From positions 1-46,478 of the IMG/VR virus record IMGVR_UViG_3300036768_000821: a DNA stretch of 46,478 bases; one strand, given 5' to 3'. The position numbers were made by a program, and so were the translations under genes. Positions 1-46,478 of the stretch are shown in pieces. The first letter of the stretch is position 1. The number at the start of each line of letters is the position of its first letter. The notes under the pieces are model-generated. The model worked only from the letters and a program-made list of their open reading frames with translations, made no database searches and was not told the origin of the DNA. Source of the DNA: a virus.

Positions 1-132
1 GTGTTTTCCCAAGGGGTGGTTATCCCTTGGTGCTTTTCCAAGGGGTGTGTTTTAGGTGTTTGTTTTTAAGCTATTTGTTTGTTTTAAGTTGTTTGTTTAT
101 TTCTTAAATTTTTTTTTTTTTTTTTTAAGAAT
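1..132. repeat. Left copy of terminal direct repeat
   Basis: These bases are repeated at 46341-46478. The only difference I see is the homopolymer: 18 T here (109-126) and 24 T at the right end. The unit contains CCAAGGG/CCCTTGG hairpin sequence followed by a strongly T- and GT-rich tract. It is either a short direct terminal repeat of a linear genome or the overlap of a circular assembly; the sequence alone cannot separate these. Confidence 0.9.
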
Positions 133-139
133 AGGTATT

Positions 140-187
140 AAGCATACCCCCACAAGCACACACCCCTAAGCACACACCCATAAGCAC
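140..187 (+). repeat. 14-bp iterons (three and a half copies)
   Basis: The unit AAGCACACACCCCT and close variants start at 140, 154, 168 and 182 (last one partial), a strict 14-bp period. They sit directly after the poly-T tract and before a G-quadruplex motif. Iterons next to an easily melted tract suggest a binding array for a replication or packaging protein; this is inference. Confidence 0.75.
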
Positions 188-190
188 GGC

Positions 191-214
191 GGGGTCCGGG
201 GGGTGGGGGGTGGG
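191..214 (+). other. G-quadruplex motif 1
   Basis: Four G-runs (4, 6, 6 and 3 G) are separated by loops of 3, 1 and 1 nt. This fits the standard intramolecular G4 pattern on the plus strand, and very short loops favour stability. It lies in the candidate origin region, next to the iterons. Confidence 0.7.
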
Positions 215-245
215 ATATGCCCGGAACGGCCAACGGGGTGGGTAC

Positions 246-300
246 ATGGTATTCATACCGTGCTCATGGGTGTATAAACTGTAGCAGATTTGCCAACTAG
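246..300 (+). repeat. Left arm of imperfect inverted duplication flanking the ends
   Basis: This segment resembles the reverse complement of 46141-46206. Shared blocks include ATACCG-GCTCATG, GGTGTATAAACT and a TTGCC-like block, with one ~11-nt gap in this arm. When the ends are joined, the two arms face outward from the hairpin/poly-T/iteron core, towards the two divergent gene blocks. A duplicated regulatory or origin element is likely. Confidence 0.6.
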
Positions 301-327
301 TGGCATACCCGGCGGTCGACTAGTTGG
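293..327. repeat. 9-bp inverted repeat CCAACTAGT/ACTAGTTGG
   Basis: The perfect arms at 293-301 and 319-327 are separated by 17 bp. No gene is nearby and there is no T-run after it, so it looks like an operator-type dyad rather than a terminator. Confidence 0.5.
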
Positions 328-690
328 GGGTTTTGCGGTACGGGTGCGGGAAAATCACGCTGGTAGATACTGGTATATACGGGTACACCAATGTCGACAT
401 TAGGTTAAAGCGAGAATGTAGACAATTCGGCTTTGCACGGGCGTCCGGCTTTGTCGACCCGGGCGGGGCGCGGAATTGGGCGTACGGGGCGTTTATGACG
501 GGGCGCGGGGCGCGGGGTGGGGGTTTACCCCATCCGGGCGGCGCGGGCGCGTTATACGGCCCGTAACGGCCCGCATCGGCCATTGTACCGCGCGGCGGGC
601 GGTCATTTTATATACGCCCGGGCGTCGGGGGCGCGGGGGCATTGTGCCTTGCTTGGTTTGTTCGGCCATTGTGCCGCTATCAGGGGCAAA
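328..690. other. Non-coding stretch without a supported gene
   Basis: Several short open frames exist here on both strands, but none has a convincing ribosome site, recognisable product or codon pattern like the phage genes. The stretch becomes very GC-rich (about 460-650) and contains the second G-quadruplex motif. I see no gene in it. Confidence 0.65.
500..523 (+). other. G-quadruplex motif 2
   Basis: G-runs of 4, 4, 4 and 5 are separated by CGC, CGC and T. This is a second canonical G4 motif on the plus strand of the non-coding region, about 290 bp after the first. Confidence 0.7.
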
Positions 691-693
691 CCT

Positions 694-834
694 GCTAGCA
701 ATTCAATTGTCACAAATTGGCATGGTAATTGCAAGCTAGCAATTCGGTTGCCACAAATTGGCACGTCAATTGCCAGGGTAGCAATTCGGTTGCCAAAATC
801 GGTATGGACATGCCCTAGCAATTTGATTGCCAAC
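694..834 (+). repeat. Degenerate ~41-bp tandem repeats (operator-like array)
   Basis: The core TAGCAATT starts at 696, 737, 779 and 816 (spacing 41, 42, 37). Units 694-734 and 735-775 are the best matched. Each carries a dyad such as TGCCA-CAAAT-TGGCA plus an inner GCAA/TTGC pair. The array ends about 18 bp upstream of the promoter of the gene at 959, so it may bind a regulator of that promoter. Replication iterons are the alternative. Confidence 0.7.
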
Positions 835-851
835 TTTTTTTCATGGAGGGC

Positions 852-880
852 TTGACAACGGCGGCCGGATATGGCATGAT
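852..880 (+). promoter_or_regulatory. Probable sigma70-type promoter for gene 959-1423
   Basis: TTGACA at 852-857, a 17-bp spacer and CATGAT at 875-880 (4 of 6 match to TATAAT). The predicted start near 887 falls directly before a strong leader hairpin. The position between the repeat array and the gene supports the call. Confidence 0.55.
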
Positions 881-887
881 CATAATA

Positions 888-934
888 GATGCAACGGCCG
901 CCCGGCGGCGGTTCGGCGGCGCGGCGGTTGCATC
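888..934 (+). promoter_or_regulatory. Leader hairpin upstream of gene 959-1423
   Basis: The arms GATGCAAC (888-895) and GTTGCATC (927-934) pair perfectly. After one mismatch they continue with five further GC pairs. The hairpin would sit at the extreme 5' end of the transcript, leaving about 25 nt with a purine-rich ribosome site before the GTG. Likely roles are RNA stabilisation or translational control. Confidence 0.5.
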
Positions 935-958
935 AAATTTGGAGAAAGGAAAGGAAAG

Positions 959-1423
959 GTGGCGAAAAACCAGTTTATCAAAGCGGAAGTTATCGAGGAC
1001 ACGATTAACTTCCAATTCCCAACTATCGGGGCGGCGCATGCCGTTACCCCGTTCGGTTTCTCAGAGGATATTCAGAAGCGGCTTCTGTTCCACGGGCTTG
1101 AACAGAAGCTGAGGGATTCGGTGGCGGCTTCGGCCGATACGCCGGACGCGGAACGGTACGAACGGTTCGTCGCAACACTGACCGCTCTCCAAGAGGGACG
1201 GTGGAACGTCCGCGTGGCGACGGAGAAAGAGGAAAGTTGGGAGATTCTCGCTGATGCGCTGCATGAGGCGCTCGGCGGACGGAAACCCATCGAGGCGGTT
1301 CGGACATACGTGCAGTCTCTTGACCGCTCCGGACGGGCGAAGGTCCGGGCGATCCCCGAAGTGGCCGCGGCACTCGCCCGCCGCCGCGGCAAGGCCGTTT
1401 CACTCGACGAACTGCCCATCTAG
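959..1423 (+). CDS. Conserved phage hypothetical protein (154 aa), monocistronic
   Basis: I chose the GTG at 959 because a strong purine-rich ribosome site (GGAGAAAGGAAAGGAAAG) lies just before it; the frame stays open upstream through the promoter and leader, which cannot be coding. The protein is soluble, with an early segment resembling a family of uncharacterised phage proteins (LLFHGLEQKLRDS followed by an acidic helix and a W-x-V motif). The C-terminus is basic (ARRRGKAV). The gene stands alone between its own promoter and a strong terminator, in an operator-like setting, so a small regulatory or early protein is plausible. Function unknown. Confidence 0.75.
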   Translation: MAKNQFIKAEVIEDTINFQFPTIGAAHAVTPFGFSEDIQKRLLFHGLEQKLRDSVAASADTPDAERYERFVATLTALQEGRWNVRVATEKEESWEILADALHEALGGRKPIEAVRTYVQSLDRSGRAKVRAIPEVAAALARRRGKAVSLDELPI

Positions 1424-1441
1424 GGCGGTTCGTCGACTCCT

Positions 1442-1472
1442 GGGGCGCCCTAGCGATAGGGCGCCCCTTTTT
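1442..1472 (+). terminator. Intrinsic terminator
   Basis: A GC-rich hairpin (GGGGCGCCCTA, loop GCGA, TAGGGCGCCCC) is followed by TTTTTG. It closes the monocistronic unit before the late operon. Confidence 0.92.
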
Positions 1473-1598
1473 GTTTGCCCGCGCGGGCGCGGGCTTCGAC
1501 CGGGGGGCCCCCAGAGCTTTGATGGGCGTCGGCATCCACAGACCCCCCGTGCCGTCGCCAAGCCCCAAACTTATCGACATTTTGCCCGCAAAAAATAA

Positions 1599-1627
1599 TT
1601 GACATTCACCCCCGTCCATGATACAAT
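1599..1627 (+). promoter_or_regulatory. Late-operon promoter
   Basis: TTGACA at 1599-1604, a 17-bp spacer and TACAAT at 1622-1627 form a near-consensus sigma70 promoter. It is the only good promoter I see in front of the long rightward operon (terminase to internal virion proteins). Confidence 0.85.
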
Positions 1628-1650
1628 ACAATCACGGCACCCACACCTAC

Positions 1651-2211
1651 ATGTACAAGCCAGCTACAACTCGGCCCCCTGGATACTCGATCCAGAAAAT
1701 AAACCACCGGCACGAGCAGATAATCAACTGGCTTCTCGCCAACCCACATCGTACACTGAAAGAGTGCGCGGCAGAATTCGGCTACACGAAGGAATGGATC
1801 TACGCCCTCGTGGGCACGGATCTGTTCCAGGCCGAGTACCAGCGCCGGGCGCGTGAGGCCGCGGTTCCGGCAATCCACACTGTCCGCACACGTATCGCAG
1901 GGCTGGCCCTTCTGGCCCTCGAAAAGGCCGAAGAGAAGCTCGCCTCCGGACGGGCCTCAGACACATTCCACAGCAGCTCCATGCGAACGGCCCTTGAAGC
2001 CCTAGGTTTCATCGGCCAAAACGGGCAGCCCAGCCTCCACCGGCACGAGCACATACATATCGACGGCGAGGCCCTCTTGAAGGCCCGCGAGTCGGCTCGG
2101 CTCTCTGGCGTGTCACCCGCCAAGGGCGACAACGTAATCGAACCGGAACCGGAAAAACACCGGTTGGAAAGCGGAATCCTTGAATGCTCCACCCGGGGGG
2201 GCTCTCAATGA
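1651..2211 (+). CDS. terS: Terminase small subunit (putative)
   Basis: This 186-residue protein lies directly upstream of, and overlaps by 4 nt (ATGA), the large terminase gene. Residues ~20-55 form a helix-turn-helix (TLKECAAEFGYTKEWIYAL), as in DNA-recognising small terminase subunits. I use the ATG at 1651 because the upstream in-frame ATG at 1618 lies inside the promoter; the leader would be only ~17 nt with no clear ribosome site. The last residues (CSTRGGS) are encoded by copy 1 of the 19-bp repeat, so the repeat forms the C-terminus. The assignment rests on position, size and HTH. Confidence 0.75.
   Translation: MYKPATTRPPGYSIQKINHRHEQIINWLLANPHRTLKECAAEFGYTKEWIYALVGTDLFQAEYQRRAREAAVPAIHTVRTRIAGLALLALEKAEEKLASGRASDTFHSSSMRTALEALGFIGQNGQPSLHRHEHIHIDGEALLKARESARLSGVSPAKGDNVIEPEPEKHRLESGILECSTRGGSQ
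2186..2204 (+). repeat. 19-bp dispersed repeat, copy 1
   Basis: A perfect GCTCCACCCGGGGGGGCTC. It encodes the C-terminal CSTRGGS of the small terminase. Its G-run lies just upstream of the large terminase ATG (2208) and may act as that gene's ribosome site. Confidence 0.97.
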
Positions 2212-3674
2212 TAGCCGAAGTCACACGTGACGAGATATTCTCCCTGGCGGCTAAGGACAATGATTTCTTCTGCCGGACGTTTTTCCCCAACACCTTCCGG
2301 CAGCCAATTCCAGATTTCCACCGGGACATCTGGACTCTTCTCTCCGACCAAGCACACAGACGGGTAGCAGTGATGGTCTTTCGCGGAGGGGGGAAGACTA
2401 CCCTCCTCCGCACTTTTTTAGCCAAGCGCATAGCCTACGGTATAACCCGGGTGGCTATGTTCGTGTCCGAAACCCAAGACCACGCCCGTCGAAGTCTTCG
2501 GTGGCTCCGCAAGCAGATAGAATTCAACCCCGCGTTCACAAGCACGTACTGCCTATCTCCCGGAAAGCCCTGGACCGATGAGATCTGCGAGATAAATCAT
2601 GAGCTCCTAGGCCAGACTTCCGTCGTCATGGCCCTCGGTATAACAGGCCAGATCCGTGGCTTCAACATAGACGACTACCGTCCGGATTTGATCATAGTCG
2701 ACGACCCGTGCAACGAAGAAAACACGGCCACCCCCGAGCAGCGGCTCAAGACGTCGGAGCTTTTCTTCGGCGGGCTCGAACACAGCCTTGCCCCACAGAC
2801 CGAATCCCCAGACGCTAAGATAGTCCTTCTCCAGACACCATTCCATCCAGAGGATCTTGTAAGCACATGCCACAAGAATCCTGGCTGGGCCTCCCGCAGA
2901 TATAGCTGCTTCAATCCCGACGGCTCCAGTGTATGGCCGGAGCGCTTCCCAACCGAGACCCTTCTCAACGAGAAGTCCATATACATGCAGCTCAACCAGC
3001 TGTCTCTGTGGTTTCGGGAGATGGAGTGCCAGCTCACAAACAAAGAGGAATCGGTATTTCGCCAGGAGTGGCTCAAGTACTACGACATACTCCCCTCCGA
3101 TATGGTCACCTTCATGGGCATAGATCCCGTCCCGCCCCCAACCGACTCCTCTGTTGCCAAGAACCTCCACCGCCGTGACTTCGAGTGCCTCGCCGTAGTC
3201 GGCCGATGGAAGGGCAACTACTTCCTACTTGAGTACAGTGCAAACAGAGGCCACACCCCGGAGTGGACCTCTTCCGAATTCTTCCGCCTGTTGGACAAGT
3301 GGCACCCGCGTAAGGTCCGAGTGGAAACCACAGCTTACCAGTCCACACTAAAGTGGTACCTCGAACAGGAAATGCGCTCCAGGGGCAGGTACGTCCAAAT
3401 AGACGCGGACGACACAAAACGGAAGAAGCTACACCTCATCTCACAGGCCCTCTCCGGCATAGCTAGCTCCGGCTCTTTCTACATCCGCAAGGAGCATCGG
3501 GATTTCATCGAGCAATTCTCTACGTATCCCTACAGCACGCACGACGATATCCTGAATGCTGTGGCATTGGCCGTAAACGCGGCCCAGGGCATCCACCTCG
3601 ACGACAGCGGGGACGGAATCCCTTGGTACAAAGACATTGAGCCCATCGGGGACGATTGGAGGGTAGCACCCTAA
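2208..3674 (+). CDS. terL: Terminase large subunit
   Basis: An ATPase/nuclease that pumps DNA into the prohead (488 aa). The ATPase domain shows a phage-type P-loop (FRGGGKTT, residues ~58-65) and a Walker B with catalytic acidic residues (DLIIVDDP, ~160-167). The C-terminal RNase H-like nuclease begins near residue 302 (FMGIDPV). The start at 2208 gives the usual ATGA overlap with the upstream subunit; an ATG at 2184 is in frame but lies in the repeat and lacks a ribosome site. The stop overlaps the portal start (TAATG). The length is normal for the family. Confidence 0.95.
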   Translation: MIAEVTRDEIFSLAAKDNDFFCRTFFPNTFRQPIPDFHRDIWTLLSDQAHRRVAVMVFRGGGKTTLLRTFLAKRIAYGITRVAMFVSETQDHARRSLRWLRKQIEFNPAFTSTYCLSPGKPWTDEICEINHELLGQTSVVMALGITGQIRGFNIDDYRPDLIIVDDPCNEENTATPEQRLKTSELFFGGLEHSLAPQTESPDAKIVLLQTPFHPEDLVSTCHKNPGWASRRYSCFNPDGSSVWPERFPTETLLNEKSIYMQLNQLSLWFREMECQLTNKEESVFRQEWLKYYDILPSDMVTFMGIDPVPPPTDSSVAKNLHRRDFECLAVVGRWKGNYFLLEYSANRGHTPEWTSSEFFRLLDKWHPRKVRVETTAYQSTLKWYLEQEMRSRGRYVQIDADDTKRKKLHLISQALSGIASSGSFYIRKEHRDFIEQFSTYPYSTHDDILNAVALAVNAAQGIHLDDSGDGIPWYKDIEPIGDDWRVAP

Positions 3675-5611
3675 TGGCCAGCCTTGGAAGCTACCAGAAA
3701 CAACTGGAGTATGGGTCAGAGCTGCACGACAAGATACTCTCTGCCCTGAAAAGCCATCTTGTCAGGTGGCGCAGTGTAGTCTCTAACCGTCTGGATGCCT
3801 GGAAGCGAGCCGAGGAACTCTACATGGCCTTCATCCCAGAGCAGGATGAAGACGCCCGCAGACGAAGCCAGCGCGAGAGCGGAAAACCCCAGTACACAAC
3901 CCTCGTAATACCCTACAGCTACGCTACCCTCCTCACAGCCCATACATATTGGGTCAGTGTATTCCTCTCCCGATCCCCCATCTTTCAATTCATGGGCCGG
4001 CATGGTGAATCCGAACAGCAGATACAGGCCGTAGAAGCCCTAATCGACTACCAAGTCCAGGTCGGCCAGATGATTCCATCGCTCTACTGGTGGCTCATGG
4101 ACGTCGGCAAATACGGCTACGGGGTGATCGGCTGTTACTGGGCTGATGAATCATACACAATTACCCGGTTCGTCGAGAAGCCGAAGGAAGTCCTCGGAAT
4201 ACCAATCCCTGGAACCTCCGAGGTAGTGCAGATAATCGAGCCGGTCCAGGGCTACGAGGGCAACAAGCTCTTCAACATCCGCCCCCACGATTTCATCTTC
4301 GATCCTCGAACCCCGTTATCCCGGTACCAAGATGGAGAATTCTGTGGTCGGCTCCTCACTATGGGCATGAACGAAGTGAAGCGGCGAGCGGCCCGTGGTG
4401 AGTACTTCAATGTCGAGCACATTGAGCGTGCGTCGGCCTCTGTCTACCGCGAAAGACTCCTCAGCTCACCCCAGGTGAACCTTCCCTTCGAACAGGGCGG
4501 CCTGGAGAACTACTACCCAGACACCAAAAAGCCTGGTGTGGTCGAACTCTCTGAGATTGTATGGGAGATAGTCCCATCTGAGCTTGGCGTCGGTGATTCT
4601 GACTTCCCCGAGAAGTGGGTCTTCACAGTAGCCGCAGATGCAGTTATCATTGGCTGCCAGCCAATGGGAGAATACCACAACAAGTTCCCGTTCTTCGTAC
4701 TGATGTACGACTTCGATCCGTACTCCGTCTCCCCCAAGGGGATGATGGACTACCTCAAGCCCCTCAACGACGTCCTCGATTGGCTGTTCAACAGCCACAT
4801 GTTCAACGTACGTAAGGCCCTCAATGACCAATGGGTCATAGACCCCTCCCGTGTCCTGGTACGGGATATAAAAGAGGGCGGACCGGGCCGCATAATCCGG
4901 CTTACGCCAGAGGCGTACGGCACTGACGTCCGCACGGCCATTACACAGTTTCCTGTCGTGGACATAACCCGACAGCATCTTGCCTCCATCGACCAAGTCA
5001 TATCGCTTATCCAACGCGTCACGGGTGTCACAGACAATCTGATGGGCGTCGTATACCCCGGCGGCCGTAAGACAGCCACAGAAGTCCGCTCCAGCAACAC
5101 TTTCGGAGTGAACAGATTGAAGACCTTGGCAGAGTACTTCTCCGCTTCCGCCTGGTCGCCGCTCGCACAAGTTCTTGTGCAGAACAGCCAACAGCACTAC
5201 AGTGCTGCTCGCAAAATGCGGATTGTCGGCGACCTCGCTGGTGAGGCACGCAAGTTTGTCGAAGTCACCCCTGAGTCCATCCAGGGCTTCTACGACTTTG
5301 TCCCCGTCGACGGAACCCTCCCGATCGACCGATTTGCGCAAGCAAATCTTTGGAAAGAGATTCTTCTCGGTATCCACCAGTCGCCTATCCTGGCCCAACA
5401 ATTCGATATTGGCCGCATATTCGCTTGGATGGCCCAACTCGCAGGGCTCAAGAATATCAACCAATTCAAAATCCAGGTTACGCCCGACGAGGCAGCCCTA
5501 TCCGCGGCCGCGAACGGCTCTATTCGTCCAATTCGGCCTGCTCCACCCGGGGGGGCTCCCACACAAGTGCCAGGGGTACCCGAGTTACAAGGAGTTTTGC
5601 CGCAGGTATGA
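3674..5611 (+). CDS. Portal (head-tail connector) protein
   Basis: The 645-residue protein has the size and position of a podoviral portal, the dodecameric channel at the capsid vertex, and follows the large terminase with a TAATG overlap. The middle contains portal-like segments (INPHDF-type FNIRPHDFIFDP near residue 205, and a YPGGRKTATEVRS segment near 460). The ribosome site GGAGGG lies just before the ATG. The last ~30 residues are Pro/Ala/Gly-rich and contain APPGGA encoded by repeat copy 2, probably a flexible tail. Confidence 0.88.
   Translation: MASLGSYQKQLEYGSELHDKILSALKSHLVRWRSVVSNRLDAWKRAEELYMAFIPEQDEDARRRSQRESGKPQYTTLVIPYSYATLLTAHTYWVSVFLSRSPIFQFMGRHGESEQQIQAVEALIDYQVQVGQMIPSLYWWLMDVGKYGYGVIGCYWADESYTITRFVEKPKEVLGIPIPGTSEVVQIIEPVQGYEGNKLFNIRPHDFIFDPRTPLSRYQDGEFCGRLLTMGMNEVKRRAARGEYFNVEHIERASASVYRERLLSSPQVNLPFEQGGLENYYPDTKKPGVVELSEIVWEIVPSELGVGDSDFPEKWVFTVAADAVIIGCQPMGEYHNKFPFFVLMYDFDPYSVSPKGMMDYLKPLNDVLDWLFNSHMFNVRKALNDQWVIDPSRVLVRDIKEGGPGRIIRLTPEAYGTDVRTAITQFPVVDITRQHLASIDQVISLIQRVTGVTDNLMGVVYPGGRKTATEVRSSNTFGVNRLKTLAEYFSASAWSPLAQVLVQNSQQHYSAARKMRIVGDLAGEARKFVEVTPESIQGFYDFVPVDGTLPIDRFAQANLWKEILLGIHQSPILAQQFDIGRIFAWMAQLAGLKNINQFKIQVTPDEAALSAAANGSIRPIRPAPPGGAPTQVPGVPELQGVLPQV
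5540..5558 (+). repeat. 19-bp dispersed repeat, copy 2
   Basis: A perfect copy, read in frame as APPGGA in the Pro-rich C-terminal tail of the portal protein. Confidence 0.97.
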
Positions 5612-5916
5612 CAAGAGAGCAGAGGATCGAAGAACTTCAGGCGCGCCGTGAATACCTATTCAACGGCATGCAGGGGAAGTTTTGGCTCGAACTGCACAAG
5701 ATCCTCTACGGACAGCTCCTCAATCGCAGGAATGCACTGTTTTCCCTTTCCATCCGGGGCCTCGACAGCGCTTTCGAAGCTGCCTCATTGCAGGCCGAGG
5801 TGGCTATGCTTCAGTTTGTTATGAATCTCCCAGCAATTCTTCTGAAAGACACAGAAGAGGATATAAAGTCTATGCTTGCCCGAGACCAGGAGCATGGGCA
5901 CGAACAGGAAACATGA
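5608..5916 (+). CDS. Small helical protein between portal and scaffold (102 aa)
   Basis: It overlaps the portal stop by ATGA; AAGGAG lies about 13 nt upstream. The protein is almost wholly helical: a charged N-terminus (REQRIEELQARREYL), an amphipathic middle and an acidic end. I do not recognise a family. Its place between portal and scaffold fits a small head-assembly or virion protein, but nothing in the sequence proves it. Confidence 0.8.
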   Translation: MTREQRIEELQARREYLFNGMQGKFWLELHKILYGQLLNRRNALFSLSIRGLDSAFEAASLQAEVAMLQFVMNLPAILLKDTEEDIKSMLARDQEHGHEQET

Positions 5917-5919
5917 TTT

Positions 5920-6834
5920 ATGGCAGTCGAAACTGTAGACAACGCGGTTGGCAACGATGACAATGCCCTTATCGAGGGCGCGGAACAGGTAGATTTCTCT
6001 CAGCTTGCTGCTGACATAGACGCTGATGTTGGCGGTGAAGCTCCTCCCACTGCCAAGGCCGGACTTCAGCCCGCTCAGCAGCAACAGGGGCCGCAGCAGG
6101 CGAGCACTGCGGCCCCGCCCCAACCTTCTCCAGTTGTACAGCAGCCTCCGGCTGCACCACAGCCAGCTGCTACACTACAGCCAACGGCTGTACCACAGCC
6201 CACAGCCGTACCTGCTCCACCCGGGGGGGCTCCCGTACAAGGCCAAAGTCAATTTGGCGAGGAACAGATACGTCAACTGTGGGAAACAAGGCGTGGTGAG
6301 GTCAAACAGTTTATTGCCAGTAAGTATGGCCTTACAGACGAGCAGCGCGTGGCGTTCCTTTCCGAACCGGAGAAGGTGGTTCCTGAGCTTATAGCGAACC
6401 TTTTCCTAGATGTCTACGACGCTGTTTTTGCAAACATAACGGCGCAACTTCCGTATCTTATTAATCCTGTTCTTGAACAACGTCAGAGAGCATCTGAATT
6501 CGAGCGTAGGTTCTACGAAAAGTGGCCTATTCTCAAGTCCAAGCCGGAGTACGATGCCACTGTGCGCAGGTTAGCGAGTGGTTATCGCCAGCTCAATCCT
6601 AATTCGACTATGGAGCAGGCTATTCAGGAGATTGGTGCACAAGCCATAGTTGCTCTTGGGCTGCTACAGCAGCTCAGTCAGCAGGCACAGCCCCAGCCCC
6701 AAGCGCAGCCAGCTCCGAAGCCGCCGCAGTACCGACCAGCCCAGGGCGGACCGGCGGTTGGTGTTGGTAACCAGCGTAACTCTGAGAATATATTCGCAGA
6801 GCTAGCTGACTACTATCTCAAAAGGTTTGAGTGA
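5920..6834 (+). CDS. Scaffold-like protein with Pro/Gln-rich linker
   Basis: Of 304 residues, the N-terminus (1-45) is acidic. Residues ~46-110 are a Pro/Gln/Ala-rich low-complexity linker that contains APPGGA from repeat copy 3. Residues ~115-255 are helical, and a second Pro/Gln stretch precedes a conserved-looking acidic/aromatic C-terminus (ELADYYLKRFE). Position directly before the major capsid gene, acidity and helicity are typical of podoviral scaffolding proteins, which direct prohead assembly and then leave. No catalytic motif is visible. Confidence 0.75.
   Translation: MAVETVDNAVGNDDNALIEGAEQVDFSQLAADIDADVGGEAPPTAKAGLQPAQQQQGPQQASTAAPPQPSPVVQQPPAAPQPAATLQPTAVPQPTAVPAPPGGAPVQGQSQFGEEQIRQLWETRRGEVKQFIASKYGLTDEQRVAFLSEPEKVVPELIANLFLDVYDAVFANITAQLPYLINPVLEQRQRASEFERRFYEKWPILKSKPEYDATVRRLASGYRQLNPNSTMEQAIQEIGAQAIVALGLLQQLSQQAQPQPQAQPAPKPPQYRPAQGGPAVGVGNQRNSENIFAELADYYLKRFE
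6214..6232 (+). repeat. 19-bp dispersed repeat, copy 3
   Basis: A perfect copy, read as APPGGA inside the Pro/Gln-rich linker of the scaffold-like protein. Confidence 0.97.
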
Positions 6835-6845
6835 GGTGATTTAAC

Positions 6846-8021
6846 ATGGCTTTTGCAGGACTTCGTGGTACAGGTAAATTCGGCGCGGATGAGCGACCGC
6901 TAGATTTCCGAGAAATGATACTGTGGGCACGGCCCAACGGCTCTGCCCCTTTAACAGCTCTTCTCTCCAAGATGAAGAGTGAAAAGACCGATTTCGCGAC
7001 ATTCAACTGGTGGGTGGAGAAGCTGAACGCCGTAAGGGTTCTGTCCAGCGGTCTCCATAACACCACAGCTACGACTATCACTCTTGTCAGTGGTGGGCTC
7101 GATCTCGTCCCCGGTGATATCCTCCAGGTTGAAAAGAGCGAATCCACCACGTACGACAATGAGCTGGTCGAAGTGACGTCTGTCACCAATGACACGTCTA
7201 TCAATGTCAACAGGGGTGTGGCCGGGAGTACAGCGGCGTCCTTTACTGGGGCCTATCTCACAAGGGTTGGCTCTGCTTTCCAAGAAGGTACGTCGTCCCC
7301 GTCCATCAGCCAACGTAATCCTACCAAGATAACCAACTATTGTCAGCTTTTCAAGACAAGCGTTGGTATCACCGGGACAGCTATGGCCGAGCAAGGCCAC
7401 CGTACTGGTGACCCGTGGAAGAACGACAAAATCCGTAAGATGTTCGATCATGCCGCATCTATGGAGTTTGCCTTCTTGTTCGGTAAGCCGTACGAGGACA
7501 CGTCCGGCGCGCACCCGAAGCGGTTCACTGGCGGCCTTCGTTATTTCATCACGACCAATGTCACAATCTTCACGACCACGCCAACAGAAGATACGTTCCT
7601 CTCGGCGGTGTACAAGGTGTTTGATTACAATGTCAGCGATGCCGGTGATGAACGTATTGCGTTCTGTGGTAATGGGTTCCTGAACAGCCTCAACAAGCTG
7701 GCGAAGAACTCTGCTTCCAGCAGGGTGATCTTCGACGGTGTTGTAGAGCTGTATGGGATGAGATTGACGAAGTGGATTCTTCCGCAAGGGACCATTTTGT
7801 TCAAGACACACCCACTTCTCAATCTTCATGGTCGCTACTCCAACAGTGCCTTCATCATTGATCCCTCGTCTCTCAGATACCGATATCTCAGAGACACTCG
7901 GTTCAAGGACAATGTGCAGGCACCGGACGAGGATTCCCGAAAGGGATATTGGTTGACGGAGTGCGGCCTTGAGGTGCAGCACGAATACACCTGCGCCTAC
8001 ATCGGCAACTTTGTGGTGTAA
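6846..8021 (+). CDS. Major capsid protein
   Basis: A 391-residue protein directly after the scaffold-like gene, with a good ribosome site (GAGGTG) before its ATG. An early segment (VSGGLDLVPGDILQVEKSE, ~80-98) resembles the beta-hairpin insertion of HK97-fold capsid proteins of podoviruses and siphoviruses (the SUPR05/DUF5309-like group). The C-terminal half is rich in beta structure (MRLTKWILPQGTILFKTHPL). Size and synteny make this the shell protein; the family assignment is from memory of similar sequences. Confidence 0.88.
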   Translation: MAFAGLRGTGKFGADERPLDFREMILWARPNGSAPLTALLSKMKSEKTDFATFNWWVEKLNAVRVLSSGLHNTTATTITLVSGGLDLVPGDILQVEKSESTTYDNELVEVTSVTNDTSINVNRGVAGSTAASFTGAYLTRVGSAFQEGTSSPSISQRNPTKITNYCQLFKTSVGITGTAMAEQGHRTGDPWKNDKIRKMFDHAASMEFAFLFGKPYEDTSGAHPKRFTGGLRYFITTNVTIFTTTPTEDTFLSAVYKVFDYNVSDAGDERIAFCGNGFLNSLNKLAKNSASSRVIFDGVVELYGMRLTKWILPQGTILFKTHPLLNLHGRYSNSAFIIDPSSLRYRYLRDTRFKDNVQAPDEDSRKGYWLTECGLEVQHEYTCAYIGNFVV

Positions 8022-8035
8022 CTGGGGTGGGGAGG

Positions 8036-8731
8036 ATGGAGTACCGAGTATTGCTCGGGACGTGTGGTACGCCGCACAGGGAATTCCTTGCCTCTGTGGT
8101 TGGTCTTGTTATAGACTTTGCCGAGAAAGGTGAGCCTGGTAATTCCCATTACCTCGGCATAGCAATACAAAAGGGCTCCATCCTTCCACAGTTACGTCAC
8201 AGACTTGTGCGGAGGGCACAGGAGTTGGGCGCTACACATATCCTGTTTGCCGACAGCGATCAGGATTTTCCTCCCTATGCCCTCCGCCAACTTTTATCAC
8301 ATAGACTCCCGGTTGTGGGAGCCAATATCGCCACCAAGATGATACCCTCATCTCCGACAGCCAGGCACAGGCACGAGGTGGTATCCACTGGTACCCCGGT
8401 CGAGCCGAAGGAAACTGGTGTCGAGAAGGTATGGAGGCTTGGCCTTGGGTTTACTCTTATCGAGATGGGGGTATTCGATACTGTGCCTCCGCCGTGGTTT
8501 GAGGTGAGGTATAAGCCTGAGGTCGATGATTATGAGGGTGAGGACTGGTATTTTATGGCCAAGCTGGAGGCGGCCGGCATAGGTGTATACGTAGATCATG
8601 GTCTTTCCCTCGGTGTTGGTCACTGGGGGGATATAAGGTTTGACTTAGGGATGGTCGAGCGGAAACATGGAGATATTCTGCTTCCGTTTGAAAATCGCCG
8701 TATAATAATGCCGTGGGAGATTGGAGGTTGA
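8036..8731 (+). CDS. Glycosyltransferase-like protein (GT-A fold)
   Basis: This 231-residue product has the hallmarks of a GT-A glycosyltransferase. The N-terminal region reads VLLGTCGTPHREF, a DxD-type site lies in THILFADSDQDFP (~68-80), and a C-terminal HWGD segment could complete the metal/acceptor site. An unknown sugar would be transferred to a virion or host target. Its place immediately after the capsid gene is odd and suggests capsid or tail modification. I chose the ATG at 8036 (GGGGTGG 5 nt upstream) over the in-frame GTG at 8027. Confidence 0.7.
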   Translation: MEYRVLLGTCGTPHREFLASVVGLVIDFAEKGEPGNSHYLGIAIQKGSILPQLRHRLVRRAQELGATHILFADSDQDFPPYALRQLLSHRLPVVGANIATKMIPSSPTARHRHEVVSTGTPVEPKETGVEKVWRLGLGFTLIEMGVFDTVPPPWFEVRYKPEVDDYEGEDWYFMAKLEAAGIGVYVDHGLSLGVGHWGDIRFDLGMVERKHGDILLPFENRRIIMPWEIGG

Positions 8732-8732
8732 G

Positions 8733-8870
8733 ATGCCTAAGAAGCTTGAAGAGAAATTGAAGCGCGAAGCCTCGAAGAAGGGACTGAAGGGCGAGCGCAG
8801 GGATGCGTATGTGTATGGGACTTTGAGGAAGACTGGATGGAAGCCGAGCCGAGGCCGACATGCCCCTTGA
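8733..8870 (+). CDS. Small basic phage protein (45 aa)
   Basis: The reading frame begins with an ATG preceded by GGAGG (5 nt spacer) and overlaps the next gene by 11 bp. The product is Lys/Arg-rich (MPKKLEEKLKREASKKG...), resembling a class of tiny basic proteins seen beside phage structural genes. Its function is unknown; nucleic-acid binding is possible from charge alone. Confidence 0.75.
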   Translation: MPKKLEEKLKREASKKGLKGERRDAYVYGTLRKTGWKPSRGRHAP

Positions 8871-9264
8871 GTCTGTCACAAAGATTGTTGATCTCAATGA
8901 ATTGTGGCCTCTAGGTTCTGACCAGAAGCTAGAGGGGGACGATCATATTCGGAACCTCAAGAAGGCCATCAAGAGCCTGCTTTCTGATGTGGCACAGATT
9001 GGGTTCAAACTTCTTGAGGTTACTCTTACGGCCGCAACAACTAACATTGACTACACAGGTGTGGTCAACGAAGGTGCTATTCTGACAGTGATTATCCGCC
9101 AGGATTCCACTGGCGGTAGGCAGATCACATGGGCCTCAAAGTTCAAGGGTGCCACAACATCTATAGATGTCACTCCAAACAAAGCTTCCGTTTTTCAGTT
9201 CGTTGGGAAGGCCAACGGTGATCTGTTGCTCTGCTCTTTGCCTGTATTGGGGTTGTCTATATGA
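8860..9264 (+). CDS. Tail-fibre-like protein, N-terminal domain type (134 aa)
   Basis: The segment DLNELWPLGSDQKLEGDDHIRNLKKAIKS (residues ~10-38, split here by function) matches the start of many phage tail-fibre and tailspike proteins that dock to the tail. The rest is beta-rich with a QFVGKANGDLLLCS end, as in short distal-tail domains. There is no signal peptide, unlike the five genes that follow. Probably a virion adaptor that carries fibres. Confidence 0.65.
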   Translation: MPLESVTKIVDLNELWPLGSDQKLEGDDHIRNLKKAIKSLLSDVAQIGFKLLEVTLTAATTNIDYTGVVNEGAILTVIIRQDSTGGRQITWASKFKGATTSIDVTPNKASVFQFVGKANGDLLLCSLPVLGLSI

Positions 9265-9926
9265 TGAATAAAGTCAAAAAGATTTACATTGTTGGTATAG
9301 TGCTTGTCCTTACAATATTTGTAGCTCTTCTCCTCTATGCCCAGGATTCCATCTATGGGCTGCCGCCGCATATAGCCATATTCCCGAAGGCCGATGGGAC
9401 CTCTACTGGTGAGTTCAGGTTCCTTGAGCTATTCACAAACGGAAGCAACTATGTGGCGATGAAAGCGCCCAACAGCCTTCCGTCCAATACACTGTTCGTG
9501 CTTCCGCCTACGAACGGGTCTAGTGGGCAATTTCTTGCTACCGACGGCAACGGGGTGACGTCGTGGAGTAATCCCAAGGAGTTCAATAAGTGGCAGTATA
9601 CATACAAGGTCTACTCTGGTGACTCCAGTACCATATACTCCGTCTACTCGACCCGTGCATTCCCGGTTACGCTGACGGAGGTGTACTGCAAATCTGCTGA
9701 TCCATCCTTCAGCCTTGTGTTCAACCTGTTGAGAGATGACGGCAGTCCGGCCTATGTTATGCCGACAACTCTCAATTGTAATATAAGTGGCGCGTCCAGT
9801 ACTGCGTTCAACTCGGGGGAGAACGTCTTGAGTATTGGACACACATTGACACATCAGACAGCATCTATATCTGGAGGTGGATCTGTCAGTGCGGTATACA
9901 TTACTCTCACTTTTACTATTAATTAG
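9261..9926 (+). CDS. Signal-peptide-bearing tail-associated protein (221 aa)
   Basis: It starts ATGATG in overlap with the previous stop. Residues 1-28 are a clear Sec-type signal or anchor: basic MMNKVKK, then a ~20-residue hydrophobic core ending LLYAQ. The mature part is beta-rich with fibre-like motifs (FVLPPTNGSSGQFLATDGNGVTSW) known from phage tail-fibre and phage-like adhesin repeats. The first of five neighbouring products with such N-termini. Exact role unknown. Confidence 0.7.
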   Translation: MMNKVKKIYIVGIVLVLTIFVALLLYAQDSIYGLPPHIAIFPKADGTSTGEFRFLELFTNGSNYVAMKAPNSLPSNTLFVLPPTNGSSGQFLATDGNGVTSWSNPKEFNKWQYTYKVYSGDSSTIYSVYSTRAFPVTLTEVYCKSADPSFSLVFNLLRDDGSPAYVMPTTLNCNISGASSTAFNSGENVLSIGHTLTHQTASISGGGSVSAVYITLTFTIN

Positions 9927-11445
9927 CGCTGCCGCCCAGAACATAGACATCAACAAGCAGACCAAAGGCACGCTCCAAGAGTCGCGTATAGATCCTGTAG
10001 TCGCCAGGAAAACCGACGCCTCCAGCCCACCTGATGGCTGCGCTGAGTGGACATCCGGCCGTATAAAGTCGACTGGCGTTGCATGTGGTACGGGGAGCGG
10101 TGGTGGCGGAGTATCGAATGCATACTCTCAGATATCGGATGCCACCTCTAATGCGTCTGCGTCAGGGTCTGACACTATCACTGTGAGGTCGAGTGATGGC
10201 TCCATACTAGTAACTGTTGGTAACGATGATACAGTCTATGGTGACAATATTGATCTGAGATTGAACAAAACCGCCGATGCCGCTCAATTTGCTGCGTCTA
10301 CTTCGTGGACTAGGCTGGGAGCAGACCACGGCCTTGGTACCAGCTGTGAGTGGCTCGCCGGCACATACACTCTGTCCGGTGGTGTGTATACACGCACTGA
10401 GGGCTACACGCAGTACACGTGCAACACGTCCACCGGAGACGTAACAATTACATGGCCTTCAGCCACGGCTGGCGTCCTTGTGCTTATAAAGTCAGGTGGA
10501 ACCGGTCCTGGTGGCTCTGGAAGTGGAGGTGGGGGTGGAGGTTCTGGCCTTCCTGACCCAGGATTCAATGGTATTGTGGTCAGGACGTCGAGTACATCTA
10601 CCGTAGCCCGCCAGATAGCCGGGACTACAGGTCGCGTAGTTGTAACCAACTCGGACGGTGTAAATGGCGATCCGCAGATAGATGTTGGCAGTGACGTGGC
10701 ACTGAAGACTACCAGCAATACGTGGACTGCTAAGCAGACCTTTCCCCCGACCGCATCCACAGCTGGTATGTCTGTAACGTGCGCCGCACTTCCGTCTTCC
10801 CCATCCGCCGGTGATATAGCCTGTGACTCCGGCGACGGCAACAAGCTTAAGCAGTACAACGGCACATCCTGGGTTGACCTCACCCAAGTCGGCCAGGGCC
10901 ACACAATTCAGGATGAGGGATCTCCTCTCACCCAGAGAGCTGGGTTGAACTTCACTGGTGCTGGAGTGACATGCACCGACAATGCTGCTCAAAACAGAAC
11001 AGATTGTACAATTAGTGGTGGTGGCGGTGGTGGCGGGAGTTTCGACCCGGCGACAACGTACGATATGACAGGGGCGAACAAGGTCAACGTCCAATACATC
11101 AGCCACTACCTTGCCAACAACTCTACTGGTACGACTCTCTACAAGCTCACCTGCCTTGCGTCCGACGGCACAGTGCAAGATTGCACAACCGCAAACGCCT
11201 CTAGAAGGCTTGGGATTTGTATGGAGAGCTGTGGAACAACTGGATCGGCTAGAATCGCAATCCACGGGAAGATGACCTGCCAATTCGATGGCAGTGTCAC
11301 AGCTGGAAATTGGGCAGGGCCTAGTAGCAGTGTAAACGGAAAATGCACCGACGCAGGCACGACTAAGCCTGCCGGGGCCATTGGGATTATTCTAGTTACG
11401 CAGACAGGAGCTGGCAACTATGATATTCTTGCAGGGCTTCCGTAG
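9889..11445 (+). CDS. Secreted fibre-like protein with Gly-rich linkers (518 aa)
   Basis: I use the GTG at 9889 (GGAGGTG ~9 nt upstream) rather than the in-frame GTG at 9877, which overlaps that ribosome site. The N-terminus is a signal peptide (MRYTLLSLLLLISAAAQ). The mature chain alternates beta-rich blocks with poly-Gly/Ser linkers near residues 200-220 and 380-390. Blocks such as AGDIACDSGDGNKLKQYNGTSW are typical of modular tail-fibre shafts. Paired cysteines fit export. It overlaps both neighbours. Confidence 0.72.
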   Translation: MRYTLLSLLLLISAAAQNIDINKQTKGTLQESRIDPVVARKTDASSPPDGCAEWTSGRIKSTGVACGTGSGGGGVSNAYSQISDATSNASASGSDTITVRSSDGSILVTVGNDDTVYGDNIDLRLNKTADAAQFAASTSWTRLGADHGLGTSCEWLAGTYTLSGGVYTRTEGYTQYTCNTSTGDVTITWPSATAGVLVLIKSGGTGPGGSGSGGGGGGSGLPDPGFNGIVVRTSSTSTVARQIAGTTGRVVVTNSDGVNGDPQIDVGSDVALKTTSNTWTAKQTFPPTASTAGMSVTCAALPSSPSAGDIACDSGDGNKLKQYNGTSWVDLTQVGQGHTIQDEGSPLTQRAGLNFTGAGVTCTDNAAQNRTDCTISGGGGGGGSFDPATTYDMTGANKVNVQYISHYLANNSTGTTLYKLTCLASDGTVQDCTTANASRRLGICMESCGTTGSARIAIHGKMTCQFDGSVTAGNWAGPSSSVNGKCTDAGTTKPAGAIGIILVTQTGAGNYDILAGLP

Positions 11446-13834
11446 ATGGGTTTTTCGTTGTGCTCCACCCGGGGGGGCTCTTATTATAGTTCTATTCCCG
11501 TACCTGTTGTATTCTGCTGTATTCAAGAATCCGGCTAACTGCTCTACTCGACCGTGTACATATACAGTCACGTGTGCAGCCCAAACATGTACCTCAGCTG
11601 AGAACACAGATCTCCAGGGGGTCTTTAACGAAGCCAACCTGGGTGATACAATAAAGCTCGAAGCCGGTCGCATTTGGACCGGACAGTTCAATATCAACCA
11701 GAGGCCTGGTTCAGGGTGGCTATTGATTACTTCTACCCTTGACAACCGATTACCTCCGCCGGACGCACGAGTGACTGGTCATTACCGGGGCGTTATGCCT
11801 ACGATACGAAACAGCTCCGGCGGGGCAATGGCAATTCAGCTTGTGAATGGCGGAACTCCGGCCCGCTTTATCAAGTTTGTGGGTGTTCGATTCATAGCCC
11901 AAACCGGGGCGGCAGGTCTCGTTCGTATCGGAGGAAACCCCATAACTTCACCATCGGCTGATGTCGAGGACGTAGTATTCGACAGATGTATCGTCGAAAA
12001 CCCTGGCTGGCTTACCAACATAGGATTCCTCCTTGGATCTAGGGGGGATAGGGTTGATGTTATAAACTCCTACCTCCAAGGGGCAATGAAATACAACGGC
12101 GAGGTTCAGGCGATCACATTCCTTTGGGGGAACCATCGTATCTTGAACAACTACATCGCTGATGTAACCGGCGAGAATGTTATGTTCGGGGGTACTGCTC
12201 CGTCGTTAGCGACCCCGAAGAACAAGGCGACAAACAGTGGTGAGTTCGCTTATAATAGTGTTGTAAATCACGAAAGGCGTCTGAGATTCCGCGCTTGGAT
12301 ACCCAATGAGTGGTATTTCAAGAACGCGGTTGTCAGGAACGCTGGCACCGACTACATTACAAGCTCGACCTGCTTTGATGGAGCTACATTCGGATCGGGC
12401 TGCACGTGGACTTCGACGACCTCTGACCAAGTTGTCAAAAACAATTTTGAATGCAAAAACTGCGCCGATCTGATGGTCCACCATAATACCTTCGATGGTA
12501 TGTGGGTATCGGCTCAATATGAGTCGGTAGTCTTTAAAGTTGCCAACTGCCCGAAGGATTCGGGCACTGGCTGCCAATGTCCTCCAGGGTTTTCAGGAAA
12601 TGTGAACGTGAATGGCTTAGATGTAACAAGCGCAGACGGGAATCCGCTTCCATTCATGTTTCAGTCTGCCACATCGGCTATTACCATCAACGGGGTAGCC
12701 ATGACGATTGCTGACTTTGACCTTACCAACCAGAACCATCTTCTTTTAGCCAGTTCAGGTGGAACATTAACCAACGTTCCATACAGTTGGGGTAATGCCA
12801 ACTGTATAGGGGCGTATATGCAAAATCTCACCTTTGAGAACAATATTGTTGTGCGTTCTCCACAGGCCTGGCAGATTGTCCAGCTAAACGAGTCTGAACG
12901 CCAGAAGGTCGGGAACATCCTTGCTCGTAACAATCTCTTCTATGAGGTTGATTGTGATCGGTGGCGGCGTGTGGATGCTTCGTGCGGAAATGCGAAGTTT
13001 GGTGCCGTCAGAATAACCGGGATGCCTCCGGGAGTAATTTTCAAGAACAATACTGTATTTTTTAATCGGTCCCCTCATCAAGCCGGTGTGGACGTTAGTG
13101 GCACCTTCAGCTGTGTTGGTATTCCGACGGGCCAAGGAAGCTGCACAACCGGTTCAGCGGCCCAGGGCGACACACGCTTTCTAAACAACATCGTCAGCAA
13201 AGGCAGTACCTATATGGTGTTCGGCGAGTCGCCACCGGCAAACGACACCTCTTCTCTCAGCACCAAGTTCTGCCAGGGAGGATGTAACGCTGCCTCTTTC
13301 AACGGCAATATCCTTACTGGGGTTGCGTTGAGTGGTTGGCCAACGACGACTTACAACCTTTGCTCGTCGAGCGCTAGTTGTACACCTGATTATACCTTTG
13401 TAGATCCAACGAGGGGTAAGCTTTTTGAAGATTACAATGGTGGGTTCTGGAAGGTCGCTAGCGGATGGAACAGGGCCGGGGCCTACGCTGAGCACCCTGG
13501 GGCGAGATGGGATTCTCTCCCCTCGATTCTCCACCCAGATACGAACGCGATTGGGCCTAAAGTTACTGCGACATCCAATTCCTTCACTCTAACCTACAAT
13601 CTCACAGCTCCTCAACGCTATATCAGATGTAGTGTGGAGGCAGCGACGTCCCCAGATCTCGACTCGGGGCTGGTCAACAGCCTCGATGCGGCTCAGTTCC
13701 TTCAGCCGGGGCACGACACACCTGGTGGGCTGGCTAGGTCTATCACTGTTACTGGGCTAACCAGCGGAACAACCTACTACTTCAGACTCCATTGTGGAGG
13801 AGGTTTCTATGAGGGCAGCGTTACTACTCCTTAG
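11420..13834 (+). CDS. Tailspike-like right-handed beta-helix protein (804 aa)
   Basis: The start has a hydrophobic signal-like segment (residues ~18-35) that is preceded by, and partly built from, APPGGA encoded by repeat copy 4. A Cys-rich stretch follows (NCSTRPCTYTVTC). Residues ~60-650 show parallel beta-helix periodicity typical of pectate-lyase-like tailspikes (DVVFDRCIVEN, RVDVINSYLQG, HRILNNYIADV, LMVHHNTFDG). The C-terminus is a fibronectin type III-like domain (ITVTGLTSGTTYYFRL). Likely a receptor-binding or polysaccharide-degrading spike; the catalytic residues cannot be fixed by eye. Confidence 0.78.
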   Translation: MIFLQGFRRWVFRCAPPGGALIIVLFPYLLYSAVFKNPANCSTRPCTYTVTCAAQTCTSAENTDLQGVFNEANLGDTIKLEAGRIWTGQFNINQRPGSGWLLITSTLDNRLPPPDARVTGHYRGVMPTIRNSSGGAMAIQLVNGGTPARFIKFVGVRFIAQTGAAGLVRIGGNPITSPSADVEDVVFDRCIVENPGWLTNIGFLLGSRGDRVDVINSYLQGAMKYNGEVQAITFLWGNHRILNNYIADVTGENVMFGGTAPSLATPKNKATNSGEFAYNSVVNHERRLRFRAWIPNEWYFKNAVVRNAGTDYITSSTCFDGATFGSGCTWTSTTSDQVVKNNFECKNCADLMVHHNTFDGMWVSAQYESVVFKVANCPKDSGTGCQCPPGFSGNVNVNGLDVTSADGNPLPFMFQSATSAITINGVAMTIADFDLTNQNHLLLASSGGTLTNVPYSWGNANCIGAYMQNLTFENNIVVRSPQAWQIVQLNESERQKVGNILARNNLFYEVDCDRWRRVDASCGNAKFGAVRITGMPPGVIFKNNTVFFNRSPHQAGVDVSGTFSCVGIPTGQGSCTTGSAAQGDTRFLNNIVSKGSTYMVFGESPPANDTSSLSTKFCQGGCNAASFNGNILTGVALSGWPTTTYNLCSSSASCTPDYTFVDPTRGKLFEDYNGGFWKVASGWNRAGAYAEHPGARWDSLPSILHPDTNAIGPKVTATSNSFTLTYNLTAPQRYIRCSVEAATSPDLDSGLVNSLDAAQFLQPGHDTPGGLARSITVTGLTSGTTYYFRLHCGGGFYEGSVTTP
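11462..11480 (+). repeat. 19-bp dispersed repeat, copy 4
   Basis: A perfect copy, read as APPGGA(L) between the basic N-terminus and the hydrophobic core of the tailspike's signal-like segment. Confidence 0.97.
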
Positions 13835-14624
13835 CTTTTCAACGTTACTCTTTTCTCAAACGGAGGTCGGTCCCAGAACATTCAAGGGCTCTCAAGATAT
13901 GTCAGCTGCTTCATGGAAGCCTCCTGCGGTCACTGTTAGTGGACTTCCGACTGCATCTGCTAATAGTGGAAGGGTGTATCTTGTCACTGATTCTTCCACC
14001 GCTGGAGACTGTACTACCGGAGGCGGCTCAGCCCGAACGTTTTGTGTCTCCAACGGAACGAGTTGGGTTGCATTGGGAGATGGCACTGGCGGTGGCGGTG
14101 GTAGTGGGGATATCACTGCCGTAGGAAACTGTGCCACCGGGGACTGTTTTCAGTCACAGACAGCCAACACCATCTTTGCTGCCCCAAATGGGAGTGCTGG
14201 TCAAGCCTCTTTCAGAGCTCTTGTCTTCGCTGATCTTCCAGTAATCAACATTCCCTGGCAAGTCGGCGTTGGCTTTGAGAGCACACCATCTACGGGTGAT
14301 GTTCCTGTTCCACTTCAGGTTCCGGCGAATTGTTCTGGAACCATCACGATGAACAAAGTCAATGTAACAGCCAGAAACCGTGGGACGGGGAACATGAGCT
14401 TCAACGTATTGAAATGCACTAACGGAACAACCGAAACGTGCGTCTCGGTGTTTTCCGGCGGAGCACAGACATATAGTTCCACCGGCAATATTCAGCAGTC
14501 ATTTACTCCAGACCAGAACAACACTCCGGCGCTCACGGACTATTTCAAGATCAATCTATCGGCCGTGAACGGCCAGGACGACTTCGCGATTGTGTTGGGG
14601 GGCAAGTGCGCAGCGTCACAGTAA
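13809..14624 (+). CDS. Secreted fibre-like protein (271 aa)
   Basis: The ATG at 13809 follows GGAGGAGG and is chosen over an upstream in-frame GTG-type start at 13794. The signal peptide is MRAALLLLSFSTLLFSQ. The mature part has a short beta module (SGRVYLVTDSS...TFCVSNGTSWVAL), a Gly/Ser linker near residue 95, and a beta-sandwich-like C-terminal half with several Cys. It shares module style with the product at 9889. It overlaps the tailspike gene by 26 bp. Confidence 0.72.
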   Translation: MRAALLLLSFSTLLFSQTEVGPRTFKGSQDMSAASWKPPAVTVSGLPTASANSGRVYLVTDSSTAGDCTTGGGSARTFCVSNGTSWVALGDGTGGGGGSGDITAVGNCATGDCFQSQTANTIFAAPNGSAGQASFRALVFADLPVINIPWQVGVGFESTPSTGDVPVPLQVPANCSGTITMNKVNVTARNRGTGNMSFNVLKCTNGTTETCVSVFSGGAQTYSSTGNIQQSFTPDQNNTPALTDYFKINLSAVNGQDDFAIVLGGKCAASQ

Positions 14625-15916
14625 TATTCTTAGCGACCCTTAGTCTCAAGGCAGATCTGTGCGTCGACACTGGAAAGTTCCAATTCCCGACCACCGGCGG
14701 AAACTTCAGTATCACTGGATCGTCGTGCCAGCCTAAGGTTGTGATTTTCCACTACAACCCAGGCCCAATGGATGGCGTGGGCGGTGCCTATAATTATGGT
14801 TTCGGGGTAGGAATCAGCTCAACTTCAAGAGCAACAATCACTTCCGGATCGGCCGACGGCACGCTCAATGCCGACAGTGGGTATTCCAACAACGCCGCAA
14901 TCTACGTCCTTAATTCTAACACCGGGTCGGCCAACAGGGCCGATGTTGTAAGTCTCAACTCCGATGGATTCACCCTGAACGCATTGGATGTATCGTCCAC
15001 GATCATCAGTAAGGTACAGTGGCTGTCGATTGGTGGCAGCGACCTTACTAATGTGTCGCTTGTGACGTACCAGTCGAACACTACTACCGGAAGTCAGGCC
15101 CTAACTGGAGCTGGCTTTGCTCCCGACGCCGCCATAGTGTTCACTGCCGGTTTTACGACCCCACCACCAGATGCCACTGGAACTCTAGACACCTTCCACG
15201 GCCTTGGCTATGCAGCCAAGGGTACCCCTATCACGCAAGGAGCCACAGGGGTGGAGATCACTCAGACCGTCAACTCCGAGCGTAGATCCCAGAGTACATC
15301 CAACGTCATTTATCTTCCAGATCAGGCCTCGATGAGATGGGAAGCATCAGTGTCAAGTTTCGGCACTGATGGCATCACTCTAAATTGGACGACTGTACAG
15401 TCGACGGCCATCTACTTTTTTGTCCTGTATATGAAGGGCCCGAAGTTCAAGGTGGTGTCTTTCAACCAGCCCGCAGCCACCGGATCTCAGTCGATCACTG
15501 GGGTTGGATTTCAGCCCTCGGCGGGTCTCTTCACGAGCTTTTGCGCAGCAGCCACCACTGGACAGGTAGCCGACGGAAACTGGGGTTCTGGCGTTGGCGT
15601 TAGTTCAACAAAGCGCGGGTGGGTGTGGTCCTCGGCGAGGTCGGGGAACAACAACAGCTCTAGAGGGAATGGTCAGGATGGGGTCATTGCCTGCTACACA
15701 GAGAACTCCTCAACCCCCACCTTCAGAAGCAAGGCCGATCTCACCTCCTGGGACAGTGACGGCTTTACTCTGTCCTGGACCGTCAGCGAAGCTACCGCAA
15801 GGCAGGTGATCGGACTTTTGGTAGGTCCGGTCTCCGCGCCGCCGCCCGGCAGGATCACATCGCCATTGCTGATTACGCGTGAAGTTGGGCTTCCAATTAA
15901 TGAGGGTACTATATGA
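14606..15916 (+). CDS. Secreted fibre-like protein with two related halves (436 aa)
   Basis: The start is GTG with a GGGGGG ribosome site. A short signal peptide (MRSVTVIFLATLSLKA) leads into Cys-containing beta structure. The two halves are related: each contains a TGSQ-(A/S)-(L/I)-TG-x-GF-x-P segment, then a strand pattern ending SDGFTL. This is an internal duplication of a tail-fibre-like domain. The product is probably virion- or surface-associated; its ligand is unknown. Confidence 0.7.
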   Translation: MRSVTVIFLATLSLKADLCVDTGKFQFPTTGGNFSITGSSCQPKVVIFHYNPGPMDGVGGAYNYGFGVGISSTSRATITSGSADGTLNADSGYSNNAAIYVLNSNTGSANRADVVSLNSDGFTLNALDVSSTIISKVQWLSIGGSDLTNVSLVTYQSNTTTGSQALTGAGFAPDAAIVFTAGFTTPPPDATGTLDTFHGLGYAAKGTPITQGATGVEITQTVNSERRSQSTSNVIYLPDQASMRWEASVSSFGTDGITLNWTTVQSTAIYFFVLYMKGPKFKVVSFNQPAATGSQSITGVGFQPSAGLFTSFCAAATTGQVADGNWGSGVGVSSTKRGWVWSSARSGNNNSSRGNGQDGVIACYTENSSTPTFRSKADLTSWDSDGFTLSWTVSEATARQVIGLLVGPVSAPPPGRITSPLLITREVGLPINEGTI

Positions 15917-16359
15917 CTAAACAGGAGCTCATCGAACGGATTGCCAAGGCCATCGCGGAGATGGAGGGTTTCTATAGCACATCCACACGGCCGACCCTTA
16001 GTCAGCGCAATGCCAATCCTGGTAACATCAGACAGTGGCGAGATAGTCGTGGTAGGACGTACCCTACGGCGAATGGCTATGTCGACTTTGTGGCGTGGGC
16101 GTCGGAGCACTTTCCTAACGCCTCGCGCGAAGAGATAAACCGACGTGCTATCAAGGAGGGCTGGCGTGTTCTGCGCGTATTAATTAGGCAGTATGTAGGT
16201 GGGCGCTACACGCAAGGCAAGACGCCGACTGTTAAGGAGATGTTTCGTGTCTATGCTCCATCTGCCGACGGTAACAATCCAGATAACTACGCTCGATTTG
16301 TGGCTCGAAAGCTCGGCGTGCGGCTGGATCAAAGACTCATCGACTTGGTAACGACTTGA
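15913..16359 (+). CDS. Lysozyme/transglycosylase-like endolysin (putative)
   Basis: The 148-residue protein begins with an amphipathic helix and a lysozyme-fold catalytic signature: Glu18 in AEMEGF, then QRNANPGNIRQW (~31-42), seen in phage lytic transglycosylases that cleave peptidoglycan. It has no signal peptide and overlaps the preceding gene by 4 nt. A holin-like gene lies 360 bp downstream, which supports a lysis role. It could instead be a virion-associated muralytic enzyme. Confidence 0.75.
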   Translation: MTKQELIERIAKAIAEMEGFYSTSTRPTLSQRNANPGNIRQWRDSRGRTYPTANGYVDFVAWASEHFPNASREEINRRAIKEGWRVLRVLIRQYVGGRYTQGKTPTVKEMFRVYAPSADGNNPDNYARFVARKLGVRLDQRLIDLVTT

Positions 16360-16384
16360 TAACAAGGAGAATAAGGAGAATTGA

Positions 16385-16708
16385 ATGCCTAAGATCAAAA
16401 TCGAAGCAGACGTCAGAGGTGTACCTTTTGGAGCGGAGGTTGTGACTAGCTTCATTGCTCAACTCCAACGGTATGTCGATAATACTAACTCTACCAATTC
16501 TCAACTTTTTGCAATGAGGCTGAGAGATTGGGAGCTCAACCGAAGAATCTCTTCTAAGTCTGACGAGGAGTTTGCCAGCATCTTTGGCCCACGTCCAACT
16601 CCGCCAAAAAAGCTCGACTTCAATCTTACAGTTCGGCCTAGTGAATTTGGAGGCTTAGACTTCGACTACGAGTTCGTAACTTTGCCGTTTGACGTGACTA
16701 GTGTGTAG
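16385..16708 (+). CDS. Hypothetical protein between endolysin and holin (107 aa)
   Basis: Start codon preceded by two GGAG motifs (GGAGAATAAGGAGAA). The N-terminus is a beta-strand (KIKIEADV), the middle helical and polar, and the C-terminus beta-rich. There is no membrane segment or lipobox, so it does not look like a spanin. I do not recognise it; the lysis-cassette position is the only hint. Confidence 0.7.
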   Translation: MPKIKIEADVRGVPFGAEVVTSFIAQLQRYVDNTNSTNSQLFAMRLRDWELNRRISSKSDEEFASIFGPRPTPPKKLDFNLTVRPSEFGGLDFDYEFVTLPFDVTSV

Positions 16709-16716
16709 ACAATACG

Positions 16717-17133
16717 ATGAAAAAATTTATAATTGGGACTGCGATAGGTATAACCGTAGGGGAGCACAACTTTCCTACTGCGTATGGTGTCCTGTTAGGG
16801 CTTATGGTACTCGACGTTGCCTCGGGTATTGTGCGTTCAGCCATACGTGGTAATGTTAACTCTGGCTCGTACAGAGTGGGTGTCCTTAAGAAGTCCCTTA
16901 TAGTTATGACTGTGGCTGCTGGTCATGTATTTGCTTTGTTGACAGTGTATGTACCATGGCTTTCTAATGTAGATCTCCCACTCGGTGTAGCCTTTGCCGT
17001 AGCATTTTGCATTGGCGAGATGATTTCCATACTCGAAAACATAGTCGAGTCCGGAGTGAAAGTGCCGAGGCTTGTCATGGACGTTACAAAACTTCTAGAG
17101 AAGTCTGAAACAGATGAGATTCGTAGACAATGA
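16717..17133 (+). CDS. Phage holin (holin 4-type)
   Basis: The 138-residue membrane protein has hydrophobic segments near residues 22-40 (LLGLMVLDVASGIVRSAI), 60-80 and 88-110. The D-x-x-S-G pattern in the first, then K-S-L, is characteristic of the toxin-secretion/phage lysis holin family (Phage_holin_4). It would make the inner-membrane pores that let the endolysin act. The C-terminus is charged, as usual. The ribosome site is weak. Confidence 0.85.
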   Translation: MKKFIIGTAIGITVGEHNFPTAYGVLLGLMVLDVASGIVRSAIRGNVNSGSYRVGVLKKSLIVMTVAAGHVFALLTVYVPWLSNVDLPLGVAFAVAFCIGEMISILENIVESGVKVPRLVMDVTKLLEKSETDEIRRQ

Positions 17134-17341
17134 AGATCCTGTAGGTGTGAAAGACGGCTCTAACAGGGAGTTCCAATTGTCGGGTGTGCCGAATCCAGAT
17201 TCGTCCCTTGTGGTTATAAAGAACGGCATTGTGCAGATGTTGGGCGTTGACTATTCAGTGTCTGGTAGTACCGTGACGTTCTTTGAGGCTCCACAGGTTG
17301 GAGACTATATTAGGGCGTGGTACAGAGTACATGATGATTAG
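17114..17341 (+). CDS. Small beta-domain protein, duplicate of next gene's N-terminus (75 aa)
   Basis: It overlaps the holin gene by 20 bp. The whole protein aligns with residues 1-73 of the next product: both read F-x-DNE-x-P-x-G, GSN, PxPDSSL, GVDY, SGST and GDY-x-RAWYRV. A tandem gene duplication produced a free copy and a fused copy of one beta-domain. Such a domain may mediate oligomerisation or attachment at the head-tail junction. Confidence 0.8.
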   Translation: MRFVDNEDPVGVKDGSNREFQLSGVPNPDSSLVVIKNGIVQMLGVDYSVSGSTVTFFEAPQVGDYIRAWYRVHDD

Positions 17342-17351
17342 GGGATGATAT

Positions 17352-18227
17352 ATGCTATTCTATGACAACGAAGTCCCAAGTGGCATAGTAAATGGGTCTA
17401 ACTCTACTTTTACTCTAAGCGCAGCTCCGTCTCCGGACTCCTCTCTTATACTGACTCGCAACGGTGTATTGCAGATAAGAGGAGTCGACTACATTATATC
17501 TGGCTCTACAATCACATTCATAAACGTACCGCAGACTGGGGACTATCTTAGGGCCTGGTATAGAGTCGAAGATACGGTCTTGGGGCCGACTACAGGCGGT
17601 CTGTACAGAGACGACGTTGTGCAATTGATTATGGACCGCCTTGGGATGAGGACTGGCCTTGAAACATTGATTATACGGCATATGCAGCACGTACAGGCCA
17701 TGCTAGAGTCCAGACAGACACTTCCGTGGTTTCTCGTTAGGTCTGTGGATATAAGCACCACATCCAAGAACGTAGCTATACCATACGATATGATACGCGA
17801 GGTTGATGATGTGGATGCTATGTGGCTTGTCAGAAGTGACGGCAGACAGACTGCCCTGCCTAAATTCGACTACGATGCATTGGCTACATCGGAGGCCTAC
17901 GCTGGTTCCGGAAACCCCAGGGCATATGCCTTGTATGGCACGAATTTCTACTTCTTTCCAGCCCCAGATGGTGTGAAGAACTTCAAGCTTTTGTATTATG
18001 GGTTTGACAAGCCTCTTTCGTCTAACATAAAAAACAACTGGCTTATATACGCCACTAAGCTTGTCATTGCAGAGACCGGACTCTCGGTAGCAAGAACTTT
18101 GAGGGATCTCGACCAGGCTGCTATATTCCTCAACGAGGCAAAGGAGGCTTGGCTTGAGCTTGTCAGATCTAACACTGCAAGGCTAATGGCTGGTCTTAGG
18201 AGCTCTGTGGGTGATTATACAGCTTAG
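17352..18227 (+). CDS. Head-tail adaptor protein with N-terminal duplicated beta-domain
   Basis: The 291-residue protein joins the ~73-residue beta-domain described for its neighbour to a ~200-residue helical domain. Segments there (MLESRQTLPWFLVRSVDIST, IPYDMIREVDDVDAMWL, YALYGTNFYFFPAP) resemble adaptor proteins of the P22 gp4/T7 gp11 type that sit below the portal. The ATG follows GGGGA. The fusion is the odd part; the adaptor call rests on pattern and order. Confidence 0.75.
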   Translation: MLFYDNEVPSGIVNGSNSTFTLSAAPSPDSSLILTRNGVLQIRGVDYIISGSTITFINVPQTGDYLRAWYRVEDTVLGPTTGGLYRDDVVQLIMDRLGMRTGLETLIIRHMQHVQAMLESRQTLPWFLVRSVDISTTSKNVAIPYDMIREVDDVDAMWLVRSDGRQTALPKFDYDALATSEAYAGSGNPRAYALYGTNFYFFPAPDGVKNFKLLYYGFDKPLSSNIKNNWLIYATKLVIAETGLSVARTLRDLDQAAIFLNEAKEAWLELVRSNTARLMAGLRSSVGDYTA

Positions 18228-19779
18228 TCCTACAAAAGGTGTATCCATTGATATCAGCCCGAGGATTGCCCCTCTGGATATGTGGACTTACGTCCGCAAT
18301 GTGCACTTTGACGAGGGAGGCATACGTAAGAGCAACAGGTGGGTTGATCTTTTGGTTAACACTGTAGAGCCCTATGGTCTTTGGTCCATAAATGACCCTT
18401 CAAAGACGTTCGTGGTAGTAGCCGGATTGAAGAAGATATACGCTTTCATTGGACAGTCGGGGTTTAACATAACACGCCAAAGTTCTGGTGTAGATGTGGA
18501 TTACACAGGGAGCACCTCTGATCATTGGACAGCTACGGTATTCAATGGCATACCTATCTTTAACAACTCTGTGGATCTGCCACAAGCCTGGAATCCAATG
18601 GATACAAGCATAAGGCTTGTAGATCTACCCAACTGGCCTACTGATAAAAGAGCAAAGGTTATACGCACATTTAAGAACTACCTTGTAGCACTCAATGTCT
18701 CCGGAGACCCAAGAATGGTTAAGTGGTCCCACTCTGCTCCGCCAGGTTCGTTGCCGTCATCTTGGGACCCGACAGACGCTACCAAAGAAGCAGGGGAAAA
18801 GTCCCTCGGGGAGGGGGATGATAAGCTAGTGGATTGTCTCCAGTTGGGGGACTCTAATGTAATATACGGTCAGTCGTCTATCACGTTGATGCGGCTTGCC
18901 CCACTGCCGTTCGTCTTCAGCTTCCTTGGTGTGTCTAAGGCAAGCGGAGTTATCTCTGTAGATTGTGCAAAAGAATTCAACGGCATCCATTTTGTAGTTA
19001 CATCAGACGACGTAATCTTGTTCGATGGCAACAGTATACGTAGTATAGCTGAGGGCCGTATTAGACGATGGCTCTTCTCGAATATAGAGCCGCAGGCTAT
19101 AGGCTTAGTACGTGTTGTAAAGAATCAAAGATCTAGGGAGATGTGGGTGTTTTTCCCATCCTTAGGGTCGAGCGTCCTCAATATGGCCGCAGTGTGGAAT
19201 TGGCAATACGACACTTGGACCATTATGGATGATGTGCAGTCATTCAGATCTGTATCGCAGCAGATGTTTGTAGAGTCTGGGGCTACAGGTGTGTGGGATA
19301 CAGACACAGGCACCTGGAATTCAGACTCACAGCCGTGGTCTGGTGAGACACCAATTGAAAGCGTTGTGTCCGGTAGGTTTCTAGGCGGGTCTATAAGTCC
19401 AACGCCGAAGGTGATGCACTACGACAGAAGCCTTCCATCCACCAGCAAAAGCGTACTGGAAAGGGTAGCCATAGATGCCTTTGCGAACAGGGACGGAAGC
19501 ATCGTCAGAGATCCTACGAGGAGAAAGCTGTCCTTAGGGGTATGGCCGTATATAGAGACAAGCAATAACCAACAGTTCAAAATCCGCCTTGGATCACATA
19601 ACAGGCCAGAAGAGGCTGTAAATTGGGGAGTCGACAAAGTATTCTCTGTAGGTTCGGTTGACAAGGTAGATGACTACAGAGAGGGTCGATATTTAGCTGT
19701 CCATATAGAAGATGTACCAGGATCTGATTGGAGACTGGTGTCGTTTGGCCTTGAAGTTTCGCCATTGGGGCTATTATGA
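18211..19779 (+). CDS. Tail hub/nozzle-like protein (522 aa)
   Basis: It starts GTG with AGGAG 8 nt upstream, overlapping the adaptor gene. The long beta-rich chain opens with GVSIDISPRIAPLDMWTYVRNVHFDEGGIRK, the pattern seen at the start of podoviral tail tube/hub proteins of the P22 gp10/T7 gp12 type (split here only for recognition). Repeated blades with W and VxxFDG-type turns (DVILFDGNSIRSI) suggest a beta-propeller. Its place directly after the adaptor supports the tail nozzle role. Confidence 0.75.
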   Translation: MIIQLSPTKGVSIDISPRIAPLDMWTYVRNVHFDEGGIRKSNRWVDLLVNTVEPYGLWSINDPSKTFVVVAGLKKIYAFIGQSGFNITRQSSGVDVDYTGSTSDHWTATVFNGIPIFNNSVDLPQAWNPMDTSIRLVDLPNWPTDKRAKVIRTFKNYLVALNVSGDPRMVKWSHSAPPGSLPSSWDPTDATKEAGEKSLGEGDDKLVDCLQLGDSNVIYGQSSITLMRLAPLPFVFSFLGVSKASGVISVDCAKEFNGIHFVVTSDDVILFDGNSIRSIAEGRIRRWLFSNIEPQAIGLVRVVKNQRSREMWVFFPSLGSSVLNMAAVWNWQYDTWTIMDDVQSFRSVSQQMFVESGATGVWDTDTGTWNSDSQPWSGETPIESVVSGRFLGGSISPTPKVMHYDRSLPSTSKSVLERVAIDAFANRDGSIVRDPTRRKLSLGVWPYIETSNNQQFKIRLGSHNRPEEAVNWGVDKVFSVGSVDKVDDYREGRYLAVHIEDVPGSDWRLVSFGLEVSPLGLL

Positions 19780-19970
19780 CAGCAGAAGAACTATCTGGTA
19801 TACTTGACAGATTAAAGAGAATCGAGGAGAGCCTTTTCCAGATATCGCATAGGCCGCCGGACAAAATTACAAAACCTATGCTTCGTATAGCAGATGGAGT
19901 CGACTGGAACCCTGGTGCCGGGGCGGGGCTTTATCTGTCTATGGACGGTGTAACATGGACAAAGTTGTAG
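19776..19970 (+). CDS. Small hypothetical protein (64 aa)
   Basis: It overlaps the hub gene by ATGA and the following gene by 16 bp. Residues 1-25 form a helix or short coiled coil (EELSGILDRLKRIEESLFQ); the rest is short strands ending DGVTWTKL. The tight operon overlap supports expression. Function unknown; a small tail accessory is possible. Confidence 0.72.
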   Translation: MTAEELSGILDRLKRIEESLFQISHRPPDKITKPMLRIADGVDWNPGAGAGLYLSMDGVTWTKL

Positions 19971-20434
19971 TCTGCAGAATGGCACAGGACGAAGTGGACA
20001 AGTTTTGGTCCAAAGTGTGCAATTTTATTGCCATGTCGTTGCAGCGGTCTTTGGGCGAGATGACACCACTTGGTGTTAGAAATGCATTGAAAGACGGCAG
20101 CATGCAGATGTGGCTTGTAGCCGACATGGGCGGTGCGGATGATCCAGTTAAGTTCGTTGCTGGATGCGTCACGCAGATTGTGGAATATGAGTCCTTCAGG
20201 TCGCTTCGCATAGCTATGATAGGCGGAGCGGGACTTGATGAGTGGAAAGACAAACTTATGTCGGCAGTAGATCATTTTGCTCGTAGTGAAGGCTGTAAAT
20301 ACATAGAGGCCGTCGGCAGAAGAGGGCTTGAGAAGAAGATATCTCCACTTGGGTTCAAGCCGGAGTATACTGTGTACATAAAGGAGGTTCCTGGTTATGG
20401 GCAAAACGGCAGGGGAAACAAGGCAAGTCAGTAG
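19955..20434 (+). CDS. GNAT-like virion protein (159 aa)
   Basis: The C-terminal half has the fold pattern of GNAT acetyltransferases (HFARSEGCKYIEAVGRRGLEKKISPLGFKPEYTVYIKEV, spread over ~105-150): a helix, a strand with an E-A-V-G-R-R-G turn, and a closing strand. Similar proteins occur next to the internal core genes of T7-like phages. There is no clear acetyl-CoA loop, so activity is doubtful. It may be a structural core component. Confidence 0.65.
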   Translation: MDKVVVCRMAQDEVDKFWSKVCNFIAMSLQRSLGEMTPLGVRNALKDGSMQMWLVADMGGADDPVKFVAGCVTQIVEYESFRSLRIAMIGGAGLDEWKDKLMSAVDHFARSEGCKYIEAVGRRGLEKKISPLGFKPEYTVYIKEVPGYGQNGRGNKASQ

Positions 20435-21230
20435 AACTTCACTACCATCGTTTCAACAACCGTACTTCGAAGGTCTACTCCAGGCTGCAAAAAGTCTATA
20501 TGAGACTGGTGGTCCAAAGTTCTTTCCTGGGAATACGGTGGCCGGATTTGCCCCAGCCGAAGAGGAGGCATTCCGACATATAGAGCGTGCAGCTCCGCTA
20601 TACGCGGGGTATGTGCAAGATTACGCCTTTCCAGCTCTAACATCTGCTCTCAGAGCTCCTGATGTAGCTAACAATCCATACGTATCCGGTATGGCTCAGG
20701 CCGCCACAAGGCAAATAACACAGGGCCTTCTGGAGCAGGCATTACCAGAGCTTCGGCAGGGAGCTGTATCTACCGGTAATCGCGGCAGCACACGCGAGTC
20801 TCTAGCGTCTGCACAGGCAGTAGAGCGTGCTGCAAGGGCAGTGGGTGATACTACGGCTAACATCTACGGCAATGCCTACAACTCAGGCCTGAATGCAATG
20901 ATAAGTGGCCTCCAGCTTCTACCTACGGTAGGAAACGCACTTTTCGAACCCGCTTACCAGCTGTCGTCGGTTGGTGAAAGCCAAAGATCCCTGGAGCAAG
21001 CCCGCATAAATGAGGCAATAGCCAGATTTACACACGAACAGAATCTGCCCTGGCAAACACTATCTGAGTACGCTAATCTCATATCGTTCCCTGGTGGTGG
21101 GCAGTCTGAGGTAACAGTAACAGGGACTCCGCCAAGCTCTGCACAGCAGTGGCTCGGCGGCGGGTTGGCTATTTTATCCCAAATTCCCAACATCCTCAAC
21201 CTGTTGAGGATGTTTGGCCTGATAGGATAA
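20397..21230 (+). CDS. Putative internal virion/DNA-ejection protein (277 aa)
   Basis: Preceded by AAGGAGG with a 9-nt spacer. The protein is helical and Ala/Gln-rich in the middle (RQITQGLLEQALPELRQGAVSTG) and has a Gly-rich hydrophobic C-terminus (WLGGGLAILSQIPNILNLLRMF). This resembles podoviral internal proteins that form a membrane conduit at DNA entry. The 3' end contains a strong 11-bp inverted repeat (21189-21214) within codons. The role is inferred from order and composition. Confidence 0.62.
   Translation: MGKTAGETRQVSRTSLPSFQQPYFEGLLQAAKSLYETGGPKFFPGNTVAGFAPAEEEAFRHIERAAPLYAGYVQDYAFPALTSALRAPDVANNPYVSGMAQAATRQITQGLLEQALPELRQGAVSTGNRGSTRESLASAQAVERAARAVGDTTANIYGNAYNSGLNAMISGLQLLPTVGNALFEPAYQLSSVGESQRSLEQARINEAIARFTHEQNLPWQTLSEYANLISFPGGGQSEVTVTGTPPSSAQQWLGGGLAILSQIPNILNLLRMFGLIG
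21189..21214. repeat. 11-bp intragenic inverted repeat
   Basis: The arms AACATCCTCAA and TTGAGGATGTT are separated by CCTG. It lies in the last codons of the gene at 20397 and has no T-run, so it is not an intrinsic terminator. Confidence 0.8.
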
Positions 21231-21234
21231 AACT

Positions 21235-22239
21235 ATGGGCGGATTTATAGATCCATTCTCTGGTCTTGGCGGCTTTATGCCGCAGGGTGGTGATGCTTCA
21301 TATCCGTGGTGGCTCTCTGCGGACGAACTATGGCGCATGTTCGGCATGGCACCACCTATGTTCTTCGCATCGAGGCCACCTGTGTTTCCAGTATCTCCAC
21401 CGGCAAGTGGAGCTCCCGCAGAGCCTGTAGACCCAAGGAGTGGCCTCCCACAGTCCCTCGTCGATCAACTCTGGCAAATCAACCCGCCTGAGGGCGTTCC
21501 GCCAGAGCTGCTAGAGCCACATCCACAATTCGGACTCCCCAAGTGGATAGTTGCCAGAGCCCAAGGATTTCTGGAGCAGAAAGGGTGGGACACTAACAAC
21601 CTGCCGTTGTTCTTCCAGACTATACCTTGGAATGAGATACTTGCCATTCTGTCGCCGGCTTGGACTCCACACTACAGAGTCGATGTCGAAGAGCCCACGC
21701 CGAAAGAACCAGAGCAGCCAGGGCAACCGTCGGAGCCAGAGAAACCGTCGGAGACCGGGAGTACACCTGGCAAGTACATACCACCTAAACCCCCGGATGT
21801 GCCTGGGGCTGATTGGCAATGGAACCCTATAGCTGGCATTTGGGTACTTGTCCCAGAGAAGCCGCCTACTTTTTCTGTCGACGTAAATGAGCCCCCAGGG
21901 GAATCTCCGGGATCGCCGCCACCATCTTCGGAATCGCCGCCACCATACACACCACCGCCTGGCGAGCCACCACAACCGCCCATTATAGAGGAGCCGCCGC
22001 CCGTGATTACACCGCCAGGCCCAGGACCGGGGGAGCCGCCTGGGGAACAACAGCCGCCACCAGCAGGAGGGTTACCCGGAGGTATTCTGCCAGCACTCGC
22101 CGCTGCGAGTGGTGGAGGGGTGGGAGCTCCGTATCCTGGGCAACCAGCCCCAAACGTAGGGATGCTTAGGCAGCTTATATCGCAGTTCTTGATACCTGCC
22201 TACATACCAACAGCAATCCAAGGATTAAGGAGAAAGTAA
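21235..22239 (+). CDS. Proline-rich virion-associated protein (334 aa)
   Basis: Residues ~1-140 are a mixed N-terminal part with aromatic residues (YPWWLSADELWRMFG). Residues ~150-285 are extremely Pro/Glu/Gly-rich (PGEPPQPPIIEEPPPVI). The C-terminus is short and hydrophobic (ISQFLIPAYIPTAI). I do not recognise a family. An extended spacer or intrinsically disordered internal protein is likely. It lies among candidate ejection proteins. Confidence 0.7.
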   Translation: MGGFIDPFSGLGGFMPQGGDASYPWWLSADELWRMFGMAPPMFFASRPPVFPVSPPASGAPAEPVDPRSGLPQSLVDQLWQINPPEGVPPELLEPHPQFGLPKWIVARAQGFLEQKGWDTNNLPLFFQTIPWNEILAILSPAWTPHYRVDVEEPTPKEPEQPGQPSEPEKPSETGSTPGKYIPPKPPDVPGADWQWNPIAGIWVLVPEKPPTFSVDVNEPPGESPGSPPPSSESPPPYTPPPGEPPQPPIIEEPPPVITPPGPGPGEPPGEQQPPPAGGLPGGILPALAAASGGGVGAPYPGQPAPNVGMLRQLISQFLIPAYIPTAIQGLRRK

Positions 22240-22240
22240 A

Positions 22241-22894
22241 ATGTCAATGTTTAGAACTGACATACCAGGAAGGAACCCGGCATATTACCCTACTCAAGAG
22301 ACTATAGACTGGGTACTCAACTCCCTTGGTCTGCCAAGGGAGTGGCTTACTTACACTGGCGGTGGTACTGGGCCTGGGCCTGACTTTACTTGGCCAGACA
22401 TACCTGCTATCCAGATTCCTGGCGGTGACCCATTGAGCATTGGCCTTATAGCCCAGCGCCTGTCGAGTATGCCACCAGAGGTAGTAGCTCAGGAAATAAG
22501 GGATAGTGTAAGAAGAATGGGCGTGAATGGAATTCCTCTTAATCCACGCTCTATACCTCCGCCTGGTGGTGGGCAGCCGGGGCCTGATCAGACAGGCGGA
22601 GGTGGCGGTCGACCTTCGGGTGGTGGCTACACTCCGTGGGCTACTGCTACCCAAGGCGGCGGTACACAGTTGGCTGGTGCTGGAAATGCTAATCAACAAG
22701 GATCTATCGAGGCCCTAAATGCTCTGTTGTCTGGAATTGGTCCAATACCACTGACACCAAACCCAGTAGATGTGAAATCCGCCATGTCAGCTATGGGTGT
22801 ACCTGGACAGTGGCAGCCAAGGCAATCTGCCTTCTCTTTCGGGCCGTACATGCCAATAGTGCCAGCTGGATTAGCTAGCAGACGGAGGTACTAG
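22241..22894 (+). CDS. Pro/Gly-rich hypothetical protein (217 aa)
   Basis: It starts 1 nt after the previous stop, with AAGGAG upstream. An N-terminal ordered part of ~100 residues precedes a Gly/Pro/Gln-rich stretch (PPPGGGQPGPDQTGGGGG) and a C-terminal SAFSFGPYMPIVPAGLASRRRY tail. The composition resembles its upstream neighbour, so both may be virion components with disordered segments. A 10-bp inverted repeat (22320-22343) lies in the early coding region. Confidence 0.7.
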   Translation: MSMFRTDIPGRNPAYYPTQETIDWVLNSLGLPREWLTYTGGGTGPGPDFTWPDIPAIQIPGGDPLSIGLIAQRLSSMPPEVVAQEIRDSVRRMGVNGIPLNPRSIPPPGGGQPGPDQTGGGGGRPSGGGYTPWATATQGGGTQLAGAGNANQQGSIEALNALLSGIGPIPLTPNPVDVKSAMSAMGVPGQWQPRQSAFSFGPYMPIVPAGLASRRRY

Positions 22895-22895
22895 G

Positions 22896-23924
22896 ATGCC
22901 AAAGCAACCTCGTGTGAATACACAGCAGCCACCACTCGTTCTATATGGTAATCAAGAGGGACAAAGCCAGCCGCAGGGCGGTAACAGGTTCATAAACTTA
23001 CTCAAAGACCCCCGCGCTACGGCGTTCCTCCTAAATATGGCCTACGGCCTTACACAGCCTAGAGGCCTTGGCGAGACGGGAACTACGGCCGCCATAAGGT
23101 CTCTCATGCAAGGCTACCAAGGCATGGCCTTGGCCACGGAGCTAGCTCGGCAGCGACAGCTGGAGGAACAGAAGGCTCGGATAGAGGCCGCAAAGGCTGC
23201 CGCGGAGATAGCGAAGACTGGAGCAGAGACTGGAAAGATACAGGCGGAAACAGAAGTGGCTAAGGCACAACCAGAGGCTGTACGGTCTGAGGCCCAACTG
23301 CGAAAGGCCCAGGCAAAGAAGGCTGAAGTGGAGGCTTCTGTTGCACCGAAGCTGGCAGAGGCAGACCTCACAAGAGCTCTGGCTTCGCAGGCACAGGCAA
23401 AGATAGCTGAGTCGAAGCTAGCATTCGACAGGGCTGAGGCTGAGAGAAAAGCAGAGTTTGCTCTCCGGGAGCTGGATCTACAAGAGCGGAGGCTGCAGGA
23501 ATTGTCTCGCAGCAACCAGGCTGACGAGAGAGTACAGCGGGAGCGTAATGCGCTGTTAAAACAGCGCAACGAAGCCTACAATAAATACATGGAAGCCATG
23601 GCCACAAAGCTGGCCCATGACGCAAAGATGGGTGACTGGGAGAAAGTGCAGTTCGAGGCTATAAAGGCATACCTGGAAAGTAACCCATCCATGCCAAACG
23701 AGACATCGGAGGAAAAGAGGAAGAGACTAGATGAGGCCTTTGAATTCGGAAAGAGTGTAGTGAACCAGCTCAAGGGATCTGTACAAACACAGGCCACTGG
23801 GGGTGGAAAGAGGGTTAAATACAGCGAAGTCAAGAGGGCCGCCGAGGAGACAGGTACCCCATTGAAAGAGGCAGTAGACAAAGTGCTTAGCGCCGGCTAC
23901 CAAATCGACTACGATGAGAAATGA
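22896..23924 (+). CDS. Long coiled-coil internal virion protein candidate (342 aa)
   Basis: After ~65 mixed residues, positions ~70-230 are an almost uninterrupted Ala/Glu/Lys/Arg coiled coil (repeating AEIAKTGAETGKIQAETEVAKA-like heptads). The C-terminal part is charged and ends SAGYQIDYDEK. It overlaps the following giant gene by ATGA, so the two are probably made in fixed ratio. Structural or internal-core function is inferred. Confidence 0.7.
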   Translation: MPKQPRVNTQQPPLVLYGNQEGQSQPQGGNRFINLLKDPRATAFLLNMAYGLTQPRGLGETGTTAAIRSLMQGYQGMALATELARQRQLEEQKARIEAAKAAAEIAKTGAETGKIQAETEVAKAQPEAVRSEAQLRKAQAKKAEVEASVAPKLAEADLTRALASQAQAKIAESKLAFDRAEAERKAEFALRELDLQERRLQELSRSNQADERVQRERNALLKQRNEAYNKYMEAMATKLAHDAKMGDWEKVQFEAIKAYLESNPSMPNETSEEKRKRLDEAFEFGKSVVNQLKGSVQTQATGGGKRVKYSEVKRAAEETGTPLKEAVDKVLSAGYQIDYDEK

Positions 23925-26900
23925 GTGAAATAACGGAGCTCCTCAAAAATTCGACTGGGACAGATAATGTCTCCCTTATAAAGAGGATTCTCAGCGCGGA
24001 AAAACCGCCAGAACAGCCGTCCGGCCCTAAGGCTCTGCTTGGGCAGATGATGACGTTCGGCCTCCAAGCAGCCGAAGGTGTAAAGACAGTAGCGAGGGGC
24101 GGACTCGGTACTCTCCAGATGCTGGGAATAGACACATCTGGGGCACTCAAAGCTATAGATGAGAACATACCTAGTCTGCCAGTACCTACAGTCGAGGAGC
24201 TCTTCAAAAACCCAAGTGTATCCAAAGTAACAAATGGTATACTCAGTTGGGTAAGCCAGCAACTGCCTGTTCTCGGATCTAACTTTGCAGCTTCGGCAGC
24301 CGGAGCAGCAGCTGGAGGTGCAGTCGGTGGGCTGCCAGGTGCTATAACAGGTGCAGCCATAGGTAACCTGATTGCTAGCTACATGTTCAACGCGGGCAAC
24401 TTGTACCTCGATCTAAAAGAAAAAGGAGCCGACGACAAGTTTGCTGCTAGCTTAGCCGGTATACCGATGGCTCTCTTAGATGCAATAACACCATATAAGA
24501 TAGGTTCCAGGCTACTCTTTCTTCCGAAGAGAATGCTCAAAGCCGGAGAGATAATAGCCACTGAGGCTATACCGGAAGCACTACAGGCGGTCGTTGAGGA
24601 AAGCACGAAGTACTACAAAGGTGTCAGCGATGGATGGGATGCTGCGCTAAGCAATATACTCAACTCGTTTACTATGGGTGCAGTGGTAGGCGGGGCAGCG
24701 GAGGTGGCCACAAGGGTTGCTGAAGCTGCAAAGCAAAGGGTGCCTGCACCACAAACAGAAACAGGGACAAAGACAAAGACAGAAACAGGAACTGTAGGCA
24801 CTGCGGGGACTACGGAAACCACAGGAACTACAGAGACTACAGGGACTACAGGAACCACAGAAACTACAGAGACCACCACTACACCTACACCTGGAGAGCC
24901 CCCCCGGGTGGAGCCACCACCGACTCCATCAATTCCATCCACCGCTGAGCCATCACGCATTCCATCAATTCCATCTTTCACCGAAATAAAAGCCTCGTTT
25001 CAGGAGGAGATATCTTCAGAGAAATTCGACAGCGTAATCAGGACGGCCACGGAACAGCAAGTCGACCTGGGCGAATTGGTCGAAGAGGCCAAGAACATAA
25101 CGTCATACGACGAAGCTGTAGGATTCGGCAACAAAGTATTCGATCTTGGTCACGACGCTGTTGTGCATATATACAAGCAGATCCCTGATATCCCTGCTAC
25201 AGCTGGCGAAAATCCGGTTAAGGTCATTCTATCCCGTATTATACGATATAAAGTCGGGTCTGCGGACACACTCCCCAGTGTGCCGCAGATAAGTGACAGC
25301 CAGATACCAGCACTGCGACATTTCGCTGCCTCTACAGACCCAATAGACAGAGTGGGTGCACTCGCTAAATTGGCTTACAAAGGATTAGCGTCGTGGCTCG
25401 ACGTCGCAAAAGCCCGCAGGGCGATGATAGAGGATTGGAGGAGTAACGGGTTTAGTAATGATAATTTTGTAATTTCAAGGATATTAGGCGCAGAGTCGCT
25501 TGTAAACACACTGAGGGCAGCCTCTCCGCAGGGTATACCATCAGTTGATATATCCACGTTCGACTTGCTGGCTGACTACGATTCGAGGTTTGCTAAGATA
25601 GTAGATGCCAGCAAGCTAGACGAAACAGAGGGTGGATACGTATCGAAGGCCCATCCAAGGGCTGGCGTCGATTTGAGAAGCCCGGAGAACAGAAGGCTCT
25701 TTATACAAAGAGCCGCGGAGATCCTTGGCAAGCAAGTCAGTGAAATCACGGATAGTGATATACTAGATGCTGCTGCTCGGCTCGGCTTCGAAGCCGTCGT
25801 CGACAACGGATATCTGCGGCTGACATCTGCTGCACCCAGAGGGCTTATATACTACATAAAACCGGAAACTCTATTTGCAGGGCTCCCTGGTAAGGACCCT
25901 CCTAAGGTAGCTGCATGGACTAAAGCCCTTGGCAACAAGTTGATGGTGTACGCGCCCTTCGATTACGACAAGGCCAAGGCATTCTACGAGCGTCACAAGA
26001 AAGTCATAGACGACTTTAGAGATCTCATAGAGGATATAGCCGCCGATATAATGGTTAAGATATCTGGCATGACTGTACAAGGACTGCCAGGTGATAAAGT
26101 CCCAGAATTGTGGAAAATAGTACGCAGGGTTGTGCCAATGGTGTCTGATACTGCGTACGGCCTCTTCGTACCCATAAGATCGGATCGTAAAAGGGCTCTC
26201 ATAGGTGTATCTATAATCGACCTCAACGAGCCCCACGATCCGGAAAGGACTGTTGGTACAATAGTACACGAGCTCTCACATACTATAGCATCCCACAATG
26301 TTGGGCCTGGTGAACAGGATGACTTCGATATATACTTGGCTAAAATGCATGCCCTAGCCGATCAGCTAGGGCTGATCAAGAAGCACGCTTACAATATTAG
26401 AAAGTTCGTTGCTGGATACTCCAACGAACTGAAACGAATCAGACGGGAGGCAGAACGTGAATTCTTCGTCGACAGCGAAGACACTCGAACGGGTTTGGGC
26501 GCTATCCGACATATTCTCGGCATTACCGGAGGACTATCTACTGGTAGTGAAGGACATAACGTTGAAGGACGACCGACTATCGGAGCAGGTGAAAGCGAGG
26601 ATCGTACTGGCTATACAGACGGTACTAGAGAAACGGGGGTACAAGGGGCACCCAATTCCTGGGGAAAAGACGCCCCAAGAGTACCGCCAGATCCTGGGCC
26701 TGCCTACAGAGGAGATTGGCCAGAGGCCTCAGGACACTACCTCAACATCGCACAACCAGCGCTAGCTGAGGACAGATTCGGCCACTATGCAGTGGAGGAT
26801 GTGTCAGATCCGTATGCAGATCAACTATCTGATATGGTAGTCCAAGCGTCGACGATTGGCAAGCAAGTCCAGCAAACCATCTTTGAAGATGTATCCACGT

Positions 26901-29545
26901 TCAACAGATTCATAGGATATGTCACAGGTATAAAGCAGCTAGCCATATTGAATCCCAACATGGCCTCCTTGGTGCACTACACCAATAAGGTTGTTGCAGA
27001 CTTCATGCTCACAAAGATAGAGGTCCTAAAGGAGGCCGACGGGATCTTGCGAGATTGGGCCAAGATTGGCCCGAAGGCCGATGCGAAGCTCTCTGAGTTC
27101 ATCTACAAGGTGATGGACAAATCCTTCGAGAGCAAAACCAGGCTCTCTCCGTATGAGGTCCAGCTTATGGCTATTGATGCCGGCCTCTCTTCTGATCTAT
27201 TCGAACTGTACCGTAGGATAGACTCTTTCTTCGTAAAGGCCCTTGACTCTATGGAGGCTGCGGCCAAAGACGAAATAGAGAGGGTTCTCGGGGCTGGATC
27301 TCCTGGTGCTATAGCTGCAATCGAACAGCTCAAGAAAGACATGGACCTCCTCCGTAACAGGAACTTCTACCCGTCTTACAGGTTCGGAAGATGGGCTGTT
27401 GTGGCTAAGGCAAATCAGAGCATAACACTGGACGGCAGGTCATATGGCAAAGGGCAAACCATATACTTCTCTGGCAATGAGTCCAAGTCGCAGCAGGATG
27501 AAGACTACAAGCGGATGCTGAAGTACTTCAAAGATGCTGGTGTTTCTGATAGTGTTATAGTATACAAGGATTGGATACCGAAAGAGGTTGAGCCATTTCT
27601 AAACTTCTCCCCTGTGCTGTTTGACATGCTTGTGCAGCATCTCAACCTCGACCCTCAGCAGATTAAAAAGGCCAGGGAGTATATGTACAAGCTTGCCCCT
27701 GGACAGGGGTGGGTGAAGCATATGATAGCCAAGCGGAATATAAAGGGATACTCCCTGGACGCTCGGAGGGCCTTTGCGAGCTATGCCCAAAGCTATGCAA
27801 ACCACCTCGCACGTATAAAGCACCGATGGCAGTTACAGGAGGCCATTAAGAACCTAGAATCCGAAGTCACGGCGAATAACGTAGATAGAACAAAGGGCAG
27901 ACAGCTTCTGGAAGTCGTGGAACGGCACTACATGGATATCATGAATCCAACCACAGACTTTCAGACACTTAAGGGCGCCATGTGGATCATGTACTTCGCC
28001 CTTGTGCCGAAGCAGGCACTCATGAACCTCACTGAGGTTCCAATGTTCTCGTACCCATACCTAGCAAAAAGATTTGGCTATAACTTTGGTGTCAAAGATG
28101 GGCCAGTCAAAATCGAGATGGCGCGGGCCTACAAAGATGCGATACCGAATAAGCGCATCGACATTGCTACACAGGAAATGATAGAGACCCTCACAAACGA
28201 GGGATTGTTGGACCAAAGCTTCGCCACTGAGGTCTCGGCTGCGGCCGATGGTGGACTTGCTGGGAAGTACTTCAGTAGAACCAGGATAGGATATGCTTGG
28301 CGGCAGGGAATTGAGTGGTCGACAAAGCTCTTCGCTATGGCGGAGAGATACAACCGTAGAGTCACTGCTATAGCAGCTTTTCGATTGGCTAAGAAACACG
28401 GCATGACAACAGATGAGGCCATAAATGAGGCCAGAAGGGCCGTGGTAGTCGCTATGGGCGACTACTCATTTGCGAACAGGCCAGAGCTCATGAGGGGCAA
28501 AAAGAGCATTTTGTTTGTATTCAAGATGTTCCAACAGAAAAGTCTGTTTTACACTTTCAACAACGAAGGTGGGCTAGGGTTCTACCTTATGACTATGGCT
28601 ATGGCCGGCGCCCTCGGTATACCACTGGCCCAGGAGGTTGTAGATCTACTGGATTTCATCTTCACGTCCCTCAGGGGAAAGAAGACGGATCTGCGGGCTT
28701 CTATCCAAGAAACATTCAACAGCATAATACAGGGTCTCGGTGATATAGTATTGAACGGCTTGTCCCGCACGTCGTTCGGTCTGACTGGACTAAATCTTCT
28801 GTTCGGGGCACCTGTGCCAGCAATAGACATGAGCGCCTCGCTTCAGATGGGCAAGATCATTAACATTGGGGAACTCCTAGCTGCTATACAAGGCACAGAA
28901 GATCCTGACAGAGCAATCCTCAACTTTGCATCGTCGCTCTTTGGTGTCGCAGCGTCTACTGGCACGAACATGGCCAGAGCTGCACTTATCGACAGCCCGT
29001 CGTCGTCTAAGTGGATACGTGTTATTCCGTCTCTGGGCATCCGCAACATATCGCGGTTTGTGGAGGCTGTTACTACAAGCAAGCTTACTAACGCAAAGGG
29101 CGAGACCCTCGTCAACTTCGACTTCAGAAACCCGGAGCACATTGCAGAGGTAATGGCAATGCTGATGGGGGCGCAGCCAACACGTCTCAACAGGCGGTAC
29201 GAAGCTCTAACGTCGGCACACGATTTTGTAAGGTACCACCTTGCAAGGCGGGAGAAGTTAATGGCAGAGTATGCCCTGGCAGTCTACAACAGGCATACAG
29301 ACCCGCAGGAACTGGAAGATGCTAAGAAAGAGATCAGGGAATACAATAATATGGTAAGGTCTGATAAAGACCTCGCTCCATTTGCTATAACCAGCAAGCA
29401 GCTGGCGGAGTCCCTCAACAGAAGGTATGCTGGTATGAAACTGAGGGAGGCCGGTCTTCCTACACAACGAAGCCTGGTCGACATACACATGCGATTCCTT
29501 AGGGCTTACGGCATCGCACCCACTCTTTCCCAGCCTCAACAATAA
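23921..29545 (+). CDS. Giant internal virion protein with zinc-metalloprotease motif (1874 aa)
   Basis: The largest gene, last of the late operon. Residues ~125-165 form a Gly/Ala-rich hydrophobic segment (membrane-inserting type). Residues ~280-355 are a Thr/Glu/Gly then Pro-rich linker containing repeat copy 5. A zinc-protease signature HELSHTIASH starts at residue 783. Long helical regions follow, and near 1550-1580 lies a second hydrophobic stretch (MTMAMAGALGIPL). Size, position and membrane segments suggest a T7 gp16-like ejection protein injected with the DNA. The protease could act in virion maturation or in the host. It overlaps the opposing gene by 47 bp. Confidence 0.8.
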   Translation: MSEITELLKNSTGTDNVSLIKRILSAEKPPEQPSGPKALLGQMMTFGLQAAEGVKTVARGGLGTLQMLGIDTSGALKAIDENIPSLPVPTVEELFKNPSVSKVTNGILSWVSQQLPVLGSNFAASAAGAAAGGAVGGLPGAITGAAIGNLIASYMFNAGNLYLDLKEKGADDKFAASLAGIPMALLDAITPYKIGSRLLFLPKRMLKAGEIIATEAIPEALQAVVEESTKYYKGVSDGWDAALSNILNSFTMGAVVGGAAEVATRVAEAAKQRVPAPQTETGTKTKTETGTVGTAGTTETTGTTETTGTTGTTETTETTTTPTPGEPPRVEPPPTPSIPSTAEPSRIPSIPSFTEIKASFQEEISSEKFDSVIRTATEQQVDLGELVEEAKNITSYDEAVGFGNKVFDLGHDAVVHIYKQIPDIPATAGENPVKVILSRIIRYKVGSADTLPSVPQISDSQIPALRHFAASTDPIDRVGALAKLAYKGLASWLDVAKARRAMIEDWRSNGFSNDNFVISRILGAESLVNTLRAASPQGIPSVDISTFDLLADYDSRFAKIVDASKLDETEGGYVSKAHPRAGVDLRSPENRRLFIQRAAEILGKQVSEITDSDILDAAARLGFEAVVDNGYLRLTSAAPRGLIYYIKPETLFAGLPGKDPPKVAAWTKALGNKLMVYAPFDYDKAKAFYERHKKVIDDFRDLIEDIAADIMVKISGMTVQGLPGDKVPELWKIVRRVVPMVSDTAYGLFVPIRSDRKRALIGVSIIDLNEPHDPERTVGTIVHELSHTIASHNVGPGEQDDFDIYLAKMHALADQLGLIKKHAYNIRKFVAGYSNELKRIRREAEREFFVDSEDTRTGLGAIRHILGITGGLSTGSEGHNVEGRPTIGAGESEDRTGYTDGTRETGVQGAPNSWGKDAPRVPPDPGPAYRGDWPEASGHYLNIAQPALAEDRFGHYAVEDVSDPYADQLSDMVVQASTIGKQVQQTIFEDVSTFNRFIGYVTGIKQLAILNPNMASLVHYTNKVVADFMLTKIEVLKEADGILRDWAKIGPKADAKLSEFIYKVMDKSFESKTRLSPYEVQLMAIDAGLSSDLFELYRRIDSFFVKALDSMEAAAKDEIERVLGAGSPGAIAAIEQLKKDMDLLRNRNFYPSYRFGRWAVVAKANQSITLDGRSYGKGQTIYFSGNESKSQQDEDYKRMLKYFKDAGVSDSVIVYKDWIPKEVEPFLNFSPVLFDMLVQHLNLDPQQIKKAREYMYKLAPGQGWVKHMIAKRNIKGYSLDARRAFASYAQSYANHLARIKHRWQLQEAIKNLESEVTANNVDRTKGRQLLEVVERHYMDIMNPTTDFQTLKGAMWIMYFALVPKQALMNLTEVPMFSYPYLAKRFGYNFGVKDGPVKIEMARAYKDAIPNKRIDIATQEMIETLTNEGLLDQSFATEVSAAADGGLAGKYFSRTRIGYAWRQGIEWSTKLFAMAERYNRRVTAIAAFRLAKKHGMTTDEAINEARRAVVVAMGDYSFANRPELMRGKKSILFVFKMFQQKSLFYTFNNEGGLGFYLMTMAMAGALGIPLAQEVVDLLDFIFTSLRGKKTDLRASIQETFNSIIQGLGDIVLNGLSRTSFGLTGLNLLFGAPVPAIDMSASLQMGKIINIGELLAAIQGTEDPDRAILNFASSLFGVAASTGTNMARAALIDSPSSSKWIRVIPSLGIRNISRFVEAVTTSKLTNAKGETLVNFDFRNPEHIAEVMAMLMGAQPTRLNRRYEALTSAHDFVRYHLARREKLMAEYALAVYNRHTDPQELEDAKKEIREYNNMVRSDKDLAPFAITSKQLAESLNRRYAGMKLREAGLPTQRSLVDIHMRFLRAYGIAPTLSQPQQ
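24896..24914 (-). repeat. 19-bp dispersed repeat, copy 5 (inverted)
   Basis: A perfect copy on the minus strand, read on the plus strand as EPPRVE within the low-complexity linker of the 1874-residue protein. Confidence 0.97.
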
Positions 29546-30689
29546 TCTCAACAGCTCCACATTGGATAAGGCCTTCTAGTATATCACTGAAGGCTTTATA
29601 GGAGCTGACTTTGTGCATAAACCTCCTCCACAGCTCCTGTCTGGTTACCTTCTTGGACCTCTCGACGAACTTTCCGACCTCTTCTAGAAGGGAGCCTTCT
29701 TCCGTCGTCTGCACGGTACGGATAGTAAGGCCTATGTCGGCCTCAAGGGCTGACAGTATCTTCTCTGCTCCCTCAAGATGTTTCATTTCTATAATGAGTG
29801 AATTGCTCTCGGCCGCGGACAACACCATTGCCAACTTATGAATCATTGTGAACTTCCGTCCGGCATAGCCGAGCTGTCCGTCCTCAGATAGGCTTGGCAC
29901 CACGTTTTCCCAATGGTGCTTGTACCATTGCTCTCCCCATCTGTAAGCCTCCTCCGTGACAGTAAACTTACCGCTCAGCATAGATATCTCCTCTAGGTCA
30001 TGTAGGAGACTATCTGACAGTTCCTCCATGTCACACGGCTTCTTTTCTCGGCTCGGGTAGGCCACCAGCCGCTTTTTCTGCGATGCGTACACCAATAGGC
30101 ACCGCGACATGAATCCTCCGCCGATCATTCTCTTGGGAAGATTGTCGCTGAGCCATGCCGGCGTTGTGGCTGCTATGATATTTATCCACGGGTTGACAGC
30201 TGATAATGTGCCTTGTGTTCTTGTCTCCCTCTTCCAGGAGCCCACTTTGCCATCCCAGAGGTCTGTTAACACAGTTATCATCTTTGTGTCCTGGAAATCC
30301 ACCAATGAGCCGAACTCACTTGAATAGAACGTGAGACAGCTCATTGGGTGGAATTCGCCATCTATAAGAACATCCTCTCTGGCCTCCGAGAGGCTCTTCA
30401 CGAGGGCTTGCCAAGTTAAACTATCCGGCCCGAAGTTTATACCTGGTACCTCTGCCAAGAATCCACGGCCGATATCGAGGGTGGTGGACTTCGTAACTAC
30501 GGCTGGCGGTGCCACGAATATGATGTAGAAGTTTGGGGTCCAATTGAAGTACAGCTCTTCTATCCACACCTTCCTCCGTAGTGCACCTGCGATTGTTCCA
30601 ACCCCCACCCAGAAGTGCATCGACTCTGGGGCCTCCGAAAAGGAAGTGTACAGAAGATACGACTTGAGCCAATTCTCCAGTTTCCTCAT
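29499..30689 (-). CDS. DUF3987-like phage helicase/ATPase
   Basis: This 396-residue protein has a P-loop-like segment near residues 58-69 (FVAPPAVVTKSTT), in which the usual Gly-rich loop is altered to PAVVTKST. It resembles the DUF3987 proteins found with phage DNA polymerases and thought to act as replicative helicases. Later segments (TTPAWLSDNLPKRMIGGGFMSR, LVYASQKKR) are typical of that family. It is the last gene of the leftward block. Its leader is opposite the small RNA at 30740-30843. The 3' end overlaps the convergent virion gene. Confidence 0.75.
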   Translation of the reverse strand: MRKLENWLKSYLLYTSFSEAPESMHFWVGVGTIAGALRRKVWIEELYFNWTPNFYIIFVAPPAVVTKSTTLDIGRGFLAEVPGINFGPDSLTWQALVKSLSEAREDVLIDGEFHPMSCLTFYSSEFGSLVDFQDTKMITVLTDLWDGKVGSWKRETRTQGTLSAVNPWINIIAATTPAWLSDNLPKRMIGGGFMSRCLLVYASQKKRLVAYPSREKKPCDMEELSDSLLHDLEEISMLSGKFTVTEEAYRWGEQWYKHHWENVVPSLSEDGQLGYAGRKFTMIHKLAMVLSAAESNSLIIEMKHLEGAEKILSALEADIGLTIRTVQTTEEGSLLEEVGKFVERSKKVTRQELWRRFMHKVSSYKAFSDILEGLIQCGAVEIIVEAGKEWVRCRKP

Positions 30690-30704
30690 TCTTGAAAATT
30701 CCTA

Positions 30705-30733
30705 TTGACATATGACTCAGCCTATGGTATCAT
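30705..30733 (+). promoter_or_regulatory. Promoter of plus-strand small RNA
   Basis: TTGACA at 30705-30710, 17-bp spacer, TATCAT at 30728-30733. It points against the surrounding leftward genes and lies in the leader of the helicase gene. The predicted start is at about 30740, the first base of repeat copy 6. Confidence 0.72.
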
Positions 30734-30739
30734 ATAATG

Positions 30740-30758
30740 GAGCCCCCCCGGGTGGAGC
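30740..30758 (-). repeat. 19-bp dispersed repeat, copy 6 (inverted)
   Basis: A perfect copy. It is the only non-coding one and would form the 5' end of the small RNA (GAGCCCCCCCGGGTGGAGC on the plus strand). Confidence 0.97.
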
Positions 30759-30798
30759 GACTGGCCTACAGGCTTCGGTCCTCTGGCTGGTTCCCCCC

Positions 30799-30843
30799 AA
30801 GCCGGGTTGAGCCGGAAGGTTCGACCCGGCTTTCTCATTTTTG
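30799..30843 (+). terminator. Intrinsic terminator of the small RNA
   Basis: A 15-bp stem (AAGCCGGGTTGAGCC against GGTTCGACCCGGCTT, two G-U pairs) with a GGAA (GNRA) tetraloop, followed by TCTCATTTTTG. On the opposite strand there is no T-run, so it acts mainly in the plus direction. Confidence 0.85.
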
Positions 30844-30860
30844 TCTCCATTTTCCAGTCC

Positions 30861-33206
30861 TCACAATGTCTCCATTTTACCCCACCGCTTGCCAACCTTC
30901 AACTCGGATGGGATAGTCAGTGGGTTGGGATACGGAACCACCACCTTCGAGGCCTCTTTGATCTTCTCCACGGCAGACTCCAAGTCCTCTTCTCTCACCT
31001 GCATGAGCAACTCGTCATGCACCTGAAGGAGCACATTCACCTCCGGCGCTGTCTCTACCAGCCTACGCCAGACCCGATTGATCACGCAGGCCACTGTGGA
31101 CTGCGGAATCCACGCCAGGGCCTCTGGGAGTAGCCCATCGACCCTGTCGAAGAATATTATCCGATACCCAAACATGTTAGACACAGAGTGCGTGTTGAGC
31201 AGTTGTTCCTCTACCCTCTTGTGCCAACGGCGGATACCAGGATATTTCTTAAACCACGCATCCTGCGCGGCACGGGCTTCCTTCTCTGTAATCTTCTGGG
31301 TTCTTGCCATTGTGCGGTAGCTGCCGCCGTAGTTTGTGCCGTGGATGAACGACTTGGCTTTCTTGTAGGGCATCCCAATGACACCAGCCGCGGCCTTGTA
31401 TATGTTCACCCCGTTGGCAAGCATCTCCGCCAGCTCTTCCTCCCCGCTTTCCCAAACGACCACGTGGAGGTCTGCCTTTACCAGGTCCATAGACACCAGA
31501 ACGTGGCCCTCGTCGGCCACAAACATGTCCCTTATGTTAGGGAGTGACCTGTGGAACTCATCCTCGTCCGGCTCCCACTTCGGTATGTTCTGCCCATTTG
31601 TTCCCCAGCCGAGTGGATTGGCCGAGCTGGAGAATCTGAACGTCTTTGTACCTGCCGGATTCAGGCCACAATAGAACCTGTTGTCCGGTCCATTCTTCTC
31701 TATAAACGTACTGAGAAGCACCCGCATCGTACGGGCCTCTTGTATGAGCCTTATTGGTCTTTCCAATAGTGGCTCGTGCACGGCCAGCGCATCTAGCGCG
31801 TCGTCATTGAGTGTCGGGCGTCCGGTCTTTCTGTGCTTCTGTATTGGTATGTTCAAGACACTGTGCCGCCCATCTATAACCCTCCGAAGATCCTCGTAGA
31901 AGAGCTTCCGCAGTTGGTGGCTGTTGTGAGGATTTACTGGCTCTCCTACGATGTACTCCAGCCTCCTCGTTCTCTGCTCCAACCCCTCCTCTAGCTTTGA
32001 CTTTATGTCGGTCCTCAGGCTGCCATCCAATCTCACGCCTGTCAGCATAGACCGGAGTGTTGGAGTGAACAGCGACATTTGGAACTCGAATTGCTCCGAG
32101 AGCCCTACCTCCTTGAGGGCTCTCTCCTGCACTTCGTGTATTTCGTATGTATATATGCAGTCCTTAGCATTGTACTCCCACAGCGATAGGTCGCGCAGAG
32201 ACCTTGGCCCCCAATCCTTGACATCATCCTTCCAATAACAGTAATAGTCGCAGTATATACTGGCCAAGTAGTCTAGGCTCTTCTCCTTCCCTGGGAACAG
32301 AACGTTCTGCGCTATCATTGTATCGAACCTCGGCTCTATGATGTGTCCCCACCATAGGGCCATCATGAAGAGATCGTAGAGGAGGTTCTGACCCACTACG
32401 TCGCAGGACCGAAGGGTTTCGACTATACTGTTTACAATAGCCGCCTCCTGGTCCAAGGTCCATTCACCCAGTGGGATCACTATGGCCTCGCTCTTGGACC
32501 ATGAGAGCCCCACGCACACTATTGTTTGCGCTGAGGTCTCTATGTCGAGGACTAATCTCCTCCGTGCTCCACCCGGGGGGGCTCTCCGGATGTTTTCGAG
32601 CGTGTCCATTATGGCTTCGAAGGATGGATCTATGTAGAATGTACAGCTCGGAGGTATGAATGGCCTTTTGTGCACTCTTTTTAGATCATGTACAGTATCG
32701 GCTCTCCTTGACCATTCTCTCAAGATAGCCGACGGATGTATAACCGGCAGCACGTTGTAGGTGTTGCCAACTATATCCCACCTGAGCATAGATCCCCTCC
32801 ATTTAGTAATGGACTCCAGCCCCGTCAGAGCCCACAACGCCGTCTCGCCGCAGCACACTATAACATCAGGATTCAGTGCTTGCACCTCGGCCAGCAGATC
32901 GTCTATGTGCCTTCTAACCGAGCCGAGAACCCACGCCCCATTGTATTGTACCCAGTCAGGGCCTGGCTGTTTCTTCCTCCTGTCCAGGAACATGGATATC
33001 TCATTTCCGTCAGGCCTGAATCTGAACACGTTTGTAAAGTAGCAATCCGTCGACAAGATCCCAGCCTCGTTGAGCATTCTTCGCAGCTCATTTCCGGCTG
33101 GTCCTACGAACGGCCGCCCAGCGTACTCCTCCTTTTCGCCAGGGGCTTCGCCGACAACCATTATCTTAGCGTCTGTTGGCCCGTGTCCTGGAACATATCT
33201 CGGCAT
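30861..33206 (-). CDS. Uracil-DNA glycosylase / family A DNA polymerase fusion
   Basis: The replicative polymerase, 781 aa. Residues 1-~195 match family 4/5 uracil-DNA glycosylases (GEAPGE at 19-24, HPS at 157-159) but lack the N-terminal CxxC of the usual Fe-S site. APPGGA (209-214), from repeat copy 7, links to a 3'-5' exonuclease (DIE at 221-223; N274, D278; Y345/D349). The polymerase motifs are altered: motif A D574-LVKAD-LH has Asp579 for the steric-gate Glu; motif B has Tyr614 for Arg and His622 for Phe but keeps K618 and Y626; motif C is HDE (730-732). Its start overlaps the methyltransferase gene by 46 bp. Confidence 0.9.
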   Translation of the reverse strand: MPRYVPGHGPTDAKIMVVGEAPGEKEEYAGRPFVGPAGNELRRMLNEAGILSTDCYFTNVFRFRPDGNEISMFLDRRKKQPGPDWVQYNGAWVLGSVRRHIDDLLAEVQALNPDVIVCCGETALWALTGLESITKWRGSMLRWDIVGNTYNVLPVIHPSAILREWSRRADTVHDLKRVHKRPFIPPSCTFYIDPSFEAIMDTLENIRRAPPGGARRRLVLDIETSAQTIVCVGLSWSKSEAIVIPLGEWTLDQEAAIVNSIVETLRSCDVVGQNLLYDLFMMALWWGHIIEPRFDTMIAQNVLFPGKEKSLDYLASIYCDYYCYWKDDVKDWGPRSLRDLSLWEYNAKDCIYTYEIHEVQERALKEVGLSEQFEFQMSLFTPTLRSMLTGVRLDGSLRTDIKSKLEEGLEQRTRRLEYIVGEPVNPHNSHQLRKLFYEDLRRVIDGRHSVLNIPIQKHRKTGRPTLNDDALDALAVHEPLLERPIRLIQEARTMRVLLSTFIEKNGPDNRFYCGLNPAGTKTFRFSSSANPLGWGTNGQNIPKWEPDEDEFHRSLPNIRDMFVADEGHVLVSMDLVKADLHVVVWESGEEELAEMLANGVNIYKAAAGVIGMPYKKAKSFIHGTNYGGSYRTMARTQKITEKEARAAQDAWFKKYPGIRRWHKRVEEQLLNTHSVSNMFGYRIIFFDRVDGLLPEALAWIPQSTVACVINRVWRRLVETAPEVNVLLQVHDELLMQVREEDLESAVEKIKEASKVVVPYPNPLTIPSELKVGKRWGKMETL
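32566..32584 (+). repeat. 19-bp dispersed repeat, copy 7
   Basis: A perfect copy. The leftward polymerase gene reads its complement as APPGGA, exactly at the linker between the glycosylase and exonuclease domains. Confidence 0.97.
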
Positions 33207-34447
33207 TTTGCAAGATTCTCCTGTGCAATGGTTACCATCCTCGGCTCTATGTCACATCCCATCACGTTCAAGCCGTACTTCAGCCCTTCCACAAGAAAAA
33301 CCCCTGTTCCACAGAATGGGTCAATGAGGGTTTCTCCGGGCCAAGCTACTGCCGATACCAACTTCTTTGCAAGCTCTGCGGGCTTCTCTGGACCTTCTTC
33401 CCTATCTAGTTGGCGGGCTACAATTACATCGTGCAATTCTTTCATGGTTCTATTTCCCTTCCTGGCTATTAGGATCGTGTCGTACGTTCTTCTTGGCCAG
33501 ATATCTGGCACTGGAGCTATTCCGTTCTCTTTGTACCATATCAACGGGACTGGCCACACGTCCCAGCCGATGCCATCGACTATTTTCCGCAGCTCTGCGA
33601 ACCTCCTAGGGCTACAGAATACAAGCAGGCGAGAGTTGTCTTTGCATACATCATAAAGAAGACCGATGGCTTCATGGAGCAGCGCAGACACGTCTGCCCA
33701 ACTGTCATTGTAGGTGTGTGGCGTAGATGAACCATAGAGGGCCTGTCTATCTACTTCGATTCCGTATGGCGGGTCTGTTATAACTACGTCAACCGACTTT
33801 TTGTTGAGCCCTGCCAGCCAAGCCCTGCAGTCCATACATTGCACAGACCAAGTTTCCCTCTTCCTCCTTACGATCTCCTGTGCTATGTCGTTCATAGACA
33901 GTTGGAACATTCTCTTGAGGGCTTCGCGTTCGTTCTTTGCCTTTGCTATCTCTGGATCGTCGAGGTGACTCGCTAGCAGGATTTTGTTGGATATCGTGTA
34001 TGGATTCAGCTCTACTCCTGACTGCTCGGCTAGCAACTTCCCTGTGTCTTCTATGGTCCAGTCGCTGTTCTGCATGGTTTTGAGCCTGTGGATAGCAGCT
34101 ATCGCCAAAGCTCGCTCTTTCCAAGTAAGGTCAAGCCTGTATATATTCTCGTACAGCTCAGCCTTAGCCGCTTCTTCGATACTCATCTCGTCGAACCAAG
34201 TGGCCGGTATTGTGCCGTAGTCGATTGGCTTGTTGCAGAACAATACCTTCTTACCGCGGCTGTGAAGGTTAGATACAGCAGTGAGCCTTCTGAATCCAGC
34301 TACAAGGGTCGGTCCTTTCTTCCCCCTCCGTAGTACTATTGGGTGAAGAAGCCCGACCTCTTCGATAGACTTTTCTAGCTCTTCGATGTCTCCTACGGCT
34401 TGTCTTTGCCTCTCTTCGATTATAATCTCTTCAATACGTACCAGCAT
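33161..34447 (-). CDS. ParB-domain / DNA adenine methyltransferase fusion
   Basis: The 428-residue protein begins with a ParB/Srx-type domain: LLHPIVLRR, LVAGFRRLTA, then ENIYRLDLTWKERA, giving DNA contact and possibly nucleotide binding. From ~residue 200 a beta-class amino-methyltransferase follows (motif IV DPPY near 220, motif I FCGTG near 377). It would methylate adenine or cytosine amino groups, guided by the ParB part; the target is unknown. The ATG at 34447 follows AAGGAAA. It overlaps both neighbours, so the genes are probably coupled. Confidence 0.85.
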   Translation of the reverse strand: MLVRIEEIIIEERQRQAVGDIEELEKSIEEVGLLHPIVLRRGKKGPTLVAGFRRLTAVSNLHSRGKKVLFCNKPIDYGTIPATWFDEMSIEEAAKAELYENIYRLDLTWKERALAIAAIHRLKTMQNSDWTIEDTGKLLAEQSGVELNPYTISNKILLASHLDDPEIAKAKNEREALKRMFQLSMNDIAQEIVRRKRETWSVQCMDCRAWLAGLNKKSVDVVITDPPYGIEVDRQALYGSSTPHTYNDSWADVSALLHEAIGLLYDVCKDNSRLLVFCSPRRFAELRKIVDGIGWDVWPVPLIWYKENGIAPVPDIWPRRTYDTILIARKGNRTMKELHDVIVARQLDREEGPEKPAELAKKLVSAVAWPGETLIDPFCGTGVFLVEGLKYGLNVMGCDIEPRMVTIAQENLAKCRDMFQDTGQQTLR

Positions 34448-35168
34448 TTTCCTTTTTCCTGTTGTAGATCTCCAGGTGTCTCCTGTACAAAGTCCCAAAG
34501 TCCAACCTTCTTCTGAAGCTGGACAATCCCTCTACATGCTGCACCGCAATCTTGGGCGTGTACTTATTTACAAACCCTTTGCGGAATGCACGTTCTTGCC
34601 ATTCTTGATCCTCGAAGCCGTAACCTCCTGTAAAGTCTTCGTCTAAAAAACCCACTTTCTCAATTGCATGCCTCGGCAGAAGCACGCATATGAATGGGAA
34701 AGCCCTGGGGCCTATCCAGGGCTTTATCTTTCTCTCCGTGGCCGCTTTGTACTTTGCTATGCCGTTGAACATCATAGTGACTGGTTTTACCGATGCCGCT
34801 CCAATCACCACTGGAAAGACCCCGCAGTATAACTGGCGGTCACCGAGCTCGTACACCAGCTTGTCTACCCCGTTTTCGGTCACAAGCTTCACGTCGTCAT
34901 TGGACAACAGTATACACTTGGCTTTCCTGTCCAGCGCCCTCTTGATGCCTATGTTTGCATTCTTGGCGAAACTGAACTGTCCGCTAGCTCCATACACAAG
35001 TTCTATGTCCAGGTCTATCGTCTTGCATTTCTCTACAAACACATCAAACGGAGAATGTGAGTCCACTACGACTATGACCTGTGAATCCGGTTGGGTTTTC
35101 GTTAAGGAGTGTAGAAATACTTCGAGGTTCGACAGGTACCTACTTGGCACTACCACTATCGCAGACAT
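34431..35168 (-). CDS. Family 2-type glycosyltransferase
   Basis: A GT-A glycosyltransferase of 245 residues: N-terminal strand AIVVVPSRYLSNLEVFLHSL, a FSFAKNANIGIKRA segment, the metal/sugar site ILLSNDDVKL (~86-95), and a C-terminal GGYGFEDQEWQERA acceptor-side motif typical of the family. The sugar and target are unknown. Its location in the replication block suggests DNA-base or host-surface modification rather than virion decoration. A 10-bp inverted repeat (34699-34725) lies within it. Confidence 0.85.
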   Translation of the reverse strand: MSAIVVVPSRYLSNLEVFLHSLTKTQPDSQVIVVVDSHSPFDVFVEKCKTIDLDIELVYGASGQFSFAKNANIGIKRALDRKAKCILLSNDDVKLVTENGVDKLVYELGDRQLYCGVFPVVIGAASVKPVTMMFNGIAKYKAATERKIKPWIGPRAFPFICVLLPRHAIEKVGFLDEDFTGGYGFEDQEWQERAFRKGFVNKYTPKIAVQHVEGLSSFRRRLDFGTLYRRHLEIYNRKKENAGTY

Positions 35169-35391
35169 CTCCAGCTCCTGCTTCAGCTTTTGCCCATGAG
35201 TTCACTTCCCCCTCTATGGTTTTGTACAGGCAGCTTGTCGAACACATGTGCTTCGTGCCGTTGTCGGATGAGCGGGATTGCTTATTGACTCTCCTCACTG
35301 ATATTTCTCCTGTGCAAACCCTTACTGCAAAGTATCCATTGCTATTTACAGGGCGTTTGCACATATCGCATACTACGGTGACTACTATCAT
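35140..35391 (-). CDS. Small zinc-binding protein (83 aa)
   Basis: Cysteines in a C-x2-C (CDMCKRP) and a later HMCSTSC arrangement suggest a zinc knuckle or treble clef. The ATG at 35391 has AAGGAGG 6 nt upstream. It overlaps its two neighbours. The function is unknown; such mini-proteins often bind nucleic acid or partner proteins. Confidence 0.75.
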   Translation of the reverse strand: MIVVTVVCDMCKRPVNSNGYFAVRVCTGEISVRRVNKQSRSSDNGTKHMCSTSCLYKTIEGEVNSWAKAEAGAGDVCDSGSAK

Positions 35392-35621
35392 TCTTCCTCC
35401 TTGCTATCTTCATCATTGCCGTAGACTGCTCTCTCCAGATCATCTATCCTGAGTAGAGCATCTCTCAGCTCCTCTTTAAGCTCGTTCAACAGCTCCGAGT
35501 TCTCCATCCAGAAGTCGCAGAGCTCTATCAGCTCCTCTTCGCCAATATCCGTCTTGTCTCCGCACACCGCCTTGTGCCGTAGGAGCTCTACCCTTGCACG
35601 GTTAAGAACTTTCAGCTCCAT
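35388..35621 (-). CDS. Small acidic helical protein (77 aa)
   Basis: Two helices, the second an acidic/leucine-rich coiled coil (NSELLNELKEELRDALLRIDDLERAV), with a poly-acidic tail (DEDSKEEE). GGAGG precedes the start. It is not a recognised family. It overlaps both neighbours, which supports expression. Confidence 0.75.
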   Translation of the reverse strand: MELKVLNRARVELLRHKAVCGDKTDIGEEELIELCDFWMENSELLNELKEELRDALLRIDDLERAVYGNDEDSKEEE

Positions 35622-35826
35622 CCTCTATCCTCCATTCTGTTCCACACTTACAGCAGATACCGTGCGGCTCGCTCGATATAATAAGCTCGCCGCATACATA
35701 GCACTCGAACTCCCATTCAGATCTTTCTCTCATAAGTACCTCTTCCATTACCCAATCAGCTATGCCTGCTTTGATGCCGTCCGCGCAGCCCTTACACCAA
35801 TGCAAAGAGAGGAGGGCCTCTCTCAA
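35602..35826 (-). CDS. Zinc-ribbon-like small protein, start uncertain (~74 aa)
   Basis: The C-terminal half has CYVCGE and CCKCGTEW (C-x2-C pairs ~20 residues apart), plus an upstream CKGC, fitting a zinc ribbon. No ATG lies after the SSB-like gene's stop; the frame runs back into that gene. Candidate starts are TTG at 35826 (used) or TTG at 35805, which has a better ribosome site (AGAGAGG). Role unknown; position next to SSB/recombination genes hints at DNA metabolism. Confidence 0.6.
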   Translation of the reverse strand: MREALLSLHWCKGCADGIKAGIADWVMEEVLMRERSEWEFECYVCGELIISSEPHGICCKCGTEWRIEDGAESS

Positions 35827-35860
35827 AGCTGCTTGCTCTGAGATGGCCCTCCGGAGCTGT

Positions 35861-36307
35861 TCACAGCCTCGCGACCCTGGTGACATTTGCGAAGACGGTG
35901 TCAGCGCCGCTTCGGTGTTCGACCATGATCTGGCACATAGACCCAACCAAATCACGGATCGACCACGGCTTGCCGTCCTCATTCTGCCCACAGGCTTCAC
36001 GCAGCCTTGAGAGCTGAACGTTCTTGCCGGGGCTAAAGTCCAAGTGCCCCGAGTTCGTGAGATCGAGGAACACGGACTGCCGAACGAACGTCTTGTCCCT
36101 GCCCGTGGCTTGCTTGACGCTTTCGTCGAGGACTTCCCACTTCACGTCCAAGACGATTCGCTCATCGCCGTCTTTCGTATTGATCTGACGGGCCGAAACG
36201 TCTACGATTTGAGCCGTGTATTCGCCCTCTGGGCATGGAGAGTACTCAGTATCCCCCCGTTGGGTGTACACTGCGGAAGTGAACGTCTTTGGATCGAAGG
36301 TTGACAT
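35861..36307 (-). CDS. Phage single-strand DNA-binding protein (SSB-like, OB-fold)
   Basis: The 148-residue protein has the pattern of phage SSB-like proteins: PEGEYTAQIVDVSARQ, RIVLDVKWEVLDE, SVFLDL and KNVQLSRLREACGQN, ending with a strand MCQIMVEHR. An OB-fold would bind single-stranded DNA and load the adjacent recombinase. It lies immediately downstream of the Sak4-like gene (6-nt gap). Similar pairs are common in phages. Confidence 0.72.
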   Translation of the reverse strand: MSTFDPKTFTSAVYTQRGDTEYSPCPEGEYTAQIVDVSARQINTKDGDERIVLDVKWEVLDESVKQATGRDKTFVRQSVFLDLTNSGHLDFSPGKNVQLSRLREACGQNEDGKPWSIRDLVGSMCQIMVEHRSGADTVFANVTRVARL

Positions 36308-36313
36308 GTGTGT

Positions 36314-37129
36314 TTATTCTCCTTTCTTGGTTTCTTGGGGCATTACACCCCCAAGCTTTTTCCAGCCCTCAATAAGGGCCGTGAAATCCGGTGCTAGCCT
36401 AGCAGCAAGCGGCAGATGTATTGCCGTCACATCGGCACTCGCGTCGCTTGTGCTCCAATAGAACTTCTCGCCCTCTCTTACTGCGAGAATGAAGTTGTCG
36501 AATGTCCTTGGAAGTACTGGGCCGAGCTTCGAGCCGTGCGTGTGGATCAAGAGCTTGACGCCGCCGAGGATCTGGTCTGTGTCACGTTCGACGTGTGCCG
36601 TAAGTACAAAGTGGCATCGGCACACATCGTTCACTTGCTCCACGAACCGACGTGTGAAGTCCTGTGCCTCACCAATCTCCGGTAGCGTCATATTGGTCCT
36701 TGACCCGACCAGCATGAGCTTTATCATCGAGTCCAGTCCTGTCAGGGAGTCTATGACAAGAACCCTCCCTTCGTCCCAACTGTCGACTGGCCCGTAAGAC
36801 CTTCCATGCTGGTCTACGAAGTTGGTCATTTGCTCAAGAACCCGGTAGAAGCTTGTGTACTCGCCACGCGACTCCAGCTTCCTCGCGCGGGCATCCGGCG
36901 CCAGCTTTGCCGCTGCGTCCGCACTGGCCTTCAGCTTCTGCCAGCCCACAGGGTTAGGCGGAATGTGGACCCAGTGGATCTTGTCTAGCACAGGGCCGAG
37001 GACCGAGAGAGACTTCTGCTCGGTGAAGATGGCAAATACCTCAAGCCCTGTGTTAACAAGAGTCCTGAGTGAGTGTGTCTTGCCGGAGCCAATGGCTCCG
37101 GCAAGAATTGTCTTAGAACCTGCGATCAT
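36314..37129 (-). CDS. Sak4-like RecA-fold recombinase ATPase
   Basis: A 271-residue RecA-core ATPase with Walker A AGAIGSGKT (10-18), a Walker B region VLVIDSLTGLD (~122-132) and a later HFVLTAHVERD (motif 3-type) segment. It fits phage single-strand-annealing ATPases (Sak4), working with the neighbouring SSB. The P-loop codons form a perfect 13-bp inverted repeat (37078-37106). It overlaps the upstream gene by ATGA. Confidence 0.85.
   Translation of the reverse strand: MIAGSKTILAGAIGSGKTHSLRTLVNTGLEVFAIFTEQKSLSVLGPVLDKIHWVHIPPNPVGWQKLKASADAAAKLAPDARARKLESRGEYTSFYRVLEQMTNFVDQHGRSYGPVDSWDEGRVLVIDSLTGLDSMIKLMLVGSRTNMTLPEIGEAQDFTRRFVEQVNDVCRCHFVLTAHVERDTDQILGGVKLLIHTHGSKLGPVLPRTFDNFILAVREGEKFYWSTSDASADVTAIHLPLAARLAPDFTALIEGWKKLGGVMPQETKKGE
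37078..37106. repeat. 13-bp inverted repeat across the P-loop codons
   Basis: The perfect arms at 37078-37090 and 37094-37106 have a 3-nt loop. It spans the Walker A codons (GAIGSGKT) of the Sak4-like gene, so protein constraint is one explanation. Confidence 0.85.
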
Positions 37130-37365
37130 GATTTGGCCTTTCGATCTGGGAGGGCAGCGACCTTCCTCAGCTGCTCCAGAAAGTCCCTCGACTCGAAAGC
37201 GAATACGGCGCGCTCTTCTGGTTCGTCAGTTGGGAGGACCAGATAGGTTGTATCATTGATCCTATACCATCCGGTGTCCAATTGAAGACCCATTTGGAGG
37301 ACCTCTTCAAGCGTGTAGAGGTCATAGTAGTCAGGCTCCAGATAGTCGATAAAGCTGTTGTACAT
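37126..37365 (-). CDS. Small hypothetical protein (79 aa)
   Basis: The ATG at 37365 follows GGGAGG. It is acidic, with a beta-rich middle (GWYRINDTTYLVLP) and a helical C-terminus (RDFLEQLRKVAALPDRKAKS). I do not recognise it. It overlaps the recombinase gene by 4 nt, implying translational coupling. Confidence 0.75.
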   Translation of the reverse strand: MYNSFIDYLEPDYYDLYTLEEVLQMGLQLDTGWYRINDTTYLVLPTDEPEERAVFAFESRDFLEQLRKVAALPDRKAKS

Positions 37366-37369
37366 AGTC

Positions 37370-37897
37370 TTACCTCCCAGAAAGATATCCCTTGATTACG
37401 TCTGCAATCTCCCTTGGTGTGTTGAGCTCGAACGAGACCACTCCGAATTTACCGCCAGTGGCATTCGTCAGCTCCCTGAGAAACCTTGGCGGTTCGCCGT
37501 CGCCGCAGTAGATGACATTGATAGTCATCCCCTTGGCGGAATCCAAGGCGTCTGCCTCCGAGTCAGGTTCGCCGTCGGTAAGGACTAGAATGTTCGTATG
37601 GCCGAGGGATCTCAGCTGCCGAAAGGCGTTTCCCATGTTTGTGGACCCGCCGCAGCTATAGAATCCCTCTTCCCACCTGCCGAAGCTACTGTTGAAGAAG
37701 AACTTTGGCTGCTGGACATTCCCTAACTCCTCCAGCGATTCCCGCAGGACGTGGACTCTCTTTCTCACGCCGTCATTCAGGAAGCTCTCCATAGACCCGC
37801 TCAAATCCAGCAAGATCGCCCCGACAGACGAACGCTGGAGGCGGGCTTTCTCGAACAGGCTAAGACCGGAACCCTGGCTTGTTGGTAGCAGTGACAT
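37370..37897 (-). CDS. von Willebrand factor A (VWA) domain protein
   Basis: The 175-residue protein is one VWA domain with an intact metal-ion-dependent adhesion site: D31-x-S33-x-S35 (DLSGSM), a Thr in GGSTNMGNA (~85) and the Asp of LTDGEPD (~107). Such domains bind protein partners through a divalent metal. Phage VWA proteins usually sit beside a MoxR-type AAA chaperone; here the nearest ATPase is the Sak4-like recombinase. The start ATG follows GGAGG. Role unknown. Confidence 0.85.
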   Translation of the reverse strand: MSLLPTSQGSGLSLFEKARLQRSSVGAILLDLSGSMESFLNDGVRKRVHVLRESLEELGNVQQPKFFFNSSFGRWEEGFYSCGGSTNMGNAFRQLRSLGHTNILVLTDGEPDSEADALDSAKGMTINVIYCGDGEPPRFLRELTNATGGKFGVVSFELNTPREIADVIKGYLSGR

Positions 37898-37901
37898 TCA
37901 G

Positions 37902-38033
37902 TTATTCCTCCTCTTCTTCGTCCAACACGAATTCGACTGTGAAGCCTTCGTTTTCTAACAGCTCTTGGACTTTCCTGACAATCTCGTCTCGTTTAAGAGA
38001 CGAGATAACCCACAACAGAACACGCTCTCTCAT
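37902..38033 (-). CDS. Small acidic protein (43 aa)
   Basis: The ATG at 38033 overlaps the upstream stop by ATGA and follows AAGGAG (6 nt). The product is a single amphipathic helix with a short strand and an all-Glu tail (DEEEEE). A perfect 10-bp inverted repeat, loop GTTTAA (37981-38006), lies in its codons. It is placed 4 bp before the VWA gene; function unknown. Confidence 0.72.
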   Translation of the reverse strand: MRERVLLWVISSLKRDEIVRKVQELLENEGFTVEFVLDEEEEE

Positions 38034-38521
38034 ATTTTCTCCTTTCCGTTTGATAGGTCCAACAATTTCTCTATTGACCTCTCGGCCTTGGCAGCGGCCA
38101 GGGCTGCCTCTGCTTTCGTTGCCCCACTGTTCAATGCAAGGCTCAGCAACTTCTGAAGCCTTGCATACTCTTTCTCCAGTCCCTGGGATTCCGACTCTTT
38201 AATCAAGCCGGAGTTGATGGCCGCTATGAGGATGGACTCTACAGCTTCCACCTCCTCAGGCAGCGACTTGATGTAGACTCCCTGTGACTTGTGGAGGCCT
38301 ACATCCGTTTTTAAGATAGTCACAATCCCTTTCGACTGGATGCAGGCGTGAGAACTGGCCAAGTCAGATGTCCAAACCAAATGACCCAAGACAGCCCTGA
38401 ATTTGCCTCGCTTTGGGCCTGTCTTGATCATGATCGGCCAATCTGACACGACGTCAGACGTTCGAGCTATCACAGCCGGGTAGCGGCGGCCACTGACTAT
38501 TGAGACCATTGAAATGCTCAC
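38030..38521 (-). CDS. Hypothetical protein in recombination cluster (163 aa)
   Basis: I use the GTG at 38521 (AAGGAGA 8 nt upstream), which overlaps the nuclease stop by GTGA. The N-terminal half is beta-rich (YPAVIARTSD, GHLVWTSD, GIVTILKTDVG); the C-terminal half is an Ala/Glu/Leu coiled coil (TKAEAALAAAKAERSIEKLL). Not recognised. Its position between nuclease and VWA suggests a DNA-metabolism partner. Confidence 0.72.
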   Translation of the reverse strand: MSISMVSIVSGRRYPAVIARTSDVVSDWPIMIKTGPKRGKFRAVLGHLVWTSDLASSHACIQSKGIVTILKTDVGLHKSQGVYIKSLPEEVEAVESILIAAINSGLIKESESQGLEKEYARLQKLLSLALNSGATKAEAALAAAKAERSIEKLLDLSNGKEKI

Positions 38522-39375
38522 TGGGCAATCTCCTTCTCTTTGTGGTGGAGTGGGCTCCACTCTTCTTGTATGTCAAAGGTGTTGAACCAGCGTTCCGGGT
38601 GTTGGCTCTTACACAGAACCACGTAAGAGCACCATTCGCACGGTCGGCCCAAGGCCTTGGGTCGACTCTTGGAGAGCAGGGTTGACACCCTGGTAAGCAT
38701 GTTGTCGTACCACTCTGAGATTAGCCAATCCTTCCGATAGATAATGGCCTCTCTAACCTCCGGCTGATTGGCTATCTTAATTCCGCGTACAATTACTCCC
38801 CTGGAGTCGATGCCGAACTGGGAGGCGGCCCACATGTACCCTAGGAACTGGAACCGCAGGTCCCAGCCGTCTCCCCAGCTTGGACCCATTCTGGTCGTGG
38901 TCTTGTCGTCCAGCAGATAGACACCTGCTGACGTGTTGACAATCATGTCTATCCTGCCGGAGTAGAGAAAGGGCTGCCCATCCAGGTTGTTGATGGGCAA
39001 CGGGATAGAGAAGGTCACTTCGAACATCGGCCGCCCATTCAACACAAGCGGCTGTGCCTTCTCCAGTGGGAATTGGTTAGTGTATAAGTCGTAAGCGGCG
39101 AGGATCTTGTCCAAAGACCTTGACGATCCTGGATCAGTGTCCGGGGCTGCTGAAAGGAGCCGACGGACACCCGCTAACTTCCCGGATTCCGGATCTTCGG
39201 TCTCCCAGTAGGTCTTACGGGCCATGTAGATGGCCTCGTGGAAAGCAGCCCCTACGTCAAGCGGCTCTGTGCTGCCGTCCCTCGGCCTTAGTCTGTTCTC
39301 GAACGCCCACTCGAACTTCTTGGGGCACTCGCCGAGGGTAGACAGCATGGTGCTGTCTATTACGTGTGGTGGCAT
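38518..39375 (-). CDS. PD-(D/E)XK nuclease (RecB/Cas4-like)
   Basis: The 285-residue protein has the PD-(D/E)XK core: a GRIDMIV strand (Asp ~139) followed by LLDDKTTT (Asp-x-Lys ~152-155), an upstream helix GAAFHEAIYMA carrying the His, and a downstream LRFQFLGYMWAA motif. Cysteines at ~17 (LGECPKKFEW) and a C-terminal PCEWCSYVVLC can hold the Fe-S cluster of AddB/Cas4-type exonucleases. It probably makes single strands for annealing. The ATG at 39375 is used; an upstream TTG also fits. Confidence 0.88.
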   Translation of the reverse strand: MPPHVIDSTMLSTLGECPKKFEWAFENRLRPRDGSTEPLDVGAAFHEAIYMARKTYWETEDPESGKLAGVRRLLSAAPDTDPGSSRSLDKILAAYDLYTNQFPLEKAQPLVLNGRPMFEVTFSIPLPINNLDGQPFLYSGRIDMIVNTSAGVYLLDDKTTTRMGPSWGDGWDLRFQFLGYMWAASQFGIDSRGVIVRGIKIANQPEVREAIIYRKDWLISEWYDNMLTRVSTLLSKSRPKALGRPCEWCSYVVLCKSQHPERWFNTFDIQEEWSPLHHKEKEIAQ

Positions 39376-39376
39376 A

Positions 39377-39583
39377 TTACAGTCCAAGCTGCCTGGAGAT
39401 GTCCTCCAAGCTTATTCCCTTCTTCTCCGGCTTTTGCTCTTTGGTCTTCCGCTTCGCGGCTCCGATAAGTTCAGCCCTGCGCTCTCGCGCAAATTGTAGG
39501 GCTTCCCTGAGGTCGTCATCCGTCACTGACGCTGGGTCAGTGAGGATTCTCCGTCGAAGTTCGATCAGTTCTTCTAATGTCAT
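39377..39583 (-). CDS. Small helical hypothetical protein (68 aa)
   Basis: The start follows AAGGAG. The protein is helical and charged (MTLEELIELRRRIL, REALQFARERRAELIG), basic in its second half and ends SLEDISRQLGL. No family recognised. An 8-bp inverted repeat lies within it at 39523-39543. Confidence 0.72.
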   Translation of the reverse strand: MTLEELIELRRRILTDPASVTDDDLREALQFARERRAELIGAAKRKTKEQKPEKKGISLEDISRQLGL

Positions 39584-39589
39584 GCTTCT

Positions 39590-39775
39590 TTACTCCTTTC
39601 GTTTAGCGGTCTGGCGCTCTAGCCACTCTGCGAGGATGTCCGTGACCAGTTTGCTTCGGAGGCCATACATCGGCCTTCCCCTGGCCACGTCCATCAGCAG
39701 TAGTGACAACCTGTTGTACAGCGTCTCTGGAATGTACGCTTCGAGTTTGATTTTCGGTTCTCCCTTGGGTCTCAT
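39590..39775 (-). CDS. Ribbon-helix-helix-like small protein (61 aa)
   Basis: A beta strand (KIKLEAYIPETL) followed by two helices with a turn (YNRLSLLLMDVARG, then LRSKLVTDILAEWLERQ) fits the RHH/Arc DNA-binding fold, which acts as a dimer. A repressor or partition-type role is possible. It overlaps nothing but lies 2 nt from the next gene; the start is preceded by GGTGAG. Confidence 0.6.
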   Translation of the reverse strand: MRPKGEPKIKLEAYIPETLYNRLSLLLMDVARGRPMYGLRSKLVTDILAEWLERQTAKRKE

Positions 39776-39777
39776 TG

Positions 39778-40170
39778 TTAGCTCACCACCGTTACTGGGA
39801 CATAGGTAGGTACCCGGGACAACAGCTTTCTGGCGATCTTAACCGCCGACTTTTTATCCCGGCAGATCGCCATAAGGCATCCCGCCTGCCACACTGTGTA
39901 TCTGGTCTGAGATAGGGCATCATGCCAGTCGGGATAGTTGTCGTCCAAGGCGTACACAATCTCCTTGTGGAGGCACCTGAACCTCTTTGGCATCCGCCAC
40001 TTCGCCTCACCGAACTCGTCCACCTCGAAGAGGACGTAGCGGCGTTTATCTTTGAGCTCCCACTCTTGGAATGGGAGCTCAGAGATAAAGTAGCCGCCCG
40101 GCCCGTATGAAATGGCCAGCCTCTTTATTGGGAGGCTGGCCGCCAACGCTAGGCTCTCGTTCGTGGTCAT
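39778..40170 (-). CDS. Hypothetical protein (130 aa) with two strong intragenic hairpins
   Basis: Beta-alpha protein with segments KRRYVLFEVDEFGEAKW and YTVWQAGCLMAICRDKKSAVKIARKLL; the end resembles small phage proteins of unknown role. The ATG at 40170 follows GGAG. Its coding sequence contains an inverted repeat with 18-nt arms and one mismatch (40045-40089) and a perfect 10-bp one (40114-40141). These may control translation. Confidence 0.72.
   Translation of the reverse strand: MTTNESLALAASLPIKRLAISYGPGGYFISELPFQEWELKDKRRYVLFEVDEFGEAKWRMPKRFRCLHKEIVYALDDNYPDWHDALSQTRYTVWQAGCLMAICRDKKSAVKIARKLLSRVPTYVPVTVVS
40045..40089. repeat. 18-nt arm inverted repeat in coding sequence
   Basis: Arms 40045-40062 and 40072-40089 match at 17 of 18 positions, with a 9-nt loop. 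It lies inside the gene at 39778-40170 and is the longest intragenic hairpin seen. Confidence 0.85.
40114..40141. repeat. 10-bp inverted repeat in coding sequence
   Basis: Perfect arms GGCCAGCCTC and GAGGCTGGCC with an 8-nt loop, near the 5' end of the gene at 39778-40170. Confidence 0.8.
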
Positions 40171-40174
40171 CTTG

Positions 40175-40390
40175 CTACTCCGTTGTGGAATCGGGAAGCT
40201 CGCTGTCCTTTGCTGCTTTCTTCAACAGCTCTATGGCTGTTTGAAGAAGCACCGTGATGGTCCAATATGTAAGAACCTTGTCCTGCTCTATCCGGTATGC
40301 ACACCGGATAGCACGGTACTTCATGCTCTCCGGTGCGAGCAGGTCAATCGCCGTCAATACGAGCTTGTCGGTGTTAGTTTCTCTCTGCAT
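40175..40390 (-). CDS. Small hypothetical protein (71 aa)
   Basis: I use the ATG at 40390, 17 nt inside the previous gene; the ribosome site is weak, so translation is probably coupled. The product is helical (MKYRAIRCAYRIEQDKVL, then TAIELLKKAAKDSEL) with a short hydrophobic stretch. Not recognised. Its codons hold two inverted repeats (40215-40250 with a bulge; 40288-40311, 9 bp). Confidence 0.65.
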   Translation of the reverse strand: MQRETNTDKLVLTAIDLLAPESMKYRAIRCAYRIEQDKVLTYWTITVLLQTAIELLKKAAKDSELPDSTTE

Positions 40391-40601
40391 ACTGATTGGC
40401 CGACATCTCGAAGACCGCCACAAGCGACATCCACAACGTCCACATCGCTTCGGCGGCCGTTTCGCCGTTGAGCATCTTAACGATCTGGACTACGTTCTCC
40501 ACCATCTTCTCGGGCATTTCGTCTGGGACGAACTGTGCACACTGGTTCATCACAGACTGAAAGTTCTCGAATAGGTGCATTGCCATCTTCTCTTGTCTCA
40601 T
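40374..40601 (-). CDS. Small helical hypothetical protein (75 aa)
   Basis: The ATG at 40601 is preceded by AGGAGA (9 nt spacer). The protein is wholly helical and rich in Met, Glu and Val (MVENVVQIVKMLNGETAAEAMWTLWMSL). No family is recognised; the pattern resembles small phage helical-bundle proteins. Confidence 0.72.
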   Translation of the reverse strand: MRQEKMAMHLFENFQSVMNQCAQFVPDEMPEKMVENVVQIVKMLNGETAAEAMWTLWMSLVAVFEMSANQYAERN

Positions 40602-40614
40602 CGGACTCTTTCTC

Positions 40615-40779
40615 CTAAATAATTTCAGAGAGGAGGTCTTCTAGTGAAAGAGATCCCTCCCCTTTCTTCGTCTTTCTCATGTTAGAAGGTGGACAGGATT
40701 TCGCTGACGCACGAAACTCTTCCACCTCCTTTGCCAGCTTTCTGTCGAGGAGGCCTTTGCGGAGATATTCCAAGTACAT
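40615..40779 (-). CDS. Small protein downstream of tRNA, start uncertain (54 aa from 40779)
   Basis: The C-terminal part (YLRKGLLDRKLAKEVEEFRASAKSCPP...SLEDLLSEII) looks coding. The frame is open upstream through the entire tRNA, whose antisense-free translation gives the artefact GPLAQRSEQQTHNL, so the true start must lie after it. The only ATG (40777-40779) is inside a 13-bp inverted repeat (40767-40805) and lacks a good ribosome site. A non-ATG start or hairpin-controlled start is possible. Confidence 0.5.
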   Translation of the reverse strand: MYLEYLRKGLLDRKLAKEVEEFRASAKSCPPSNMRKTKKGEGSLSLEDLLSEII

Positions 40780-40805
40780 GATGAGGTTCTCGATGTACTT
40801 GGAAT
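40767..40805. repeat. 13-bp inverted repeat masking a start codon
   Basis: The arms at 40767-40779 and 40793-40805 pair perfectly around a 13-nt loop. The candidate ATG (40777-40779) lies in the stem. Confidence 0.85.
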
Positions 40806-40898
40806 CCGCGATCGAGGTGCTGATGTAAGCCGCGTCCCAGTCTCCCGCGGTCGCGGCCCGCTGGCGGGATTCGAAGTTCTGGATTTGAAGTGTGATGG

Positions 40899-40971
40899 TG
40901 GGCCTTGCTGGATTCGAACCAGCGACCGACAGATTATGAGTCTGCTGCTCTGACCGCTGAGCTAAAGGCCC
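40899..40971 (-). tRNA. tRNA-Met (CAU anticodon)
   Basis: A complete cloverleaf of 73 nt: 7-bp acceptor stem GGGCCTT/AAGGCCC, D-arm GCTC...GAGC, anticodon stem GCAGA/TCTGT with loop CTCATAA (anticodon CAT), T-arm GCTGG-TTCGAAT-CCAGC and discriminator A. There is no CCA in the DNA. The first pair is G-C, so it is not the usual initiator form; elongator Met, or Ile after lysidine modification, are the choices. It lies 58 nt after the promoter at 41036-41064 and is probably the first element of that transcript. Confidence 0.95.
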
Positions 40972-41035
40972 TTCTAGCTTGTTGGTTTGTTCTTCTTGTC
41001 TGTTTTCCGGCATGGTTCCCGTTCCCATTATCACC

Positions 41036-41064
41036 ATTATAACATATGCTTCGTCAAAAGTCAA
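41036..41064 (-). promoter_or_regulatory. Leftward promoter P2 (upstream of tRNA)
   Basis: TTGACT (41059-41064 complement), 17-bp spacer, TATAAT (41036-41041 complement). Spacer and flanks are nearly identical to the promoter at 46041-46069. It lies at the end of the gene at 41061-41537 and drives the tRNA and the downstream replication block. Confidence 0.9.
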
Positions 41065-41537
41065 TAGATTTTTTCAAGAGCCCCCCCGGGTGGAGCGAGG
41101 TATTGGTCGTCTCCGCTGACCTCGAACATCAATCGGACAGCTTCATACGCCATTGTCCCCTCTGGCCAATCGAAGTACTCCACTTCAGGAAGGCGGACGC
41201 CATTCCACAATTTCATAGCCGCGTCCGCAGCTACATCGGGCGGCATGTCTTCTACCATAACGCCTTGTTCAGGTAGATGCACAGGCCAGTAGCATTCACA
41301 CTGGTAGATCTTGATATGCGGCTCGAATATGATCTTCTTGAACTGAAGTGCCCGTTCCAAGTCCTCGAATACAAGAAGGGCGCCAGTAGGTGGCGCCCAT
41401 ACAACACTGCCGATCCTGTATGTGACCGATAGATGACCGCCGACGAGTGAGGTTAGCTTGCCGTCGCTGTGGCGGCGGACAATCTTGTATCGTTTGTGGA
41501 TTGTTGGGGTGAAGATTAAATCCCAGATCCAATTCAC
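41061..41537 (-). CDS. Paralogous hypothetical protein C, C-terminus from the 19-bp repeat (158 aa)
   Basis: I use the GTG at 41537 (AAGAGG upstream, GTGA overlap with the previous stop) rather than the longer upstream starts. It shares with the next two genes a GK/G-L-x-S pattern, a V-x-G-LLVFED block and a W-P-E-G-T-x-A-x-x-x-x-L end, so it is the divergent member of three tandem paralogs. The C-terminus APPGGALEKIY is mostly encoded by repeat copy 8. Function unknown. Confidence 0.7.
   Translation of the reverse strand: MNWIWDLIFTPTIHKRYKIVRRHSDGKLTSLVGGHLSVTYRIGSVVWAPPTGALLVFEDLERALQFKKIIFEPHIKIYQCECYWPVHLPEQGVMVEDMPPDVAADAAMKLWNGVRLPEVEYFDWPEGTMAYEAVRLMFEVSGDDQYLAPPGGALEKIY
41078..41096 (-). 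repeat. 19-bp dispersed repeat, copy 8
   Basis: A perfect copy on the minus strand, in frame as APPGGA at the C-terminus of the gene at 41061-41537 and ~14 bp upstream of promoter P2. Confidence 0.97.
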
Positions 41538-41923
41538 GGCATTATCCTCTTGGAGTACAATCGCGAGCGGAGTCGGCATCGCTTGAAAGCAAGTGTACCA
41601 GCTGGCCACGGCTCCAGGTTCCAAGGGTCGAACTTCCTGAAGTCTTCATCCCATAGCTGCTTGACCTGATTGTCCGTGAGAAGGCAGATGTCTAAGCGGT
41701 ACTTTGGAAGTGAAATCGGGCCGTCAACTTCTGCAAGCCACACCTCCCACGGAAGTCTGCCAGCGAACTCGTGGGCTGTGTTCTCTTCGCCGTAGACCAA
41801 GATGCCGCCCACTGTGGCTTCCGTCCATTCTCCTGGGAAGTATTCCAGCGTTGTTGGTCCATCCACAATAGCGCTTACCAAGCGTCCTTTGACGTTCCGG
41901 ACTACTTTATACGCTGTGGTCAT
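41534..41923 (-). CDS. Paralogous hypothetical protein B (129 aa)
   Basis: The ATG at 41923 follows AAGGAGG; longer upstream starts are not supported. It aligns with the next gene over its whole length: TAYKVVRN, G-x-LxSA-x-x-x-GP, GGILVx, then MEVWLAEV and WPxGTLAFKRC. The proteins look like small beta-rich domains followed by a short helix. No known family. Confidence 0.78.
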   Translation of the reverse strand: MTTAYKVVRNVKGRLVSAIVDGPTTLEYFPGEWTEATVGGILVYGEENTAHEFAGRLPWEVWLAEVDGPISLPKYRLDICLLTDNQVKQLWDEDFRKFDPWNLEPWPAGTLAFKRCRLRSRLYSKRIMP

Positions 41924-41925
41924 GC

Positions 41926-42336
41926 TCACTTGACCTCCTTTATCTTCTCTGACAACAAACAGCGCTTGAAGGCCAGTGTGCCCTCCGGCCATCTTACAAG
42001 GTCAAACCCTCTGACCTTGTTCCAGCGCTCTTCCCAAACATCTTGGATTCTCTCCAGTATGGGTAGGTCCCAACCCCAATACCATAGGCTGTACTTTGGA
42101 AGCTTGATCGGGTCTTCCACTTCGGCGAGCCAGACTTCCATTGTATACTTGACAGAGTTCGCCCCGATACGCTCTGCAAACCGTACGGCCTCCTCCTCGT
42201 CAGAGAAGACCAATATTCCGCCGATTTTAGCTTCCACCCACTTGCCTGGGTGGTACACTAAGGCCGCCGGACCTTCGATGGATGCGCTTGCCAGTTGTCC
42301 TTCGGTGTTTCGGACTACTTTGTAGGCTGTTGCCAT
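41926..42336 (-). CDS. Paralogous hypothetical protein A (136 aa)
   Basis: The start ATG (42336) follows GGAGG. It shares TAYKVVRN, GGILVF, EVWLAEVEDPIKLPKYSL and RWPEGTLAFKRC with the product at 41534. A tandem array of three paralogs at the start of the leftward transcripts suggests recent duplication and divergence. A 9-bp inverted repeat (41996-42020) lies in its codons. Confidence 0.78.
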   Translation of the reverse strand: MATAYKVVRNTEGQLASASIEGPAALVYHPGKWVEAKIGGILVFSDEEEAVRFAERIGANSVKYTMEVWLAEVEDPIKLPKYSLWYWGWDLPILERIQDVWEERWNKVRGFDLVRWPEGTLAFKRCLLSEKIKEVK

Positions 42337-42349
42337 ACTAACCTCCTGC

Positions 42350-43207
42350 TTACTGCAAACCAAAGTAGACCAGCAGTTTCTTCACATCGCTTGCAATGCT
42401 AGCGAGCACTGCGTCGCTGGACGGTTGTGGGTTCAGTTCAGACGGGATATCCTTGCGATAGACAAGCACGCCGAACGGCGTCACGTGGAGTGCTTCGCGC
42501 GGATCGAGCGGCCGGCAGGGAATCGGGATCTCCGGACGCACGTCTTGCTCGCCGGTATCCTGAGCAAAGCTGACCCACACCGGCCCCCTGGGCGTCTGCT
42601 CCCACTTGCCCGGCGCGCCGATTCCGTTCGCATACTTGGACTTGAGCAGCAGCCCGGCGTTGTAGTACTCCGGGCCGATCCGCACCAGCCACTGTCGGCG
42701 CGATTCCCCCTTCCACTCGATGCGGAATGGGCCGCTGGTGAAACCCTGCGACTCGACTACTTCGTCGACACCAAGCTCGGCCGCCAGCGCCTGCGCTTCC
42801 TCTTTGCGGCTGAGTAGATCGGCGCGCAGCGGCTGCGGCGCAAGCGGCGGCGGACCGGTGACGACGGCCGGAGTCGGCTCGACGACGTACTTCGGATAGA
42901 CGTACGTGCCCGGCAGGTTCGGCAGGGCGGCCTCTTGTCGGGTGAGAACCAGTTTCTTGAACGAGCGCGAGGTCAGGTCGAAGTAGTTGTACTCGATGAG
43001 CTCGTTGGCCGGATCGTCGACCCCTTCGAGCGCGGTCGTGTCGGCCCAGCGCTTGATCCGTCGAACTTTGTCCCACGGCGGCGCCTGCTCGCCGAAGGTC
43101 TGTTCCCAAGTGGCTCGCGTATGCCGATCGAACAGCCAGAGGCGTTCGATTGGGTAGTAGGGTTCATTCGGAAGCTGAAGTTGCTTTGGTTCGATTCTGA
43201 CTGACAT
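42350..43207 (-). CDS. Hypothetical protein (285 aa), GC-rich
   Basis: Start ATG at 43207 follows AGGAGG. The N-terminus reads PYYPIERLWLFDRHTRATWEQTFGEQAPPWD, the middle is a Pro-rich linker (~residues 110-130), and the C-terminal part is a mixed alpha/beta region ending with an amphipathic helix. The region is noticeably more GC-rich than the replication genes. I cannot assign a family. Confidence 0.75.
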   Translation of the reverse strand: MSVRIEPKQLQLPNEPYYPIERLWLFDRHTRATWEQTFGEQAPPWDKVRRIKRWADTTALEGVDDPANELIEYNYFDLTSRSFKKLVLTRQEAALPNLPGTYVYPKYVVEPTPAVVTGPPPLAPQPLRADLLSRKEEAQALAAELGVDEVVESQGFTSGPFRIEWKGESRRQWLVRIGPEYYNAGLLLKSKYANGIGAPGKWEQTPRGPVWVSFAQDTGEQDVRPEIPIPCRPLDPREALHVTPFGVLVYRKDIPSELNPQPSSDAVLASIASDVKKLLVYFGLQ

Positions 43208-43219
43208 TGTTTTTACCTC

Positions 43220-43555
43220 CTATTGCTTTAAGTCCTCATCCTCGCGTGCCCACGCTTCGGCAAGGGCTTCGATGAGCACGCGCTTTTTCTCGTCGGTGAA
43301 GTTCATGATTGCATCTTCGCACGGCAGCAGATACGGCCGCTTGACTTCCTGTGGGAAGTCATCGAAGATCTCCTCGGCCCTTTCAAGGAGTTCGCCGAGC
43401 TTCTCGCTGCAGCGAACGCTTCGGCACGCCGCAAACGGGTAGCCGAACCAGTCATCTTGAAGGGCTGTGTAGAGGTCGATTGTCTCGCTGACTGCTTTCT
43501 TGAGCTTTTCGATGGCCTCGCTGGCCCTGGTGATATACGCCTGTTTGTCTGACAT
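43220..43555 (-). CDS. Hypothetical helical protein (111 aa)
   Basis: ATG at 43555 with GGGAGG upstream. Helical and acidic, with regularly spaced Leu (IEKLKKAVSETIDLYTAL, ELLERAEEIFDDF) and three Cys. There is an 8-bp inverted repeat at 43342-43361. Not recognised. Confidence 0.75.
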   Translation of the reverse strand: MSDKQAYITRASEAIEKLKKAVSETIDLYTALQDDWFGYPFAACRSVRCSEKLGELLERAEEIFDDFPQEVKRPYLLPCEDAIMNFTDEKKRVLIEALAEAWAREDEDLKQ

Positions 43556-43556
43556 A

Positions 43557-43838
43557 TTACCTCCCTTCTAGCGCCCGGCGGAGAAGCTCGGCGTCCCAGC
43601 TCTTGTCCGAGGTGTAAAGGACGAGCTTTGTGCCTTTCACCTTCGAATGGATCTGGGACGCCTGACGGAAGTCCTCTTCCCGCCCGGCGTGCTTCAACAC
43701 TGCCTTGAATAGGTTGAACTTAGCTCGGAGCGATTCGGCGGCCTTGGTCGAGCCGCATTCCACTTCGAGCTTTCCATCTTGAGATACCCGCCTTATGGCC
43801 TCCCAATAGGCCATGTCAAAGTGTTCTAGGGATATCAT
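43557..43838 (-). CDS. Hypothetical protein (93 aa)
   Basis: The ATG at 43838 is 2 nt after the previous gene's stop; GGAGG lies 11 nt upstream. It is an alpha/beta protein with an amphipathic helix (AESLRAKFNLFKAVLKHAG) and a C-terminal helix (DAELLRRALEGR). The length and pattern resemble phage small DNA-associated proteins, but no family is recognised. Confidence 0.75.
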   Translation of the reverse strand: MISLEHFDMAYWEAIRRVSQDGKLEVECGSTKAAESLRAKFNLFKAVLKHAGREEDFRQASQIHSKVKGTKLVLYTSDKSWDAELLRRALEGR

Positions 43839-43839
43839 G

Positions 43840-43947
43840 TTACTTTTGCCTCCGATTCTGCTGAGAGCCCCCCCGGGTGGAGCGCCAATGGAGGGCGAAT
43901 ATGAAGAGGATGATGAGTAGGGCGGCCGCTGTGATGGCTTGTTTCAT
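43840..43947 (-). CDS. Small membrane protein (35 aa) with repeat-encoded C-terminus
   Basis: A short gene with ATG at 43947 and GGAGG 7 nt upstream. Residues ~4-19 form one transmembrane helix (AITAAALLIILFIFAL) followed by a basic tail. The tail is largely RSTRGGS encoded by copy 9 of the 19-bp repeat. The stop is 2 bp from the next gene's start. Role unknown; a host-membrane modulator of early infection is possible. Confidence 0.65.
   Translation of the reverse strand: MKQAITAAALLIILFIFALHWRSTRGGSQQNRRQK
43865..43883 (-). repeat. 19-bp dispersed repeat, copy 9
   Basis: A perfect copy on the minus strand, encoding RSTRGGS in the tail of the 35-residue membrane protein. Confidence 0.97.
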
Positions 43948-43974
43948 TGTGTGGCCTCCATGCACCAAGAGTGA

Positions 43975-43994
43975 AAGGCCTCCGAAGAGGCCTT
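43975..43994 (-). terminator. Possible leftward terminator/attenuator
   Basis: Read leftward, AAGGCCTC-TTCG-GAGGCCTT has a stable TTCG tetraloop and is followed by TTCACTCTT, a weak U-tract. It lies in the gap between the genes at 44021 and 43947, so it may give partial termination. Confidence 0.5.
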
Positions 43995-44020
43995 AATAGG
44001 ATGGTAAGTGGGCCACAGCG

Positions 44021-44623
44021 TCACGCCAGCACCTCCTCGTACGCAATCCAGCCTGTGCGGCCAGCTTCCGACAGCCGGACCAGCCGCCAAACGTGATCTT
44101 CGGTGACCACGTTCCCAGACTGCATCGCCACGACCAATAGGCTGAGTCCTCGCGGCAGCGGGAGTGGCGGCGCCTCTTCGCCAACACAGATCGCCACTGG
44201 CCTTGCATATTCGGCCCGATAGAGCCGCGCCTCCTCATCGTAGACGACGCGGCCCCATAGGGCCACGATTCCGGCCACTTCGCTGGCCGCGAGTTCACCC
44301 TGGTGCCCAGACACCTGAAATCGGCTACGCCCCCAAAGGGTGATGGTCGCGCCAGCGGGGTCGTACGCGTACAATCCACAGGCGCATCGCGGCTCTGGGG
44401 ATCGGTGCCATGCTGGCGGGCTGTCTGGCCAGATGCGCTCGCAAGTCGCGCGCACGCAGCTATCCAGCGGCCAACGCTGTGACCGCATCGTAGTGGACTG
44501 GAGCGCAAGCCCTACGGCTACTCCAAGGTCGTATCTCCGGCCCCAATCCCAGGCCCGGACCCCATACAGCGGGTCCGGGCCTTCCGAAATGACAAGACGG
44601 CCTGAGATGCTTACGTCAGCCAT
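44021..44623 (-). CDS. Conserved hypothetical protein, C-x-C-G type (200 aa)
   Basis: Signature segments CACGLYAYDPAGA and IVALWGRVVYDEEARLYRAEYARPV match a pattern I know from actinobacterial and phage proteins of unknown role (Cys-x-Cys-Gly, then a WGRV...RAEYA motif). The start used is the ATG at 44623 (GGTGGA 4 nt upstream). The codons hold a perfect 12-bp inverted repeat (44551-44582). No catalytic motif is clear. Confidence 0.75.
   Translation of the reverse strand: MADVSISGRLVISEGPDPLYGVRAWDWGRRYDLGVAVGLALQSTTMRSQRWPLDSCVRATCERIWPDSPPAWHRSPEPRCACGLYAYDPAGATITLWGRSRFQVSGHQGELAASEVAGIVALWGRVVYDEEARLYRAEYARPVAICVGEEAPPLPLPRGLSLLVVAMQSGNVVTEDHVWRLVRLSEAGRTGWIAYEEVLA
44551..44582. repeat. 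12-bp inverted repeat in coding sequence
   Basis: The arms AGGCCCGGACCC and GGGTCCGGGCCT are separated by 8 nt. It lies near the 5' end of the gene at 44021-44623. Confidence 0.85.
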
Positions 44624-45401
44624 ACATTCCACCCACAGGCTTCTCCATCCAGGCGGGCTGAGGCGGAGGCTGAGGCGGAGGATATATCACCTTCAGTTCC
44701 GCTCGGCTTTCCACGGCGATGTCTTCTTTGAGATCACGGATGGTAGTCACATCCGTGTGAACTACGACCTGAAAGCCGTCGTCAGACTTGGTCACGAGAG
44801 CCGCGCGGTAGGGGCGGCCATTCGGCGCTTGGTGTACCAGCAGCACCTTGGTGGGACTCGTATGGATATACACCCAGTCGTAATGGAGGCGTCCCCACGT
44901 GAAGGTGACGGCCTCCCCGTGCCTGGAGACCTGCCAGAGGGCGCTGTTTTCCAGCTTATCCACTCGCCAATTATGGCCTGGATAGCCGACGTAACAGCAA
45001 GCCCAGCCCTTGTAGAACTTGACGTCCCGCACGAGGCCAGTGGGCTGGAGGGCGCGCGGCAACACCTCCAAGGCTTCTTCGGCCGCTGTGGCCCAGGCCT
45101 TGAAGGCGTTCCAGTAATGGTCTGGGCGGTTGCAAGCCTTGCGCGGTGAGTATGGCTTGTAACGGTTGAGGAAGTCCAGAAACTCCAGCTTCGACCTGAG
45201 GGCTTCCGCGCGGTCCAGTTCCGCGCGGAGAAGGTTGATCGTGCCACAGCACGTGTCTGCTAGGGCGTTGTGGTAGAGCTTCGTCAGATCGGCGTCTGAC
45301 GGAAGCTGGAGGTTCATCAGTAGATAGCGAGCCAGCTCCGGGGCTTGCTCGGCGTCCCGGAGAAAGGCGTTTTTCATGAAGTTTTTAAAGTGTTGATTCA
45401 T
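44616..45401 (-). CDS. Hypothetical protein (261 aa)
   Basis: The ATG at 45401 (AAGGAGAGAAG upstream) is used; the frame extends upstream but without support. The N-terminal half is helical (FKNFMKNAFLRDAEQAPELARYLLMNLQL, RAELDRAEALRSKLEFLDFLNRY), the C-terminal half beta-rich (WRVDKLENSALWQVSRHGEAVTFTW). The end is a short Pro-rich tail. Not recognised; overlaps the next upstream gene by 17 nt. Confidence 0.72.
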   Translation of the reverse strand: MNQHFKNFMKNAFLRDAEQAPELARYLLMNLQLPSDADLTKLYHNALADTCCGTINLLRAELDRAEALRSKLEFLDFLNRYKPYSPRKACNRPDHYWNAFKAWATAAEEALEVLPRALQPTGLVRDVKFYKGWACCYVGYPGHNWRVDKLENSALWQVSRHGEAVTFTWGRLHYDWVYIHTSPTKVLLVHQAPNGRPYRAALVTKSDDGFQVVVHTDVTTIRDLKEDIAVESRAELKVIYPPPQPPPQPAWMEKPVGGMYG

Positions 45402-45633
45402 CTTCTCTCCTTTCTTCTTGGGCGGCTTCCCATTCAGCCGCCACAGTCTCTGCGAGCTCGCGCCTCTCAAGCTCTGTTGTACAGGCCAGGGCGCGACAGA
45501 TGTAGAAGGCGTTTGGCCTCCTTGCGGAGGCCGGGAGCTGACTGTAAAGCTGTTCGGCCAGCTCTACCTGTCCGGCGTGAAAGGCCTCTTGGAAGGCCTC
45601 TATCAGACTGTAAGCCTTTTCGATATTGGTCAT
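45385..45633 (-). CDS. Small helical hypothetical protein (82 aa)
   Basis: Tetratricopeptide-like pair of helices (AYSLIEAFQEAFHAGQVELAEQLYSQLP) and an acidic C-terminus. There is no good ribosome site, so translation is probably coupled to the upstream gene, whose stop is 3 nt away. Not a recognised family. Confidence 0.7.
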   Translation of the reverse strand: MTNIEKAYSLIEAFQEAFHAGQVELAEQLYSQLPASARRPNAFYICRALACTTELERRELAETVAAEWEAAQEERREDESTL

Positions 45634-45636
45634 GTG

Positions 45637-45972
45637 TTAGCGCCAGGTCGGCTTCGGAGGAAGCCACCGCCGAGGGGGCATCCCTTCAGGGACGTAGCCA
45701 ATTGGGGCGCGCCAGCGGGTCCGACCGACTTGCTCGATCGGACAGTCGGTCGGATATGTTGGCCAGGCTACCGTCCGCGGGTCTTTTAAGATCGCCTTCG
45801 GCGCGCTTTCGACGCGCCGAACCTCGGCTTCCACGACCCAGTCGTCGTCGCCGTACTTGGTGCCGATCAGGAGTTTAGCGTATGCCCAAGCGGGCCGCGC
45901 CCGCCGAAAGGCAACTGGTAACGCCCGGAGTGTGTTCCGGGCGTCTGTTGAGACGAATACTTGGTAATGCAT
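45637..45972 (-). CDS. First gene of the leftward operon, hypothetical (111 aa)
   Basis: The ATG at 45972 follows AAAGGAGATAAGAG; the promoter at 46041-46069 is just upstream. The N-terminus is a strand-helix (HYQVFVSTDARNTLRALP) and the C-terminus Pro/Trp/Arg-rich (PEGMPPRRWLPPKP). As the first early gene it may help take over the host, but no family is recognised. It contains two inverted repeats (45720-45754, 11 bp; 45921-45944, 9 bp). Confidence 0.75.
   Translation of the reverse strand: MHYQVFVSTDARNTLRALPVAFRRARPAWAYAKLLIGTKYGDDDWVVEAEVRRVESAPKAILKDPRTVAWPTYPTDCPIEQVGRTRWRAPIGYVPEGMPPRRWLPPKPTWR
45720..45754. repeat. 11-bp inverted repeat in coding sequence
   Basis: The arms TCCGACCGACT and AGTCGGTCGGA are separated by 13 nt, within the gene at 45637-45972. 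Confidence 0.85.
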
Positions 45973-46040
45973 CAATCTCTTATCTCCTTTTCATCTTGGG
46001 CGGTGCCGTCCGCCCGTTCGGGGCGCGTTGCCCCATTGTC

Positions 46041-46069
46041 ATTGTACCATATGCTTGGTTAAAAGTCAA
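46041..46069 (-). promoter_or_regulatory. Leftward early promoter P1
   Basis: TTGACT (46064-46069 complement), 17-bp spacer, TACAAT (46041-46046 complement). Spacer and downstream bases closely match promoter P2 at 41036-41064. The leader contains a GGGGC-x-GCCCC hairpin before the first gene. Confidence 0.88.
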
Positions 46070-46140
46070 CAGGTATTTTTAAGGGGATTGGGATATCGGG
46101 ATGTGTGGCGGCTTGGTATGTAATATCGGTATGTATACCC

Positions 46141-46206
46141 GTATGAAACCAGTTGCCGCTAGTTTATACACCATTATGCACTCATGAGCGCGGTATAAAT
46201 CCCATG
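46141..46206 (-). repeat. Right arm of imperfect inverted duplication
   Basis: The reverse complement matches 246-300 in blocks (ATACCG-GCTCATG, GGTGTATAAACT, a GGCAACTGG-like end), with ~11 extra nt here. It lies between promoter P1 and the hairpin array. Confidence 0.6.
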
Positions 46207-46275
46207 AAACCGATCCGGGGGGTTTCCCGGGCGGTTTGCACGGTTTTACGTTTCGGCTTGTGGTGGTATGGTTTT

Positions 46276-46387
46276 CCAAGGGGTGGTTGTCCCTTGGTGA
46301 TGTTCCAAGGGGGTGTGTTTTAAGGGGTTGTTACCCCTTGGTGTTTTCCCAAGGGGTGGTTATCCCTTGGTGCTTTTCCAAGGGGTG
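46276..46387. repeat. CCAAGGGG/CCCTTGG hairpin array
   Basis: Hairpins at 46276-46297 (CCAAGGG/CCCTTGG), 46322-46339 (AAGGGG/CCCCTT) and 46349-46370 (CCAAGGG/CCCTTGG), with extra half-sites at 46304 and 46379. Spacing is ~28-30 bp. The last part is shared with positions 1-55. A protein-binding or terminus structure is likely. Confidence 0.75.
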
Positions 46388-46478
46388 TGTTTTAGGTGTT
46401 TGTTTTTAAGCTATTTGTTTGTTTTAAGTTGTTTGTTTATTTCTTAAATTTTTTTTTTTTTTTTTTTTTTTTAAGAAT
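46341..46478. repeat. Right copy of terminal direct repeat
   Basis: It matches 1-132 with a longer T-run (24 T, 46449-46472). It may be a real terminal repeat or redundancy at a circular junction. Confidence 0.9.

Follow-up and report, generated by a model that had tools for sequence, protein, structure and literature searches.

The locus at 30705–30842 on the plus strand of this phage DNA is well supported as a self-contained RNA unit by membership of a phage promoter family, strand-specific folding and the polarity of its terminator. Computation identifies the promoter, the terminator, the strand on which they act and the 19-bp repeat with which the predicted RNA begins; we infer transcription, which we regard as likely. 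The unit lies in a window of 46,478 nucleotides, the whole stretch analysed, which is a viral record whose two ends share a repeat (1–126 = 46341–46466) and whose genes form two converging blocks. A sequence-only reading had described a self-contained small RNA whose repeat may connect it to gene control; the RNA unit stands as well supported, whereas the connection from repeat to gene control is possible. The same reading overstated the rarity of phage small RNAs with a full promoter-terminator unit, as a 2025 review catalogued many phage small RNAs (PMC12197685). Small RNAs of this sort are already known in other phages, and the 19-bp repeat is the odder object.

Promoter, terminator and predicted RNA

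The pairing of promoter and terminator is unique in the window. A scan of the whole window for promoters scoring 10/12 or better with a terminator 50–300 nt downstream recovered 30705–30842 (+) as the sole such locus. Under a first-order Markov null, any promoter-terminator unit arose in one of 40 runs and one as strong as this in none of the 40, which bears out the proposal of a small-RNA unit packed into ~140 bp.

The promoter belongs to a family used elsewhere in the phage. TTGACA-17-TATCAT with a TG extension before the -10 (30705–30733, +) was identified by consensus score and by a phage-family matrix, and it agrees with the consensus at 11 of 12 positions, confirming the promoter noted in the sequence-only reading. 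It is top of 15 in the 25–37 kb interval, and three other 11/12 sites occur in the whole window (1599+, 16706+ and 41064-). Two leftward promoters, one ahead of tRNA-Met 40896–40971 (41036–41064, -) and the other ahead of the leftward gene block (46041–46069, -), have TTGACTTTTRACSAAGCATATG.TAYAAT in common. A matrix made from these two only placed 30705(+) third in the window with a score of 22.2; the highest score reached in 20 random genomes was 16.8. Its recovery by a matrix of two other phage promoters therefore argues for membership of the family, and the likeness extends past the hexamers, since a spacer-only matrix ranks it 5 in the window. The fourth and weaker family promoter (1599–1627, +) also has spacer sequence in common beyond the sigma70 hexamers. 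Transcription is predicted to start at 30740 (+), 7 nt past the -10 hexamer, consistent with the suggestion that the RNA begins exactly with the repeat copy.

The intrinsic terminator (30799–30842, +) has a 15-bp stem, a GGAA loop and the tail TCTCATTTTT, with a T-tract for plus-strand transcription only. Its hairpin (30799–30832, +; 15 pairs) is the longest listed stem in 25–37 kb and also the longest terminator stem of the window. The GNRA-capped terminator with a T-run was thus correctly described, with the refinement that the T-run does not follow the stem immediately. Together with the folding computations, the promoter and terminator delimit a predicted small RNA of 103 nt (30740–30842, +). 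The plus strand of this region folds far beyond chance (z -4.85), the minus strand gives z -0.14, and the plus-strand signal comes mostly from the terminator. The internal hairpin noted earlier is indeed predicted (30739–30794, +; -29.2 kcal/mol), with the repeat as its 5' arm, but by itself it does not exceed chance (z -1.49; 15 of 200 shuffles).

The terminator could instead serve chiefly to halt readthrough from the plus-strand block that ends at 29545, shielding the polymerase gene, with the promoter weak or incidental. The two gene blocks converge tail to tail at 29499–29545, and the terminator polarity fits such a role; however, the terminator lies 1.2 kb past the block end, beyond the DUF3987 gene, and the promoter placed between block end and terminator belongs to the phage's own family. 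We consider a readthrough stop unlikely as the main function. Elsewhere in the window, a strong symmetric terminator-like hairpin, GGGGCGCCC..GGGCGCCCC TTTTTG (1442–1467, +), directly follows gene 959–1423.

Antisense position and the likeness to lambda OOP

The predicted RNA lies opposite the spacer between two replication genes. This spacer (30690–30860, -; 171 nt) is complementary to the RNA by position. Upstream of it is a family-A DNA polymerase with an N-terminal UDG-superfamily domain (30861–33206, -; E 9e-29 for the UDG match), and downstream is a DUF3987 gene of a phage primase family (29499–30689, -), assigned by profile matches (PF13148; best PHROG "DNA primase", E 2e-70). The RNA had been placed opposite a helicase leader; its antisense position to the spacer stands, whereas the gene belongs to the DUF3987/primase family and the spacer is intercistronic between polymerase and DUF3987. 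That the RNA is complementary to this leader and opposed to the flanking genes, as first noted, is certain from position for a polymerase-DUF3987 transcript. Next to the polymerase gene, 33161–34498 (-) encodes a ParB-N-like domain fused to a DNA N6/N4 methylase, and methylase genes are found near the polymerase in annotated relatives as well.

By analogy, we tentatively favour a self-contained antisense small RNA that acts in the manner of lambda OOP, its start overlapped by the repeat, which would serve as a DNA site. Host sigma70 polymerase would start at 30740 from the phage-type promoter and make a structured RNA of ~103 nt ending at the terminator near 30842. This RNA would be antisense over its full length to the spacer of the polymerase-DUF3987 mRNA, and it would most likely lower or uncouple DUF3987/polymerase expression through RNase III-type duplex cleavage or the collision of polymerases, in the way OOP acts in lambda. 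An effect on translation is not obvious, because the RNA overlaps neither a coding region nor the DUF3987 ribosome site. The repeat at the first base would be one of nine DNA sites for a putative factor controlling the small-RNA promoter. Both the antisense action and the repeat-binding factor are what we infer from this arrangement.

The likeness to OOP (pO-oop-tO) is one of layout, and sequence homology is not claimed. Both are short antisense RNAs in a replication-gene region, directed against the neighbouring operon, and the locus here has the OOP-type features of its own promoter, its own intrinsic terminator and antisense orientation to the neighbouring transcript. It lacks overlap with a target coding region: OOP covers the end of the cII coding sequence by 52 bases, whereas the RNA here lies wholly within the spacer 30690–30860. 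A LexA binding site has been reported within the oop-pO sequence (PMC5869508), and we liken it to the repeat at the start of the small RNA. Unlike lambda, this phage has no recognised lysogeny genes. P22 sar and P1/P7 C4 are likewise small phage RNAs that pair with phage mRNA, as is proposed here (PMC12197685); they control antirepressor synthesis, whereas an antirepressor gene was not recognised in this phage. If real, the unit would be an OOP-like antisense RNA in a large, little-studied phage group with two converging gene blocks, found here in freshwater and marine isolates plus many metagenomes, and it would offer a compact test of replication-gene tuning.

The 19-bp repeat and its possible roles

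The repeat GAGCCCCCCCGGGTGGAGC occurs in nine exact copies in the window, four on the plus and five on the minus strand, with no degenerate copy at 1–4 mismatches; hits at 5–6 mismatches, considered as decayed copies, look like chance. One copy forms the 5' end of the small RNA (30740–30758, +). Six others lie in sequence whose mRNA would be complementary to the RNA: at the terL start (2186–2204, -), in the portal C-terminal tail (5540–5558, -), in the low-complexity P/Q-rich part of a 304-aa gene before the capsid gene (6214–6232, -), 42 nt into an 804-aa gene (11462–11480, -), 14 bp upstream of promoter 41064(-) and complementary to the mRNA of gene 41061–41624 (41078–41096, +), and 27 nt upstream of gene 43557–43838 (43865–43883, +). 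The remaining two have the same sense as the RNA, in a 1874-aa gene (24896–24914, +) and in the polA linker (32566–32584, -).

Seven of the nine copies are in coding sequence, where they read as APPGGA in five, EPPRVE in one and a terL junction in one. The repeat is identical across frames and strands, and the constraint is therefore on nucleotides. The polA copy sits in a variable linker before the exonuclease domain, and this linker is 47 aa long against a mode of 46 in 56 relatives; its ordinary length suggests that the repeat was overwritten rather than inserted. The portal and 304-aa gene copies lie in non-conserved tails, and neither gene is obviously lengthened. Mobile insertion was rejected on the unchanged polA linker length, on the portal and 304-aa genes and on the flanks, where no target duplications were seen. 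A host-genome origin was also set aside, as the exact 19-mer occurs once each in seven GTDB stretches with no multi-copy genome. The first 15 bases occur once each in ten unrelated viral contigs, and the 19-mer as a repeat is absent from IMG/VR and GTDB. In the left non-coding end of the window, three tandem copies of GCTAGCAATTCGGTTGCCAC with 41–42 bp spacing (691–798) possibly mark a control or replication region.

A role as a DNA site is suggested by the identity of the repeat in several frames and strands, the unchanged polA linker, flanking purine pairs and promoter proximity. A purine pair precedes each of the eight other copies (p ~2e-5), and the small-RNA copy is preceded by TG. Of the four family promoters, two have a copy no more than 14 bp away (p 0.0015 under random placement, in a test chosen post hoc), and the two layouts differ, one downstream on the same strand and the other upstream on the opposite strand. 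The position of most copies inside coding sequence counts against this role. No repeat-binding protein or cognate repressor was recognised among the ORFs scanned, many of which match no family. An exact, drift-free 19-bp repeat across strands, frames and unrelated genes points to a sequence-specific factor or an RNA-based circuit.

Known dispersed phage sites resemble the repeat in part. Like the operators and stoperators of cluster A mycobacteriophages, it is a short asymmetric genome-wide site with some copies at promoters; stoperators, in contrast, occupy short intergenic gaps and are oriented along transcription, whereas the copies here are mostly genic, on both strands and free of sequence drift (PMC9283540). 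A stoperator identity was rejected on orientation, with two of the other eight copies in the opposed sense (p 0.14), and on the location of most copies inside genes. Phage tf, whose convergent genome is of about the same size, also has a short repeated motif in its single-strand interruption sites (PMC3517423). They differ in sequence and all lie on one strand (PMC3517423), and nick sites of the tf/T5 type were rejected by this one-strand rule, as the copies here are four plus and five minus.

The repeat might act through RNA, with the 5' 19 nt of the small RNA pairing perfectly with six repeat-bearing phage mRNAs (terL, portal, the 304-aa gene, the 804-aa gene, gene 41061–41624 and the leader of 43557–43838) and holding them down early in infection. 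Such pairing is energetically feasible: the computed gain at each of the six sites is between -20 and -31 kcal/mol, compared with a mean of -4.8 and a best of -15 in random phage windows. Four of the six sites belong to the plus-strand block that carries the structural genes, and three are near start codons. The idea that the repeat links the small RNA to gene control thus finds six of eight other copies complementary, but this excess is not significant (p 0.14), two copies have the useless sense and several sites are distant from any start. Moreover, pairing with the small RNA cannot explain the two purines that precede the other copies, and in the fold predicted for the RNA itself most of the repeat is base-paired (mean unpaired probability 0.28). 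Targets predicted at gene starts from duplex energy without constraints were long, implausible, composition-driven duplexes, and this prediction was set aside. Trans-regulation is accordingly possible but weaker than the cis-antisense reading, and both the pairing mechanism and this set of six targets appear improbable. In the bolder version, one early small RNA is a master antisense regulator, and the 19-mer, having replaced sequence that tolerates change in six transcription units, structural genes included, makes all six its targets at once; this is more doubtful still.

A decoy against a host system, such as a CRISPR-repeat mimic, appears very improbable. Racr anti-CRISPRs are likewise non-coding RNAs with a repeat placed straight behind the promoter (PMC10651486), which is the layout seen here. 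Unlike in Racr, the repeat is not solitary, as nine copies exist and many are in genes, and it has no multi-copy occurrence in GTDB genomes. Usual CRISPR repeats are longer than these 19 bp. The small RNA has no credible match to a known RNA family in Rfam, and therefore none to the CRISPR direct-repeat families described there.

Contrary to the first impression of no open frame, an incidental frame of 59 codons (30737–30916, +) spans the unit from ATG 30737 to TAG 30914–30916. That this open frame is a small leaderless protein gene is hardly credible, as its ATG precedes the predicted transcription start by 3 nt and is without a ribosome site, the terminator stem falls within it, it has no Pfam or PHROG family match, and its length is ordinary by chance.

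Distribution among related phages

The gene order around the unit is common, and the unit itself appears confined to this lineage. The nearest annotated phages, Microcystis phage Mel-JY34, Manatee Spring ctMlz233 and Vibrio phage VS-ABTNL-3, have the same order of polymerase then DUF3987 beside a convergent junction. The spacer between these genes is 171 nt in the window versus a median of 21 nt in 82 relatives, a difference that speaks for the small-RNA gene; longer spacers in relatives mostly contain small ORFs, and none has a comparable antisense promoter-terminator unit. No recognisable copy of the small RNA or repeat was found at the junction in the 82 relatives or in any IMG/VR contig, and patterns for the RNA core and terminator gave zero IMG/VR matches. 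Repeat and small RNA were likewise absent from L020–L099, G001, G002 and the three annotated phages named above, and from phage and plasmid records. The repeat is also missing from related loci that were identified by their capsid gene (57–61% identical). Because relatives at the junction and capsid-linked loci are without the unit or repeat, the unit is, on present data, apparently lineage-specific. The lack of conservation of the stems and repeat in any relative counts against the cis-antisense model.

The related phage G002 (loci L122–L124) carries a different dispersed motif, CTCAACCGAGCGC, in four copies (record positions 20403, 21961, 26324 and 27583). A second element in this phage, AATGCGTGGTT...AACCACGCATT, forms a hairpin and occurs three times (record positions 13992, 24650 and 28724).
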